Part shown: positions 1-64,000 of the stretch, piece by piece
Layout: each line of letters begins with the position of its first letter
Numbering within the stretch: the first letter of the stretch is position 1
DNA from: Isoetes taiwanensis
Lineage: Eukaryota; Streptophyta; Lycopodiopsida; Isoetales; Isoetaceae
DNA: 64,000 nt
Assembly (NCBI GenBank): GCA_021234155.1
Contig: JAJEKV010000055.1
Location: forward strand, 186,001-250,000
Direction of reading: 5' to 3'
Made by a program: the position numbers and the translations under genes
The notes under the pieces: generated by a model
Databases searched by the model: none
What the model was told of the DNA's origin: nothing
Seen by the model: only the letters and a program-made list of their open reading frames with translations

Positions 1-375
1 AGCCACGGTTCATCTTCAGGAGATTCAAATATGTTTTACGAACTTGAACCTCGATCGTAGGAGGTGATGTGAAGATGGGTGATGGATATTCTCTTCCTAT
101 CGGGAAAGGGGATTGTAGCTTTTCAATTGCATGGGCGTGATGTAGTTAGTAAAGTGAGGAATGTCATGTTTGCTCGGATTCTGATCCTAATATCATGTCT
201 GCTGCTGAATTTGATAAGGCGAGGCCATCACATTGTTCTCCGGAAATGGCAAAGCCTATCTGGCTGGCGGGGAATCCACTTGAAGGAATTGACTTGAAAA
301 GTGCAGTTCATGGATGGAGCTGACGCTGCAGAATGGCTTGTATGTCTTTGATGGTTCGATTCATAAAGCCTGAAC

Positions 376-3288
376 ATGGTCTTGTATGTCTTTGATTTGA
401 CTGCCGAGCATCTGTGGCATGCTCGTTTTGGTCATGTTGGAGGCACCTTTGTTGTACATGCTTTGTACAAGAACAAGATGGTTCTGGTATTCCCTCTACG
501 AAATGTGTCAAGCTTGAGTGTCTTTGCGTGCCATCTCGGGAAAGCAACCTCAACGGCCCTTTCCGGCCGGGCTCTTCATCGAGCAACTCAACCTCTTGAG
601 GCTGCATTCTCGATTTGTGCTATATGCCCGATGTTTAGCTAGTGGAAAGAGGTATTTCTTGATACGATTGATGATTTGAAAGAGGGTACACTTGGGTGTA
701 TACTTTGCCGCAAATCTGAGGTGCTTGGCAAGTTCAAGGCCTTCAAAAGCTAGGTTGAAAAGGGCGGGGTTAGTAATAAAAAAGTTGAGAAGTGACAATG
801 GAGGTGAATATGTTTCTAATGCCTTTGATGAGTTTCTCATGGAAGAAGGTATTGAAAGGCAGTTAATCATTCCTTATGCTCATCCACAAAATGGTGTAGC
901 TGAAAGGAGAAATAGATCTTTGCTTGATTTGGCAAGATCTATGATGAGTCATAAGCAACCGCCTCGAATCTTTTTTGGGGAGAGGCGAGTAGTAAAGAAA
1001 GATATTTGGCAAATAGGTCGCCTACTAAGGCAGTCAGGATATGACTCCTTATGAAGCATTTTGGAGAATGAAACCGGATGTGTCTCATTTGAGGGTGTTT
1101 GGATGCTTGGCTTATGCTTCCATACCGCCGAGAAAAGCTGAAAAAGTATGGGAAGTTGCATGATGGGGCTGTCAAAGCCATCTTTATTGGGTATCCGAAA
1201 ATCAGAAAAGGTTACAAGTTGTATGATCCTTCCAACAAAGGTTGTTATTGTAAGTCGGTTCGGTTCGTTGAAGAGTATGATGGTATATCTTCCCGTGATT
1301 CTCTGCAGTTCACAATGACGGCAGCCTTGGATGTTGGAGATCCGATAGCGGTGCCGGTAGACCTTTTCTCCCTCTCTCGTGGTTTCTCAAGTGAACTTAC
1401 ATTTGCACGAAGTAGTGGGCGGGATGATCCCAATCCCCTTCGCCCTATGGTCCATGAGCAGGTTGGTTCCTTTCACGGGGAGTCCAAAGACACATGAAGG
1501 TGCTTGTAGCACCTCGATCCAAAGACCTCTTACAACACCTATTGTAGCACCTCGCTATACCCCCGTTGTAGAACCTAGGAGATCAAAGACGTCTCAAGGA
1601 GAAACAAATTGTTGAGAACCGGTTGCGACTGCTGTACTTTTGTTGTTGAACCTAGGAGATCAAGACGTCGATGGAGAAAAAGGGGAGAAGTCTAATGGAT
1701 CATGTAACCTTGCCTTAATGGCAAAGGTTCAGGATCATGTTGATCCACAAACCTTTCATGAAGCAGCTAGTGATCCGCAGTGGCAGCATGCAATGGAAGA
1801 AGAATACTCTCAATTGTTGAAGCAAGGCACATGGGAATTGGTTGAACTCCCAGTTGATAAGCACGTTATTGGCTGTAAGTGGGTGTTTAGAACCAAATTT
1901 CATGCTGATGGGACAGTGTCAAAGCACAAAGCTAGACTTGTAGCCAAGGGTTTTGCACAGAAAAAAGGCTTAGATTATGATGAAGTCTTTGCTCCCGTAG
2001 CCAGAATGTCCACTATTAGATCAGTTATAGCTCTTGCTGCAATGAAAGGTTGGTTAATGTTTCAAATGGACATTAAGTCTGCTTTTTTGAATGGTGATTT
2101 GGAGGAAGAGGTCTATATGACTCAACCTCCAGGATTTGTTGTTCAAGGGAAGGCTTATTTGGTTTGTCATTTGAAGAAAAGCATTTATGGCTTGAAGCGA
2201 GGCTCCAAGATGTTGGCATACAAAAATTAATGCTTTTTTCTTGAGTGGGGGTTCAGGCGAAGTGTAGACCCCAATCTTTATTACAAATCACATGAAGGCC
2301 GAATGTGCGTTGTGGTTTTGTATGTTGATGATTTGATCATCACAGGAGATGCTGATGTGCTGATTTCTACATTGAAGTTGAAGTTATCTTCGTCCTTCGA
2401 GATGACTGACCTTGGCCTTATGCATTATTGTTTAGGTGTAGAAGTGTGGGATGGCATCTATCTTTCTCAGCAGAAATATATCAAAGAAATGTTACAGCAG
2501 TATCGTATGCAAGATTGCAAGGCTGTGGCAAGTCCTTTTGATCCAGGCACAAGGCTTGAGCTTGATTTCGATGGTGAGGAGTGTGATCCCACACTCTATC
2601 GAAGCTTGGTAGGGGCGTTGATATATCCACACGGTCACTAGACCGATATCTCTTTTGCCGTGGAGGCCGAAAGGCGATTCATGAGCAATCCCGGGCGATG
2701 CAGACCGAAGGTCGCTAAAAGATCTGGCATATCTGAAGGGGACATCACAGAAGGTTTTTTATCGAGAGGTCCTCTCGATTTCCACCGAAAAGTCTTTGTT
2801 GATGCAGATCATGCTAACCGGCCATGATAGCAGAGGAGGTCCACAAACGAGGGATGGTCACGCTCATAGGGCCTAACGTGCGACATGGTTGTCCAAAAGA
2901 CAAATCACAAGATATCAAAGACCACGGAGGGTAATTCAAAGCACCGGTGTTGGGATGCAGGAATTGTTGTGGCTTAAACATTTGTGGACAGATCTGCGGT
3001 ACCTCCATCCTGAATTTGTTATATTGTGTGACAAACACAAGTACCATCCATCTTGCCAAGGATGCTAAGTACCACCCAAAGACAAAACATCTTGACACCC
3101 ACTTGTGTTTTGTCCGTGAGCAGATCCAAATGGGATCTTCTCAACTTGTTCATTGCTCCTCACGGGATGGGTTCTTTGATGGCTTTACCAAACCATTAGT
3201 TGGATCTAAATTTGTCAATGTGAAGGAGAGCTTGGGCATGAAGAAATTGCAGCTGAAGGGAGAGAAGGATTACCTTAGTTTCAGCTGA
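376..3288 (+). pseudogene. copia pol pseudogene (integrase, RT, RNase H)
   Basis: The pieces lie in several frames. The pre-integrase motif LWHARFGHVG is near 408-440. The integrase core has SDNGGEYVSNAFDEF near 793 and the typical GVAERRNRSLLDLARSMM near 893-946. RT runs about 1780-2640, with GCKWVFRTK, ARLVAKGFAQ, MDIKSAFLNGDLEEEVYM and the catalytic YVDDLIITGD near 2320. RNase H remains lie near 2790-3240, including a tail reading TKHLDTH and a KPLVGSKF-like end. Together these domains carry out reverse transcription and integration of a copia element. Frameshifts occur around 950-1100, 1500-1640, 2220-2300 and after 2640, so no full polyprotein can be made. The stop at 2228 falls just after the YGLK motif of RT. 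Confidence 0.93.
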
Positions 3289-3310
3289 TTTTCTTCTGCT
3301 TAGTCAACAA

Positions 3311-3324
3311 CATTTAAGGGAGAG
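3311..3324 (+). other. Polypurine tract of copia element
   Basis: A purine-rich stretch (AAGGGAGAG core) directly precedes the TGTTGG start of the LTR. This is the usual site of plus-strand DNA priming. Confidence 0.75.
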
Positions 3325-3684
3325 TGTTGGAATATAAATATCTTCGACTAAGCATAATGTCTTGAAACAAAGAAGTGGTTCAAAGACTTAGCAACACAGT
3401 CTTTGAGAAGATGCTGAAATGTACGTAAGACAAGACACTTTGTCAAGATCGTTAAATCACCCTAAATCAAAGGTTAGTAATTAATGGGCGGTGTGGTTAA
3501 ACGATAGACTACTATTCTTAGTCTCACCAGTTGTATATATATTCATTGTACGTTATGTACTGAGCAATGCTCAGAAGTAGAGATTGTATTTCCTATTGCT
3601 TTTCTCAATAGATTTGTTCTTGTCTTCTATTCTATCTCTTGAGTCGATCTTGCGGGTTTGTGCTGGTTTTGCACTAGTTCTATC
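3325..3684 (+). repeat. 3' LTR of the decayed copia element
   Basis: It starts TGTTGGAATATAAATATC directly after the polypurine tract. It contains a TATATATATTC promoter-like run near 3533 and ends near CTAGTTCTATCA. The TG...CA ends fit an LTR of about 360 bp. The right end is inferred because no second LTR or target duplication is available for comparison. Confidence 0.75.
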
Positions 3685-5800
3685 ACGTTGGAGCTTCACC
3701 AGCAATTTTCTGCCATAAGATCCCCCTTTTCGTATTTAACAGAGGTTTAGCAGAGGTTTTCGAATTCTGAGACTAATCTCTTCATACTCTGCTTCTAGAG
3801 TGGAGCTATATCCAAGCATTCCGGTAAGCTCCTTTGGTGGTTGTAGTGCTTCATTTCCGCAAACGATGTTTGAAGATGCTGAGCTTTCGCTTGATATCTC
3901 TTCTCTATGATCTTTAGACCACAGTATGAAAGCAACGATGGCTTCTTGGCTTTTTCTGCTTGGTTGTGTGATGAAGCAGAGCCAAGCCCTATAGTTTAAT
4001 CCCCTTTTCCTGAGGTTTAGGCAACCAATCAGGCAGGTGCTTCTGCCGGAGTCCATCCGGCCTACTGCCCCGCCGAAAATCGGCAGCTCTTCTGCCTCAT
4101 GGCCGTGGCTTATTAAGCATCCTGAAACAAGCGAGCTTTCGGAACAGGAAGGACTAATCAGAAGTTCTTTCTTGGCTGGTCTTAACCCTATTGAATTTTC
4201 CAGGGAAAAAATGTTGAAGCAGAGGATAGGAATGACGGAGCCTGGAAATCTATTTAAAGATCTCATGTTATTTTTAGTGAATTAAGCTTGGCTGGGAGCA
4301 GGGTATTTTTTAAGCGCCCTATATTTTTATAGGGCCAGAAACAATTGGCTACTGCCCATGTAGGATAAATAACTTGGCGTAGTTTGGCCTGGCGATATTT
4401 TGCACCTTCTTGCTAAGATGGCGTAACTGAACTGGCGCAACCATGAAATTTTTATTTTGCTACATTAACAAATTGGCTGCGAGTAAATTTGTGTTAGTTA
4501 AGATAGGAACATGCTTTGGTAGTGAAAACACGACGTTGGCCACAACCACCTAGGCATCTTCCCCAAATAATACATTCAAATTGCTCTCGGTCATAGTCCT
4601 TATCATCTGCAGAATCATAGCCTTCATCAAGACCCTCAATTTGGTCTATGAAAGTGGACGTAGACGATGATATAGTGACGCTCCGCTTTGTCCTTGATGC
4701 CGCAGGTCCCAAGAACACATTTATTCTCTTTCGCGAAGCTCCCTCCATGTTGCATAAATTTGATGATCGGCATCAATAGCTACTTTTGCACATCTGAATA
4801 ATTTTGTACAACTGAATAGGGTAAAAACTAACTTAAATCAATGAACCTAAAGCTTAGATTGTAGATGGGAATGGATCTCCATCTCAACCAAGCCGTGAGT
4901 ACAAATCGGAAGTGCTGTGCATCCCATTCTTATTCAAAGACGAACATCCCATTCATATTCATATTTATCATATTCACATAAGTAATGAAACAATTGCATA
5001 TGAGAAGAACAGGAAAAACACAGGCTCGACAGGGTAGAATAAACTAAACCTGTATGAAAAGGCAATATCTTATGCCAGCTTGGGCAAATTAAAAAATATA
5101 TATAAAACCCTAATCCTAGAGGACTATAAGTGGCGATTCTTAGATGGACATGTGGCCGAGATGTAATATGGCCATCCCCTTACCCATTAAAATTTACCTT
5201 AGGTTCTAATTGGCTACCTCGATAGGTGTTTTCCACCCAAAAAAATTTGAATTGGCCACACCCGACGCCTAGCCGGATTTAGTAAATATCGAATTGGCTA
5301 CTAAACGAGTAAAATGTACAAATTCGTGTTTTGAACTGGCCACTACCCTTCGGTCAAGGCATGAACGTATCCTACACTGGCGTAGCCAACCATTTCTGAA
5401 AAAATATGAATGTGTGGCCAACTGGCTCGCCGGGGCCACTAAAAAATACCCTGGTATGTTAAGATCACTAATTGATCATAAAAAATCTTGGTCCGCCTTT
5501 GCTTCATCCTGTCACTGTGACCACCTTAAGTCCAATTCGTGACTGCCCTAGTTTGCATTGACATAAAATTTCTGCTGATTGTCCTACCCTAACACTTTCT
5601 ATCATGGAACACACAAATTCACAAAGAGATCTGTCATGAAGCTTGCTCAAATTGCTTGAGCTTTCCAAAGTGTATGCATGCAGGGGACCCAAAGACCGTT
5701 TGGTCTGCACGCCTGGTCTGAGTTTTAGAATTATTGGGAGATGTTGAGGTTCTCTCTGTAGATGGTGGCATTGTTTCTCTCCGTTTGCAAGGTGAGGCCG
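3685..5800. other. Intergenic, no recognised gene; degenerate TGGC repeats
   Basis: Open frames exist on the minus strand (3736-4266, 176 codons, and 4494-4748, 84 codons), but I recognise neither and see no supporting gene structure. From about 4330 to 5460 short variants of AATTGGCYACTA and AACTGGCNAC recur at irregular spacing on the plus strand, for example near 4345, 4468, 5210, 5250, 5292 and 5333. They look like a decayed short-motif repeat. Confidence 0.5.
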
Positions 5801-5810
5801 AAATCATGGA

Positions 5811-6341
5811 TTGAGAACGCCCAAATCTTTGAAATATACATTCAGGGGCGAATTCTATGGGGAGAATCCGGCAGTGGCAGAGTTCAGAAGGCCCAAAGCT
5901 CCCGCTAAGGAGCATAAATTTCCCAGGACGGCCGGAGCTTCTTCGAAGGTCAGCAGTCTGCCGGAAAGGGGAGAAACAAAGAGCAGATATTACATGGGCC
6001 GAAAATATATTTCAATTTCTGCTCCCCTTAGTCCACATAACACAAATGACAATGAAGAAAATATTGCACCAACTTTTGCTCATCAGTCTAGAGCTTCTTC
6101 ACTCATAAAATTCCTTCCATACTGTCTCCCCTTAGGGTCCCAAAATGACAGCTCCAGCCTTGTTCATAGATCCATTAGCTCCAAAAGCATCACCTTCGCT
6201 AGGAGTTCGTCTGTTGGATCAATTGCATCAACTCTTTCTTCTAAGAAATCCAACCTCCATGGAGTTGTAGTCAAAAAAAGAAGCTCTCTCCCCTATAGAC
6301 AAGAGCTTTTAGGTTGGCTTGGATGTGATAGCATATCATAG
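5811..6341 (+). CDS. Possible plant protein with LPYRQELLGWLGC C-terminus
   Basis: This is an open frame of 176 codons beginning at a TTG; an in-frame TGA lies 16 bases upstream, so any real start is internal or in another exon. The product is Ser- and Lys-rich. It ends in KKRSSLPYRQELLGWLGC, which resembles the conserved C-terminus of the plant DUF1645 family (K-[KR]-x-x-LPY-[RK]-Q-x-LLG-x-LGF). The N-terminal DUF1645 blocks are not evident, so it could be a last exon, a fragment or a chance ORF. It lies about 430 bases upstream of the F-box/LRR pseudogene on the same strand, and I see no functional link. No function can be assigned. Confidence 0.35.
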   Translation: MRTPKSLKYTFRGEFYGENPAVAEFRRPKAPAKEHKFPRTAGASSKVSSLPERGETKSRYYMGRKYISISAPLSPHNTNDNEENIAPTFAHQSRASSLIKFLPYCLPLGSQNDSSSLVHRSISSKSITFARSSSVGSIASTLSSKKSNLHGVVVKKRSSLPYRQELLGWLGCDSIS

Positions 6342-6479
6342 GGAGACTAGGATTGTGCATGTGCAACCTTCGTCTTAACTAAATATTTGGGTTTTGTACA
6401 TTGAGATTTGGAAGAGACTAATTATGACTTGAAATGGTAAGTGCTAACATGATGGCCCACTTTTTTGGATTGCCCCTGT

Positions 6480-6774
6480 TAAGGGGGCAATTCGTTAGGG
6501 GGAGGGTATATCTGATAATCTGACGGCCGTCATTACTGATTGTTTTTCCGGCGGTGAAAAACTTTTTGGTTTTTTTGCGTATGAATATACGCTAAGGTTT
6601 TCCGTGTTTTGGACGCCAAATTATTTTTCCGGCGATCGGAAACTCGTTTTTTTTTGTGAAAAACTATTGGTTTTTTTAACCTTTGGGCTAGAGATTCCTT
6701 TTTTTAGAATTTATCTTTGGGTTTTTTATTTTTAAAACAAACTATTTTTTTATTGGAATGTATTTATAGACAGT
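6480..6774. other. T-rich intergenic stretch with repeated TTTTCCGGCG
   Basis: A purine run (TTAGGGGGAGGG) near 6493 is followed by T-rich sequence in which TTTTCCGGCG-like words recur (about 6544 and 6627). It resembles the GGCGTCT tract at 27.8-28.3 kb in style. No coding content was recognised. Confidence 0.3.
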
Positions 6775-9120
6775 GAATGCCGCAGCTTGCATACTCTAAG
6801 TATTAATGAGGCAACCCTTGGCTATGGAGGTTCTCAAGAAATTCAGTTGCGACACGATTCTTTAAAAAACCTTCATATTTTAAGATGTCGTGTTCTTCGC
6901 ATTGCAATCAGGTAGTTCTACGTCTAAGCTATGACCTAATTCCTCATTAGCTGACATGGTTCCTCATTAGGCTTTCTTGTATAAGTTTGTTACGGTGCCC
7001 ACGGTTTGAGGTTTTGTCACCGAACGCTTCGGGGCAATCTAGAATGTCGAATTGTCCGCGCTTTTAAAGCCGACTTATCTTCATGCCACAAGTTGTCGAT
7101 GCGGTGTATGGCAGCGAACAAAGATGTCCTCTTCTTATAAATTTAGACATGTCTATTTGTTCATATGTGAGTGATGAAACTCTTCGTGAGATTTCTTCTA
7201 TGCACCAATTTATGTTAGTTGAATGCTTGCTTTTGCTTAAACATCTCGTTGGAGGTTAGTTATCAATAATATTCTAAGCTGCCGATATAGCTCATACTTT
7301 TGCCTCGCTAACATGCTTTTCAATTTTGGTAAAGGAGTGCGAATGTCCGCATTAGTTGAACCAAGGCTTCAGAGTCATGAAGGAATTCAATTCTTCCTCA
7401 ATGGCGCCTTTATCACACTTGTTTCATGCTCGAGGTTTTTTTAGTGTCCTTGTTTAGTTTAGTTCGTTTCCTTGTTTACGCTTTTGATTTCTAATGTGGA
7501 AGTTTATATTGTAGTTATTGGAGCTTGATTCTTGCTTTTGGCGACATCGGTTGTCCTTGATTTACCTCATCTGCTTGAACATAAGTTTGAGTAGTTGTAA
7601 GAGTGTAGCAGCCTACTTTTGTGTTGAAAGTGACACTCATCATCGGCTGAAATAACATTATCTACATGCGATTTGTAGAGCTTACTCTTCGAACTCCGTC
7701 TTTAATGGAGATTAATGTCTAAAACTGTTCCAGCTTAAACCGCATTGATATCACCTCAACCAAACATCAAGGTATGGTATATCATGGATGATTTAAATTT
7801 TGGATATGTTGTACATTCTCTTGAATTCAGAACATGCCTCCATGCCAAGTTTAGTTTATTTTAACTCTTCCTTACAACGACCTTGCCACTTGATGATGAC
7901 CTTGCAATGGAAAGTCACTATTTATATGTTTATATCAATTGAATCACCTATCGGTTAAGGTGGATCTGTCAGATCATCCATGGCATTTTGTTTTACCGGG
8001 GAATACACGCATATATATAAAGTTAGAATTTTGTTTTCTATGCAGATGCTTGTAAAAAGAAACTAATTCGCTAAGAAATTACTTAACAAGTCCGGATATG
8101 ATAGTACAATTTTCGTTAAAATCAAATTATTATTTTTTGAGGTATCGTGCATGGCATTAACTTCCTCTCACTTGGCTTGTGCTTGAAGCTTGCCTTAAGT
8201 CGTGACAAGGGTTGACAACTATAGCATTGCAATGCCCCTTGGCTCTTAGAGGTTGACTTAACAGAGTGCGACTCTTTGACGAATGCATTGTGCAAGGTAT
8301 TCGCCGAGGGTGGTGGATGTCCCGTGCTTAGCACTTTGATCCTTGACGGTTGTGTGAGGTAAACGTGATGCGGGCCTTTCTAAGTCTTTATATTTTCTCT
8401 AGTTGATTGATAGAATGAGGAAATTAACAACCATTATTATTATTATTAATAATAATATTATTGCACTACGAGGGTTTTGCAGGGGTTTGACAATGGTGAC
8501 CCCGAGTACCCAATCACCGCCAAGGTTGTCCTTAGTTGGTTGTCAAAAATGTGTTCACTTGACCTTTATGCGCCCGAACCTTGAGAAGCTTCAATTGATG
8601 GTTTGATCACCGACAACCCATCCTTCTCCCTCGTAACGTTTGGCAGTAAATGCAAGTAAATGCATCTCTTTTTGGGTCCTATTTCTTACATTTGTAGCTA
8701 TTAAATTCTGCAGGTGGGATTATAGTCACTAAATCTTGGGATTTGCCCCCATTTATCGGGCTGAAGATTGAAGCTAGGGAAATGTGATTCTTGATTTGAG
8801 GGGTTGTGGGGTATTATCTGAGGGCAGCTCTATGTTGTCCTAGGTTGTTAAGCCTTGACGCCTCTTATTGCAGGGTAAGTTTTGATGAACAAGCCCGACA
8901 TACACTACCGCCGACATTATCTATACTGTTGATCCTTGTGTCAACTAGAGATGATCCTGTTTAGCAGCCATCGCAAATGCATGTCCGATGATACAATCAC
9001 TTATATTGGCTTCTTGCCCGTCAGGGGACTGGGACCAAAGTGGGGCTGTTGGCGCTGGACGATCGCATTCATTGACAGTGTTGGACTTATCGTATACTTT
9101 TCTAACAGATCTATCACCCG
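6775..9120 (+). pseudogene. FBL15: F-box/LRR protein 15 (SLOMO)-like pseudogene, intron-containing
   Basis: Separate blocks read in order as the LRR part of a plant FBL15-type F-box protein, the substrate-recognition subunit of an SCF ubiquitin ligase. About 6785-6908: LRHDSLKNLHILRCRVLRIA. About 7130-7200: CPLLINLDMSICSYVSDETL. About 8165-8358: ALQCP, then DLTECDSLTNALCKVFAEGG, then LILDGC. About 8483-8636: LTMVT, LSLVGC, PNLEKLQL. About 8714-8875: LNLGIC, REM, LRGCGVLSEGSSM. About 8949-9110: MIQSLILASCPS and SLTVLDLSYTFLTDLSPVFA. Exon edges are visible: AG|GT at 8358/8359, CAG before 8483, CAG before 8714. In-frame stops and shifts (for example near 8205 and 8252) and the absence of an F-box make it a pseudogene, copied as DNA because introns remain. 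Confidence 0.82.
8432..8463. repeat. (ATT)n/(AAT)n short microsatellite
   Basis: ATT repeats switch to AAT repeats inside the putative intron between two FBL15-like exons, making a small AT-rich fold-back. Confidence 0.8.
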
Positions 9121-10518
9121 TGTTTGCAAAGATGCCCTTATCTCGAGGTATGGAGACTATTTTCTCAAATTTCTTGAGAGGGTGTTAGAACAACCGCTTT
9201 GATTTACGTCAATTTCTTTATAATAGTCAATGGCCTTGGCAGTTTAGAAAGATTGATGAAATGGTCAAGTTCAATGGTGAACAAGGAGATCAAGAACCAA
9301 CGACATATCAAGCCAAGAATGCGAAGTTGCGGTGCACACACATTTGGTTTGGGTGTTCCATCCGGCGCCTCTCAAGAAATCCTCACGTTGGGGAACTAAG
9401 AGAACAAAGGTTCGAACGCCGCTATCCAGCCTCACTTGCATGGATAACTCTCAAACCTGTCAAATCTAGTAATGAAGGCCCCGGATATTTTTCCATGCCT
9501 CAATTCAATTCAAATGTAGTGGAGGCCTCTATATTAGTCCATGCCCTCAATTCAATTCATGTGTTATTTTTCAAGATAGATAATTTTTTATATTGCAATC
9601 TTATAGTAGATTTCTGGTAGCATCTGGGAATTGATGAGGAGAAGAGCTTTTGTGTAAGAGTCTCATTAAAATTTGTATTTAAAAGCATTAGAATTTGTAG
9701 AATTTCTATTTAAGCATCATTATGAAACTGTTTTTATGCAAACCAACCTACTAATCATGATTCCCAGATTCAAGATTGGCTTTGCAAACACCAGCCTACC
9801 AAGAATTTAGGTCTCCAGTTGAACAATCAGTTTTATCCCAATTAAGCCCATCAAAATAACTTGTGCTCGTAAAAGCATAGAATACAAAGAATCTGCAGTA
9901 TTTTATAAAACTATAAGAAAGATTAATCAGTTTGTTTTTCATTTGAGCTTGGTGTTCATAGACAGAAAGATGGTTGTCTAGATTTTTTCGTACTCGATGA
10001 TCACGTTTGCACAATTGATCTTGTATGTTCCTGTTGGATTTTGTGGAGATACGATAAACGATGTTGAGATTGGAAATCAAGTGTACTAATGAAACATCTT
10101 ATAAGAGTGAGCCAAATCAATGCCTAATCATAGAACATATGTGTTCCAATTGAGTATTATAAAAAGTATCAATCATAGCAATAAGAGGGCCATTGAGAAG
10201 GTAAAAGAAATAGATCTACTTTTTGAGACACAATACATGGTACCGAGATGGAAAATCAAGGTAATAAAGCGCCTAATAAGAGTGTCTCAAATAATGCCCA
10301 AATGTGCGCATATAGATCAATCAATCAAATATTCCCAATACATGTTAGCCCGATGGCAAGTTTTGAAATATCATGAACTTACATTGGCCCATATAAAGTA
10401 TATAAATGCAAGATCATTTAATTAGGTACACATGGGATAGCACCACGAAAATGTAAGCATTAAACATGATCTAGCCGCATCATTAACAATGGATCGAACA
10501 ATGTACAGTTCACACAAG
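9121..10518. other. Intergenic, no recognised gene
   Basis: Open frames of 66-119 codons (9199-9620 plus, 9796-10080 minus, 10120-10425 plus) show no motif I recognise. The first could be a decayed continuation of the FBL15-like copy, but I cannot match it to the C-terminal leucine-rich repeats. The rest is AT-rich. Confidence 0.4.
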
Positions 10519-10641
<123 letters not shown>

Positions 10642-10789
10642 TTTTTAACGTCCACAGAGACCAAATTGGCCATGGGGCCCAAACAACAGAAGGGGCATGG
10701 AAGCCCAAAAAAACAACAAAAAGGGCAGGATCCCAAATGAAACTTGGACAAAACACAATAACAAATAGAAATAACAACATCAAGAAGAG

Positions 10790-11640
10790 CAGCGCTATAC
10801 AAAAATGTCCATGGACCAGTAGGCCACTGATCCCTAATTATAGCCTGACCACCTCTGTATACTGCCCACTTCCATTGTAGGCAAGCTTCGCGTACCCGAC
10901 ATAATTCCTCTTTTCGTCTACAGAGCTGTGCTGGAGTTAGATCCTCTTGGACAGAAAAGCTGGTCCATGTTAGATGATTCCCATGTCTCAGTATATGCAG
11001 CCGGGAAATGGCATCTTTAAAATGGACTAGGAAATGATGAGGACGATCTGGTCGTGCTGCTCCTACCCGATGTGTTGAGATGATGCCATCCGCCTGTATA
11101 TGCACTAGCTACAAAAGTTGTACCCAGCTTCTCAAATGCAACTGAACAGATGTCCCTGTGATAGTGGTGTTGGACCGGATTGTGTGAATCCTAGCAAGGA
11201 CTGCTAGCGGTAGGCATTGAATCTGAGTATCTAGCTTATCCAAAACCGTATCCAGAACCATGGGCATATGCATGCTACACCCTGCCATTTTTGGAACCTG
11301 CCAAAGTACCTGCACTAGGTACTTTTGGATTGGGTACTATTTTTCTTGTTCTTTTGGTCAAAACTAATTCAAAAATTCAATATAAAATGCCAAAAGCATA
11401 TCAATGTTCAAGGTTAAGATAGAGATAATACTATTGGAGGCCAAAATGAATGCATTCAATTTAACATTTGTAGTTATTGAGATATTATAAAAGTACCCAG
11501 TACCCAGTGTTGGGTACCTTTTTAGGTAGTTTTATGGTTCCTAAATGGTACTTTTTTTTATAGGGTGTAGCATGCTTATGCCCCCATATCTGAAGCTGTC
11601 GGTGCATCTGTGTGCCTCAAAATAGACATTTGGGGTCCAA
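10790..11640 (-). pseudogene. L1-type ORF1 protein C-terminal region
   Basis: The conserved part (about 11105-10840) reads IISTHRVGAARPDRPHHFLV, FKDAISRLHILRHG, then FSVQEDLTPAQLCRRKEELC and WAVYRGGQAIIRDQ. This is the layout of the L1 ORF1p RRM and C-terminal domain, an RNA-binding chaperone of the LINE ribonucleoprotein: HRxG, RPxxFLVxF, LRH, (S)VQEDLTPxQxxRR. Upstream, on either side of the MITE, the frame reads DAPTASD and MVLDTVLDKLDTQIQ, a plausible coiled-coil end. The frame is open from 11105 through the microsatellite, but a break lies near 11107 and the MITE disrupts the N-terminal part. A zinc knuckle is not visible. Confidence 0.62.
11262..11583. mobile_element. 322-bp MITE, 22-bp TIR, CCAT flanks
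   Basis: The left end GGGCATATGCATGCTACACC (11262 on) and the reverse complement of the right end (11562-11583) agree over 22 bp with one mismatch. Both sides carry CCAT (11258-11261 and 11584-11587), a candidate 4-bp target duplication. The inside is non-coding and contains GGTACTTTT/AAAGTACC inverted motifs. The element splits the ORF1-like frame, so it is younger than that LINE copy. Confidence 0.75.
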
Positions 11641-12344
11641 AAAAAGGTGCAGCAAGGAGGTATGATTCAATGGTAGAATCATAGGGTGCCTTTCGAGGTG
11701 TCCTTGTCATGTTCTTGGCTTTGCGGAGGCAAGGGCAATCTGAGTTGCTGGGATCAAACTGTAATCAACTGTGGGAGTTGAAACTCTGCCAAATCCGGCC
11801 GGAAATTTGCTGTTTTGAGCCAGAATACTTTACCAAATCTGGGCACAACATACACCATCAGAAAGACTCCAGAGAGAGCTTTCCAACGCAATAAAAAACA
11901 CCCAAAACGGAAACGTATTCAAGAGTTATGATAAAAACGATATCACAACTGCATGCCGCGGACCGCGTAAAGGTACCCGAACTGAAAAGTACAAAAGCGG
12001 ATACTTATCTTGATAGATCCGAGCAAAATCATATGCCAATAGAAAATATAATTAACTAAAAGTTATATAGATCCAAATATTATAATTCACCTTGTGCTCT
12101 ATACTGCATAGTCCTTTCCAAATTTTCTATGTTAAATGCGTATGGCCAATCTCTTATCATGTATTTTTAAAACTGGACAAGTATAGTTATCATAAAACAA
12201 CTTGGAATCTCAACAAATTCCACAACTTCTCGTGAGCACCATCAGTGCATGACTTGGCAAGCTATACATACTTGATGTTCTAGACCCTCACCATCGAGCC
12301 CTCAAAAGAGTCATGATGATGTACTTTATTTTTTCGATTGTCTA
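11641..12344. other. Intergenic, no recognised gene
   Basis: A tRNA A-box-like word (ATTCAATGGTAGAATC near 11666) occurs without a convincing B box. The stretch near 11850-11940 (GAGAGCTTTCCAACGCAAT) recalls the GTTGGAAAGCTCTC motif at 42.6 kb and may be a decayed LTR piece. No gene was seen. Confidence 0.4.
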
Positions 12345-12510
12345 GTATCATCATTTCGCAAGGTTTTTTCCTTGAAAACCTTTCGAGGAAGGTTTTTTAA
12401 TCCTAGCAAAGAATGGTTGTACTAGCCCATTGTATGGGACCCATGACCTCTTGGTCTCCGCGTGGAGGTTAAAGAATCTATTCTATTGTATTCTATTCTA
12501 TTTTTTATTG
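12345..12510 (+). mobile_element. Isolated LINE 3' end
   Basis: It contains a fold-back (AAGGTTTTTTCCTTGAAAAC, then CTTTCGAGGAAGGTTTTTTAA) followed by GGGACCCATGACCTCTTGGT, CTCCGCGTGGAGG and an (ATTCT)n tail. This is the same order as the 3' ends at 40.2-40.36 and 58.98-59.16 kb. No coding region is attached, so this is a severely 5'-truncated copy. Confidence 0.72.
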
Positions 12511-13594
12511 ATTTTTCTATTCATCAACACTCTTGAACAACATTGCATGGAGGGCATCGTTTAGTCGGTCCAAGCTGTTAGTTTTGAGGCCCGAGATGAA
12601 GGTAGTTGTCGTCCCATTCTATCCCACACTGCAACTTTCCATTCATTATACCTATAGTCTCGGGCTGTTGCCTTTCTAGCAATACTAGGCCCCACGAATA
12701 TCTAGTGCAGTTCATGTTCATAGGCTTGTATTCTTGCTTGGCCGTAGAACGGATGTCCAGAACGCCCTTTGAAGAAACAGGCATGTTTTGTTACTCAAAA
12801 ACTGTTTTTTGCATATTACGCTTTGCTTGATGGTGCATACTATACCAGTTTTCATAGCAAAGATGTACACTAGTTAGAGCTTTTAGCAAGAAGAAAGCAA
12901 TGGACCATAAACCATCATTATCAAGCCTGCCAACATTGGCAAGCAATATGGCTACTGTTACAGCTCAACTTATCTATAGCTAGCGTTAAAACTTTTTAAA
13001 GTGTTGCAGCAAAACAAAGTCTCAGCTGCATTACTATCATTACATTAGTAAATGTTATTTCTAAGCATCACATTCCATGGTGGGATATTATGAGCAGACA
13101 ATTTGCAATTGTTGAGAGGCCTTCTCCATGTTGCCATATTTTGAATTCACATCAATGATTGTATTTTTCCACAATGACATCAAACATGACAAGGGAATCA
13201 GCATGAAATTATTTGCACTATTCAACCGATAATGTCAAATTGTTGCGGTCCAAACCTATCCACTCAATGAGACCGTTTGTGAAAATTATCATCCCTGGTA
13301 TCTGGCAATGCCTATCCAACTCGTTCTACCTTTTGCAATGGCATTTCACCTCGATTACATCTGCTACGAATCAAACATGTCATGATTAGATATGCATATC
13401 TAATTACATAGTCCAACTCGTCTCGATGGAAGAAATCTTTTATATGTAATTTGCACCAACCCGCAATATATGGCACTAATTACCGCGACCATCATTTCCA
13501 GCTTCATCACTGCATGTTCCAACCATAGGTAGATTGTTGGATATTTTGAAGGTAGTTTTTTTTTTTGCCGCATGGAAGCTGCTATGATCTTGTC
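12511..13594. other. Intergenic, nothing recognised
   Basis: AT-rich sequence with short open frames of up to 74 codons on both strands and no motif or repeat that I can support. Confidence 0.5.
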
Positions 13595-13644
13595 AAATGG
13601 CGCCACTGCGCCATTTCACATCAAATGGCGCCGCGGCGCCATTT
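13595..13644. repeat. Two adjacent GC palindromes
   Basis: 13595-13616 is a near palindrome (AAATGGCGC, 4-base loop, GCGCCATTT). 13623-13644 is a perfect 22-base palindrome with the core GGCGCCGCGGCGCC. They lie about 60-90 bases upstream of the methyltransferase-like reading frame and can each form a strong hairpin. Their role is unknown: promoter element, element end or chance are all possible. Confidence 0.85.
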
Positions 13645-13680
13645 GGCGTCAAATGTCTAACGCTTCTAACAAAATAAGTT

Positions 13681-15212
13681 TTGTTTCAGCACTATCTTCA
13701 AATGGTAGAAAAGATTCTCCAAGGCAAACACACAAAAGACGTCAACAGGTTCGTCTTCATGCCGGATGAAATTTATACTATCTTCCGCCAAATGTGGAAC
13801 AAATGGAAGAAGGGTGAGCTGAAGGACAATAAGGGTCAAGCTATAGTAATCAATTGGGCAAAGGACAAAGATTACTTTAGCGAGAACTATCTCAGGTGCA
13901 TGAGAGGCTTACACTATGAAGATTGTAGAACAGTCCTACAAGAAGCTGTCAATGGAGATATCTATGTGAAAGTCACCTCAGATTACAAGGGTGATAGCTT
14001 TTTCAAGACCAGAGCACAAAACTTGAGAATTATGGCCTACATGAAAAAGGAGATCCTGCACTTTATCTCAGATCAATTAGGCATAAAGTACAAAAAGTTC
14101 GAGGACTTAAGGAAGGGGTTCGAGGGCTTCTTTGATGGTTGCATCTTGGCTTGGGGGGTTATTTACCATAAGTGGGTCTCAGAAGGAATACTTAAAGACG
14201 GAGTCCATGGTAACATGCCCATCTCCTTAGGCAGAACGATTCGGAAAATGATTAAGCCAGAAGATGAAAAAGAGTTGCCAAGGTTTTTCTTGGAGTGCGT
14301 TCCAGCCAGTGGCATTTCTCAAGAAAAAATTTTGCCCGCCAAAGATGATCCGCCTTGATGCGAGGCAGATTGCTCCGCTATTGAAGATACCATATCCAAG
14401 TTCTTTGATGCCGCATCACAGATGACAGAAGTATAGACATACTGGATTCTTTGTTTTGTCTGGCCGGAGCATACCTCTCTATTTCTTAATGGCCTTGAAA
14501 GACTAGAATCCAGGTCCAGAGTGTTTGTAGGTGTTTATGAGGAAGAAACCGACCCTGAGGTGCTAGAACAAAAGAACCACATGCTCTTGTTTTGGCAACC
14601 AGGATTTCTCCCAACGCATCAGAGCCTGATGAAGATCTGGACCTCAGGTTCTATGGTGACCATCCTCGTAAAACATCTGATGTTCCTGCTACTTTAAAAG
14701 TGGCCATTGGAAGTGAGGCAGACAATATGGCTAAGAAGCTTATGCAGGACAGATTCAAATACAGTTGGCAGGGTATGGATGGAGAGTATCTTTGCTACAA
14801 CAAACAGACGGCCGCTACTACGGCATACCTAGTTGATAAGCTCTGCCCTCCAGGTAACATCGTCCTTGATTTCTTCTCCTCTAGCGCTTTTTCTAGGGCT
14901 GCACTACATGTTGGTAGGATCAGTGTGACATACGAGCATGATCTAGGAAAGATTAAATGCATACAAGGCATTCTGGGTCGGATCAAGAACATCCTATACC
15001 CCTTGCTTGCTCCAGAAGCCATTAACACACGCACACCTTTGAGACTGAAAGGTGTAGAGGCTGGAGAGACCTCTGGTCCCAAAGACTTTGTAGACACGGC
15101 GGCATCAGGATCAGGCGGTGGTAACGCAGAGGATGAGATTGTTGATATGAGTAAAATCAACCCAGATGATTTTACAAAAGTGGACGATGACCAATTTGGT
15201 GACGCCTACTAA
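13681..15212 (+). pseudogene. Class-beta amino-methyltransferase-like pseudogene
   Basis: Three frame segments form one long, single-exon-like reading. Segment 1 (13681-14358, first ATG at 13702) is an unrecognised alpha-rich region and ends KDDPP followed by TGA and C. The stop occupies the place of the W in a DPPW motif IV. The same frame continues: a second stop at 14431, then ILCFVWPEH and VFVGVYEEETDPEVL up to about 14590. After a frameshift, segment 2 (14592-15212) has LCPPGNIVLDFFSSSAFSRA, matching SAM-binding motif I (PGD-x-VLDFF-xGSGT) with its Gly residues changed to Ser and Ala. Motif IV before motif I is the permuted order of class-beta N6/N4 methyltransferases, which methylate DNA or RNA amino groups. 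Two stops and one shift show it is inactive. The exact family is uncertain. Confidence 0.68.
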
Positions 15213-15840
15213 AAGGCATTGTAAACTAAGAATTATTTGATCAGAGCATGTAAGGACAACAAAAACCTAAACATGCAACCTTTAAGAAGACGATAGAAGC
15301 GTATATTACCTGCCACCAGCCTAAAACAACCCCTTCAATCAAACCCTTATAGGTAAAGGTGTGTTTGACTTGCAACAACTACCACTAACTCTAATCTTCC
15401 TGGCATATTAAAGTGGCAATGCAGTGACTGCCATTAATCCCTGTAGTAATAGATCAAAAAATAAGACAAACTAAGACAAACCACTTCTTAAAGATAAACG
15501 TTGAATGGATGAATTCATGTACCACCTTAGTACCACTTTTAGTCGCGTGTATCATTGAAGCCCTTATTTGCACCCATTAATTAGCTCAAACCAACCACGT
15601 GCTCTATCATCAAGTAGCAAGAACAACATATAGATAAGCAATCATACTTAGTCAACAAATTGGTTTATACTACCTATTTCTAAAATACCCAATAACATAA
15701 GTTAGACCACCTTTTTTAACTCTTAATCAGCCATACCTTGTTCACATCAAGCAAATGTTATATATGCTCTTGAATGATCGCTCCAAGAATAAATGACCCT
15801 ATCCCGGTGTTTGATGGATTGAAATTGGTCCATATTTGAT
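15213..15840. other. Intergenic, no recognised gene
   Basis: AT-rich, no open frame of note. It may include the 3' flank of the methyltransferase-like copy; no terminal repeat was found. Confidence 0.4.
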
Positions 15841-16557
15841 CTAGAAGAGCTTGCATACGAAAGTGGCTTTATTCACATGTTGTTGTAAAGGCACCATTGC
15901 ATTTTGCAAATTTTGTTGTTGTAATCCTTGTTGCAACATATCAATATTGAAGTCTCCAACAATAGCAACGTAATTTGTTAAGTCCAAACTTTGAACTATT
16001 TTTGATATTTCTTCACAAAACAAACGCCTGGAGGTAATTCGTGATTATCGGTTGTGTACAAGTTAACAACTTCCACGGCTTTATTTGAAAAGATAGTATG
16101 TGCAATACACCGGAATTCTATGCAAGTTAACTACCACGATCCTCATGTTGTCTTTGTTTTTCTCGACGAGGTGTGTACTGAATGAATGTCGTTGTATTGG
16201 TTGTTCCTTGCTCACATAATTCAATCAATAATGCTCCAAATTTATATAAAGTTGCAAGGCCATTTCGGCCATTTGTTAGTTACAACATGGTATTGTGTTT
16301 GATGGCATATGTCTATGCTTGTGATACGTGCTTCTTGCAAACATAGGATGTCTGAAGTCACTAACTGGTAATCCGCGAAAATATCAGATGCATGTAGAGT
16401 TGCTGAGCTTGTGTTAAGTGTATGTAAAATTGTTTGTACATCTTCGACTGTTGTTAAGTCATACATTTTCATTTGCCATTGTGCATCTGTCCTTAGCCTG
16501 GCCATTTCTTCATCCACACTACGATTTGTTTTGAAATGTGACTACACTCATAAACCA
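15841..16557 (-). pseudogene. EEP-type endonuclease remnant (LINE or Helitron2-like)
   Basis: On the minus strand, 16557-16242 reads HFKTNRSVDEEMARLR, then ASDIFADYQLVTSDILCLQE. 16023-15841 reads VAIVGDFNID. S-DILCLQE and GDFN are the start and middle motifs of the exonuclease-endonuclease-phosphatase domain used by LINEs and by Helitron2/Helentron elements to nick DNA. The segment before it (DEEMARLR after an HFK word) resembles the tail of PIF1-type helicases that precede EEP domains in some Helitrons, but I cannot show a helicase here. The two pieces are separated by about 220 bases of broken frame, and no RT follows. Confidence 0.5.
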
Positions 16558-18422
16558 CCTCAATCTCATCAAAAGAACGTGTTGCTAGACCTAGTGTATT
16601 ACCACTAGACTAAATGACCAGACGCATGAAGATACATTTATAAAGCTTTATTCATAATAGCATTTTGGGGGCAATCCACAGTGCTTTGCACCTTGTTTTT
16701 GTTATTCTTGATGTACTTAGATGGCTAGGGCTGTTGACATGAACTCATGATAATAGTCTTAGATGGCTAGGATTGTCACCAATCTATGCTTGGCTTAGGC
16801 TAAGACTAGTGCACTCTTATTTCAAGTTCTATTCAGAGCCATCGATCTGTGGGATATTCCCAGTATTGCGCCAGATCAATGGCCATTAACATTTTGACCC
16901 AAAAACAAAAAACCACTTCCTATGGTGTCGATCGACCACATGGTTGAAGCACAAGAAAAAAGCAAAATAAACAAGCCAATGGTCAGCATGAAGCCTGCAC
17001 TGCTGAACCACACTGCCCAGAGTGGACAGAGTGCATCTTTGAGGGATGGATGCCTTGCGAAAGAAACAAATTGGAAGTCTCTTCCAGCCTGGAACTCTCT
17101 TCCAGCTCTTGAAGATCTGAAACTTTTGCCTTGGCTTCGCCCCAGAATGCTCCACATATGCATGCATCTGCACAGATCGGTTGTTTCCTCGGCAAAGTAA
17201 AAAACCTGATGAAGCCCTACAAAAGATTTGGGAAGAAAAAGCATCTGGGGTTCCCCCCCCCCTTCTCTGGCCGAGGAATTTGTTGACCAAAGGTGCAATT
17301 TTGCATCCCAGAACAAATCTGCAAGTGCAAGAGGAATTCCCCCCTGCTATTAGTCACTGCTGTCAGCATAGCAATCAAGTATTCGGTCCGGCAAACAGGG
17401 TCTCTTGCCGTAGCTCCGACCTCTAGGATGCGCGAAAGAAAATCAACGTATTCGCCTGGAAGTCTCTTCCAGCTTTGAAATTCCACTCCCTATTAGGTTT
17501 GGAGCGACTGAACTGCCATCGAAATAGCCTGCCCTGTTCAAAACCGCCACACCCTGCCGTCTTCAAAACCTCGAGGCACATGTCGGTCTCCCGGATCTGT
17601 ACTCGAGCAAACTACCCCTCCTCGGAACCGGGTCTGCCGCCCTGCATCAGGACCTCTGGCCGACAACAAGGGCCGCCTTCACATGCTTTCTCATTTCGGA
17701 CCTTTCAAACATCCCAAAAAATTCTCTAACTAAGCAACCCAAAATAGCAATAACCATCCAAGCTCCTCTCACATGGCAAATTATACCATTTTTTATACAA
17801 TACGATACTCAAATCATAGTCCCCACCATTGCCAGAAAGCCCTCCCCAAATACAAAACAAATAGGGCAAAGTATATATGGGGAATAACATAAATGCTGAG
17901 TCACACTTCTCTGCATTCTTTTCACATAATTTTTACAAATGACGTATCCAAATATATTGTCTTTATCAATGTCCTGACGCTTCCTACAAATTTATGGTAA
18001 GCTCACCAAAGTTAGAATTTGTAGAATGAAATGGGCTAAATTGCACTTTATTCTAATATTCTCTATGCGAGCTCAACTCTTGGCCAAACTATGGTGTAGA
18101 GTTGCCTTGAGCTTCATTTTCTTAGGCATATCACCAGCACAGTTGGAGCAAAGAAGTCACACCCAAGTAATACAAATACCAATTATGTGTTGTCGATGAA
18201 GTACGTCAAATTTTGATTCTTCTCTATGAATGTTAAAGAGTTTTATGCAATTCCACCATGCAAAACATCGATTAATGTAAAAAAAAAAAAAAAAAAAAAA
18301 ATTGGAAAAATCCTATGGTTTCCGTTTCTTGAGGGGAAAAAAAAAGTTCCTATTGAAAATTCTTGATTTCAACAAGTAGATTGCAAAGGTTCCCCAGAAT
18401 TTGTCGCTCACGAAGGAGCATC
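16558..18422. other. Intergenic with unassigned open frames
   Basis: A slightly more GC-rich patch (16876-17486) has overlapping open frames on both strands. The 146-codon minus frame 17316-16876 ends in a hydrophobic stretch (FSSAGFMLTIGLFILLFSCA) that could span a membrane. The words CTTCCAGC and GGAAGTCTCTTCCAGC recur near 17075-17100 and 17458-17475. I do not recognise a family. A 23-base poly(A) run lies near 18279. Confidence 0.35.
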
Positions 18423-18535
18423 CGCTTAGCTAATTTGGAATAAAAAATAGAATGCCATTATTGGATAAAATTATCCACTTAGCTAATTTCGAATAAAAAA
18501 TAGAATGCCATTATTGGATAAAATTAGACACCACA
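18423..18535. repeat. Tandem duplication, about 57-bp unit
   Basis: Two neighbouring copies of CTTAGCTAATTTGGAATAAA and the sequence after it, ending TTATTGGATAAAATTA. They are nearly identical. Confidence 0.85.
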
Positions 18536-18561
18536 TTTTGGTATATACTAACATAAACAGC

Positions 18562-18695
18562 ATTTCAATTTAATTCAATTCATCAATGAAAAAAGCTAAA
18601 ATTTGTAAGATTAGGTAGCATAAAAAACCTGTTTATTGTACTCTTCAATTTAGTTCAATTTAATTCAATTTATCAATGAAAAAAGCTAAAATTTG
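18562..18695. repeat. Direct repeat with TTCAATTTAATTCAATT core
   Basis: The block TTCAATTTAATTCAATT-(C/T)ATCAATGAAAAAAGCTAAA appears at about 18562-18610 and again at about 18646-18695, separated by about 40 bases. Confidence 0.8.
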
Positions 18696-20695
18696 TATTT
18701 ATCTTTAAACTTGCAAATCAACCATGCAATGTATCTTTTAACATTCAAAATCTATATGCACAAGGCTTGGCACACATGAGTTAAGGAATAGAATAGAATA
18801 GAATAGTTTTTTTTTTAAGTTAAGGAATAGTTAAGGGGACAATGCAAAAAGCTTAAGCCAAGAATGATTAGGAGCAAGGTGGGTGTTAAGGGGAAGATGT
18901 GAAAAGTTTAAGCCAAGAATAATTACATAATTTTGATTACCATCCATGTTCAAGACATTTTTGCTACAAATCTGGAGGACATGAGGTAATTTCGGGCACC
19001 ATGTCGTCATTGATGCAAAATAAATGGCAATAGTGCAGGTTCAACTCTTGCACGTTCTTTCGCATCACAAGGATGTCCAGAATTGAGATCTATTCGACTT
19101 AGCCAAAACTTCTTTTGCAGCGGGTTGGAGAAGAGAAATGTTCGCGGCGGCCGCACGCCGCGATAAATTTCTTGTATATATAACTTTCCATCCATTAATG
19201 TTGTTGCCACCTCATTACCTTTTTATTAAATAAAGGTGCCACCTCACCTCTTTTAATAAAAGAAATTGCAATTGAATAAAAAATTTAATGGTCAGGATTT
19301 CTCCTCCCCCTTTTGATCGAACGGCTAAGATTGACTGTTCCAAAAAGCACCTTTTAAGGGACCTTCCTTGCACCTTCCCTTCAGAAAATCAAAGGCCAAG
19401 ATGTTTCACGTGCACGATCAACGGTCTAGGGATGGGGTGCATGCCCCATGCATGTCCCATGCATGCCCCCCACAAAATCCAAGGGCCATTGTCGCGCCAC
19501 CTCACAAAATGGACAGATGGGATCAATCTCTACATAACTTTCACCCCCCCATAGGCACATCAAATAATTGTATATATATAACAGATATTATCATAGTCAT
19601 ATCACATTATCACAGAATCCCCAACAGTAGAAGCTCACCAAAAGTGACAGACCCTTACAGTATGAATACGAATCGAACACTGACGCCACCACACTCCCTT
19701 TGGTATCCGTACGACATTCAAACTATAAAAATCTTATATTTTTCTTACGTATACGGTACCAGAGAGGCAATAAAAAAACCCATTTGGGGCACTCACATAT
19801 TTCATATCCCATAATCTAGGTGAACCCCCCGGGTTTTCTGGTCAAAACCCATGGGTTTCTTTATATTTTTCCGGATGAAATCTCAATTTTCATAGTCCTC
19901 TTCCACCTAGCATAAATTATACAGTAAATTTGGAATTGGAGATGGTGCTTATGATAACTTGTCCTATTAAATATTTAACTTTTATCCGTTTATAACCTAG
20001 TATTTATTTATGAGTAAATGTTGGCATCATTGCATTCCAAGAGGACTTGCCAATTTCTTTTTTTTCTTCCTTTTTCTTTCTCCTTTTCTTTCCAGCATTC
20101 ATTTTTATATGTTCTTTTGTTCCGTTTTTCACCTCCCTTTTTTTCTCTTGTTTTGAAATTTCAGTTCTTCTTCCTCTTTGCATTCTCTTGCCTCTTTGTT
20201 CTTGCATTTGTCTACACCTTTTTCTTGCATTTCATTAGATTTCTGAGAATCTAACCTTAGGCATTTAAACTAATGCTATATTATGGGGATCCATTTAAAT
20301 ACTTATCCAACATATATAATGCAGTATCATTTTTTGTTTAATACTAATTGTTTTTTGAACTTATATTTTCTGTCATGAGGTTGAATTTAGGCGCGACACG
20401 TGGAGGGTACTATAGAGAGGACTATAGTCTCAATTAAAAGAAGCTGACATCATGTTTTCTGCGTTGAGGATGGATTTGTGATTGACATCTCGGGAGTACA
20501 ATAGTCAAAATCTTAAAAGCACTCAAGTCATCTATGGGTTTGTGTTGGAGACATGGCAGAGGCTCCGAGACTCTATGGTGAAAAAAAGTACAGTCACGTC
20601 AAGTACAACCAAGAGAGATTTCTTGGATTGCGAATTTTATCTAGCTGGCTATGGCACAGAATCCGGCTTCTTTATTACTTTGCATAAGTAGCTCC
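18696..20695. other. Intergenic; (AATAG)n, seed-type motif cluster, pyrimidine tract
   Basis: A short (AATAG)n run lies at 18787-18806. A direct repeat (TTAAGCCAAGAAT) sits near 18853 and 18911. The 19388-19475 segment holds a CACGTG core and two CATGCATG words. A strongly pyrimidine-rich tract lies at 20055-20230. The open frames here (19368-19814 plus, 148 codons; 20482-20691 plus) are not recognised. Confidence 0.4.
19388..19475. promoter_or_regulatory. Possible cluster of RY (CATGCATG) and G-box motifs
   Basis: TTTCACGTGCAC near 19405 contains the palindromic CACGTG bound by plant bZIP and bHLH factors. CCATGCATG occurs near 19447 and again near 19459, matching the RY element bound by B3 factors. 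Such pairing is typical of seed- or ABA-controlled plant promoters. No convincing gene lies next to it; the only nearby frame starting with ATG is 67 codons on the minus strand (19210-19007). Confidence 0.25.
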
Positions 20696-21130
20696 TCAAT
20701 CCTTAAACTGCAAGCATCGTGGGAGTCCACAAATTGCTCCAAAATTTCCAGCCCAATTTGTCACACTAGCAAAATTGCCCAATTCATCATTTCGAACTGA
20801 AGAAGCCGCTTCTTCTAAAGTAGCCACTGATTCTTCAAAATGTAACACATAGTCTTCAAATTTGATGCAGGATTCAAAAATCAGAATCCGTTTGTGCTTC
20901 GAAGTTAAGGACTTTGTGGCAGAGATAAGGTTCATCAACATCGTAGAAGTTTAGAATCAGAGACGGTTGAGCAAATCTGATTCCCTCTGTATCCAAGTCT
21001 GCCGATTCAACTCCACAAGATTCCATAATCACTGTGCTGTGAAGACCCAAATACAAATCAATGCCACTGTTGATAGAAACAGAACCTGATTTGAACCCAA
21101 GGATGCCAATTCTGAGTCTTCTACTTTCTG
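20696..21130 (-). pseudogene. Unrecognised broken coding region
   Basis: On the minus strand two frames continue each other. 21130-20874 reads RLRIGILGF, then VIMESCGVESADLDTEG and FYDVDEPYLCHKVLNFEAQ. 20890-20696 reads CIKFEDYVLHFEESVATLEE and NDELGNFASVTNWAGNF. The composition is that of a soluble acidic protein and the join is a simple frameshift, so this is probably an exon of a decayed gene. I do not recognise the family and assign no function. Confidence 0.35.
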
Positions 21131-21481
21131 CTCTTCTTAGACAGATGCTACTCCCTTAACACAGATGGAATATGCTGCACCCTGCAATCACCTGCACATA
21201 GATGGAATCGGTTAATGATGACCAATCGCAATGGTTGTTCTGGATTCAACGACTGCTGGTTCTCCTGTGCAGCTCTTCTAAGTCCAGTTCAGCTCACTAT
21301 CCAGGCTTCTCCCTGTTATCTGCACGACTTCGGGAGACAACAACACTCCTCACTAAAAAAAAATAACATTCTCCCCCATCTCCACGCGTTCTCCACGTGG
21401 AGAATATAGGGTAAAGGCAGGAGAATAAGGGGGAACATTAATTGTACGGAGTAGATAACGCCCTGGGCCGAGGGTGTTACT

Positions 21482-21566
21482 GAAAAAAAAATTTGAGGGC
21501 CATCAAAATGGCGAGGGGTGCCAGAAGCAAGACTTGCCATTTTGATGGCCCGAAAATTTTTTTCAA
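21482..21566. repeat. Fold-back with perfect 16-bp stem
   Basis: GGGCCATCAAAATGGC near 21497 is repeated inverted as GCCATTTTGATGGCCC near 21536. Flanking A- and T-rich runs extend the stem to about 27 bp imperfectly. Confidence 0.85.
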
Positions 21567-21592
21567 GAATACCGAACAGGGCTGGCATGCTA

Positions 21593-21783
21593 TCTCTTTA
21601 ACACACCGCTTGCCAGAGTTTTGGGCCATCCGATCATTATCAAAATTGATTTGGATCCGTCCATTTCATAACATCCTAGGGTGTTATGGAGTAGCAGTGT
21701 GTTATAGCTCCAGTAACACACTGATCAAGATTGATCTGAACCGTTGGATCACTATAAACTTGAGGGGCAGTGTGTTAAGGGAA
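21593..21783. repeat. MITE-like inverted-repeat unit, about 190 bp
   Basis: The left edge TTTAACACACCGC and the right edge GCAGTGTGTTAAGG are inverted copies with one mismatch in the core. Inside, GCAGTGTGTTATAGCTCCAG and TAACACACTG form a second inverted pair. No target duplication was identified. Confidence 0.5.
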
Positions 21784-22199
21784 CCTAACAATCACAACAT
21801 CGAACTTCTTGGCAATATTTTAGGGTTTCGACCGATGACAGATCAGCGCCAAAGCGGCGACGGATTGGGAAGCTGCGCCCGACAGATTGGCGACTGGCGC
21901 TCGCTCTGAACAGGTATTCATGCAATAGGATATATCCGCTAGATTCGTAGATTCAAATCATGAAATTAGAGCGAGCTGCATAGTTCTGGAAGAGCCTTTA
22001 CATTATGTTTGAGTCCCGGAAGAGCCTTTCAGGATTAGCAGATTGCAAGATAATCTTGCAGGATTACTTGTCTTGTAAATCCCCTGTTATAACAAAACGT
22101 CTAATTCCCAGCATTCAAACTTTTCTTCTTGTATATCCGTTCACGTGCAAGAAATGCTAAATTTGGTCCATAACAATATGAAGGGAAGATCAGAAACCA

Positions 22200-22890
22200 T
22201 TGGAACGAAGTGATCAGCCCAAAACAGATGAGAGTGTTTCTACGTTTGCATCTGTCTTAAAGATATGTGGGAATATGAAGTCATTACCTGAAGGGAAGAG
22301 AATACACGCAGTTATTATAGCCCCTGCTGAGCAGGGCAAGAATCCTCACTTAAAAAGTTTCCTTATAGACATGTATGGCAAGTGTGGAGCACTAGAAGAT
22401 GCCAAAGCTTTGTTCGAAAATATGCATCCCCAGGATGTTTTCGTTGTAGATGCTATGACAAAAGCGTATACTGAAAGCTGTCATTTTCACCAAGCTTTTC
22501 AGCTATTATAACAAATGAATTTTGAAGTGAAAGAGGGTGAAAACGTCATGTTTTTAAATTTGATGCCTAAACAAAAATTTGTAACTTGGAACACCATCAT
22601 TTGTATGTATGTTCAACATGAATATGCGAAAATAGCCTTTCATATATTCCTCAAAATGCTATATGAAGGAATAATACCCAATAAACTAACATTTATGATA
22701 ATTCTTAAAACTGCTTTCAATTTTGGAGAAGGAAAGCTACTCCATGCATGCATATTGATTAGTAGATCAGACCCAGATGTTGTTGTGATGACTGTTGTTC
22801 CTAGTATGTATGGAAACTGTGGAGGAGTTTCTAATGCATGGGATATGTTTAAGACAATGTCCAGGCAAACTGTAGTAATTTGGAATAACC
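22200..22890 (+). pseudogene. PPR (PLS-type) protein pseudogene
   Basis: Readable PPR units: STFASVLKICGNMKSLPEGK, RIHAVII, LKSFLIDMYGKCGALEDAKA and DVFVVDAMTKAY; then, after an in-frame TAA at 22509, FVTWNTIICMYVQHEYAKIA, YEGIIPNKLTFMIILKTA and SMYGNCGGVSNAWDMFKTMS. PPR proteins bind organellar RNA and guide editing or processing; land plants have hundreds. About four to five 35-residue units remain and there is no start or DYW tail. After about 22890 the frame runs into unrelated low-complexity sequence. The single stop and the truncation make it a pseudogene. Confidence 0.85.
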
Positions 22891-23096
22891 AGCATTCAAT
22901 TATTTTAAAAATATGTCTTAATTTTGGGAGTTTTTTTTTTGCGCAGCTTCCGTCGCTTTTAGGCGTTTTTTTTCTTCCGCCGCTTTTTTTCTCTTCCCGC
23001 TCGCCTGCCCGTCACTTTCTTGAAAAGTTCCCTAATTTTTCCACTTTCCCCCTTCTTCGTTCGATGGTTCTAAGTACGCCCAATTTGGGTTGGCCT
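22891..23096. other. T/C-rich junction after PPR remnant
   Basis: Low-complexity T- and C-rich DNA with CCGTCGC and CCGCCGC words. It abruptly replaces PPR coding sequence and leads into the GGAAACCC repeat cluster. Confidence 0.5.
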
Positions 23097-23540
23097 CCCG
23101 TGGAAACCCTTCCAAATTTCCATGGAAACCCTTCCAATTTTCCATGGAAACCCTTCCTATTTTCCATGGAAACCCTTCCGGCTTTCATTAAAACCAGGAA
23201 GGGTTTCCATGGAAACCCTTCCTATTTTCCATGGAAACCTTATAGGAAGGGTTTCCATGGAAATTTGGAAGGATTTCCCTTTTTGAAAATCGGAAGGGTT
23301 TCCACGGAAAATGGGAAGAGTTTCCATTTTTTTTAATATTTTTAATATTGACACGTAGATTTATGGACCACGCCTTTTAAGACGCACGCTGCCCATTAAT
23401 GGTGCACGCTCATAAATATGCACGACACCCGAGAATTCAAATTTTAATTCAAATGGAAACACTACCTATTTTCCAAAGCCATTGGAAAATAGGAAGGGTT
23501 TCCACAAATGGGGGAAAATAGGAAGGGTTTCCATGTCCGA
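23097..23540. repeat. GGAAACCCTTCC direct and inverted repeat cluster
   Basis: At least eight copies of a 19-22-base unit (TTTCCATGGAAACCCTTCC) occur, first in one orientation (23097-23185) and then mixed with inverted copies (GGAAGGGTTTCCATGGAAA, 23195-23335). A looser group with GGAAAATAGGAAGGGTTTCC follows near 23450-23540. The unit contains the palindrome TTTCCATGGAAA, so long hairpins are possible. Confidence 0.9.
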
Positions 23541-25230
23541 CCAAAAAATTGTGAATTCATGATTAATTTGAATTTTGGCTTAAACATAAATACCAAAGAT
23601 GCAAATGGAGCCAAGATAGTTATTCTTTGCTATGTTAACACTGTATACTAGTGAACTATGTGCATCGAGTCCAAGATTGTAGTTAGAATAGATAAACGAG
23701 GCATCAGTGTCTAGAGTGTATGCGCATATTGCTTGGCTTTAGTGTACATATGCCATGTATCACATTGGTTTTTCTTCTTTGTCCATAAAATATGCGAAGA
23801 GTTTGCACATTTTTTGACCAAGTTGCTTGAGAGGTTGGTGTTTCAATTAGCAATTGATTTGTCCTTTTAAACAAATTGCAACGACATGACGATTGATCCT
23901 CCATAATTGGTAAAGTTATTTAAATATTCCCCCAAGTTGAAGACATGAATGTGTTTGTTAATATGAATAGCCTCTCTGTCTTCATGCTAGGTCAAATTGG
24001 TCCATCCAGGAGCATTAGTTTGTTGTGTTGCTCGTTAGGATCAAATTACATAAGATCCATGATGTTTAATATACATAGTATAGAAAATTTCAACATTTGG
24101 CTTCAAAACAAGCCATGTTTAGAAGCCAAGGCGCTTGCTGCTAGCTTAGCAAGGGCCACAATGTTTATGGTGGGTCTAGATGAACATGGTTGATACAGAG
24201 AAATAGAACTCGTCGCCAAGATCCTTATGGTAAATTCCTCATACAACGTCTATAGAACTCTTTGCTAAAATTTTACCGTAAATTCATCATATAGAAATTT
24301 GTATCACAAATAACAAGTTAACGTGGTCCCATTCAACAATATCTCAAAGAGAATTATCGGTTCAAATGTCCTTTTAAACAAATTACATAAGTCGAATTTC
24401 TTCTAGCAACATAAAATAGCTAAGTTGCACATTTTGAGAGGTTGGTGTTTCAATTAGCAATTGATTTGTCCTTTTGATTCGAGTGTATAAGGGACATTCT
24501 ATGTCACATAAGTCCACCAAGCTCTTCAATCAAAAATCTTATTGACAACAGAAAACAATTAAAACAAAAAAATCATAACAAAGCTGGCTTATACCTCTTC
24601 AAAGTCATTCAGCTACCAAGGACTCATCCCAAACAGAAAGAAGAATAGAGAAAAAATAAGCAGAAAAATAAAAACACAAATACAAATACAAATCTTACAG
24701 ATACAAATCTTACAAATACAAATTCTGTGATTGCCTTACAGAAGTAATCTATTTTTGTATCTAGTAAAGGCTCTGCAATGTAATCTCTGTTCTAAAGTCA
24801 TTATCTGAGCAATTTTCTAACTCTTTCTCCAATTTGCAAGGCTGAAGAAGCCTCTTTTACCTTAACATCTAAAGAAATCCAAGATAATGACATCCTTTTA
24901 AGCCCTGATATCTTAAATAGTTTTTCAAGCTTGATCTGCCTTGCTATTCTAGTTCGATTGCTTCATTCACATTTAATGCCTTCACTAGTCCATTGAGCAG
25001 GATTATCCCAGTTTTCAGAAGGATAATGTAAGATTACTTCAATTGAATGGTTAGCATTGTCGGGGAAGATCATTTGGATAAACAACGGGAATCGTTAACT
25101 GGAGAGGCTGTTAAAAAGTGATTTTTATGAGCAAACACAAGGCGATCCTCGCCACTTTCGACCCTCCGATCGAGAAGGTGAGGATGAAGGCTGTGTTAAA
25201 GGAAATCTGACATAAGGTCCGCCCCGATCA
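23541..25230. other. Intergenic, no recognised gene
   Basis: AT-rich. The block GAGAGGTTGGTGTTTCAATTAG-CAATTGATTTGTCCTTTT occurs twice (about 23829-23870 and 24435-24475), with local rearrangement. A short (AAATAC)n/(AAATCTTACA)n patch lies near 24670-24725. Open frames are short and unsupported. Confidence 0.45.
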
Positions 25231-25674
25231 ATGGCAGCACCGTTGAGAATATTTTCTGAATCCGGCAAGCAAAACCCATATCCATTTTTTTGCTTTGAAT
25301 ACAAATCACCGCACCTGCAGGCCAGAGCATGGGCGATGGTGGTACTGCGTGCTCAAGAAACCGCCGTGATGATGGAGCGGACCCACATCGGGATCAATCC
25401 AGCTAGAATGTTCCGTCCAGTCTGCCAAGAATTTTTACTCCATAATTCTGTCCTCGTGGCCTTTTTCTACACTAAAAAAACAGGGCTCTTCAATAAATTT
25501 GCACTATCCAAATGGCCAAATCGTGGATTAGTGCCTCTTTTTTCTTACTACGCAATGCAAAACCCACATCAAATAATGCCTCCTAGAGCAGAAATTTCGA
25601 ATGCCCAAATGGCGGTCGAAGAAATAATGCCTTGTGCGACAAGTTATGGCTTAAGCGGAAGATTTCTTCTTTGA
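25231..25674 (+). CDS. Unrecognised ORF, 147 codons
   Basis: It starts with ATGGCAGCACC and stays open for 147 codons to TGA. I recognise no domain; the product has several Met and Ala residues and no obvious membrane or signal segment. Nothing nearby supports expression, so chance or a decayed exon are both likely. Confidence 0.15.
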   Translation: MAAPLRIFSESGKQNPYPFFCFEYKSPHLQARAWAMVVLRAQETAVMMERTHIGINPARMFRPVCQEFLLHNSVLVAFFYTKKTGLFNKFALSKWPNRGLVPLFSYYAMQNPHQIMPPRAEISNAQMAVEEIMPCATSYGLSGRFLL

Positions 25675-27829
25675 CAATGAAGATTCAACATAAAATTTCT
25701 TCACGATTGATGCTATCTACATTTGTGGAATGGATCGGGGGCTTTCGAACCCGGATAATCGATGAATAAAACATTGCCCCTGGAGGTGGAGGCTCTCCCA
25801 GTAGACTGGAAACTCCATAACCAGCGGATCTTGCTTGTTCCTTGAAGTCTGGTCATTATTTTGGCCCCTTTTTCAGCTCTGGCGGTTCTCACCTGTGTAT
25901 AAGGAATCTACGTTTCTTGCTCTAGATTGTGAGGGGCACAAAATAAAAATCAGATTAGAGTCTGTACCTGATTGCTCCTATTCCTCAATCGCCAAACGCC
26001 GAAAACCGCTGGAGGAATAGCTAAAGAAAAAAAAATATTTCCTTTTCTAAAAAAAAGCCTCTTCAATAACAACCGTAAAAAATTAATTGGAAGCATTAAT
26101 TACCGGTGGATATCTTGGAAACCAAAGAAAATTAAATTTTTATGGAAACCCTTCTGGATTTTAGGGAAATTTGGAAGGGTTTCCATTTTTTTTTTGCACG
26201 TTTGCACAAACGCAAGTGGACACTTTGAAGCAATTCTAGAGTGTCCACTTTGCTGCCAGGTGAGACTTTTGTGCAGGTGGCTGCTGTTTTCGTCGTTTGA
26301 TTTAATCTACGATCTCCAAAATTCATCGAAATTCCAGCCTGTCAGGGATCGCATTAGGAAGTTATGCCCGCCTTGGGAGGACTTTCTAGAGAGCACAAAT
26401 CGAATTGGGTCATCCTTGCGGCAGCCATAATAATAAAATTTGTGACTCTTGGCTAATCTGGCCCAGGGCATGCTTCGCATAGATGAGCATTTATATAAAT
26501 AGGTTTCTTGGACAAATCTTGTCGATCTTCACGGTAAGAAGGTAAGCCTTTCCCTTGGGTTCAAATCCCAGTTCCAGTTTTAAGGGTTCATTAAGGCTAT
26601 CCAGGCTCAATCTTAGAATTTAGGCAAGACAATAAATCTGTGTACTTTTAATTTTACTATTCATGCAAGCAACAAGCCACTTTACTTCAGGGTTTCAGAG
26701 TCAATTCTTGGAGTTTTGTAGGGTTTGCCGGCCATGTTCTAGAGCTCTCTGTCACTCATCTGAGTTCTTGCGGGCGGCTGTTGCCATAAACACAATAGCC
26801 CAACACAGAGATGGCCAGCTTCATTTTCGGTGTGCATTCACACAGGTAGGTCGTTTCTACACTGTATCTTCTAGGGCCTATAATGTATGATGCTTAGGTT
26901 TGATAAGCTTCCCGCAATTCCATGCCAGTATCGAATCCAATGTCTATGTGCCATTTATTGCTTGTTGATACTTTCTTGTCTTCACGCATGCTTTGGATAT
27001 GTTCCCTGTATCTTCAGGCAGTACTGTGCAATGGAAATTTGCATTTGGAAGGGGTAAAAAGCATAATATCCATTTAGTTCTTACAAGTTCTAGCAATGGC
27101 CACATGCAAATGTGTCTGATGAATCATATAAGGAAGGGGAAATCACGGGCAGTTGTTGTCTCGGGTTCTAGAGAAGTTGCCATCACGTAAGAATACCGAG
27201 TGGAGCAGAAAGGAATGGCATTGGTTCGTTATTTGTTGGTAATGAGTTATGCCTCCAATTGGTCTGAGGTAGTTTACTAAAACTATAGTACAAGTAGTAG
27301 CATTCCTAACTCTAACTTTGGTATAAGCCAAGTTTTGTCTTCCAATAGTGCAAAACTTTATGTTCTATGCTTGTCCAATATTTCCTTCGTCCATGCTTGC
27401 ATGCTAAAAAGGATTGCTTGGTTGGGGGCTTGAATATTGTGAACATTGTGGAGGCCTTTTAGCAATGGGAAGTGGAAAGCCGGACTATTATTATTCTGCT
27501 TGACTTCATGGATAAAGTGAGAGAGCCTGTTATCTTGCTCCAGGAAGATGAAGAACAGAAAGCCAAGTTTCTGCAAATGTTGAGATGCATTATGTTGGTA
27601 GTAATAGGATGCTCAAAGTTGTTCTGAGTGATGATTGGAAAGGTTGTTAGTTTGTGATTGACATGGCATTGCAAGGCATTCCTTTCTAGGGATCAAGTTT
27701 ATCACAACCCATGAGATGCATACAAAATAAAAATTCGGGATATTGTATGCATATGCGAGGGGATAGGTTCAATACATTTGTCGTTTTTATCTGAATCGTA
27801 TGAATTGTATGATCTGGCACATATTTGGC
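25675..27829. other. Intergenic with one GGAAACCC hairpin
   Basis: 26141-26187 carries ATGGAAACCCTTC and, inverted, GAAGGGTTTCCAT, a further copy of the 23-kb repeat unit. A TTGGGTTCAAATCCCAG word near 26558 forms a T-arm-like stem, but no tRNA cloverleaf can be built around it. No gene was recognised. Confidence 0.45.
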
Positions 27830-28290
27830 GTATAAAGCGTAAAAATCGGCAAAAAATCCCGTCGGAAGATTTTTGGCGTCTGGCGAAAAACAGCGTGATG
27901 GCGTCTTAGCGAAAATTTTTTCGGCGTCTGTGAAAGCGCGTGGCAGCGTCTGTGAGCAAAAAAAAATTTTTCGCGTCGCAGCGAGCCTTCAATGCTGGCG
28001 TGCTGGCAGTATTTTCGGCGTCGCGATCTGAAAATTGGCGTCTGTGAAATTCAAATTTTTTTTTTTTTACAGATTTTGAAAAAAATTGAATTTCGGCGTC
28101 TTAGCGAAACAAAAGCGTGAAAGCGTGCAGCGAAAATTTTTTTACGGCGTCTGCAGCGATCTGGAAAGTTTTCTTTTTTTTTTTTTTTTTTTTTTTTCAC
28201 AGCGGTTTTCATGCTGTTTTCGCGTCTGCGAAAAATTTTTAGCGTCACGGCTTTCACAAAGCTACAGACGTCTGGAAATTTTTCCGGCCG
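27830..28290. repeat. Degenerate GGCGTCTG-(N)-AAAATTTTT repeat tract
   Basis: Words of the type GGCGTCTGTGAAA and AGCGTCTGAAAATTTTT recur at irregular 20-40-base spacing through about 460 bases, with poly(T) runs near 28055 and 28170. Flanking AATCGT-type words occur on both sides (27795 and 28302). The tract is sharply different in composition from its surroundings. Confidence 0.7.
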
Positions 28291-28599
28291 GCGAGGTTTT
28301 AATCGTTAAATCGTATTTTATTAAAAATCGTATTTTTTTGACTTTTATCGTCAAGAATTTTAATTTTGTGCGTAGAGAACCTATCCACAATGCATATCAC
28401 GGTCACTCATGGCGAATTGTCCTTGAATCGATCAATGTTTTAGGCTGATCATCTTATCAGAATTTTTGTGCTTGCGGTGTTCTAGATGAGCAAATCAAGC
28501 ATTCAATAAAGTTATAAAGCCAACAGAGCATACATGGTGCAGTTATTACTGACTAATTTTAAGGGGAGAGCGGGGAAGGCCATTAAAGTTGTTTTTGGC

Positions 28600-28800
28600 G
28601 ATTGAGGCTCCTAGGTGGTAGAAGCAACACATTTATATACATTTCTGTCTTGCAAGCATGTCTTCTGAGATTAAACATTCTAAGCTGGCGTGGAGCAGCA
28701 AAACATATTTTGGCTGGTAGAAACAACAAATATGGGCGGCAAACATGCACGCTAGTCAGGCTTATTCATATGACAGGATCTAAAGACCTATTTGCTGTAA
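28600..28800 (+). pseudogene. Probable PPR remnant
   Basis: The frame reads SNTFIYISVLQACL, then AAKHILAG and TCTLVRLIHMTGSKDLF. These resemble the PPR layout (xNTFxYxSVLQACxxL ... LVxxxMYGKCGxL) seen more clearly at 22.2 and 59.3 kb. It is short and degenerate, so the call is tentative. Confidence 0.35.
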
Positions 28801-30938
28801 GTTTTTTCTCATTGTACTCTTCCTTTAGCATCAAAGCATGTGAAACTTTGATAGTCTGTTTGCAGATTCCTCACTGCCGAATATTGAATGGATTTAAGGC
28901 GCCAAATGCTTGTGCTTTTAGACATCTTTTCTGGGATAAAATGTAACTTCTCTATGTTTACTAGAAAACGAATCTCTGGCTATTGGGAACTTCTTGAAAT
29001 TTGGATAAAGTCTTTGGAAGCTTGGCCTCAAAGCGGCACAAGATGAACAAGTGTGGCGGCCCTATAAACATTCAATTGCTTAACAGGTTAGACAACTAGT
29101 TCAATTTGTAGAGTGGTTGATTTTATATGCATAAATAGCAATGTGGTTTTTAAACATTGGATCTACCATCTTCAGCTGTTATAAATTCTGCAGGCATTTA
29201 GAACATCAATTTCCATGCAGACATCTATTACTGGTCGGGACGCCGCGATGCGGATGTTTTCAAGGGTGTTTTCATACCACATGGGATCATTACATGAAAG
29301 AAAGAAAGCACTCGGGTTTTGAGGAGTTAATGAAATAAAAGCTTCTTTGCATATTCCAAAGCGACATGTCAAGTTGTTGGGCGATTCTACGGTTAACTCT
29401 CATTATTGACCTTAACAATATTGTAAGTTATCAATTACTCATGCCTTTTCACTATATCATGCTTGGGATTACAACAATACTTGGTGATTATGAAGATCGT
29501 TTGTGGAAGCAGTTGATTAGACAAGATTGCGGATCGAAGTTTCTAAGTCGCACGCTTAAGAGCATGTGATCTTGCTAATGAAATATGCTATACGTGTAAT
29601 GGGCTGAAAAGATTTGTCATGTGGACAATTTACAACAGGTTTGTTCCTTTCGCTAAAATTTCTTACCATGCTTATGATTGTCTCAACTTATATGATAGAG
29701 TCCTCACCCAAATCTCCTTGCCCTCTTTACAGACATCAGGCATTCTGAGCAAAGGACTAGCCAACACTATTTGTTAGCATACAAAGAAGACCTTCATGGA
29801 CAATTTTTGAAAGACAGAGAAAGAGCTCAAAGAAAGAGCAGAATATATTGCTCCACAATAGTTAATCGGGCTGTAAAGAAGCTGACAGTTGAAACCAAGA
29901 TTGAAACCAACAAATATCGAAAAATACATCAGGATGGGGAGGAATTTCAGACCCAAAATCTAGCTTTAACTCTGGCCTACTTACTCTTTGTGCTGAAGAT
30001 CGGATCATATCTGGATACTATGGTAGCTCAAAGCTTCAACAAATTTTGGTACAGTATTCTCTGGGGAGTCACCGTTTCATTAAGAAACTAGCCTTCAGCT
30101 TAGGTTCTCTATTAGAGAAGAAATAGTCGAGACTATCCATGCTTGCTTTTGCAGATTCTGCACTAGAATTAATCTGGCCAATTTGCACTAGATTATATTT
30201 AGCGGTTTAATTACCTTGGCTTTGCTCAAGTTAAATTCTGATCTCTCCAATCCTTGTACTAAAATATCAAGCTCCATTTTTGTGGCTCTTGTTCGAGAGT
30301 TCAGATGTTTAACCCAAACTCAATGCTAGATGTGTACACTCACAAGTTGCAAACTATTCCCATGCTAAAGAAAGACCACTGCCATGCCAATGCCACAACA
30401 GGATCATTGCATCTTACTGCATATGAATCCCAAACTTACTGCATACATTTTGCCTGGGAATGGAGTTTATGTACACCATGTATTCTCACAACTGTTGCTT
30501 GCTATCTAGGGCAAGCTTGTTTTGCCTTGCTATTATTCAATGACATTTTTGTCTTCAATGCATGGTAAATTCATAGTTTTCGTCATTCCAATTGTCATGC
30601 CCTCAATGTGTCTTATATTTATAGTGTTGAATAGTGATGACATATATGACAATAACTTACTCTGCTTGTCGTTTGGAAGCATTTGCAAGCGTCATTCTAA
30701 TATCTTGTATTCAATCATTTTTATATATTTAATACTGTTGGATGGTCTATTCCTATGCTAAATTGTTCCTCATTTTCAGTGGCTGCACACAAAGATGCAT
30801 ATGTGCATACATCATTTTCCGAATATTTTGCCACTGGCTTGATATTATCAACTTGACCATTGATATGGGGAGCCATTTACTCAAAGAACTATCTTTTACA
30901 GGAGAAATTCCACATGCTTATACAAGTTTCCACATGCT
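28801..30938. other. Intergenic, no recognised gene
   Basis: AT-rich sequence with short frames. The 106-codon plus frame 29771-30091 is lysine- and glutamate-rich in its first half and is not recognised. No repeat of note. Confidence 0.45.
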
Positions 30939-30943
30939 TATAC

Positions 30944-31595
30944 TGTTAGGATCTTAGAAATGTCTAGCTATCTAACTTGAATAAACAAACTTGCAATGCA
31001 ATATTCTAATGGTCTTAAAATATCATTGACTCACGAACTAAACCACTGAAACTATATTAATCAATGGCTTAAAGAAACTCATTCAAAACGACCCGAGAGC
31101 TCGGGCATTCACCTTCATTGATGAATCCAACACACTATATCTGTACATTCTTGTTGTTCTTAAATATGCAGGCACCGATCCTCAAGGATTCGGCACCGAT
31201 CCGGCCCTGCCGGTACGCTCCATTCTAAGTTTAACTTAGGAGCAAGGCGGTTGGTTATTTCATCGAAATATCCCATATATCTCCAACCATTGACCATTAG
31301 GTTTATTCAAATAAACCTTTAACCATTAACCTAAGGTCATATAATTCACTTAATAACCTGTCAACTTAGGTTAACCTTATTCTCTAACGTCTGTGCTTTG
31401 TGTATACTGTAAACTCTGTGAACCTGTTCAACTCTTTGATCTGTATGAGAACTTCTGTCTTGACAACCTCTGTGATCTTCATAATGCAATCTTATCAACC
31501 TGTATAGCATATCTTCAAACAACCAATTTAGAACTTCTCAAAGTTCCCTTGTGAAATGTTCAACCACTATTATAATATGAACTGCAACTCTTACA
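30944..31595 (-). repeat. 3' LTR of the complete copia element
   Basis: 652 bp, the downstream LTR in the element's own orientation. The pol frame runs about 36 bases into it and stops at 31560. Confidence 0.96.
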
Positions 31596-33419
31596 TTCTC
31601 CCTTCATATTATAATCCCTGCAATTTATTAAACACCTCAGAAAAGTGAATTTTGCATCTGCTAGTGGTTTTGTGAGAATATCAGCCAACTGCAGATCTGT
31701 GTTAACATACTGCACACATATGACATTCTTGTTTACAAGTTCTCTGATAAAATGTGCCTCCAGCTCGATATGCTTGGTTCTCTCATGGAATATTGGATTT
31801 TTGGTCATTGCAATGCAACTTTGGCTATCAGAGAACAACTTCAATGGATCCTTTTGACACATTCCCAACTCGTTTAGTATTCTTCTGCTCCAGACTATCT
31901 CCTTTGCTGCAAGTGTGGTTGCTGAATATTCAGCTTCAGCAGATGAAAGAGCTATGGCATTTTGTTTCTTGCATTTCCAAGAAATAGGTCCACCTCCCAA
32001 CATCAAAATAAAACCTGATGTAGACTTTCTTTCATCAAGATCACCTCCCCAATCAGAATCAGAATATGCTTCTAGATTAAGATTTTGAGAGTTATACATA
32101 ATACCATGATTGATAGTTCCCCTCAAATATCTAACAACCCTTTTTGCAGCCTGCCAATGCATTATTCCAAAGTTATTATTGTACCTACTCAACATGTTGA
32201 CAGAATAAGCTATGTCAGGCCTGGTACAATTTGCTAGATAGAGCAGGCAGCCCACCAATTCCCTGTATGGTAGGTTTTGAACTTCTTCTCTTTCTTTGTC
32301 ATTCTGAGGACAATACTCCTTTGACAGTTTGTTGCCTGGTACCATAGGTGTTTTTACTGTTTTGCAATCTTCCATATTAAACCTCTTTAGTATTCCCATA
32401 ATATTTTGACCTTGAGATAGTGCCATAATTCTGTTCTCCCTGTCTCTATGTACTTCAATGCCTAAGAATTTTTTCAGCTCCCCCAAATCAGTCATTTTAA
32501 ACTTATTTTTCAATATGTCCTTGCATTTCTGCAGTATTCTCACATTGCTACTTACCATGACGTTATCATCAACATACAATGCTATGTAGCAGAATTCTGA
32601 TTCTTCTCTAAACAAGTAAACATTCCCATCATCCTGCAGTTTAACAAAACCTTGTTCTCTTAAGTAAGCATCCATGCACAAGTACCATTGCCTTGGAGAT
32701 TGTTTCAATCCGTACACTGCTCTTTTTAGTTTCCACACCTTGTTTCTTCCTTGCTCAAATCCAGGAGGCTGTTTCATGTAAATTTCCTCCTCCAATTTAG
32801 CATTGAGAAACGCTGTTGTCACATCCATATGATGTGCCTCTAAATTTTTGGCATTTGCCATAGCTAACAACATTCTAATACTTGTCAATTTAACAATAGG
32901 AGAGAATGTATCTTCATAATCTATTCCTGGTTTTTGTGAGAATCCTTGTGCCACAAGTCTGGCCTTATATTTAATTAGGTTTCCTTCATTTCCTTGCTTA
33001 ACTTTAAAAATCCATTTGCAGCCAACTGCATTTCTATCTTTAGGTAAGTCAGCTAACTCAAACGTTTCTGTCCTCTTGAATGCATTCAGCTCCTCCTCCA
33101 TTGCAGTCATCCATTCATTTGCATTTGCACTATTTAATGCTTCTTCAAAGCTTTTTGGTACCTCAAAGTCAATCATTGCCAATATTTCTACAATGTTTAT
33201 TTCATTTGCATTGAGTCTTAATCTCCTACTTCTCCCTGTTGAATCTCTACCAAATAATTCATTACTGACCTTTTTTGCTTCGTCTTGTACAATTTGAGCA
33301 TTTGTCCTCCTTATGGTATGAGTTTTTTCCTTTACTGCTTGCTCCTCTTTTTCAGTGATCTCCTCATCCTCTTGTGCTTGATTTTCCTGCAAATTTTCAG
33401 TATTATTCTCCTGTAACAA
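31560..33419 (-). CDS. pol: copia reverse transcriptase and RNase H, open frame
   Basis: 619 codons are uninterrupted, in the same frame as gag. RT: NEWMTAMEEELNAFKRTETF, GCKWIFKVKQG, KARLVAQGFSQKPGIDYEDT, MDVTTAFLNAKLEEEIYMKQ, VYGLKQSPRQWY and the catalytic YVDD in IALYVDDNVMVSS. RNase H: YSDSDWGGDLDERKSTSGF, ALSSAEAEYSATTLAAKE, SDSQSCIAMTKNPIFHERTK, ADILTKPLADAKF. RT copies the element RNA and RNase H removes it. The frame ends inside the 3' LTR. It begins (TTG at 33419) after the damaged integrase, so no start of its own is expected. All catalytic Asp residues that I can place are present. Confidence 0.93.
   Translation of the reverse strand: MLQENNTENLQENQAQEDEEITEKEEQAVKEKTHTIRRTNAQIVQDEAKKVSNELFGRDSTGRSRRLRLNANEINIVEILAMIDFEVPKSFEEALNSANANEWMTAMEEELNAFKRTETFELADLPKDRNAVGCKWIFKVKQGNEGNLIKYKARLVAQGFSQKPGIDYEDTFSPIVKLTSIRMLLAMANAKNLEAHHMDVTTAFLNAKLEEEIYMKQPPGFEQGRNKVWKLKRAVYGLKQSPRQWYLCMDAYLREQGFVKLQDDGNVYLFREESEFCYIALYVDDNVMVSSNVRILQKCKDILKNKFKMTDLGELKKFLGIEVHRDRENRIMALSQGQNIMGILKRFNMEDCKTVKTPMVPGNKLSKEYCPQNDKEREEVQNLPYRELVGCLLYLANCTRPDIAYSVNMLSRYNNNFGIMHWQAAKRVVRYLRGTINHGIMYNSQNLNLEAYSDSDWGGDLDERKSTSGFILMLGGGPISWKCKKQNAIALSSAEAEYSATTLAAKEIVWSRRILNELGMCQKDPLKLFSDSQSCIAMTKNPIFHERTKHIELEAHFIRELVNKNVICVQYVNTDLQLADILTKPLADAKFTFLRCLINCRDYNMKGECKSCSSYYNSG
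31596..31606 (-). other. Polypurine tract
   Basis: The minus strand reads TGAAGGGAGAA immediately before the 3' LTR, the plus-strand primer site for reverse transcription. Confidence 0.88.
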
Positions 33420-34142
33420 CTTTGAGTCAGTTTTGGAATCATCATCATCATAAATATTTGATAGCTTCTCTAGTTGTTCAAGGTTTTGAACTGGTTCCCT
33501 TTTTACATTTGTGTGATCGGTTTCATGTCTTTATAATGTTGTCCTTCATCAAAATGACATCCCTAATGATCACTACCTTTCTTTTCTTTGGGATCAAAGC
33601 AGTCTATAAGCCTTAGACTGTTCATCATATCCCACAAGGTATGCAATTCTGGCCCTATCATCAAGTTTTTGCCTTTGTTCCTTTGGAACATGCACAAAAC
33701 TTAGGCACCCATAGCTTTTAAGCTTTTCATAATTAGGTCTTTTACCTGACCAAAGTTCTTGGCAAAGATCCATTTATACTTGAGATGGTATCATATTTTT
33801 GAACTTCTCTTGCGGTTTAAGCGCTTCTTCCCATAGATAATTTGGCAGCCACATTGTGTTTGAGCATTGCTCTCCACGGCATTCAGGATTGTTCTATTTT
33901 TCCTCTCACGCTACACCATTACATTTGAGGGAGAATGTGAGCAAGTTAATTGCCTCTTTATTCCTCTTATTATTCTGAGAATGCCTTAAATCTTCGGATA
34001 GATATTCCCCACCTCTATACGAGCGTATGCACTTAACTTTGTTTCCGATTCAAGTTCAACTTACGCTATATATTCTTTGAGTGCTTCAAAAGCCTCATCC
34101 TTGGTTCTCAAGCATTTTACTTTAGTTTTTATTTGTAATCAT
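33420..34142 (-). pseudogene. pol: copia integrase core, heavily damaged
   Basis: The expected core can still be followed in pieces (RGGEYLSEDL near 34020, a GVA-REKNRTI-like word near 33920, LWSGKRPNYEKLKSYGCLSF near 33700, AYLVGYDEQSKAYRL near 33630), but no frame stays open for more than about 40 codons. The pieces fall in all three minus frames with several stops. Integrase inserts the cDNA, so this copy depends on an enzyme supplied by another element. Damage this dense is out of keeping with the intact neighbours on both sides. Confidence 0.85.
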
Positions 34143-34988
34143 CTATAAAGGTAATAAAATACCTTTTTCTGTGATGCCTCTTACATTAAGAGGCCCACAC
34201 AAATCAGTATGCACAACTTCCAATATTCCTTTTGCCTTCTTCTGTGATTTTCTAAATGGTAGTCTTGCAAGTTTTCCAACCATGCAACCATAGCACAATT
34301 TGTGTTCACTATCCAATTTGCAATCTTCAATTAATCCCTGTTTTATCATGGCCTGAATGTTCTTATTACTGACATGACACAATCTCTCAGTGCCAAACAT
34401 TAATATATACGAAACTATGATTGCATTGATGCTTGGCAAATGATTACATTCAAACCCAAAGAGATTGCCAACTCTTTTGCCCAAAAATTTTATTTCATTG
34501 TCCAAAGAAACAGTACATTTCAATCTGTCAAAATTGACAGAGTAACCCATGTCTACAAGTTGGCTTATGGAAATCAAATTCCTCACCAGAGAGGGTACAC
34601 ACAAAACATCCTTCAAAACTACTGCCTTGCCCTGTAGGTCAAACAACTCAAGTGTTCCAGAATATTGGACCTTTTGCAAATCTCCATTCCCTAATTTGAT
34701 GTAACATCCTTTTTCAATTTTTCCATCTCTAAGTAGCTTGGTCGAGCCAGTCACTGTCTTTTCTGCTCCACTATCTAGGATCAGCAGATTATTTGCATCA
34801 TTAGAATCCCTCTTTGAAATATTCAGAATATTGTTACATACCTCAGCATCTTCATCATCCTCACTGCTTTCTTCTTCAGTTTCTTGAGTTAGATTTACTG
34901 CTGATTCTTGTCTGCCAGCACCTCTCCCTTGCCCTTGTTTCCCTCTTCCTCTGCTAGGTTTTCCTCTCCTTCCCCTGCTGCTTGAGCA
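34143..34988 (-). pseudogene. pol: copia protease and start of integrase
   Basis: In the same frame as gag the minus strand reads a basic Arg/Gly segment, an acidic segment, then LLILDSGAEKTVTGSTKLL, with the DSGA active site of the retroviral-type aspartic protease. Next come VPSLVRNLISISQLVDMGY and the GAG-pre-integrase zinc region (RLCHVSNKNIQAMIKQG, CYGCMVGKLARLPF), then VVHTDLCGPL, the first catalytic Asp of integrase. The frame ends at the stop 34143-34145. Up to here only the gag stop breaks it. Confidence 0.92.
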
Positions 34989-35849
34989 TCAATTGGCAAA
35001 GTGTCCTTTGCCTCCACAGTTGAAACAATCCACATTCTTGAGTTTGGGACAGTCTGCCTTCAAATGACCTTGTGCCTTGCAATGGTAACAGGGACCTACA
35101 TTCCCCTTTGGTTTTGAACTGCTGCCTTTGTACTTGGATCTACCTGCATATAAAACTTCAACATTCTCATCATAATCATCAGTTTTATTTTGTTCAAATT
35201 CGGTTCTTATCATTTCTTCTGCCATTTCCCTTGTTCTAGCAACATTTCTTATAAGAGTGGCCAACTGCTTATTTTCTCCCACTGCCCTTGCAACATGCAG
35301 CAACTTTTGTTGGTCTGTCAACATAACACCAGCTCCCTCGAGATCTGCTACTATATTATCAAATCTAGAGAAGAAATTAGTAAGGTCATCATCTTCTCTA
35401 AGCTTAAGCTTTCTCAATTCTTTGTCTAAAACATCAATCTGTGATGAACTTTTCTCTTCAAAGTGCTTAAGCAAATACTTCCAGATTTCCTTTGGAGTTT
35501 TACCTCTGACCTTCAGAAGAATGGAGGCCCCCACTTTACTAGTTAAAATTGCATATGCCTCCTTCAATTTTGTTTTAACAATTTTGCTAGAACCACCACT
35601 ATCTCCACTTGTTGCAGTAGCTTCTAATTCTCCTGATGCAGATGCTTCTTCAGAAGGGCTATTCTCCCTTCTTCCTGCAATCATACTACTAGGAACATTA
35701 GTATTGTCAGAAATTCCATCTTCCAACAATTCCCATAGGTTTTCATTTTCAAGAACATTTTTCATTTGTTCCTTCCAAATTTGAAAACCTGGTCCTCCCT
35801 CATAGGTCTTGATTCCACTGAGGAGAGCAGCTCCAAATCTGCTAGACAT
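34989..35849 (-). pseudogene. gag: copia gag with stop in second zinc knuckle
   Basis: Starting at the ATG 35849-35847, the frame encodes a UBN2-type capsid region (GFQIWKEQMKNVLENENLWE, later VRGKTPKEIWKYLLKHFEE and LRKLKLREDDDLTNFFSRFD) and two CCHC knuckles: CYHCKAQGHLKADC, then CFNCGGKGHFAN followed by TGA and C. The stop (34989-34991) falls exactly between the His and the last Cys of knuckle two; the same frame then continues open into the protease. Gag forms the virus-like particle and binds the RNA. A CGA to TGA change would explain the stop, but that is inference. The capsid part looks intact. Confidence 0.92.
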
Positions 35850-35860
35850 TTTGATCAACC

Positions 35861-35874
35861 TGGCTCTGATACCA
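35861..35874 (-). other. Primer-binding site for initiator tRNA-Met
   Basis: On the minus strand TGGTATCAGAGCCA begins one base inside the 5' LTR. This is the standard plant copia site complementary to the 3' end of initiator tRNA-Met. Confidence 0.93.
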
Positions 35875-35875
35875 C

Positions 35876-36527
35876 TGTTAGGATCTTAGAAATGTCTAGC
35901 TATCTAACTTGAATAAACAAACTTGCAATGCAATATTCTAATGGTCTTAAAATATCATTGACTCACGAACTAAACCACTGAAACTATATTAATCAATGGC
36001 TTAAAGAAACTCATTCAAAACGACCCGAGAGCTCGGGCATTCACCTTCATTGATGAATCCAACACACTATATCTGTACATTCTTGTTGTTCTTAAATATG
36101 CAGGCACCGATCCTCAAGGATTCGGCACCGATCCGGCCCTGCCGGTACGCTCCATTCTAAGTTTAACTTAGGAGCAAGGCGGTTGGTTATTTCATCGAAA
36201 TATCCCATATATCTCCAACCATTGACCATTAGGTTTATTCAAATAAACCTTTAACCATTAACCTAAGGTCATATAATTCACTTAATAACCTGTCAACTTA
36301 GGTTAACCTTATTCTCTAACGTCTGTGCTTTGTGTATACTGTAAACTCTGTGAACCTGTTCAACTCTTTGATCTGTATGAGAACTTCTGTCTTGACAACC
36401 TCTGTGATCTTCATAATGCAATCTTATCAACCTGTATAGCATATCTTCAAACAACCAATTTAGAACTTCTCAAAGTTCCCTTGTGAAATGTTCAACCACT
36501 ATTATAATATGAACTGCAACTCTTACA
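35876..36527 (-). repeat. 5' LTR of the complete copia element
   Basis: 652 bp and apparently identical to the other LTR. It would carry the promoter that drives the minus-strand transcript. Confidence 0.96.
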
Positions 36528-38215
36528 TATACAAGTTTGGAAGAGTAAGATGTACCAAGAAGAGTTTTGATAAGCTGCTATTTTCATGCCCTGCTTTATG
36601 CAATCAGAGAGAATATGTTTCTCAGTTCTATATTGCCATTCTGTTTACAGTTAGTTTAACAGTTTGACACAACCCACCCAAGGCAATTTCAATAGAACTA
36701 GGCAATTTCATTAGATCTATTTTTATTAGGTGAAAACTCTCGCTCTTAACGACGTTAAACTTTACATAACATTAGACAAGTGAAAATGTTTTCATTTGGC
36801 TCTGGTGGTGCAGAATGAATTGGCATAACATCAGAGGTGGTGAACATGTTGTCATTCACGCTCGGGCAATGCACAATGAGCTAAGCTATAAAGGATTTCT
36901 TAAATTTCCTACATTAAAAAATCTTGCAAATGACATCACATACTTTAGCAATATTTGTAGGCCTGACATGTGGTAAATAGGTTGTTATTCGAGCTCTGGT
37001 AATGCACAATGAGCCAGCCTTAAAGGATCTTTTAAATTTATACATTGTCGAATGAGCTAGCCATAAAAGGATTTCATTAGATTCATACATTAGGATTTCA
37101 TTAGATTCATACATTAGAATTTTTTTAATCATTAAACATGATGTATAATCCTTTGAAGTTCATACAACAACTATTAACAAGTATAGTTGCCCTTCTACAA
37201 ACTACTAACAAATCAAACAACTACATGTAGTGATAGAAAATAGGAGGAAAATGCATGGCTCCTAACACGTTTTCCGCAATTCTCTGCTACCCTAAGCTTT
37301 CCCCGACGTCAAACTTCCTTCTCAAATTCCTCAAGTTTGATGAAAGTGCGAGCAACAATTTGTACATAGTATTTTCTTTCTTACTCTAACCATAACAACT
37401 TCAGACAATATTGTGATCAACCCAGATCAAATTTTCGAATCAGATAATGGGCTATACACCATTTCCTTTATTGAATTGCGGGGCATCCAGAACTGTCCGG
37501 CCACTTTCCATTAGAGGCAATTTGAGATCTCATTTCATCCCCATAAGAATCCTCCAATAGAATGGCTACCCTCTATAAACTGCAATTAATGCAGCACCAA
37601 CAACTTCATTGCTTTTGTTTTTCCCCCATAACTTTTGATCCACTCGTCAAAATGCTGCGGCGTTTGTTGCATTTGATACGAAATGAAAAGATCTTTCTAA
37701 TGATATATGGTTATGATGTATTTCAATATGGTCATATGCGTTAACCTTAAAAAAATATGATTTTTTACTTATTTCTTGTACATTTATATCAAGAAAGGTA
37801 TATGAATGGGTTATCATTAGATACATTTTGAGAAGACGAACCCATTGCTACAAAAAGTGTTTGAATCGGAGTTCTGGATCAAAAGTTATAATGAAAAACT
37901 GATACTACGGAAGTTAGTTGCAACTGCATTAATTACAGGCTGCCACATAATACTGGAATGAGATACACTGGAACTCTTCTCTTATTGGACAGTTTAAAAA
38001 GCTGACGTGGCATTTTAAGCATCCCTTAATGGGACAAAATGTGATCTCATATTTCCTCTAATGCCTTAGATATTTTCTAAGTGCCAGTTTCTTATTCCAT
38101 TCTACAAGATAAATTTAATGTTGTGAGTCAGGTAAAGGCCAACTCCTTCACTGCATTGTTTGGTTCAAGGATCGGTGCATCAACAAGTATCCAGACTACT
38201 CAAGGTATCTTTGAC
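36528..38215. other. Intergenic with inverted ATAACTTTTGATCC pair
   Basis: AT-rich. CCATAACTTTTGATCCAC near 37627 and GGATCAAAAGTTATAATG near 37876 are inverted copies about 250 bases apart. The same word occurs at 42568 with GTTGGAAAGCTCTC downstream. Direct repeats of AGGATTTCATTAGATTCATA occur near 37065-37115. No gene was recognised. Confidence 0.5.
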
Positions 38216-40360
38216 TCGTTATTCCATTTTTTTTTTTTGTTGGTTTATGAAGTTTGAAGGAAAATTTGCCTTCTGCCAATGGGAAAGCCCCAGACTTGGA
38301 TGGTATGCAGGAAGAATTGCTTAAGTGGACAGGGCCGTCCATAATACCAGTGCTGACCGCCTTGTTCAACAAGGCATTACGGGGAAGGCTTCCATTGCGA
38401 TGGACCAATAGCGAGTTGTTCCCATCTATAAAGGCGGGTGACCCTAACTTTGCCCGATAACGAAAAATCATGGTGGAGTTCGGTGTTTGCAAAACTCCTT
38501 CTTGCGGGATTCTCGGCAGCGAAGCGACCGGGCCGGGGAGCAGCGAAGGTGTGGGCCCTCACCAGGCAGGATTCGGACCGACACTCAACCATTGACCACA
38601 TCTTCACGTTGCGAACTTCGATTGAAGGCGGTAGGGAACGCCCGTCAGGATCTATATTGTTGTTTTTGTGGATTTTTGGCGTTTGATTACGTAGGCTCGG
38701 GATAAAAACTATGGGCAAGATTGCTTGGTTTGGGGTTCTGTGACATTTGCGGGAATGCGATTAATGCGTGCTATATGAAAGATGATGCTCGGGTCGGTTG
38801 CGTTAAGACAAGCCAACCATTTGATAGTAGTATCGGGTTGCCCTCTCTCCCCAACATTATTTGGGCTTTTACATTGATCAATTGGAGAGCGGGCTTCGAT
38901 AATGGGGGCGATGGAGCTCACCTTCTTTATCGGATCATCAGGCGTTAATATATGCCGATGATGTGGACCTCCTAGCTTACACACCAGCCAGACATGCAAC
39001 GACATCTCGATGCCCGGACACATTACCCCGCGGAGCGATATATGGCGTCAACTTTGGTCAAGACTAAGGTGGTTTTCATATCATCTTCACGTCCACCGAG
39101 GGTCCCCTCCTTGAGTTACCAAGGCCCAGAATGTGGAAATTGCATCCACATACAAGTATTTGGGAGTGGTGTTTCCTTCTACTATGCTTTGGGACACATC
39201 CATGCGCTACGAGTGGACGGCGGTGGAAGGCACTATATGCAATGCAAAACAATAGTCATAGAGCGGAGTTGTATGATTGGGCCCATCGGTCACACTGTTC
39301 AAGGTCTTAGTAGAGCCTGTCCTTTTATATGGGGTGGAAGTATGGGGCCCAGTGGTATCACTTGCTACTTGGAATGACTTGGGGCAGGTCGAGAAAGCCT
39401 TCTTGAAATACGAGCACTAGGGGTGAAGTCCACGGTCCCATATCAAATTCTACTTTGCGGGGAGACGGGGATTCTTGCCTCTTGAGGAGGGCAGCCCTTG
39501 ATCGCCACATTGTCTATTTTCAGAAGGTGGTCAATATGGGACGATGCTCGTCTCCCTAACCTAGCTTATATCATGGCAATGGGGCATGCCGCCTCAAGGC
39601 TTCTTTGGAGGAAAAGAGAGCTCAATGGTTGGCTAGATGGAATGTGCGAGAACACGAGTGCATACATATGCAAAGCGAGAGGCGATCGCCATAGCTTGAG
39701 AGACAATATCTTGACGCTTGCTTCCTCGGCAAGCTTTGGGATGCCAATGCCCTTGAAACATGTCAAGACAAAGCACACTATCAGTAGCCACATAAATCCC
39801 ACATTGGAACGAGGCCGCAATGCTACCGCGTACCCACTTGCCCATGAAAAGGCGGAGACTCATTGCCTCCATTCGCCTGGGGGCACATCATCTTTGAATT
39901 GAGCGGGCAGATGGATTGGTGAGCCACGCCCGGGGACAGACTCTGTCAATCTTTGCCAAATGGGAGTCATTGAGGATGAATCTCATACCCTTCAAAGTTG
40001 CCCAAAGATATGATCAAATTCCGGACGCCGCTATCCGAAGTTGGTCGGGCCGGCCAGCCATTACATGTGACATTGAGCACGAGATCCGACGGGTCTTTGG
40101 GATCATACCTTCGAGGAGGTTATGGACATGCGAGATCAGCTATGTCCTCGGGCACACACTTGACATGTATATATACATTGATGTATACTTGTACAGTTTG
40201 ACAGCATTCTTATTACTGCCACGATTTTTCCCTCGAAAACCCTTCGGGGCGGGGGTTTTTTTAACTCGGACAGTAATAAGTTTGCTGCGCTCCTTGTGGG
40301 TCCCATAGGCCGATTGGCCTCAGTGGACGATAAAAAATTATTCTCATTCTCATTCTTCTG
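38216..40360 (+). mobile_element. 5'-truncated non-LTR retrotransposon (LINE) copy A
   Basis: It carries RT-type sequence, a long decayed C-terminal region and a 3' end identical in layout to the copy ending at 59165: a fold-back with CCTCGAAAACCCTTC and GGCGGGGGTTTTTTT, then GGGTCCCATAGGCCGATTGG, CCTCAGTGGACGATAAAAA and a short (ATTCTC)n tail. The sequence is GC-richer than its surroundings and the frame shifts often. It starts just before the RT domain, as does the copy at 45.1 kb. Confidence 0.85.
38254..39900 (+). pseudogene. LINE reverse transcriptase pseudogene (copy A)
   Basis: 38254-38460 reads NGKAPDLDGMQEELLKWTGP, VLTALFNKALR and the word AGDPNFAR, the N-terminal RT blocks of LINEs (GPDGxxxELLK ... 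LFNxxL ... KGDPxxPxNYRxI). 38580-38640 reads DRHSTIDHIFTLRT, the (R)S-TxDHIxxLR block before motif A. The motif A and YADD regions are not intact in any frame. Later pieces (38960-39900) match the C-terminal region of copy B (for example LPNLAYIMAMG at about 39555). The product would have been the endonuclease-RT polyprotein; it is inactive. Confidence 0.82.
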
Positions 40361-42268
40361 CCTTCTGTCATGGGCAAGATGAATTGTTGCACCCAACTTC
40401 TCCATCATTTTCTGCTCTGAGAATGTATCTATCATGAGGATGGTCCATTGTGAAATCAATGATCTAGGTCAAACATTGCTGGTATAAATAGGCTTCATGC
40501 TTGGTTGTCAAGTTGCAATGTTTACCTTACTAGTGTAATTGCCTCATGACATCTGCCAAGTCATGGTGGACTAAAGGCAGGACAAATTATTGATTTTGAT
40601 CTTTGGCTTTATAACATTTTTGATACTACATGTTAATTAGCTATTCATCCTTTTTCTATTGGCAATATGTGTTGTAAGTAGTCTCATCTATCATTAGAGC
40701 ATCGAATACTTCAATTTCTTAAATACCAATTGAGGTTTATGAGTCAAAATTAGGATCCATGAGTTGAACTGGAAGTACAAGAAGGAATTGCCCAAAAAAA
40801 TTGGTATTTATTGAAGGCATTACTTTTAATATCCTCTTTTCCAGCCATAGTTCTGTTGCTGCACAGTACACATGGCTGTGGATGCCAAAGATATTGTCAA
40901 GCAACATTCACATAGGTGGCAGATGTGTAATGGCTTTTTGTTGTGGGCTTGTATCATAGCACATATAAAAGGCCAAGATTAGGCAGGGCCTATGATCCGT
41001 TACAATCAATCACAAAATTAGTATCTAGTATGGTTTCCCCATTTGTCATTGCTTATATGATGCTACAACAATTAAAATTCTGGCTACAATTGTAAGTAAG
41101 GCTAGGTTCCTTTGCTTTCAATACACTATGCCTTGGAAGATGCAGGCAATTAACCATTTTGATGTCACCAGACATGTTACATTTGTATTATATTTGTGAG
41201 CAAGCAATTTGGTACTAAAGTCTGATCAACTGTAAGCCAGGCTTAGACCCCATGAGTACCAAAAGGTATGTCTAGGATTTCCATGACAGTATTTTGCCGT
41301 TATAAATCTGGTGCATGAAGTACAAAACTAAGATGCAATTATCTTCTGCTATACCATGTATGGCAGTTTAAAACTCTAGTTCAGAATGGTCAATCTCCAA
41401 GTAATGAGATTCTGAGAATGGCTGCTAGCGAGTTTCTGCTGCATGGGGCTTGCAAGAAAGTTGAATGATCTGAGATTAGTTGTCGAAGATTGGAGGCAGT
41501 TTAAGTTGCTGAGTGCATAAGAAAGACATCCCGGAGAGTATCCTGGAGGGCTATGCGAAATAAAATATTAATGTCTATTGTGATTGCAGCTAATGCAATG
41601 CACAAATTGTTACACTTTGAAGGTAGGTTCTTTGACCATAAGGTTATCAATTAAGGAGTAAATATGCATGTACTTATATGGCTTATACAACTTACAGGTG
41701 AAATAGCTATACCAACAATGACCATTATGGTAGTTATTTCATGATATTATAAACAATCAATGTCAGATGGATATAGAACATCAAAAGAATACCTTATTCT
41801 TGGTTGCAAGTTTTGTGTACACTTCTGTTATGCTTGTTTGAATTTGCCTTCCTTGCGCATCAGTGCAAACTTTCTAAATTGACATAATAATCTACAAATT
41901 GACGACTCCCAAGCAAATAATCTGCTTTGAATACCATCTATTTGAATTCCCAAATGTCTAATTAAACATTACATATTGTGATAGCTCTTGTCCTTCCATG
42001 CATTCTTGTAATAGCCCTTGTTCCTACCCAGACCATATCCTACAATTTGATATGCAAAGTAATCAAACGTGCTTTTGACTAGTTTTTTTAATAACCCCAA
42101 TCGGGAGGAATATGTAGCATAATAACAGGGGGTTTTCTTTGTGTTTTTGTACGCTTTTCACCAAGGTTTTCCTATGATTTCGTGATGTATTCAAATGGAT
42201 GTACTAATGCGTACATCTAGAGTGCACCATTTCTGAGCCATTGATTTTAGTCTTTTTTTTTTTTTTCC
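40361..42268. other. Intergenic, no recognised gene
   Basis: AT-rich DNA with no open frame of interest and no clear repeat. I see nothing to annotate. Confidence 0.5.
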
Positions 42269-42498
42269 AATGGTCAACAACCAATGGCTCATAACAAAAG
42301 CCCTTTTTTTGTGCGTGTGGTACATAATGGTCAATAACCAATGGCTCACAACAAAAGCCCTTTTTTTTTGTGCGTGTGGTGCATAATGGTCAACAACCAA
42401 TGGCTCATAACAACAGCCCTCTTTTTGTGCGTGTGGTGCATAATGGTCAACAACCAATGGCTCACAACAAAAGCCCTCTTTTTGTGTGTGTGGTGCAT
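42269..42498. repeat. Minisatellite, four 57-59-bp units
   Basis: Units start with AATGGTCAACAACCAATGGC at 42269, 42326, 42385 and 42442; a partial fifth begins at 42499. Each has CCC, a variable T run and GTGCGTGTGGTGCAT. The T-run length accounts for the unit size differences. Confidence 0.93.
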
Positions 42499-43139
42499 AA
42501 TGGGCACATGAAGGGCTTGAAGGGCGCATGTAGTGCAGTTTCCCCGCCGGCAACACATTTCTTATCATAACTTTTGATCCAGAGCTCTGTTTGAGATGAT
42601 TTTTATTGCGTTGGAAAGCTCTCTCCGAGATCTTTTTGATAGTGTATGATATGGATATGTTTGGTTAAGTTATCTATGCTAAAACATCAATTTTTCGGCC
42701 GGGTTTGGTAGGCTTTCAGATCCTACCAGCTGATTAATACAGGATTGCGCTATTGGATATTGTTTTATGGCTCATTCCGAATGAAGGTTGCAAACAATTA
42801 CCATGCATTTTTAGATTTTGAGGCAGTTATTAAGCAAATTCCAAGGCTTCTAGATCCTTGTGCTAACAAGCAGAAAAGTTTCCCACTTTGGTTTCTCACC
42901 ACAAGAATCCATGGAGGCCAAAGGCTGCTGTTAAATTCCAGTTGAAAAATGTTTGTGTATGGGTGTTGCAAACTTTATGACTTTTAGAATAATGGGATCA
43001 ATCCGCTCTATCTTTATGGTAACTTTTACTTATGTTCTATTTGTTTCATTGTGATGAAATTCAAAAGCTACAGGTGATGAAAGCCTCAAATGAATTCTAG
43101 TTGTTTTCTGGTTTGAATTCTAAATTTTTTGTCACACCG
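42499..43139. other. Intergenic with LTR-like ATAACTTTTGATCC motif
   Basis: 42566-42640 has ATAACTTTTGATCCAGAGC, then GCGTTGGAAAGCTCTCTCCG. These two words recur near 37.6 kb and 11.9 kb and are typical of plant LTR fragments as I remember them. No gene was recognised. Confidence 0.4.
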
Positions 43140-43330
43140 GGAGGGGGGGGGAGGACGTCCCTAAGGCCCCGAAGGGGCCAAAAAAAATTTTGCAACACAA
43201 ACCATTAACATCCAACATATAAAAATTAAATGCCCCAACACATAACAACCAACACATAACAACCATTGACATTAACAACCAACACATAACTACCATTGAC
43301 ATTAATTAACACAACCATTGGGTCCAACAC
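43140..43330. repeat. G-run followed by (CAACACATAACAACCA)n-type repeat
   Basis: A GGGAGGGGGGGG run and GGCCCCGAAGGGGCC palindrome at 43139-43180 precede several copies of CCAACACATAACAACCA and ACCATTGACATTAA (43233-43322). Confidence 0.75.
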
Positions 43331-43362
43331 ATTTAAATTAAAATCCCCCTTAAACCCCCTTT

Positions 43363-43586
43363 GGTTTGGGTGCACTTTCACACAGGGGGTGACGTAGGGC
43401 AGCGAGAGCCCTCATAATTGTATTTTGCACGTACAAAATCAACACCATATAGTATTCCGCTATACTTGCATACCCCACAAACGAGGAACTTTACGTACGG
43501 TGTAGATTAAGGAATAAGGGGTGAATATGCCTATCCAACAGCTCTCGTTGCCCGGAGTCACCCCCGTGTGAATATGCACCCAAACC
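43363..43586. mobile_element. 224-bp MITE with about 46-bp imperfect TIRs
   Basis: The left end GGTTTGGGTGCACTTTCACA (then GGGGGTGAC, GGGCAGCGAGAGC) and the reverse complement of the right end (GGTTTGGGTGCATATTCACA, GGGGGTGAC, GGGCAACGAGAGC) agree over about 46 bases with roughly eight differences. The inside is non-coding. No clear target duplication was seen, so superfamily is not assigned. Confidence 0.75.
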
Positions 43587-45082
43587 AGATAGTGTGAGCG
43601 TTCTTCGTCCTTTTCATTTTCCTCACACTCTTTTTTTTTTTCATTTTTTTATACGCCCTTGCTCTTTCCTTCTCTTTCTCTCTGCCTTGCCCCTCGTCCA
43701 GCGGCGCCTTCGAACTCTGGCGCCTTTCCTTCAGGCTATGACGCCTGTTCTTCAGGCTATGGCCTCTTCAGGCTATGGCGCCTGCTTAGCCCATTTCGGC
43801 TGAGGCAAGAAAGGAGACACATTCCAGCCCTAAGGAAGACTAAGGAAGGATGACGTAAGAGGCTGAGGCACATTCCAGCCCATTTCGACTGAGGCAAGAA
43901 AGGATGACAAGTTCTGCTTGATTTAAGGTACAGCTTATTCCGGTAAGGAGGTCCAAATGGGTCCAAATGTTGCCTGCTGGCTTGTTTACCCGTAGATTCG
44001 TGGCTTAGCCTCTTTCTGAGTCTTGTGCAGCTCTTACCTATTTTGAATGCAGGATACAGAAGCAGCTCTATCATATTTCAGTGCAAAAGACAGAGCAGTT
44101 CTTACTTATTCTGGATGCACGAGAATCGATTGTTGTGCATGCCAAATAGGGATGCTTCTTTATCAATTCAGAATGGTATAAGCCTTCTCTTTGGGTCTTA
44201 TCTACAAGTTTTGTTGCTGCTTTCATCTTTAGGTTATTGAATTTGGCTTATTGTGCATCGAAACAGCAAGGAGCTTCTCTTTTATTGGAATGCTGGAATT
44301 ATTTGGAGTTTTTGGTGGGCATAACAGGACTGAGGCCTTGCTGTGAATTCCTTTTACAACAGGTTTCTTCAAAAGTTAAATTGTTAGTTGGAGTAGATTA
44401 TCATGGAATTATGACAAAATCTTCTCTGTGGTTGCTAAATTGTGAGAAAATGTTCTCTGTGATCTTGTGATCTGCTAAATTCTAAACTGCTAGTGCTTTA
44501 GTTCTTTGGAAGGTCTTGGTACAGTTATTAAACCAAAGCACATGCCAGAGTATATTGACTGACAATTTCTATTGTTGCAACTATGGAAACTAGCCCGAAA
44601 AGCGGAAGATATGGAGCCAAGCTTAGTGAAGAAGCTGCCCAGCCGTGCAGATGGAGGATAACTGGGGATGCAGTTATGAGCTTTATTGTTGTCTACAGTT
44701 TGTGAAATCGCGCTTGGCGCGATTTTACTTTGTCACACTTTTCTATTTCAAAGCATTTTAGAGGACGTCTCCTTTATTAGTTGTACAGATATCCAAGGCT
44801 ATTTGCCTAAAATATCATAACTTCAAATTTAAGATTGTTAAAATTTGTAATTTTATTTTTATATATTGTAATATATGCTTGATTTCGATAAGTAAATTAT
44901 TATTTCTTATGCGATGTCAATAAAAAAAATCATTATTTCAAGTATATTTGTTGTTTTAATGCTGATGTAATTTCAAGAAAACAAGTCCTTCATGTGCCTT
45001 ATTGGAAGTAAATACAAATAATTAACCAAATATGCAACATAAACTACACTTTTCGAAATGCAAAAAATAGAATTGAAAATCA
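43587..45082. other. Intergenic with TTCAGGCTATGGCGCCT and CATTCCAGCCC repeats
   Basis: 43730-43910 contains three copies of TTCAGGCTATGRCGCCT and two copies of GAGGCAAGAAAGGA/CACATTCCAGCCC. The rest is AT-rich. The open frames (44025-44240, 44237-44470) are not recognised. Confidence 0.45.
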
Positions 45083-46733
45083 CTAAATCACTAAATGTCG
45101 GGCAGCAGTACCTCCGCAGACAAGCCTAGCACTGGTCATTACTGAAGGGGATGTCATAATGGGCCTGCAACGCCTCGCTAATGGGAATGCAGTAGATTTG
45201 GATGGTATGCAGGCAGAGCTTCTCAAGTGGGCCGGGCCCCCAATGGTGCCGGTTCTCACAGCACTCTTCAACAGGGCATTGCAAGAAGGCTTCCCCCCGC
45301 ACTGGACTACCAGTAGAGTTGTGCCCATATACAAAGCAGGGGACCCCCACAGCCCAGCCAACTATCGTACCATTATGGTCAGTTCTGTCTTTGCCAAGTT
45401 GCTCGCCGGGATTCTTGAGCGGCGACCGACACTTTGGGCGAGGGATGGAGAAGTGCGGGCTCACGCCAGTGGCGGGGCTTCCGCCCGGCATTCTACTATT
45501 GACCATATCTTCACTCTGCGAACACTCATAGAGCTGGAATCAACGCCCAGAACCTGTCATTGTTGCTTTGTGGATTTTAGGAAAGGCTTTGGACCGCAGT
45601 GCCTCGGGATAAGTTGTGGGACAGATTGGAGACAATTTGGGGACCCCCGTCGACTTGCGAGAATGCTATATCTGATACTATCTGAGGCTTGCTCCTATTC
45701 GCCTTACATTGTCGGGGAGCCCGTTGTTAGTAGCATTGGGGTGCGCCGAGGGCTGCCCTCTATCCCCGGCGCTCTTCAAGCTTATACATTGACCAGCTAG
45801 AAGAATGGCTAGCTTGAGCAAGGGGAGGGGGGAGGCCGATTGATGCACCACATAATCCGGCAACTCATATATGCTTGATGATGTTGACCCGCTCACATAT
45901 ACCCGGAGGACATGCAATGCCACCTAGATGCTTTGGACACTTACGCCAATTCATTCGGCATGAGAGTTAACTTGGCCAAGACGAGGGTGTTGCTGGTCCC
46001 ATCATCCCAACACCACGCCTTCCCTCATTCACTTACCGGGGGGCAGGTAGTGGGAGGTGGCTCTCGATCTTATAAGTATTTGGGCATTGAGTTTTCTACT
46101 ACCACACTTTGGGATGCATCCATCGTTACTGGTCCTTCGCAAGCCGGAAAGCCTCAGATGCAATGCAAAACAACAAATACAAGGTAGAGTTGTATGCATG
46201 GGGTCACGCGCACACACTTGTTCGGGGCCTTGGTTGAACGGTCCTCCTCTATGGGGCGGTGTGGGGGCGATGATATCCCTCACCACTTGGAAGCGATCCG
46301 GAGCAGGTACGAAGGCCTTCTTGGCCCGGCACCGGGAGGAAATCCACGGTCCCCATATCAGATCTTGCTCCAGGAGAGACAGGCTTCCTTCCATTCTGAG
46401 AGGGGCTGCCTGGTGTCACATTATTTACTTCCGAAGGTGGTGGCTATGGATGAAGCCCGGCTGCCCAACCTTGCTTTGGCAGTGGCGATGGGCCCGCAGC
46501 GACTCAAAGCCTGCTGGAAAGACAAGCAAGCCCAGTGGTTCTCGCGATGGAATGTGCAGGCACACAGATGTGGACCAGTGCATACACACCGAACGCTGGC
46601 CCGCCTTTGAAGCAAGACTTGGATGCTTGCTTCATGGCCAAGCTTTGGGATGCAGAGGCCCTGTCACATGTCAAGGTGGCAAATTATCGACAGCAGGTTA
46701 ATCCCATGCTCACGAGGGGCCCACACCACTACC
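45083..46733 (+). mobile_element. LINE copy B, left part (split by insertion)
   Basis: This is the RT-containing half of a LINE copy whose C-terminal half and 3' tail resume at 58606. The protein reading can be followed across the break: TRGPHHY before it, and a HLPM/KKA word, then HHLRIEAGRWIGG after it, the same order as in copy A at 39.78-39.9 kb. GC-rich, decayed. Confidence 0.88.
45159..46733 (+). pseudogene. LINE reverse transcriptase pseudogene (copy B)
   Basis: 45159-45800 reads NAVDLDGMQAELLKWAGPPM, VPIYKAGDPHSPANYRTIMV, RHSTIDHIFTLRTLIELE, CCFVDFRKGFG (motif A; the usual KAFD is changed to KGFG), then SSIGVRRGLPSIPG (motif B, usually GVRQGCPLSP). The YADD motif C near 45875 is broken by an extra T (ATATATGCTTGATGATGTTGA). 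Further on are YANSFGMRVNLAKTRVLLV and YKYLGIEFSTTTLWDA, the post-motif-C region, then PHLPNLALAVAMG-type C-terminal sequence. It once encoded the enzyme for target-primed reverse transcription. Frameshifts make it inactive. I do not assign a LINE clade. Confidence 0.88.
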
Positions 46734-46760
46734 TGGGTGAAAGCATGTTGTAGTGGAACA
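46734..46760 (+). repeat. Left 27-bp TIR of the large element
   Basis: TGGGTGAAAGCATGTTGTAG plus seven more bases, perfectly inverted at 58579-58605. Confidence 0.92.
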
Positions 46761-46920
46761 AAAACGTGCATTTTAGCACCACATTTTTGGGTGCTAAGTG
46801 TGGTGGGAACTACCGAATTTGTAGTGGGAGAGGGAGTTATTTTTTCAAAAATACACATGATTACTTATTCAAAATTTTGTCCTTTTCGGTCTTATTAGGG
46901 CTTATTCAGCAACGCATTAA

Positions 46921-47050
46921 CGATCATTTTCCCTCAAAACTCGATCACGCTCCCTTAATCCGGCAAGACCATTTCTGATTCTGAATTTTCATTTTCCCTC
47001 AAAAACTCTGATCACGCTCCCTTAATCCGCCAAGACCATTTCTGATTTCT
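46921..47050. repeat. Tandem duplication near left end, about 65-bp unit
   Basis: CATTTTCCCTCAAAA, then TGATCACGCTCCCTTAATCC and CAAGACCATTTCTGATT occur twice in a row. Confidence 0.85.
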
Positions 47051-47664
47051 GGCAAGAAGATCGATCACCAAAAGGCTCTGATCATACCGGACTTGAATGC
47101 CACGGGATACACCTACAAGGAAATGTACAGGCAAGAAAAGCATCTTATGCCACACAAGAAGAAATCGAGTCTGTTTGGGGACCGAAAGTATTAGGAAAAT
47201 CCACTTACAGGTGGGTTGCATTCTAGATTCGGGGATGCCCATGATTCTCTGTTGTTTAGAATATTGTTTTGTTTCATCATGCAGGTTGAAGAATCTGAGC
47301 AAGGAGAGGTATAATGAGCCTTTACAAAAAAATCACAGGCAGGAAGTGTGCCTGGGGAGGCATGGCCTCTGGACTATGGGCATTTGCGTGTTACCTTCAC
47401 ACAAAAGGAAAAGAAATAAACTGGTTGAGTTTCTGGCAACAGTTAAGAGAAAAAGGGTCTGAAGACTCTCCGTCCCAACGTAAGAGGAAGCATGCAAGCA
47501 TTTCAAATAGTGTGGAAGCAGAGCAACCTGCCACAGATGATGCTTCCTCTCTTGAAATGACTAGGCCACAATTCAAGCCTCCTCAAGCTGTAAGAAGAAT
47601 CTCGGGGAAAATCACTGAAAAAATAGGTACTTTTCAACCCTCTTCTTCTGGAACCACCATATGA
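47041..47664 (+). pseudogene. Left gene of the large element, exons 1-2
   Basis: The frame is open from about 47041 to a donor at 47210/47211 (TTACAG|GTGGGT) and resumes after a pyrimidine-poor acceptor CATCATGCAG at 47284/47285; the 74-base intron keeps one frame (SVWGPKVLGKSTYR into LKNLSKERYNEPLQ). After a shift near 47330 it continues CAWGGMASGLWAFACYLHTK, SFWQQLREKGSEDSPSQRKR and GTFQPSSSGTTI. The product is basic with a Ser-rich end. I recognise no family. Both splice sites match the plant consensus moderately well. Confidence 0.4.
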
Positions 47665-47829
47665 TGCAATTTAATATTGGAACTGTTATTTTCCAGCAAG
47701 GTCTAGCAAGCTTGAACAATCAGGTACACCACTTACTTCTTCATTTGGGTGTGTTGTGAGTTATGTGTAGGAAATTTGTGCTGCTAGTTTCGAGTTGTGG
47801 TGGATAATTTCAGTTCACAGTAGTATGTA

Positions 47830-48420
47830 GCTCCAAATGTGTTACAGGACAGTCATATGGTGCCAATTATATGTTAATAATGTAGTTTGTAGCATATGTA
47901 GTGTCACATATAGTACCAAACATGGTACCTTATCTGAATAGTGAATTGGCTTCCATATGTTTCTATACTTAGTGTCATATGTGATGTTAGATATGGTGAT
48001 ACTTGTGAATGGTGGATTGTCTGCCATATGTGGTGCCAACTGCTGCGCTAAATATTGCACCACGCTATCTGCCACATATGGGGTGGTGGATGCCTGCCGG
48101 ATGTGGTGCCTTCTTTGCATTGTGGTGCCACATGTGGTGTCTAATGTGGCACCACTATGGATCCACATTTTGCACCACATGTGGTGTCTTTGACGCCATT
48201 TGTGGTGCGAAGTAATGGATTGCCATATGTGGTGCCTTGGGTGCATTGTGGTGCCATAGGTGGTGTGTCATGTGGCACCAGTTTGGTGCCACATGCCACA
48301 CCACATGTGGTGAATATGACGCCACCCTGGTGCCACATGCCACACCACATGTGGTGAATATGACGCCATTTGTGGTGCAAAGTTTGTCATGATGTAAAGT
48401 GGTGCCTGTTGTGTCATGTG
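47830..48420. repeat. TGTGGTGCC / CACCACATGTGGTG array
   Basis: More than fifteen copies of CATATGTGGTGCC-like words occur, many as palindromes such as CACCACATGTGGTG (near 48171, 48300, 48342), at 25-40-base spacing. The palindromes can form hairpins. Confidence 0.88.
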
Positions 48421-48544
48421 GTACTAACCTTGGATTACTTTCCAGTTGAATTCAACAGGACACTGGGAGAATGGATCAACTCTACAAGATCAGAAGTGAT
48501 TCAGTGTAAGGCAAGATCAGAAGTGATTCAGTGTAAGTCTGCTC

Positions 48545-49615
48545 AAGCTACTGAGGCACTTACAGGTGAGCACTTATAGGTAGCTTAGTTTACATGCTAA
48601 GGGCCTGATGTAAGGGACAGATGCCAATTAGGATTAGTGGACTTCCTAATCTTTCACCCTGGCTTAGTCTCTTTCGTTTGTCCTGTTTGATGTATCTAAT
48701 TTGCCCCTAGGATGAGGTAAGCTCACTCATTTTAGGTGGCCCTGGAATTAGATACATCAAGCAGAAACTCAAAAGAGTAAGCCTGGCTTAGTCTCCTTCG
48801 TTTTCTGTTTGATGTATCTAATTTGCCCCCTAGGATGACATCGCTCACTCAGGTGGCGAATTAGATACATCATGCAGGAAACTCGAAAAGGGAGTAAGCC
48901 CGACATAAAACAAGATCCTGGCTGGCTTAGTCTCTTTTGCTTCTCCTGTTTTGTGTATCTAAAGTGCCCCCAGGATTCTTTGAATGCGGATTCTTTGAAT
49001 CACCAATACCATCTTCCATGTCTTTCGGCCTCTTGAGGTACTTCATAACAAAATTCCTGGGGTGCTTAGTATAATTGTATTCTCATTGACAAATTTATGT
49101 TCACTTTGCGAGGATTTGTAATCCACATTGCATTGAGAATTCTTTGTCATGAATTTTTCAAACATGGGTACAAGCCTTAGGTGTGAGTAGGGAGGATCAA
49201 AAGCAACTTCAAGCCTCTTGAGGCACTTACAGTGTGAGCACTTATAGGTAGCTTAGTTTACATTCTAAGGGGCGATGTAAGGGACGGATGCCAATTGGGA
49301 TTATCACCCTGGCTTAGTCTCTTTCGTTTATCCTGTTTGATGTGTCTAATTTGCCCCCTAGGATGAGGTCGCTCACTCATTTTAGGTGGCGAATTAGATA
49401 CATCAAGCGAGGAAACTCAAAAAGAGTAAGCGGAGCTTAGTCTCCTTAGTTTTCGTTTTGATGTATCTAATTTGCCCCTAGGATGACATCGGCTCACTTT
49501 CGGTGGCTTAATTAGATACATCAACGAAAACTTCGAAAAGGGAGTAAGCCCGACATAAACAAGATCCTGGCTGGCTTAGTCTCTTTTGCTTCTCCTGTTT
49601 TGTGTATCTAAAGTG
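48545..49615. repeat. Duplicated block of four tandem fold-backs
   Basis: A block of about 420 bp (48545-48970) recurs at 49205-49615. Each copy holds two adjacent hairpins of about 120 bp with arms GGCTTAGTCTC...GATGTATCTAATTTGCCCC and the inverted AATTAGATACATCA...AGTAAGCC. Between the two blocks lies about 230 bp of unrelated sequence (48975-49204). Confidence 0.85.
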
Positions 49616-49624
49616 CCAAGTCAA

Positions 49625-50062
49625 GTCAAGCTCCAGTAGGTGCTCCACACCAATCTGCCAAATCAGCGGATGCATCGGGTTATGATCTCGAACAAATCGT
49701 TTGGTGAATGTAAGTCACAAGGTAACTTCAACCTTTTGTGCTGTCTTCTTCTTTTAATTTGACCCATATAGTTACCAAATCTCATTAAATTTTTGCAGCT
49801 GGAAGTGTCTCGGAGAAAAAGCAAAAAGCAGAATTCAAGCAAAAGACACCTCCAAGACATTCGGAAGCATATATGTGTCTTGCTATATGTGTCTTTGTAA
49901 AGCATGTTGTGGCTCTTGATAATCTGAGACTTGGACATACTATCCCAATGCAAAGGTGAGTTCATAAATTTGAAGGTATTACTCATCAATGTGAGGCCTG
50001 ATATGTTTGTTGCGAGGGTGTACCAATTTCTAGTTTGCGGTTTGTTGGACACGCGAGAATGA
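49625..50062 (+). pseudogene. Left gene of the large element, distal exons
   Basis: The plus strand reads APVGAPHQSAKSADASGYDL, a donor GTAAGTCACA at 49709, a 90-base intron ending TTTTTGCAG near 49798, then SVSEKKQKAEFKQKTPPRHS, YMCLAICVFVKHVVALDNLR and LGHTIPMQ. After a one-base shift it continues INLKVLLINVRPDMFVARVY and QFLVCGLLDTRE with a stop near 50062. The composition is protein-like and the splice signals are good. It may be the same transcript as 47041-47664. No family recognised. Confidence 0.45.
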
Positions 50063-50289
50063 TGATTGATGTTGTGAAGCCACGATTCTTTGTAGTAATG
50101 AAGGCGAGGTTAATGGATCAATAGATCTTTACTTGTAATCACATGTTTGTATTATTGTAACCAAAGAGGTTATTCTTGTAACCTATTCTTTCATTGACAC
50201 TCTAATGTACATTGTTGTATACTATTGTATACAATAGACTTTTTACGGCTGACGAGCAACACTCACGGTGGAGTTCAAATCTCGGAAGA

Positions 50290-51010
50290 AATTGATGTAT
50301 TCAAAGATTCATGACAATGTGGTGTTACATGTCGTGATAGATGTGGTGATGCAAATGGTGCATGTGGTGAATCATGTAGTGCGTTTGGTGAACCATGTGG
50401 TGAATCATGTGGTGAATCATAGGTGGCATCTTTGGAGCTTCGTGGCATGTTGGAGCCTAGGTGGCATGTTTGAGCCACCTTGGCGTGTTGAGCCTAGGTG
50501 GCATATTGGAGCCACCTTGGCATGCTTGAGCCTTTACATGACCTTTGTTACATGTTTGACTTTCATTGACCAACATGTTTGGTGATGCAAATGGTGCATG
50601 TGGTGAATCATGTGGTGAATCATAGGTGGCATGTTGGAGCTTACGTGGCATGTTGGAGCCTAGGTGGCATGTTTGGCGACCTTGGCATGTTGGAGCCTAG
50701 GTGGCATATTTGAGCCACCTTGGCATGCTTGAGCCTTTACATGACCTTTGTTACATGTTTGACTTCCATTGACCAACATGTTTGGTGATGCAAATGGTGC
50801 ATGTGGTGGATCATGTGGTGCATTTGGTGAATCATGTGGTGAATCATGTGGTGAATCATAGGTGGCATGTTGGGGCTTACGTGGCATGTTGGAGCCTAGG
50901 TGGCATGTTTGAGCCACCTTGGCATGTTGGAGCCTAGGTGGCATGCTTTCGGTCTATGTGGCATGCTTGACCCTTTATTGTGGCATGTTGGAGCCTAGGT
51001 GGCATGCATG
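50290..51010. repeat. GGTGAATCATGTGGTG and AGGTGGCATGTTGGAGCC arrays
   Basis: Two interleaved repeat types: (CATGTGGTGAAT)n blocks near 50360-50425, 50590-50625 and 50800-50865, and GCCTAGGTGGCATGTTTGAG blocks near 50430-50540, 50625-50740 and 50865-51005. A unit of about 215 bp combining both (with TTTACATGACCTTTGTTACA) is repeated twice. Confidence 0.88.
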
Positions 51011-51178
51011 CAAACGTCCCTTTCCTCTTCTGCCTCATTCCCAAAATCGTATGGATGCCTACGATTTGCATCCCTTTTATTCCCAAAATTCTGTCCTGCA
51101 GCTTCATTCCGTCCCCATCGTCTATTCCGCCATCTCCTTCACTCCTTCCCCATTCCGTCCATCTCCTTCACTTCCGCC

Positions 51179-51417
51179 ATGGCCAAGTTCAAGACTACAC
51201 TCGCGGGAACACTATCCCGGCCATTGTGCTCGCTCCCTTCAGCGGACGCGGTCAGAATCCGTGGCTTCTGCGGAGGATCCGTCTCTTCCTCCACCGGAGG
51301 AGGCCGCCCGATTCTGATGGTGGCCAAGTTCACTCCACCAGAGGTGGGAAGCTCATCATGGATCATCAGGCGCCGGCCGTTGCGGGTGCTTTCAGTGGGT
51401 GCATGCGGGTTATGATG
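51179..51417 (+). CDS. Short GC-rich ORF, possible captured host fragment
   Basis: A GCCATGGCC start context precedes an ORF of about 79 codons (MAKFKTTLAGTLSRPLCSLP, RIRGFCGG, SSTGGGRPILMVAKFTPPEV, IIRRRPLRVLSVGACGL). The Arg/Ser-rich, acid-poor start ending in RGFCGG resembles a mitochondrial presequence. The patch (51020-51470) is much more GC-rich than the rest of the element, and repeats lie directly to its left. A captured first exon of a host gene would explain this; chance cannot be excluded. Pyrimidine-rich sequence upstream (51110-51175) looks like a plant 5' leader. Confidence 0.35.
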
Positions 51418-51470
51418 GCGAGGGGCGACTCCTCGAAATGAAGATGTATGCTGAGGGGCGACCTCCATAT

Positions 51471-52257
51471 AGAGCTCAAGATGGCCCCTTTGATTAGTTT
51501 AGATTTGTATTGTAATCCCTGGTTTCAATTTTTTTGGCAATAGTCCTTGTGACTATTCTTTGTAAAAGCTTTTCATTAATGAGAACTTGTTTTGCAATAG
51601 TCCTTGTTTTGCAATAGAACTTGTTTTGCTTTAAGCATTCTCTGAGTTTCCACTTTGTTCTTTTCGGTTAATTTGAACTTTTGTCATTAATTATAAAATG
51701 CAAACAAGGAATTTGAAGGTGCGAGAATCTATGATACGCACACTAACAAAATATGGTAACCATTTCGACCAAATAGGAAAATATGAGATGGGTGGCTCGG
51801 GTTCAAAAGAAATAGAGTTCAAAAAAGCGAAAAGAAAAACCACGGAATTCCACGAAGCAAAAGTTAGTGGCCTTGCAAGAATCTTTGCACAAAAGCGAGC
51901 TCAATGAATTTTGGCCTCATATCAATTCGGGGGACCTAATTTGGGATCCATATATTCTTTGTCACCAAAATCGGTCAAGATACTATCGGGAATCACGAGA
52001 GCCATTCCATTTTCGGCCGGGTCAAAAATGGTCAATGCCCCCGGCTGATTATGGTGACATCGTGGTGAAATTTGTGGTGAAAAATGTGGTGAAAAGCTGT
52101 GGTGAAGGTTGTGGTGATGCAAACGTTGTTTTTATATTTCAAAGGGAGAAAAATACATATGGATATCTACCACACCCGGTAGAATAGTTCATACTTCTTA
52201 TGAAATGAAGTATGCAGAAAAATCAGGGAAAACTATAACCCTGAGCTTCTAGTATTA
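51471..52257. other. Inside large element: small ORF and GTGGTGAAA repeat
   Basis: A 69-codon basic plus-strand ORF (51698-51907, KAKRKTTEFHEAKVSGLARI) is protein-like but not recognised. 52058-52115 is a (TGTGGTGAAAA)n array of five to six units. Duplicated CTTGTTTTGCAATAG words occur near 51585-51625. Confidence 0.4.
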
Positions 52258-52680
52258 TCAAAATGCATTAGAGATATAATAATAGCTGTTTTGAAGGTTA
52301 ATGATGACATCTGATTCTTGGGCCTCAATCAGATCCTGCATTGTGAGATCTGTAACTCTTGTTCTTCCAAGTATGTCCAAGATTTCATCAAGTTTTTCTG
52401 CTGAATAGTTGGTGAAATCCAGCAACACTAAAACATGAGCTTCTCGTTTCTGCTCCCACTTATGATACAGATTCACAAAGTATTGTCTCAGGTTGTTGTG
52501 TCTCCATGCGGTGGCTTTGTTGAGCACTTTTAATGGCTGAAGCATGGATCATTTCCTGCTTTAGTTCGATGAACATATCCTCTTCCTCAAGCATGGGGGA
52601 GGCTGCGAACTCATCCTCGAGAATGTCGAACCACGTCGGTTTGCACCAGCTCTGTTAAGTCTCCGCATGCATCACGTGTA
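52258..52680 (-). pseudogene. Small minus-strand gene of the large element
   Basis: Two frames join by a shift near 52540. The upstream part reads SWCKPTWFDILEDEFAASPM and LEEEDMFIELKQEM. The downstream part (52545-52258) reads LKVLNKATAWRHNNLRQYFV, NLYHKWEQKREAHVLVLLDF, LDEILDILGRTRVTDLTMQD and LIEAQESDVIINLQNSYYYI. The protein is acidic-helical, about 140 residues. The shift could be an intron edge or a mutation. No family recognised; its place between the other element genes suggests an accessory protein. Confidence 0.4.
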
Positions 52681-53238
52681 AAACAACATCATTAGTAATA
52701 AGAAAGGCAACCGCCTATCAACGCCTTGGCTTCTAATTCTTTAAGCCCATCGAGGAATTAACCTATGTTTTAAGCCTAGAATACCTCGAATTCATGGGTC
52801 CTCCGCTCCTCTAATATCGCCTCTGTTCTGGTTTATTTGCTCCGGTATAGGTCTTACGAGATGCAGCGCATTTGAACTGGCGAAATTGTTTTGTGCCGTG
52901 TTCTCCTTCGTTTTCTTCCGCCATATTTGGATCGGGATAAGCCAATGTGCGCATGCAAAACTAGATTTAGGGTTTCCCTCAATCTTTCTGCCTGACCACT
53001 TTTGAATGATTGAACTTGCATTTGATGTAATGATTTCCGGTGGTGGGTTTCATCATGTGTTTCTCTGTCCCATTCCGTTCATCCTTAATGTAATTTTTAC
53101 GTGTGTCACTTTCACCTGTCAATTAAGCGGTAAAGATTGAAGAGTGAAGATTTATATTAAACATATAAAATGATTACATAAGGTTACATTTCAGATTATA
53201 TACACTTGTTTTCATTCACGTGGGTCTATCAAAAGAGA
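52681..53238. other. Inside large element, non-coding
   Basis: I see no gene. The stretch lies between two minus-strand genes and would hold the upstream region of the 52.3-kb gene. Confidence 0.4.
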
Positions 53239-54130
53239 TCACGGGTCCGGCTCCTCCTCGTCATCTTCTATGATCACCGGATCGGTGGCCACCCGGGTCA
53301 GCTTTTGACCTATTTGCTCCCATTCGGAGGAAAGCAAAAACCATAATGGTGGAGTGTTACCAACAGAATAGCGGCTTCTCCATGTCCATCTGCAAGGCCT
53401 TGTGATGATAGTACATATCCACGAAGTGAAGGAATTGGTCCCTCTGTAAACAACCTATCATAACAAAAGAGGAACTTTTGTTTTAGCGTAAAAGGCTTGG
53501 TAGCCATTAAGCGAGAAAAGGTCTCAACCTTTGCAGATCTGGTCAATAGTATGAGGAACGGGCCAAAGATCTTTGGTGTGTAAAAATTTGATGGAAGGCT
53601 GAGTAAGTTGAGAGATGCGGGGGCTGTGGTGTACAATTCAACCTCTGGTGAGAGTTTTCAGCATTTACGTGGTCATATTCTCATCAGGGTGAATAGAGTA
53701 ATTTCTGTATCTGAGCATGTCCATCCATTCCGCATGGCTGAAAATCGGGACAGCACGCCCTAGGTATTATGGGCTCTTCTTCTCCGGTCACATTGTCCCA
53801 TTCAGGCACTCCATCGTTTTTGCAAAGATCCAAGAGGTGAAGTTGGCCATGTCTGCTGTAGTAGCTGCTGTAAGCTGTAAACTGTAAACTGCTTCCCACC
53901 ACCAGAAGAACGTAAATCAGAACCGCTTCCCAAGGACCCTTTTATCAAAACTATGCGCTCGAGCCCCTTGTAATTGCTATGAATAAACTTCGAACTGGGG
54001 GAGCAAGAAGAATGGCATCTCGGCCTTTTGGGTTGCCCGAGGTCATTAATTTTCGCCATCCCATAATGATTTTTCGGCACGGGTCCCCCCAAAGGATGAT
54101 GAGAGGAATTGATGGGACCGAGAGAATTTA
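53239..54130 (-). pseudogene. Second minus-strand gene of the large element
   Basis: Reading on from about 54130: PVPKNHYGMAKINDLG, SPSSKFIHSNYKGLERIVLI, a shift, YYSRHGQLHLLDLCKNDGVP, EWDNVTGEEEPIIPRACCPD, FQPCGMDGHAQIQKLL, a shift near 53690, LSLPSNFYTPKIFGPFLILL, LTRSAKVETFSRLMATKPFT, LSSQGLADGHGEAAILLV, and an acidic end (IIEDDEEEPDP) with a stop at 53239-53241. The product would be about 290 residues. I recognise no domain. The gene sits about 370 bases downstream of the large transposase-like gene, in the same orientation. Confidence 0.42.
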
Positions 54131-54179
54131 AGGAAAAGGAAAGTATTTCAAGAGAAAAAGCATTCGTGGAAGGATCTAT

Positions 54180-54310
54180 CATTGGTTCGAGAAGAGAAGA
54201 CGAGAAAGTGAAACACGTGGTGAAACATGTAGTGAAACACATGTGTCACCACATGTGGTGAAACACATGTGGTGAAACATGTGGTGAAACATGTGGTGAA
54301 CCTGGGGCAT
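54180..54310. repeat. (TGTGGTGAAACA)n array
   Basis: About ten units of GTGGTGAAACA/CATGTGGTGAAA with one inverted step (ACACATGTGTCACCACATGT near 54238). It lies between the 3' end of the large gene and the next gene. Confidence 0.88.
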
Positions 54311-56370
54311 GTTACATCAGGGACATCAAAATACAATTACATATTACATCAGAAGCAAACATATTACATTGAAACAAGGGACATCAAAATACAATTGAGC
54401 ATGGAATTGAGTTTCTTATATTATTCCCAAACAAGGCAAGACACAACAACATATTCAAAATTTTGAATCATTTTCTAACCTGTAAGAATGTGTTCGGCTA
54501 TTCTTCATCGGACATGCTATCTTCATCGAGATAAAACCTCGGGCAAGTTTTCTAGAATCTTTTCCTCATCACTTTTGGTCTAGCGTAAGCAGTTCGAGCA
54601 CCTTTCTTGATCTGCTACATGGGAACTCGAATAGCACAAATTTGAGTAGAGAATACAAGTGACTTTGGCTCGTTTGTCAACAACTCATACATCACCTTTG
54701 ACGGAGGCTTCTTTCTATAGTAAATGCCCTCCACAGCGGTTTCACCTCTCATAAACAAGTTTCCGTTCGCTTGAAGTCATTTTCAACTTCAAATTTTGGC
54801 TTAGTGCATAGCAACATCAAAATACAAAATCCTCCTCGTTCCCTTTAGGTGCGCGCAAGCTGCAAAAGTCGTCTCCTTCTCTAAGTGTACGCAAGTACAT
54901 TTTGCCAAGGTTGAGTATAGTGGCACTGGTAGACTTGCGGGTCTCTTCCACATCCGCATGAACATTGGAGGATGGTTCAACGACTACAAGGTCCCATTCA
55001 TCTACATACAATTCGTTCTCACACATGTCCCATTTTCCATCCAAACAATTCTTTGCAAAAACATGATAGCTTTCGGGTATGTACACGTGTGTTGGATTTC
55101 TGTCTTTGAATCCATGGACTGAATGAATTTGCTGGTTTACCGGAATTGTCTCTGCACCCCAAGCCTTTTTTCTGTTGATATCCTCGGGTTTTATTTCTTA
55201 AGTATCTCGAACTTTTCTTCCATTTTGGTCCCCTCGGATGTACCACATTGAAATTGTTTTTTACGCAATTTTCACCACATCATGGGCATTATCTAGTTTA
55301 ATGTCGGGATGTTTAAGTTGTAGACCTCGTATCCATCTTTTCAATTCTGCTGCCTTCCCATCATGTTCACCTTTTCCATGGTTTGATCAAAAAGTTCCAC
55401 ATCATGTTGACCTCGTATCCTGGTTGTACCTTCCAACAAAATAAAATGATCAAATTTGCTTTGAATTGTGATGCGACACCATCTGAAAATACATAGTCTT
55501 TGTTTGGGGACATTGCCTTTTTGCTTTAAGTACTCAAAATGTTTCATAAAACAATGTTGAACAAAAAGTGTGTCATGTTCCTATCATCCAGACACATAGT
55601 AGTGTGTTTCCTTCTCAATGGTGTACATACGTGGATCAACACGATAGGTTATTTGAACAAATATAGTTATCGGTTGTTGACCCAAATAAGCATGGGTGAA
55701 CTTCATTCTGCTCCTTAAAAGTATAATTCTCTGCGAAGTCAACCACGGATAGGTAAGCATCTCGGGCAAGTTATCAAGGAGTTCTTTATGCGGCCCTTTT
55801 GCCACTTATATCCGAAGTTGTGTAAAGGAAAATTTGGAAGCTTCTCCAACATTTTGTTCACTGGTGGAAGACTTGCGGTTTCATTGTGTTGGTGAGCGAG
55901 CTTAGACTTCTTCTTTGCCATCTCGAATCTGAGTTTTTTCATAGTCTAGGTATTCCCACTTCACCATGCCACTATCACTAGATTGTTCATGTGGGCGGAT
56001 AGGGAACTTCTTAATCCCACTCTTTACACTCACCCGAATGCATTCCCTCTTATGGTAAGGTTGGAAGCTAGTTTTCTCACATAAAATTCCCGCCCACGGA
56101 CTTCTTGTGCTACTTATTTTGTATTCGGGCATACTGCATTCACCATATATGTCGACACCAAAGGCGACAAGTGCATTTGCAGCTTTTGGGTGCTTAGTTC
56201 TCATACTATTGAAGCCATCTATTAGCATCTCGCATTCTAACATGGTATATCAAAGCACAACTATTGAAGTCCTTTAATTTTACAACAAACCATGGTTTCA
56301 GCTTTTCAAACATCCTCTGTTTGATCATAACACTAGGATGTTCCGTCTTGAATTTCCTGAACAATTGCAA

Positions 56371-56998
56371 CTGCAAGGAAGATAACAAGGTGATTAGCAT
56401 ATTTATTGCACACTACATTTTCCACCACACTAGGCACCACATAGCATATATTACAGACATTCATCTTACACCTCCTTATTCACCACACTAGGCACCACAA
56501 CGCATATATTACATAATTTATTGTACACCATATTTTTCACCACACTAGGCACCACATAGCATATATTACAGACATTCATCTTACACCTCGTTATTCACCA
56601 CACTAGGCACCACATAGAATATATTCTGACATTCATTTTACACCATATTTTTTCACCACACTAGGCACCACACTAGGGCACCACTGGCACCACACTAGAC
56701 ACCACACTAGGCACCACACCATGTTATTCACCACACTAGGGACCACATAGCATATATTACAGCATTTATTTTATACCATGTTATTCACCACACTAGGCAC
56801 CACATAGCATATATTACAGCATGTATTTTACACCATGTTATTCACCACACTAGGCACCACAAAGCATATATTGTGACATTTATTTCACACCACGTGCCTC
56901 ACTACAAAGAACAACCACATATCACAAGCAATCACTAACCACATACCACATACCACATTAACAATAAAAATGTGGTGAAGATGAAGAAATGAAATAAC
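56371..56998 (-). other. Intron filled with CACCACACTAGGCACCACA repeats
   Basis: The 3' splice site TCTTCCTTGCAG precedes LQLFRKF in frame. The donor AAG|GTTATTTC lies next to the end of the upstream exon, but the phase is off by one base, so an indel near the exon end is likely. The intron carries about ten units of CACCACACTAGGCACCACAT, AGCATATATTACA (56420-56870), one of the element's repeat types. Confidence 0.65.
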
Positions 56999-57458
56999 CT
57001 TGTGATTCTTCCGGATAGTGAGTGGCATGATCCTCTCTTACATTTCGTTCCAATCTTGAACTTAACATCCTTTGCATTTGGAGAGACCCCTGTTTTTGGT
57101 CCAAAATTGCTTTGCACAAGTTCTATGACAAATTGGGAATTGGGGACTGCTCTTCTAACTCTTTTGTACAAAACCCATTTCCCCCCTTTGCAATCTATCT
57201 CTTCCCTCTTCAATTTTGCTTTGGTAAGATTCCTAGGATGAACACCCAGCAGTTTACCAAAACCCCGAGCACTGACAGGATTAGCACTTTCGGTATTAAT
57301 GCTTCCTCTTACGGCCATAGCAAGGCAACTACTCTTGGCTGCTAAACTGTCATTGCTGTTAGACTTCTTCACAAGTTGAATGGAAGCCCTGAGGTTGCTG
57401 ACCACAATGCTCTTGGCTTGCAAATCTTTCAGCTCTTCGCCAAATACGCTGTCCATTG

Positions 57459-58005
57459 CAATGTTGTTAAAAAACCCGTTTTTTATTTTTAAAGTACCTC
57501 TATAAAAATCCTCACGTTTTTTAAAGGATTTTTATGATTTGGTATGGCCAAAAATAAAAAATAAAAAAAATGCACATTCTTTGCGCTGCTTTATTGGACA
57601 TGTTTGTTATTGTTAAAATGCACATTTTTGCTACAAGTTACAAGACTTAGCATTCTAACAAGTAAATCAGTAGCTTATGATGCTATTAGAAATTATTAAG
57701 TTCAAGTACAAAGATATCATAGCAGTTTTGCCATGCACCTCTTAAGAATGTTGAGAAAAACATTATTAAAGAGGTAAAGAAATTTAAGAATTTCATGAGT
57801 TCAAGAATATTATATATTTGGATAAAAAAAACCACAGTCTAAGGATTTTTAAAGATTTTTAAGGATTTTAAAGATTTTAAAGATTTTTAACGTATTTTAT
57901 ATGAAATACATTTTTAAAGATTTTTTCCAAAAATTTTAAAAATCTTCAAAAAATCTTAAAAAACGTTTTTTAAACGTACGGATTTTGACGTACTTAACAA
58001 CATTG
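57459..58005. mobile_element. hAT-type MITE, 547 bp, 8-bp TSD
   Basis: The ends are CAATGTTGTTAA (57459) and TTAACAACATTG (58005), followed inward by A- and T-rich DNA with GATTTTTAA repeats. The perfect 8-bp duplication GTCCATTG lies at 57451-57458 and 58006-58013. The CA(A/G)TGTTG terminus and 8-bp duplication are typical of hAT elements. It is non-autonomous (no coding capacity). It interrupts the transposase-like gene, and the frame on both sides matches once the insert and one duplication are ignored. Confidence 0.92.
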
Positions 58006-58578
58006 GTCCATTGTGTCATCCTGCAGATAATCTAGTAAAACCTCTTTCTTATCGCTGTTAGACAAGCCTTTAGTGGTGCTATGAAATGAAGATAACAATT
58101 TTAATACCATCCGACGCCTAGTAGAGGCCGTTCTGGTGGATCCTCCCTCTGCTGATGCAATTTTTGCTAATTCTTCTTTAGCTTCCCTTTGTCTTTTCCT
58201 TTGGCGTCTTTTATGATCCCGTTCTTGTTGCAGGTTCTCTTTCTCTTACACCGTGCTCGGTTTGAGATTTTAGGCGATTTGCTTCCAAATTAAATGATTG
58301 AAGGTATGAACGGATTGATCCACAACGGATTAAGCGCCATAGCCGTGTGCTTGGGGAAAGCGGGTGGGTCGTGGGTTTAGAAATCGGTTGATTGGAGATT
58401 GGAATGGGACGGGTGGCATAGGAAATTGGAATGGGACGGGTGCGAGGGAATTGGGTTGTTGCAGTTCAAGAAATGATTGAATCCAGGCGGTACATGCACT
58501 AAGGCCAAACAAACATTTAAAATCGCACCACAAATTTGATATCTCCCACCACATTTTTAGGGGGCGGGGGGGCACCGG

Positions 58579-58605
58579 TGTTCCACTACAACATGCTTTC
58601 ACCCA
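58579..58605 (-). repeat. Right 27-bp TIR of the large element
   Basis: Perfect inverted copy of 46734-46760. Confidence 0.92.
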
Positions 58606-59165
58606 CTGCGCACCCATCTACCCATGAAAAAAGCAGGGTGATTGCTTCCATTCGCAGACAGTGCACACCACCTCCGCATTGAGGCGGGGAGATGGATTGG
58701 GGGGCAGCGTGAGGACAGAGTGCATCCGATCCGGTCCCCAGGCGCCATTGAGGATGAAAGTCACGCCCTCCGGGCCTGTCCGTCACGAGCATATCAGGGC
58801 TCGGTATGCTCGATTAGTTGTGCCCCATCAGGCCTCCCGCATGAGCTACCGAGCACGGCCTCTGTAGGCTTGTTGGGATCGTACCTCGAGGAGAGGTAAT
58901 GGATCACGGACTCGATTATGCCCCGTCCGGCATTAACCTCAATTTGCATGCTTGTGATTATGTATATAAGCGTCATGTAAAGACATCCTTATTGCTACTA
59001 AGGTTTTCCCCAAAAACCCTTGAGGCGGGGTTTTTAATCACGTTAGTAATGTCGCTCTTTGCTCTCTCTTTGTACCTGGGTCCCATAGGCCAGTTGGTCT
59101 CCGTGGACGATAAAATCATATTCTATTCTATTCTATTCTATTCTATTCTATTCTATTCTATTCTA
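58606..59165 (+). mobile_element. LINE copy B, right part and 3' end
   Basis: The C-terminal region reads HHLRIEAGRWIGGQREDRVH, then RSPGAIEDESHALRACPSR, the Cys/His-type end (xLRIExGRWxGxxREDRxCxxCxxGxxEDExHxLxxCP) found in many LINE polyproteins. The 3' end follows: a fold-back with GGTTTTCCCCAAAAACCC and GAGGCGGGGTTTTTAATC near 59001-59038, GGGTCCCATAGGCCAGTTGG, TCTCCGTGGACGATAAAATC and an (ATTCT)n tail (59120-59164). Confidence 0.88.
59120..59164 (+). repeat. (ATTCT)n LINE tail
   Basis: About nine perfect pentanucleotide units at the 3' end of LINE copy B. Confidence 0.93.
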
Positions 59166-59239
59166 AAAATAATGCTTATTTGGCGTGATTTTGGAATAGA
59201 CATAATCCCAAAATAATTGAATGATGGTTGAATGCCATG

Positions 59240-59600
59240 ATTGTGACATATGTCAAATATGCGCACCTTGTCGAAGCCTTCCAATTGTACAGATAAGGTT
59301 ATACATGCTTGCATCCTTTCTAGGGGCATGGAGCATGATATAATGATGGAAGGAACTCGATGCTTGCAGCATATGCATAGCATGAATTCCACAAGGAGGT
59401 TCTTAACTTATTTGGACAAATGCAACAGGTAAGGATTGTTCCAGACCAAAGCACCTTGAGTACCATACTTGATGCCTTTGCCATTCCAACTTGCCCCCAA
59501 TGAAGAGCGCCTATTGCATTCATACATTATTGGGAAAGGTTTTCATCTGGATATGGTTGTGGGGGACTGCACTGGTCAACATGTATGGAAAATGTAGGTA
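59240..59600 (+). pseudogene. PPR protein remnant
   Basis: The frames read KVIHACILSRGMEHDIMMEG, then IVPDQSTLSTILDAFAIP, then HSYIIGKGFHLDMVVG and, after a one-base shift, TALVNMYGKC. This is the standard order of plant PLS-type PPR units (P-D-xxT-xxxILxA ... HSYIIxxGFxxDxxVGTALVxMYGKC). About two to three units survive; there are stops and shifts. It starts about 75 bases after the LINE tail, so the LINE may have landed in or beside it. Confidence 0.75.
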
Positions 59601-59682
59601 TTATTTGCAGAACAGGTCTTATGTGCAGAACAGGTCTTATGTGCAGGAATAGATCTTATGTGCAGAACAAGTCTTATGTGCA
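59601..59682. repeat. 18-bp tandem repeat (GTGCAGAACAGGTCTTAT)
   Basis: Four to five units of CAGAACAGGTCTTATGTG with variants, directly after the PPR MYGKC word. Confidence 0.9.
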
Positions 59683-62600
59683 GGAACCGTGCTGCATTCT
59701 CCATCATTGGCTATTGTATCTGCACAACAAAAGGGGCTGCAGAAACCTTGAATCTCTTATGGCACTTATCATATTACCTATCTGCAGGAATATAATCACA
59801 AGTCTGCATTCTATTCGAGTTAAAATAGTCCCATTTGATAACAACATTTGCTTTCAAAGCCAAGTATCTTTTGGAAATTCAAGCACTTTGAAGGTTTATA
59901 CTAACTTGGATTTTGATAACTTGTTGCAGCAGCTATTGCAATAGCTGTGGTAGTTCATGCAATAGTACACTTGCTGTGATCTTCCAAGAATTGTTGGAGC
60001 ATTACCAGAGGAGTTTAATGAAATTGGCTGTAATTGGCATTATAAGCAGCCATCTTATTCGGATTTAATAAAATCTACATTGGGCATAACTGGAATTTTG
60101 ATGATCATACCCATGTTCATAGCATATACATATGCTCTTCTTCGCTTTAGCATGAAACAGGTGGTTACCATGGCCTTTAGCGAAATTAACAGGCTACAAT
60201 GCTTTCTGGTACCCGCACCGTTTATTTGCTGTATTTATATGCTTCTGCTCATCCATTCCTATTTCATATTCTTGACCTCCAAATGGCATGAATACAGTAG
60301 TGTTCGTTCTTTCTATCTATTTATCTCAATTATACACGCCATATATAACACACATTGTTTCAAACATGGATGTACCTAGATGTTACCCTTTTGCTTTACA
60401 TTGGAGAGTGCTTGTTGCGGACCCTTCGATCTAGTTATTACAACGTCAAAATAGTCAAGGACAGCTTTTCTAACTAACTTGCAATTCATTGTCTTTCTGT
60501 TTGTTCTGAAGCGTTAAGTCAAAACTTCAGGTTGCAATTTATGGTAGAAATCCTATGTCTTTGCACCTGATAAAACCTTCTGGTTTTAAATACAAAAGCG
60601 GAATGTACCTTTACTTGAACTGTGCAATTGTCTCACCATTACGATGATAAGCACTCTCGTTAAGTTTATAGTCAACATAAACATGTAATTTTCACTTTTT
60701 GAATATGATTATCTAGGCATCCATTCTCAATCACATCGACAGTAATTTCGGAGAAATACTATAGGACTACATGGTGAGATGATTGTTTGATTTTTAGGAT
60801 ACCAATAAAGAGAAACAGAGAAAGCTATTACTTGAAGATTGTAGTTGAAGACGTACTTTGAAGGTCTTGGATTTCTTGCCATTTTGTGAACTATGGATGG
60901 GCTATAATGCTTTATTACTAAGTGAGTTGGACAAGAAATTTCAAAGCGCTCTTGTCACTCTAGAATGTATTGGAGCATTGTGCACATTGTGCATGTTGGT
61001 ACTGATTGATACTCTCTCCTTGCAATGAGCAAGGTTGAAGCCTTGGCACGCCATTCATTTGAATTGACATGATAATATAAATGCCTCACAATCTACTTAA
61101 TACTTCTTTCTATAAATCTTGAAGGTAAAGTTTTGGTGAATGTATGGAGAATAGAAGTAGAAATGCTGATACTAAATTAGAGGTGAACAAATGGTGAATA
61201 TAGTTCAAGATTTACTATCAATTCTCCAAGTTTCACCTCTGGTTCTCCATGATTTTCAGAGAGAAACTTCTCCATATGGTAAAGGTGATTCATGGGTGAA
61301 TGCCGGGTGAATAAAAGGTAAATTATCCTTTTATTTCCCATTTAGAGAATCAAAATTTTTTTGTAGTGTCCTGAGTCTTCAAAGAGTCTATTGAGGTATC
61401 ACAGACAAATCTCAAATCTCAAATCTCAGGCAATTCCTTTAGTTTGGCAGCAACCCGACCTCATAACTCTTCAATTAGAAGGTACTTTCTTCTGTACGAG
61501 CAGCCCTTCTGGATTAAGTCACAGCAGCTAGCAGCTCGTCTTCACTTCACCTGACGGTTCCATCTTCAAACTAGACGGATTTTTCCACGTCTCAGGCTGA
61601 TGTTCTCCTTTCTACCAGATCCCGGTGTCACAATTTAGTTTTCTGTTGTTTGCATCTGCTAATTCAGTCCATTGTCTAATATTCCTTGTTCATATCAGTT
61701 GTCCGCCTAATACAAATGCAAAGACCCTTTGTCTGGTCTGTGCTGGACTTCACAGACTATATAATTCGGAACAGTGTCGAAGTTCTAAAAGCACATAGCC
61801 AGAATTTGATCCAGCTGTAGGTTCCGTAGCAGTGTTGAATGCTGCAGGTTCTGCAACAGTGTTGAATGTTTGACAAGCCTTGGTAGATCTGGCGAGTCAC
61901 TGATTGCAGCCATTGTATTTGTAGATATAAGTGAAGACAAATTGATGATCAAACTATGGTAATTGATTCCTTTTCATTGTTAAAAAAGAGCACTTGATTT
62001 TTTTGGTTTTTCGCATGGTATTCTTTAAACGTTTTGGTTCTTGTTTCATTCCGCTTTTCTATAGAGAAAACCTACTTATTTCCCTGTCAAAGATATTACC
62101 TGTTGTAGGCCCAATTCTGGGCCGCTTGTGCTTCAAATCAAATCCATTTTCATAACCGTATTTTAGCTTCCATAACTTTTTCTGGATCTCTATGATGTTT
62201 CTGATTGAAAAATGTCATGTAACCATCGAACCCTTTTACTTTAGGGTTCCAAAAATTCCGTTGCACCAAGTATGGATACCCCCATGGATCTTGCACCACC
62301 ATAGTCAAAGCTTGCAGAAATCTTGCACCAAAAAAAAAAAACAGAGATCATGCTGGCGCTTCTAAGATTCGCACATTGTCTTCACCAATTTTTCTAGGTT
62401 GCATTGCTGGGTCAGGCTGCAGAGCTTCACCGGCATTCATCAGTTTACCCAGTTAAATTTTTTGCTTAGATGCTCCACATCTCCATAGTTTTTTATGGAG
62501 AGCGTCTGCAACACCCTATTCGAACATGGCAAATTCTATGGGTCCTAAAATTCTTTACCTATGGCATGGACAAGACGGCCAAGTTGTCGATTTCCATGAA

Positions 62601-62764
62601 TCTACCATCTGGACGTGCATCCTATAGCTGGGATGGGAGGCATTCTAGGTGGACCTCTCACGCCAATGCTCTAAGCATTCTGTCTATTGGGGTTTTGATG
62701 AATTCATTCTTCATATATGTTTTTCACACTATTACTTACTTAGTCCAAAAAGATCTTTATAAAT
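59683..62764. other. Intergenic, no recognised gene
   Basis: 60030-60380 has an open plus frame with hydrophobic segments (GITGILMIIPMFIAYTYALL, FICCIYMLLLIHSYFIFL) that I do not recognise; it could be decayed PPR-downstream sequence. 61140-61340 carries several GGTGAAT and inverted TTCACC words. 62470-62766 is a 98-codon frame with no match that I know. The rest is AT-rich and featureless. Confidence 0.4.
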
Positions 62765-62885
62765 GAGTAAACTATTTTGGCAATTAGGTATGTACTTTGC
62801 CATGCCATTGGAAAAGGTGTATCAAATTTGAATGACTAAACTATTTTGGCAATTTGGTATGTACCCTGCCATGCCAGTGGCAAAG
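62765..62885. repeat. Tandem duplication, about 65-bp unit
   Basis: TAAACTATTTTGGCAATT(A/T)GGTATGTAC, then TGCCATGCCA-TGG occurs twice in succession with a few differences. Confidence 0.85.

Positions 62886-64000
<1,115 letters not shown>

Follow-up and report, generated by a model that had tools for sequence, protein, structure and literature searches.

Introduction

Among the large DNA transposons, Sola1 and Sola2 generate 4-bp target duplications. Target duplications of 3–4 bp have been described for AcademX, which encodes a nuclease, and of 3 bp for Zator (PMC10045372), and in one survey of molluscs no elements were longer than those of Sola and Academ (PMC10294476). The CMCT clade (EnSpm/CACTA, Mirage, Chapaev, Transib, Plavaka, ESTA and Lanisha) is characterized by duplications of 2–5 bp, mostly 5'-CA..TG-3' termini, and C(2)C and H(3-4)H motifs between the second D and the last acidic residue. 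The hAT, MuDR, P, Kolobok and Dada enzymes carry C/DxxH between the second and third catalytic residues (PMC9587614, PMC3706591). DDE/D transposases are recognized by an RNase H-like core in which one D sits on or close to beta1, a second on or close to beta4, and a D/E close to the helix that comes next (PMC5718144). The Repbase criterion for profile convergence between transposases is E < 0.005 (PMC4455052).

Here we describe an 11.9-kb element which is inserted in a LINE of Isoetes taiwanensis (contig JAJEKV010000055.1; the window, the whole stretch of DNA analysed, comprises 64,000 nt). We regard it, with a probability of about 0.9, as one decayed copy of a cut-and-paste DNA transposon that is large and high in copy number. 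Its DDE/D transposase, a member of a broad eukaryotic family, found no place among the named superfamilies compared by signature (the CMCT clade, hAT, MuDR, P, Kolobok and Dada). The assignment as a cut-and-paste transposon is based on the 26-bp repeats, the 4-bp duplications, the insertion in a LINE, the many copies, and the integrase-like fold modelled for relatives of the transposase, with three invariant Asp.

Element ends and genomic copies

The preliminary description had reported a perfect 27-bp inverted repeat. The 27 bp at 46734-46760 and 58579-58605 do match perfectly, but the true repeat comprises 26 bp, because the outermost T/A pair belongs to the flank, where T, A, C or G is found in other copies. 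The repeat begins GGGTGAAAGC, and the element termini are GGG...CCC. The ends are built as follows:

46735..46760, + strand: left terminal inverted repeat, 26 bp, GGGTGAAAGCATGTTGTAGTGGAACA (window and other copies)
58579..58604, - strand: right terminal inverted repeat, 26 bp (window and other copies)
46796..46829, + strand: second terminal block, left, with TGTGGTG and TGTAGTG 21 bp apart (27/34 identity to the right end)
58523..58556, - strand: second terminal block, right (27/34 identity to the left end)
46731..46734, no strand: left copy of the target duplication, ACCT (LINE paralog and frame, ...TAC CTG CGC...; other copies)
58605..58607, no strand: right-hand target duplication in degraded form, ACT, one C missing versus ACCT (LINE paralog, other copies)

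Allowing up to three mismatches, the first 22 bases of the 27-bp match found no other match in the window and none in 100 shuffles, and none of 1000 shuffle pairs was as good as the 27 of 34 identical bases of the second block.

The host genome (1.66 Gb) contains 574 left and 465 right candidate end copies, 40 of each being scored. Both ends were read in 12 further genomic copies, whose left and right 26-bp repeats were identical in eight and differed by one base in four, with the match ending after the same base in all 12. At the left end the repeat was present in 20 of 20 fetched copies, which were chosen by likeness to the left end of the window element. The search for other loci with both ends 8-15 kb apart, proposed in the preliminary description together with a search for the target duplication, thereby returned 12 loci with both ends; lengths worked out for four of them were 9.6, 9.0, 12.3 and 10.7 kb. 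The target duplication proved to be 4 bp long; of the 13 paired copies (the one in the window plus the 12), eight have it in perfect form and three show none. A 3-bp CTG or a 1-bp duplication, as read from the LINE frame alone, was dropped once the other copies gave 4 bp.

TGTGGTG arrays had likewise been noted before, and 60 of the window's 67 TGTGGTG/CACCACA motifs lie inside the element. Their orientation is inward, with 33 on the + and 5 on the - strand up to 55 kb, and 1 and 21, respectively, beyond it.

48029..48377, + strand: TGTGGTG-rich subterminal array (motif count)
50317..51006, + strand: TGTGGTG / GTGGCATGTTGGAGCC tandem array with a 203-bp higher-order unit (also in copies L009, L016 and L020)
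52062..52117, + strand: TGTGGTG array (motif count)
54208..54300, + strand: TGTGGTG array (motif count)
56393..56906, - strand: CACCACA array, 57/58/115-bp units, inverted versus the left arrays (between the transposase 5' exon region and the remainder)

Transposase and predicted fold

Genes pointing inward from both ends had been postulated, and both were recovered: the right one is the transposase gene, in broken form, and the left one is an ORF which recurs in other copies.

54585 (about)..57531, - strand: transposase gene, disrupted by frameshifts and stop codons (relatives span it from an N-terminal exon to the C-terminal domain)
57997..58245, - strand: possible first exon of the transposase with a basic N-terminus, only suggestive (best match E 0.05)
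55738..55740, - strand: codon of the predicted first catalytic Asp, VVDFAENY (alignment of relatives)
55481..55483, - strand: codon of the predicted second catalytic Asp, FSDGVASQF (alignment of relatives)
55360..55362, - strand: codon of the predicted third catalytic Asp, GEHDG (alignment of relatives)

As read from its sequence, the window copy is predicted to be no longer able to make transposase. A first look at the host genome gave 12,195 transposase candidates (58 scored), perhaps corresponding to thousands of family copies, and open transposase frames among them suggest recent activity. Relatives were found in a moss, a liverwort, two conifers, Klebsormidium, a mollusc and a moth, and among the matches listed they were labelled 'hypothetical', 'uncharacterized', 'unnamed' or not at all. 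Searches of viral and genome contig collections, by protein and by terminal repeat, and of plasmids yielded no relatives.

In models of the relatives the fold is of the RNase H-like integrase/transposase type, and three D residues are invariant. For the moss relative, D323 is located in strand 317-324, D415 in strand 409-415 and D463 two residues before helix 465-477, which agrees with the placement of D, D and D/E on an RNase H-like core outlined above. The typical signature reads DFxxN...SDxxxSQ[FY][KR]...HGKGxxD. The glutamate of HGKGE, near-invariant in 22 sequences, was rejected as third catalytic residue, being E in only 42 of 64 sequences of the wider set, whereas the Asp two places further on is found in 64 of 64. 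Foldseek comparison of the better model with the PDB gave no match below E 1e-3, the first model gave a single match, the nuclease NurA, and the viral structure library contained nothing below E 1e-3.

Mechanistically, the transposase, perhaps together with the left-end protein, is predicted to bind the TGTRGTG motifs of the repeat and of the inward subterminal arrays. It would pair the two element ends, cut at the 5'-GGG...CCC-3' ends and join the element to target DNA cut 4 bp apart on its two strands. Copies without most of the transposase gene must either have moved with enzyme from another source or have lost the gene after their insertion.

Comparison with named superfamilies

The main protein had been judged to lie outside the common plant transposases, and among the matches listed no transposase Pfam model fits it. 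Neither Pfam (65 members; 25 of 34 families listed) nor NCBIfam (6 members) provided a model matching the group, which bears out the earlier view of a poorly described DNA transposon group. Of the 34 Pfam families recorded for the 65 members, the 25 listed include no integrase-core family (Ginger1, IS3EU, retroviral-type), and the PDB sequence matches up to E 1 contained no integrase. In the structure lists, from which the absence of a family does not speak against that family, retroviral integrases, Mos1 and SETMAR share 5-15% identity among the matches listed, with no sequence match; in contrast to them, the third residue is Asp here, and Cys-rich and C-terminal parts are added. Rejected candidates comprise a DUF6597 domain (4 of 65 members; the best E was 2.4e-4, at 21.6 bits short of the cut-off of 27), a MURB-like protein of maize MuDR (E 0.13 in a single one of the 65 members; below cut-off or unconvincing) and a tudor-like C-terminal domain deduced from a Spindlin match (E 0.14).

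That the element founds an unnamed eukaryotic superfamily, defined by a DDD transposase, GGG..CCC termini and 4-bp duplications and present in animals as well as in land plants and streptophyte algae, probably also in protists, has in our view close to an even chance. Motif strings did not occur in the literature searched; we make no claim that the group is unpublished. Three intact transposase relatives in the host genome (L040-L042) showed no terminal repeats within 10-kb stretches, and a looser search requiring a 4-bp duplication gave none in each of the three; control pairings, in which the halves came from different loci, gave one match in 4 of 6. Since these stretches contain only 1, 1 and 3 TGTGGTG motifs in addition, the evidence for the arrays and for the 4-bp duplication is confined to the family of the window element. 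With its uninformative labels the transposase family may be missed by annotation pipelines or counted as genes; the ends, the duplication length and the catalytic triad make a profile possible, by which copies could be counted, dated and classified.

A serious but somewhat less than even possibility is that the element represents a lineage of a superfamily which already has a name but little documentation, and no Pfam model among our matches; the likeliest are Sola (Sola1/Sola2) and the Academ branch with a nuclease. Compared by description only, Sola shares the terminal inverted repeats, the 4-bp duplications and a DDE/D enzyme, and Academ (AcademX) shares long elements and a duplication length whose range includes 4 bp; both groups stood out by length in the mollusc survey cited above, and the animal relatives would fit a widespread named group. 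Tentatively against this stand six-frame Pfam scans, covering the left 7.7 kb of the window and 9.9 kb of copy L012 (read to 9999), which unveiled no nuclease and no other domain above cut-off, the copies being broken, and the lack of any transposon name among the relatives listed (120 of 270 in one search), most entries being unnamed. Zator, also compared by description only, is likewise a eukaryotic DDE transposon but differs by its 3-bp duplications.

We consider a relationship to CACTA/EnSpm, i.e. membership of the CMCT clade including Lanisha, improbable. Similarities are the terminal inverted repeats, the subterminal arrays, the DDE/D enzyme, a duplication length within the clade's 2-5 bp and the string CACTACAA inside the terminal repeat; furthermore, a moss encodes a relative, and Lanisha was reportedly described by authors known for moss genomes (reference in PMC12730594). 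However, CACTACAA sits five bases inward of the repeat's inner edge in outward orientation, and the true termini are GGG...CCC instead of CA...TG; CACTA membership as judged from this string was rejected. The C(2)C/H(3-4)H motif is absent as well: the best Cys column within 415-463 is 417 (41 of 64) with no second Cys, and the spacing H457-H462 is present, but H462 occurs in 48 of 63. The hAT, MuDR, P, Kolobok and Dada elements are also terminal inverted repeat elements with a DDE enzyme; their C/DxxH is missing here, the conserved His 457 and 462 having no C/D three places before.

Insertion site

The transposon reading, with a single insertion, was examined at the LINE, which the preliminary description had considered split by the element.

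45087..46734, + strand: interrupted LINE, coding part upstream of the insert (paralog alignment, reading frame)
58605..59134, + strand: interrupted LINE, part downstream of the insert (paralog alignment)
38275..40356, + strand: LINE paralog without insert, empty-site comparison (alignment)

The second LINE is indeed unbroken across the equivalent site, and a single alignment with the split LINE (2163 columns, 63.9% identity) crosses the join. A composite that mimics one element, produced by two insertions unrelated to each other or by LINE copies of two kinds, was a caveat of the preliminary description itself and is favored by LINE halves only ~64% like the paralog; it is highly improbable given 12 other loci with both ends in identical order, the largely colinear interiors of other copies and a gap of only 2 bases where the LINE alignment passes the join.

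Left-end ORF and other coding content

The left gene comprises the following region:

47097..47664, + strand: left inward ORF region, two overlapping frames in the window (recurs in other copies)

It corresponds to one ORF of 205 aa in copy L023 and of 191 aa in L009, and the region at 47097-47664 (+) matched no Pfam family. Substitutions between copies at the three codon positions amount to 93/96/96 for the downstream left ORF and to 29/18/30 for a transposase piece; the former are spread evenly and the latter nearly so, which lends no support to selection on the left ORFs. Two further domain hits were discarded as below cut-off or unconvincing, namely a weak DUF5575_C in the array region (E 0.18 in the window, E 0.0099 in L012) and Fez1 over a coiled-coil-like ORF of copy L018 (E 0.025). 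One second form of the element carries a piece of a host-type phosphatase gene.

Ends, target duplication and insertion site

The features of the window that concern the element, a DNA transposon with terminal inverted repeats at about 46734–58605, are:

46734–46760 and 58579–58605: perfect 27-bp inverted repeat
57531 to about 54585, minus strand: transposase frames, matching one protein family piece by piece
48543–49617, within the element: two direct copies of ~430 bp each that share 86% identity, lie 666 bp apart and both contain internal inverted repeats
38275–40356: unbroken paralog of the interrupted LINE

Searching the genome of the host, by the appearance of its genes a land plant, with the left 300 bp of the element gave 574 candidates, 40 of which were scored; the window itself aside, these were 96–97% identical, and all started at query base 1 or 2. 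For the right 300 bp, 40 of 465 candidates were scored (91–92%, window itself aside; start at base 1 or 2 in 39, base 4 in one), most of these right ends being ~12 bp longer than that of the window. The 20 top-ranked left-end matches were read over 10 kb each, the left end of L020 coming from a separate stretch. The right end lay inside this stretch in L018 (9.6 kb) and L021 (9.0 kb) and was found at the predicted places in 10 of 10 further copies; from the 10-kb stretches of the other 8 of 20 copies it was absent. The check for other loci with both ends, set by the preliminary description, hence returned 12 in the host.

The terminal repeat had been described as a perfect match of 27 bp, which holds for the window copy; the element's own repeat, however, is 26 bp in 12/12 paired copies, with one mismatch in four. 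In the 20 left ends any of the four bases can precede GGGTG (T 11, A 3, C 3, G 3), T probably being over-represented because copies sharing the first base of the window ranked higher. The element therefore begins at GGG. The first 22 bases of the repeat recur neither elsewhere in the window nor in 100 shuffles. Inward of the repeat, a second block common to both ends agrees at 27 of 34 bases, a score equalled by 0 of 1000 shuffled-sequence pairs, and its TGTGGTG-to-TGTRGTG spacing is 21 bp at both ends. As proposed before, TGTGGTG arrays characterize the element: 60 of 67 TGTGGTG/CACCACA motifs in the window lie inside it, pointing inward from both sides.

The target duplication, likewise left to be checked, is 4 bp long and perfect in 8 of 13 paired copies (window included), with no obvious target-sequence preference in this small set.

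Table. Target duplications of the paired copies (copy, sequence)
L009, AGTT
L011, TAAT
L012, CCCT
L016, CACT
L017, TTCT
L020, ACCC
L022, CAAA
L027, TATA
L010, flanks TCAT/TCCT
Window copy, ACCT left, ACT right
L018, L021, L028, none

The right flank ACT of the window copy is consistent with one C having been lost, since both the paralog and the reading frame of the LINE indicate an original ...TAC CTG CGC.... This paralog aligns in a single piece across the join (2163 columns, 63.9%), bearing out the splitting of the LINE by the element. The element has been mobile in the past, and its ends and duplication length are established.

Two forms of the element

Seven copies (L009, L010, L011, L012, L016, L020, L027) are mostly colinear with the window element (86–98% per block) and keep the transposase gene's core, although all seven alignments contain stops. 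A second form (L013, L017, L018, L019, L021, L022, L023, L026, L028) carries a 1.6-kb insert which is missing from the first, save pieces in L016 and L027; pieces also occur in L025, which like L014, L015 and L024 aligns only partially to the window element. Where the stretch reaches (L018, L021, L022, L028), the second form is devoid of window 53138–56439, most of the transposase gene, and retains ~56439–57458, its 5' part, detected by tblastn in L022 and L028 only.

Within the insert an open frame (L018:3314–3967, plus strand) matches NIF, an FCP1/SCP-type phosphatase domain (29.3 bits, cut-off 21.8). Its alignments to the other eight second-form copies contain stops, and substitutions are spread evenly over codon positions (107/123/129), as expected of decaying copies. 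Judged from sequence, it is probably a captured piece of a host gene.

Near the left end an ORF recurs between copies (205 aa in L023, 191 aa in L009), and downstream of it a coiled-coil-like ORF recurs in L013, L018 and L019, the latter showing no codon-position bias between copies (93/96/96). Neither matched a family above cut-off when the window, L012 and L018 were scanned in six frames.

Transposase and its relatives

The read-through of the transposase matched 23 proteins at E <= 1e-3 (27–37% identity for 22 of them and 21% for the remaining one), none with a precomputed Pfam domain. Profile searches yielded 270 relatives (120 listed) and 97 relatives. Those listed under an organism come from Ceratodon purpureus, Calypogeia fissa, Cryptomeria japonica, Taxus chinensis, Klebsormidium nitens, Littorina saxatilis and Spodoptera exigua and are labelled hypothetical, uncharacterized or unnamed throughout; a further relative is a EukProt transcript. 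Two entries of the 97-relative search carried Pfam domains: leucine-rich repeats on the Klebsormidium entry and a SAP domain on an unnamed relative. The annotated Klebsormidium protein P0122 combines leucine-rich repeats with the transposase, which may reflect either gene fusion or misannotation.

A Pfam scan of 65 members unveiled no family in more than four of them and no transposase family among the 25 listed of 34 families; maize MURB matched one member (E 0.13). NCBIfam gave nothing for 6 of 6 members scanned.

With the moss relative as query, the host genome gave 12,195 first-look candidates; all 58 scored were 33–43% identical, and 18 were stop-free. Full-length stop-free transposase frames occur at G000:C23:260684–262534, C1033:1677488–1679314 and other host places. 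The 10-kb stretches around three intact relatives are without the ends and arrays of the window element's family, so several families of the transposase group may coexist in the host.

Classification and mechanism

Models of relatives predict an RNase H-like fold with a triad of three invariant Asp for the transposase. Repbase recognized 20 DDE/D superfamilies in 2022 (PMC9587614), and later counts give 21 DDE/D among 23 (PMC10045372) and 24 superfamilies in all (PMC12730594). The tested signatures count against both the hAT/MuDR/P/Kolobok/Dada group and the CMCT clade of EnSpm/CACTA, Mirage, Chapaev, Transib, Plavaka, ESTA and Lanisha, and the 4-bp duplication counts against Zator. The transposase may belong to Sola, Academ or Novosib; Sola1 and Sola2 have target duplications of 4 bp.

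Mechanistically, the transposase would bind the TGTRGTG motifs and the element would move by cut-and-paste rather than copying, with a putative role for the left-end protein.

Other features of the window

30942–36528: Copia-type LTR retrotransposon with 100% identical 655-bp direct repeats and long gag and pol frames
13678–15212: two frames, of 226 and 217 aa, showing by eye a methyltransferase-like stretch, VLDFFSSSAFSRAALHVGR
22512–23336: PPR-like frame, by eye

The Copia-type element is a recent insertion. By its appearance, the PPR-like frame may come from a PPR gene of the plant organelle type or from a fragment of such a gene.
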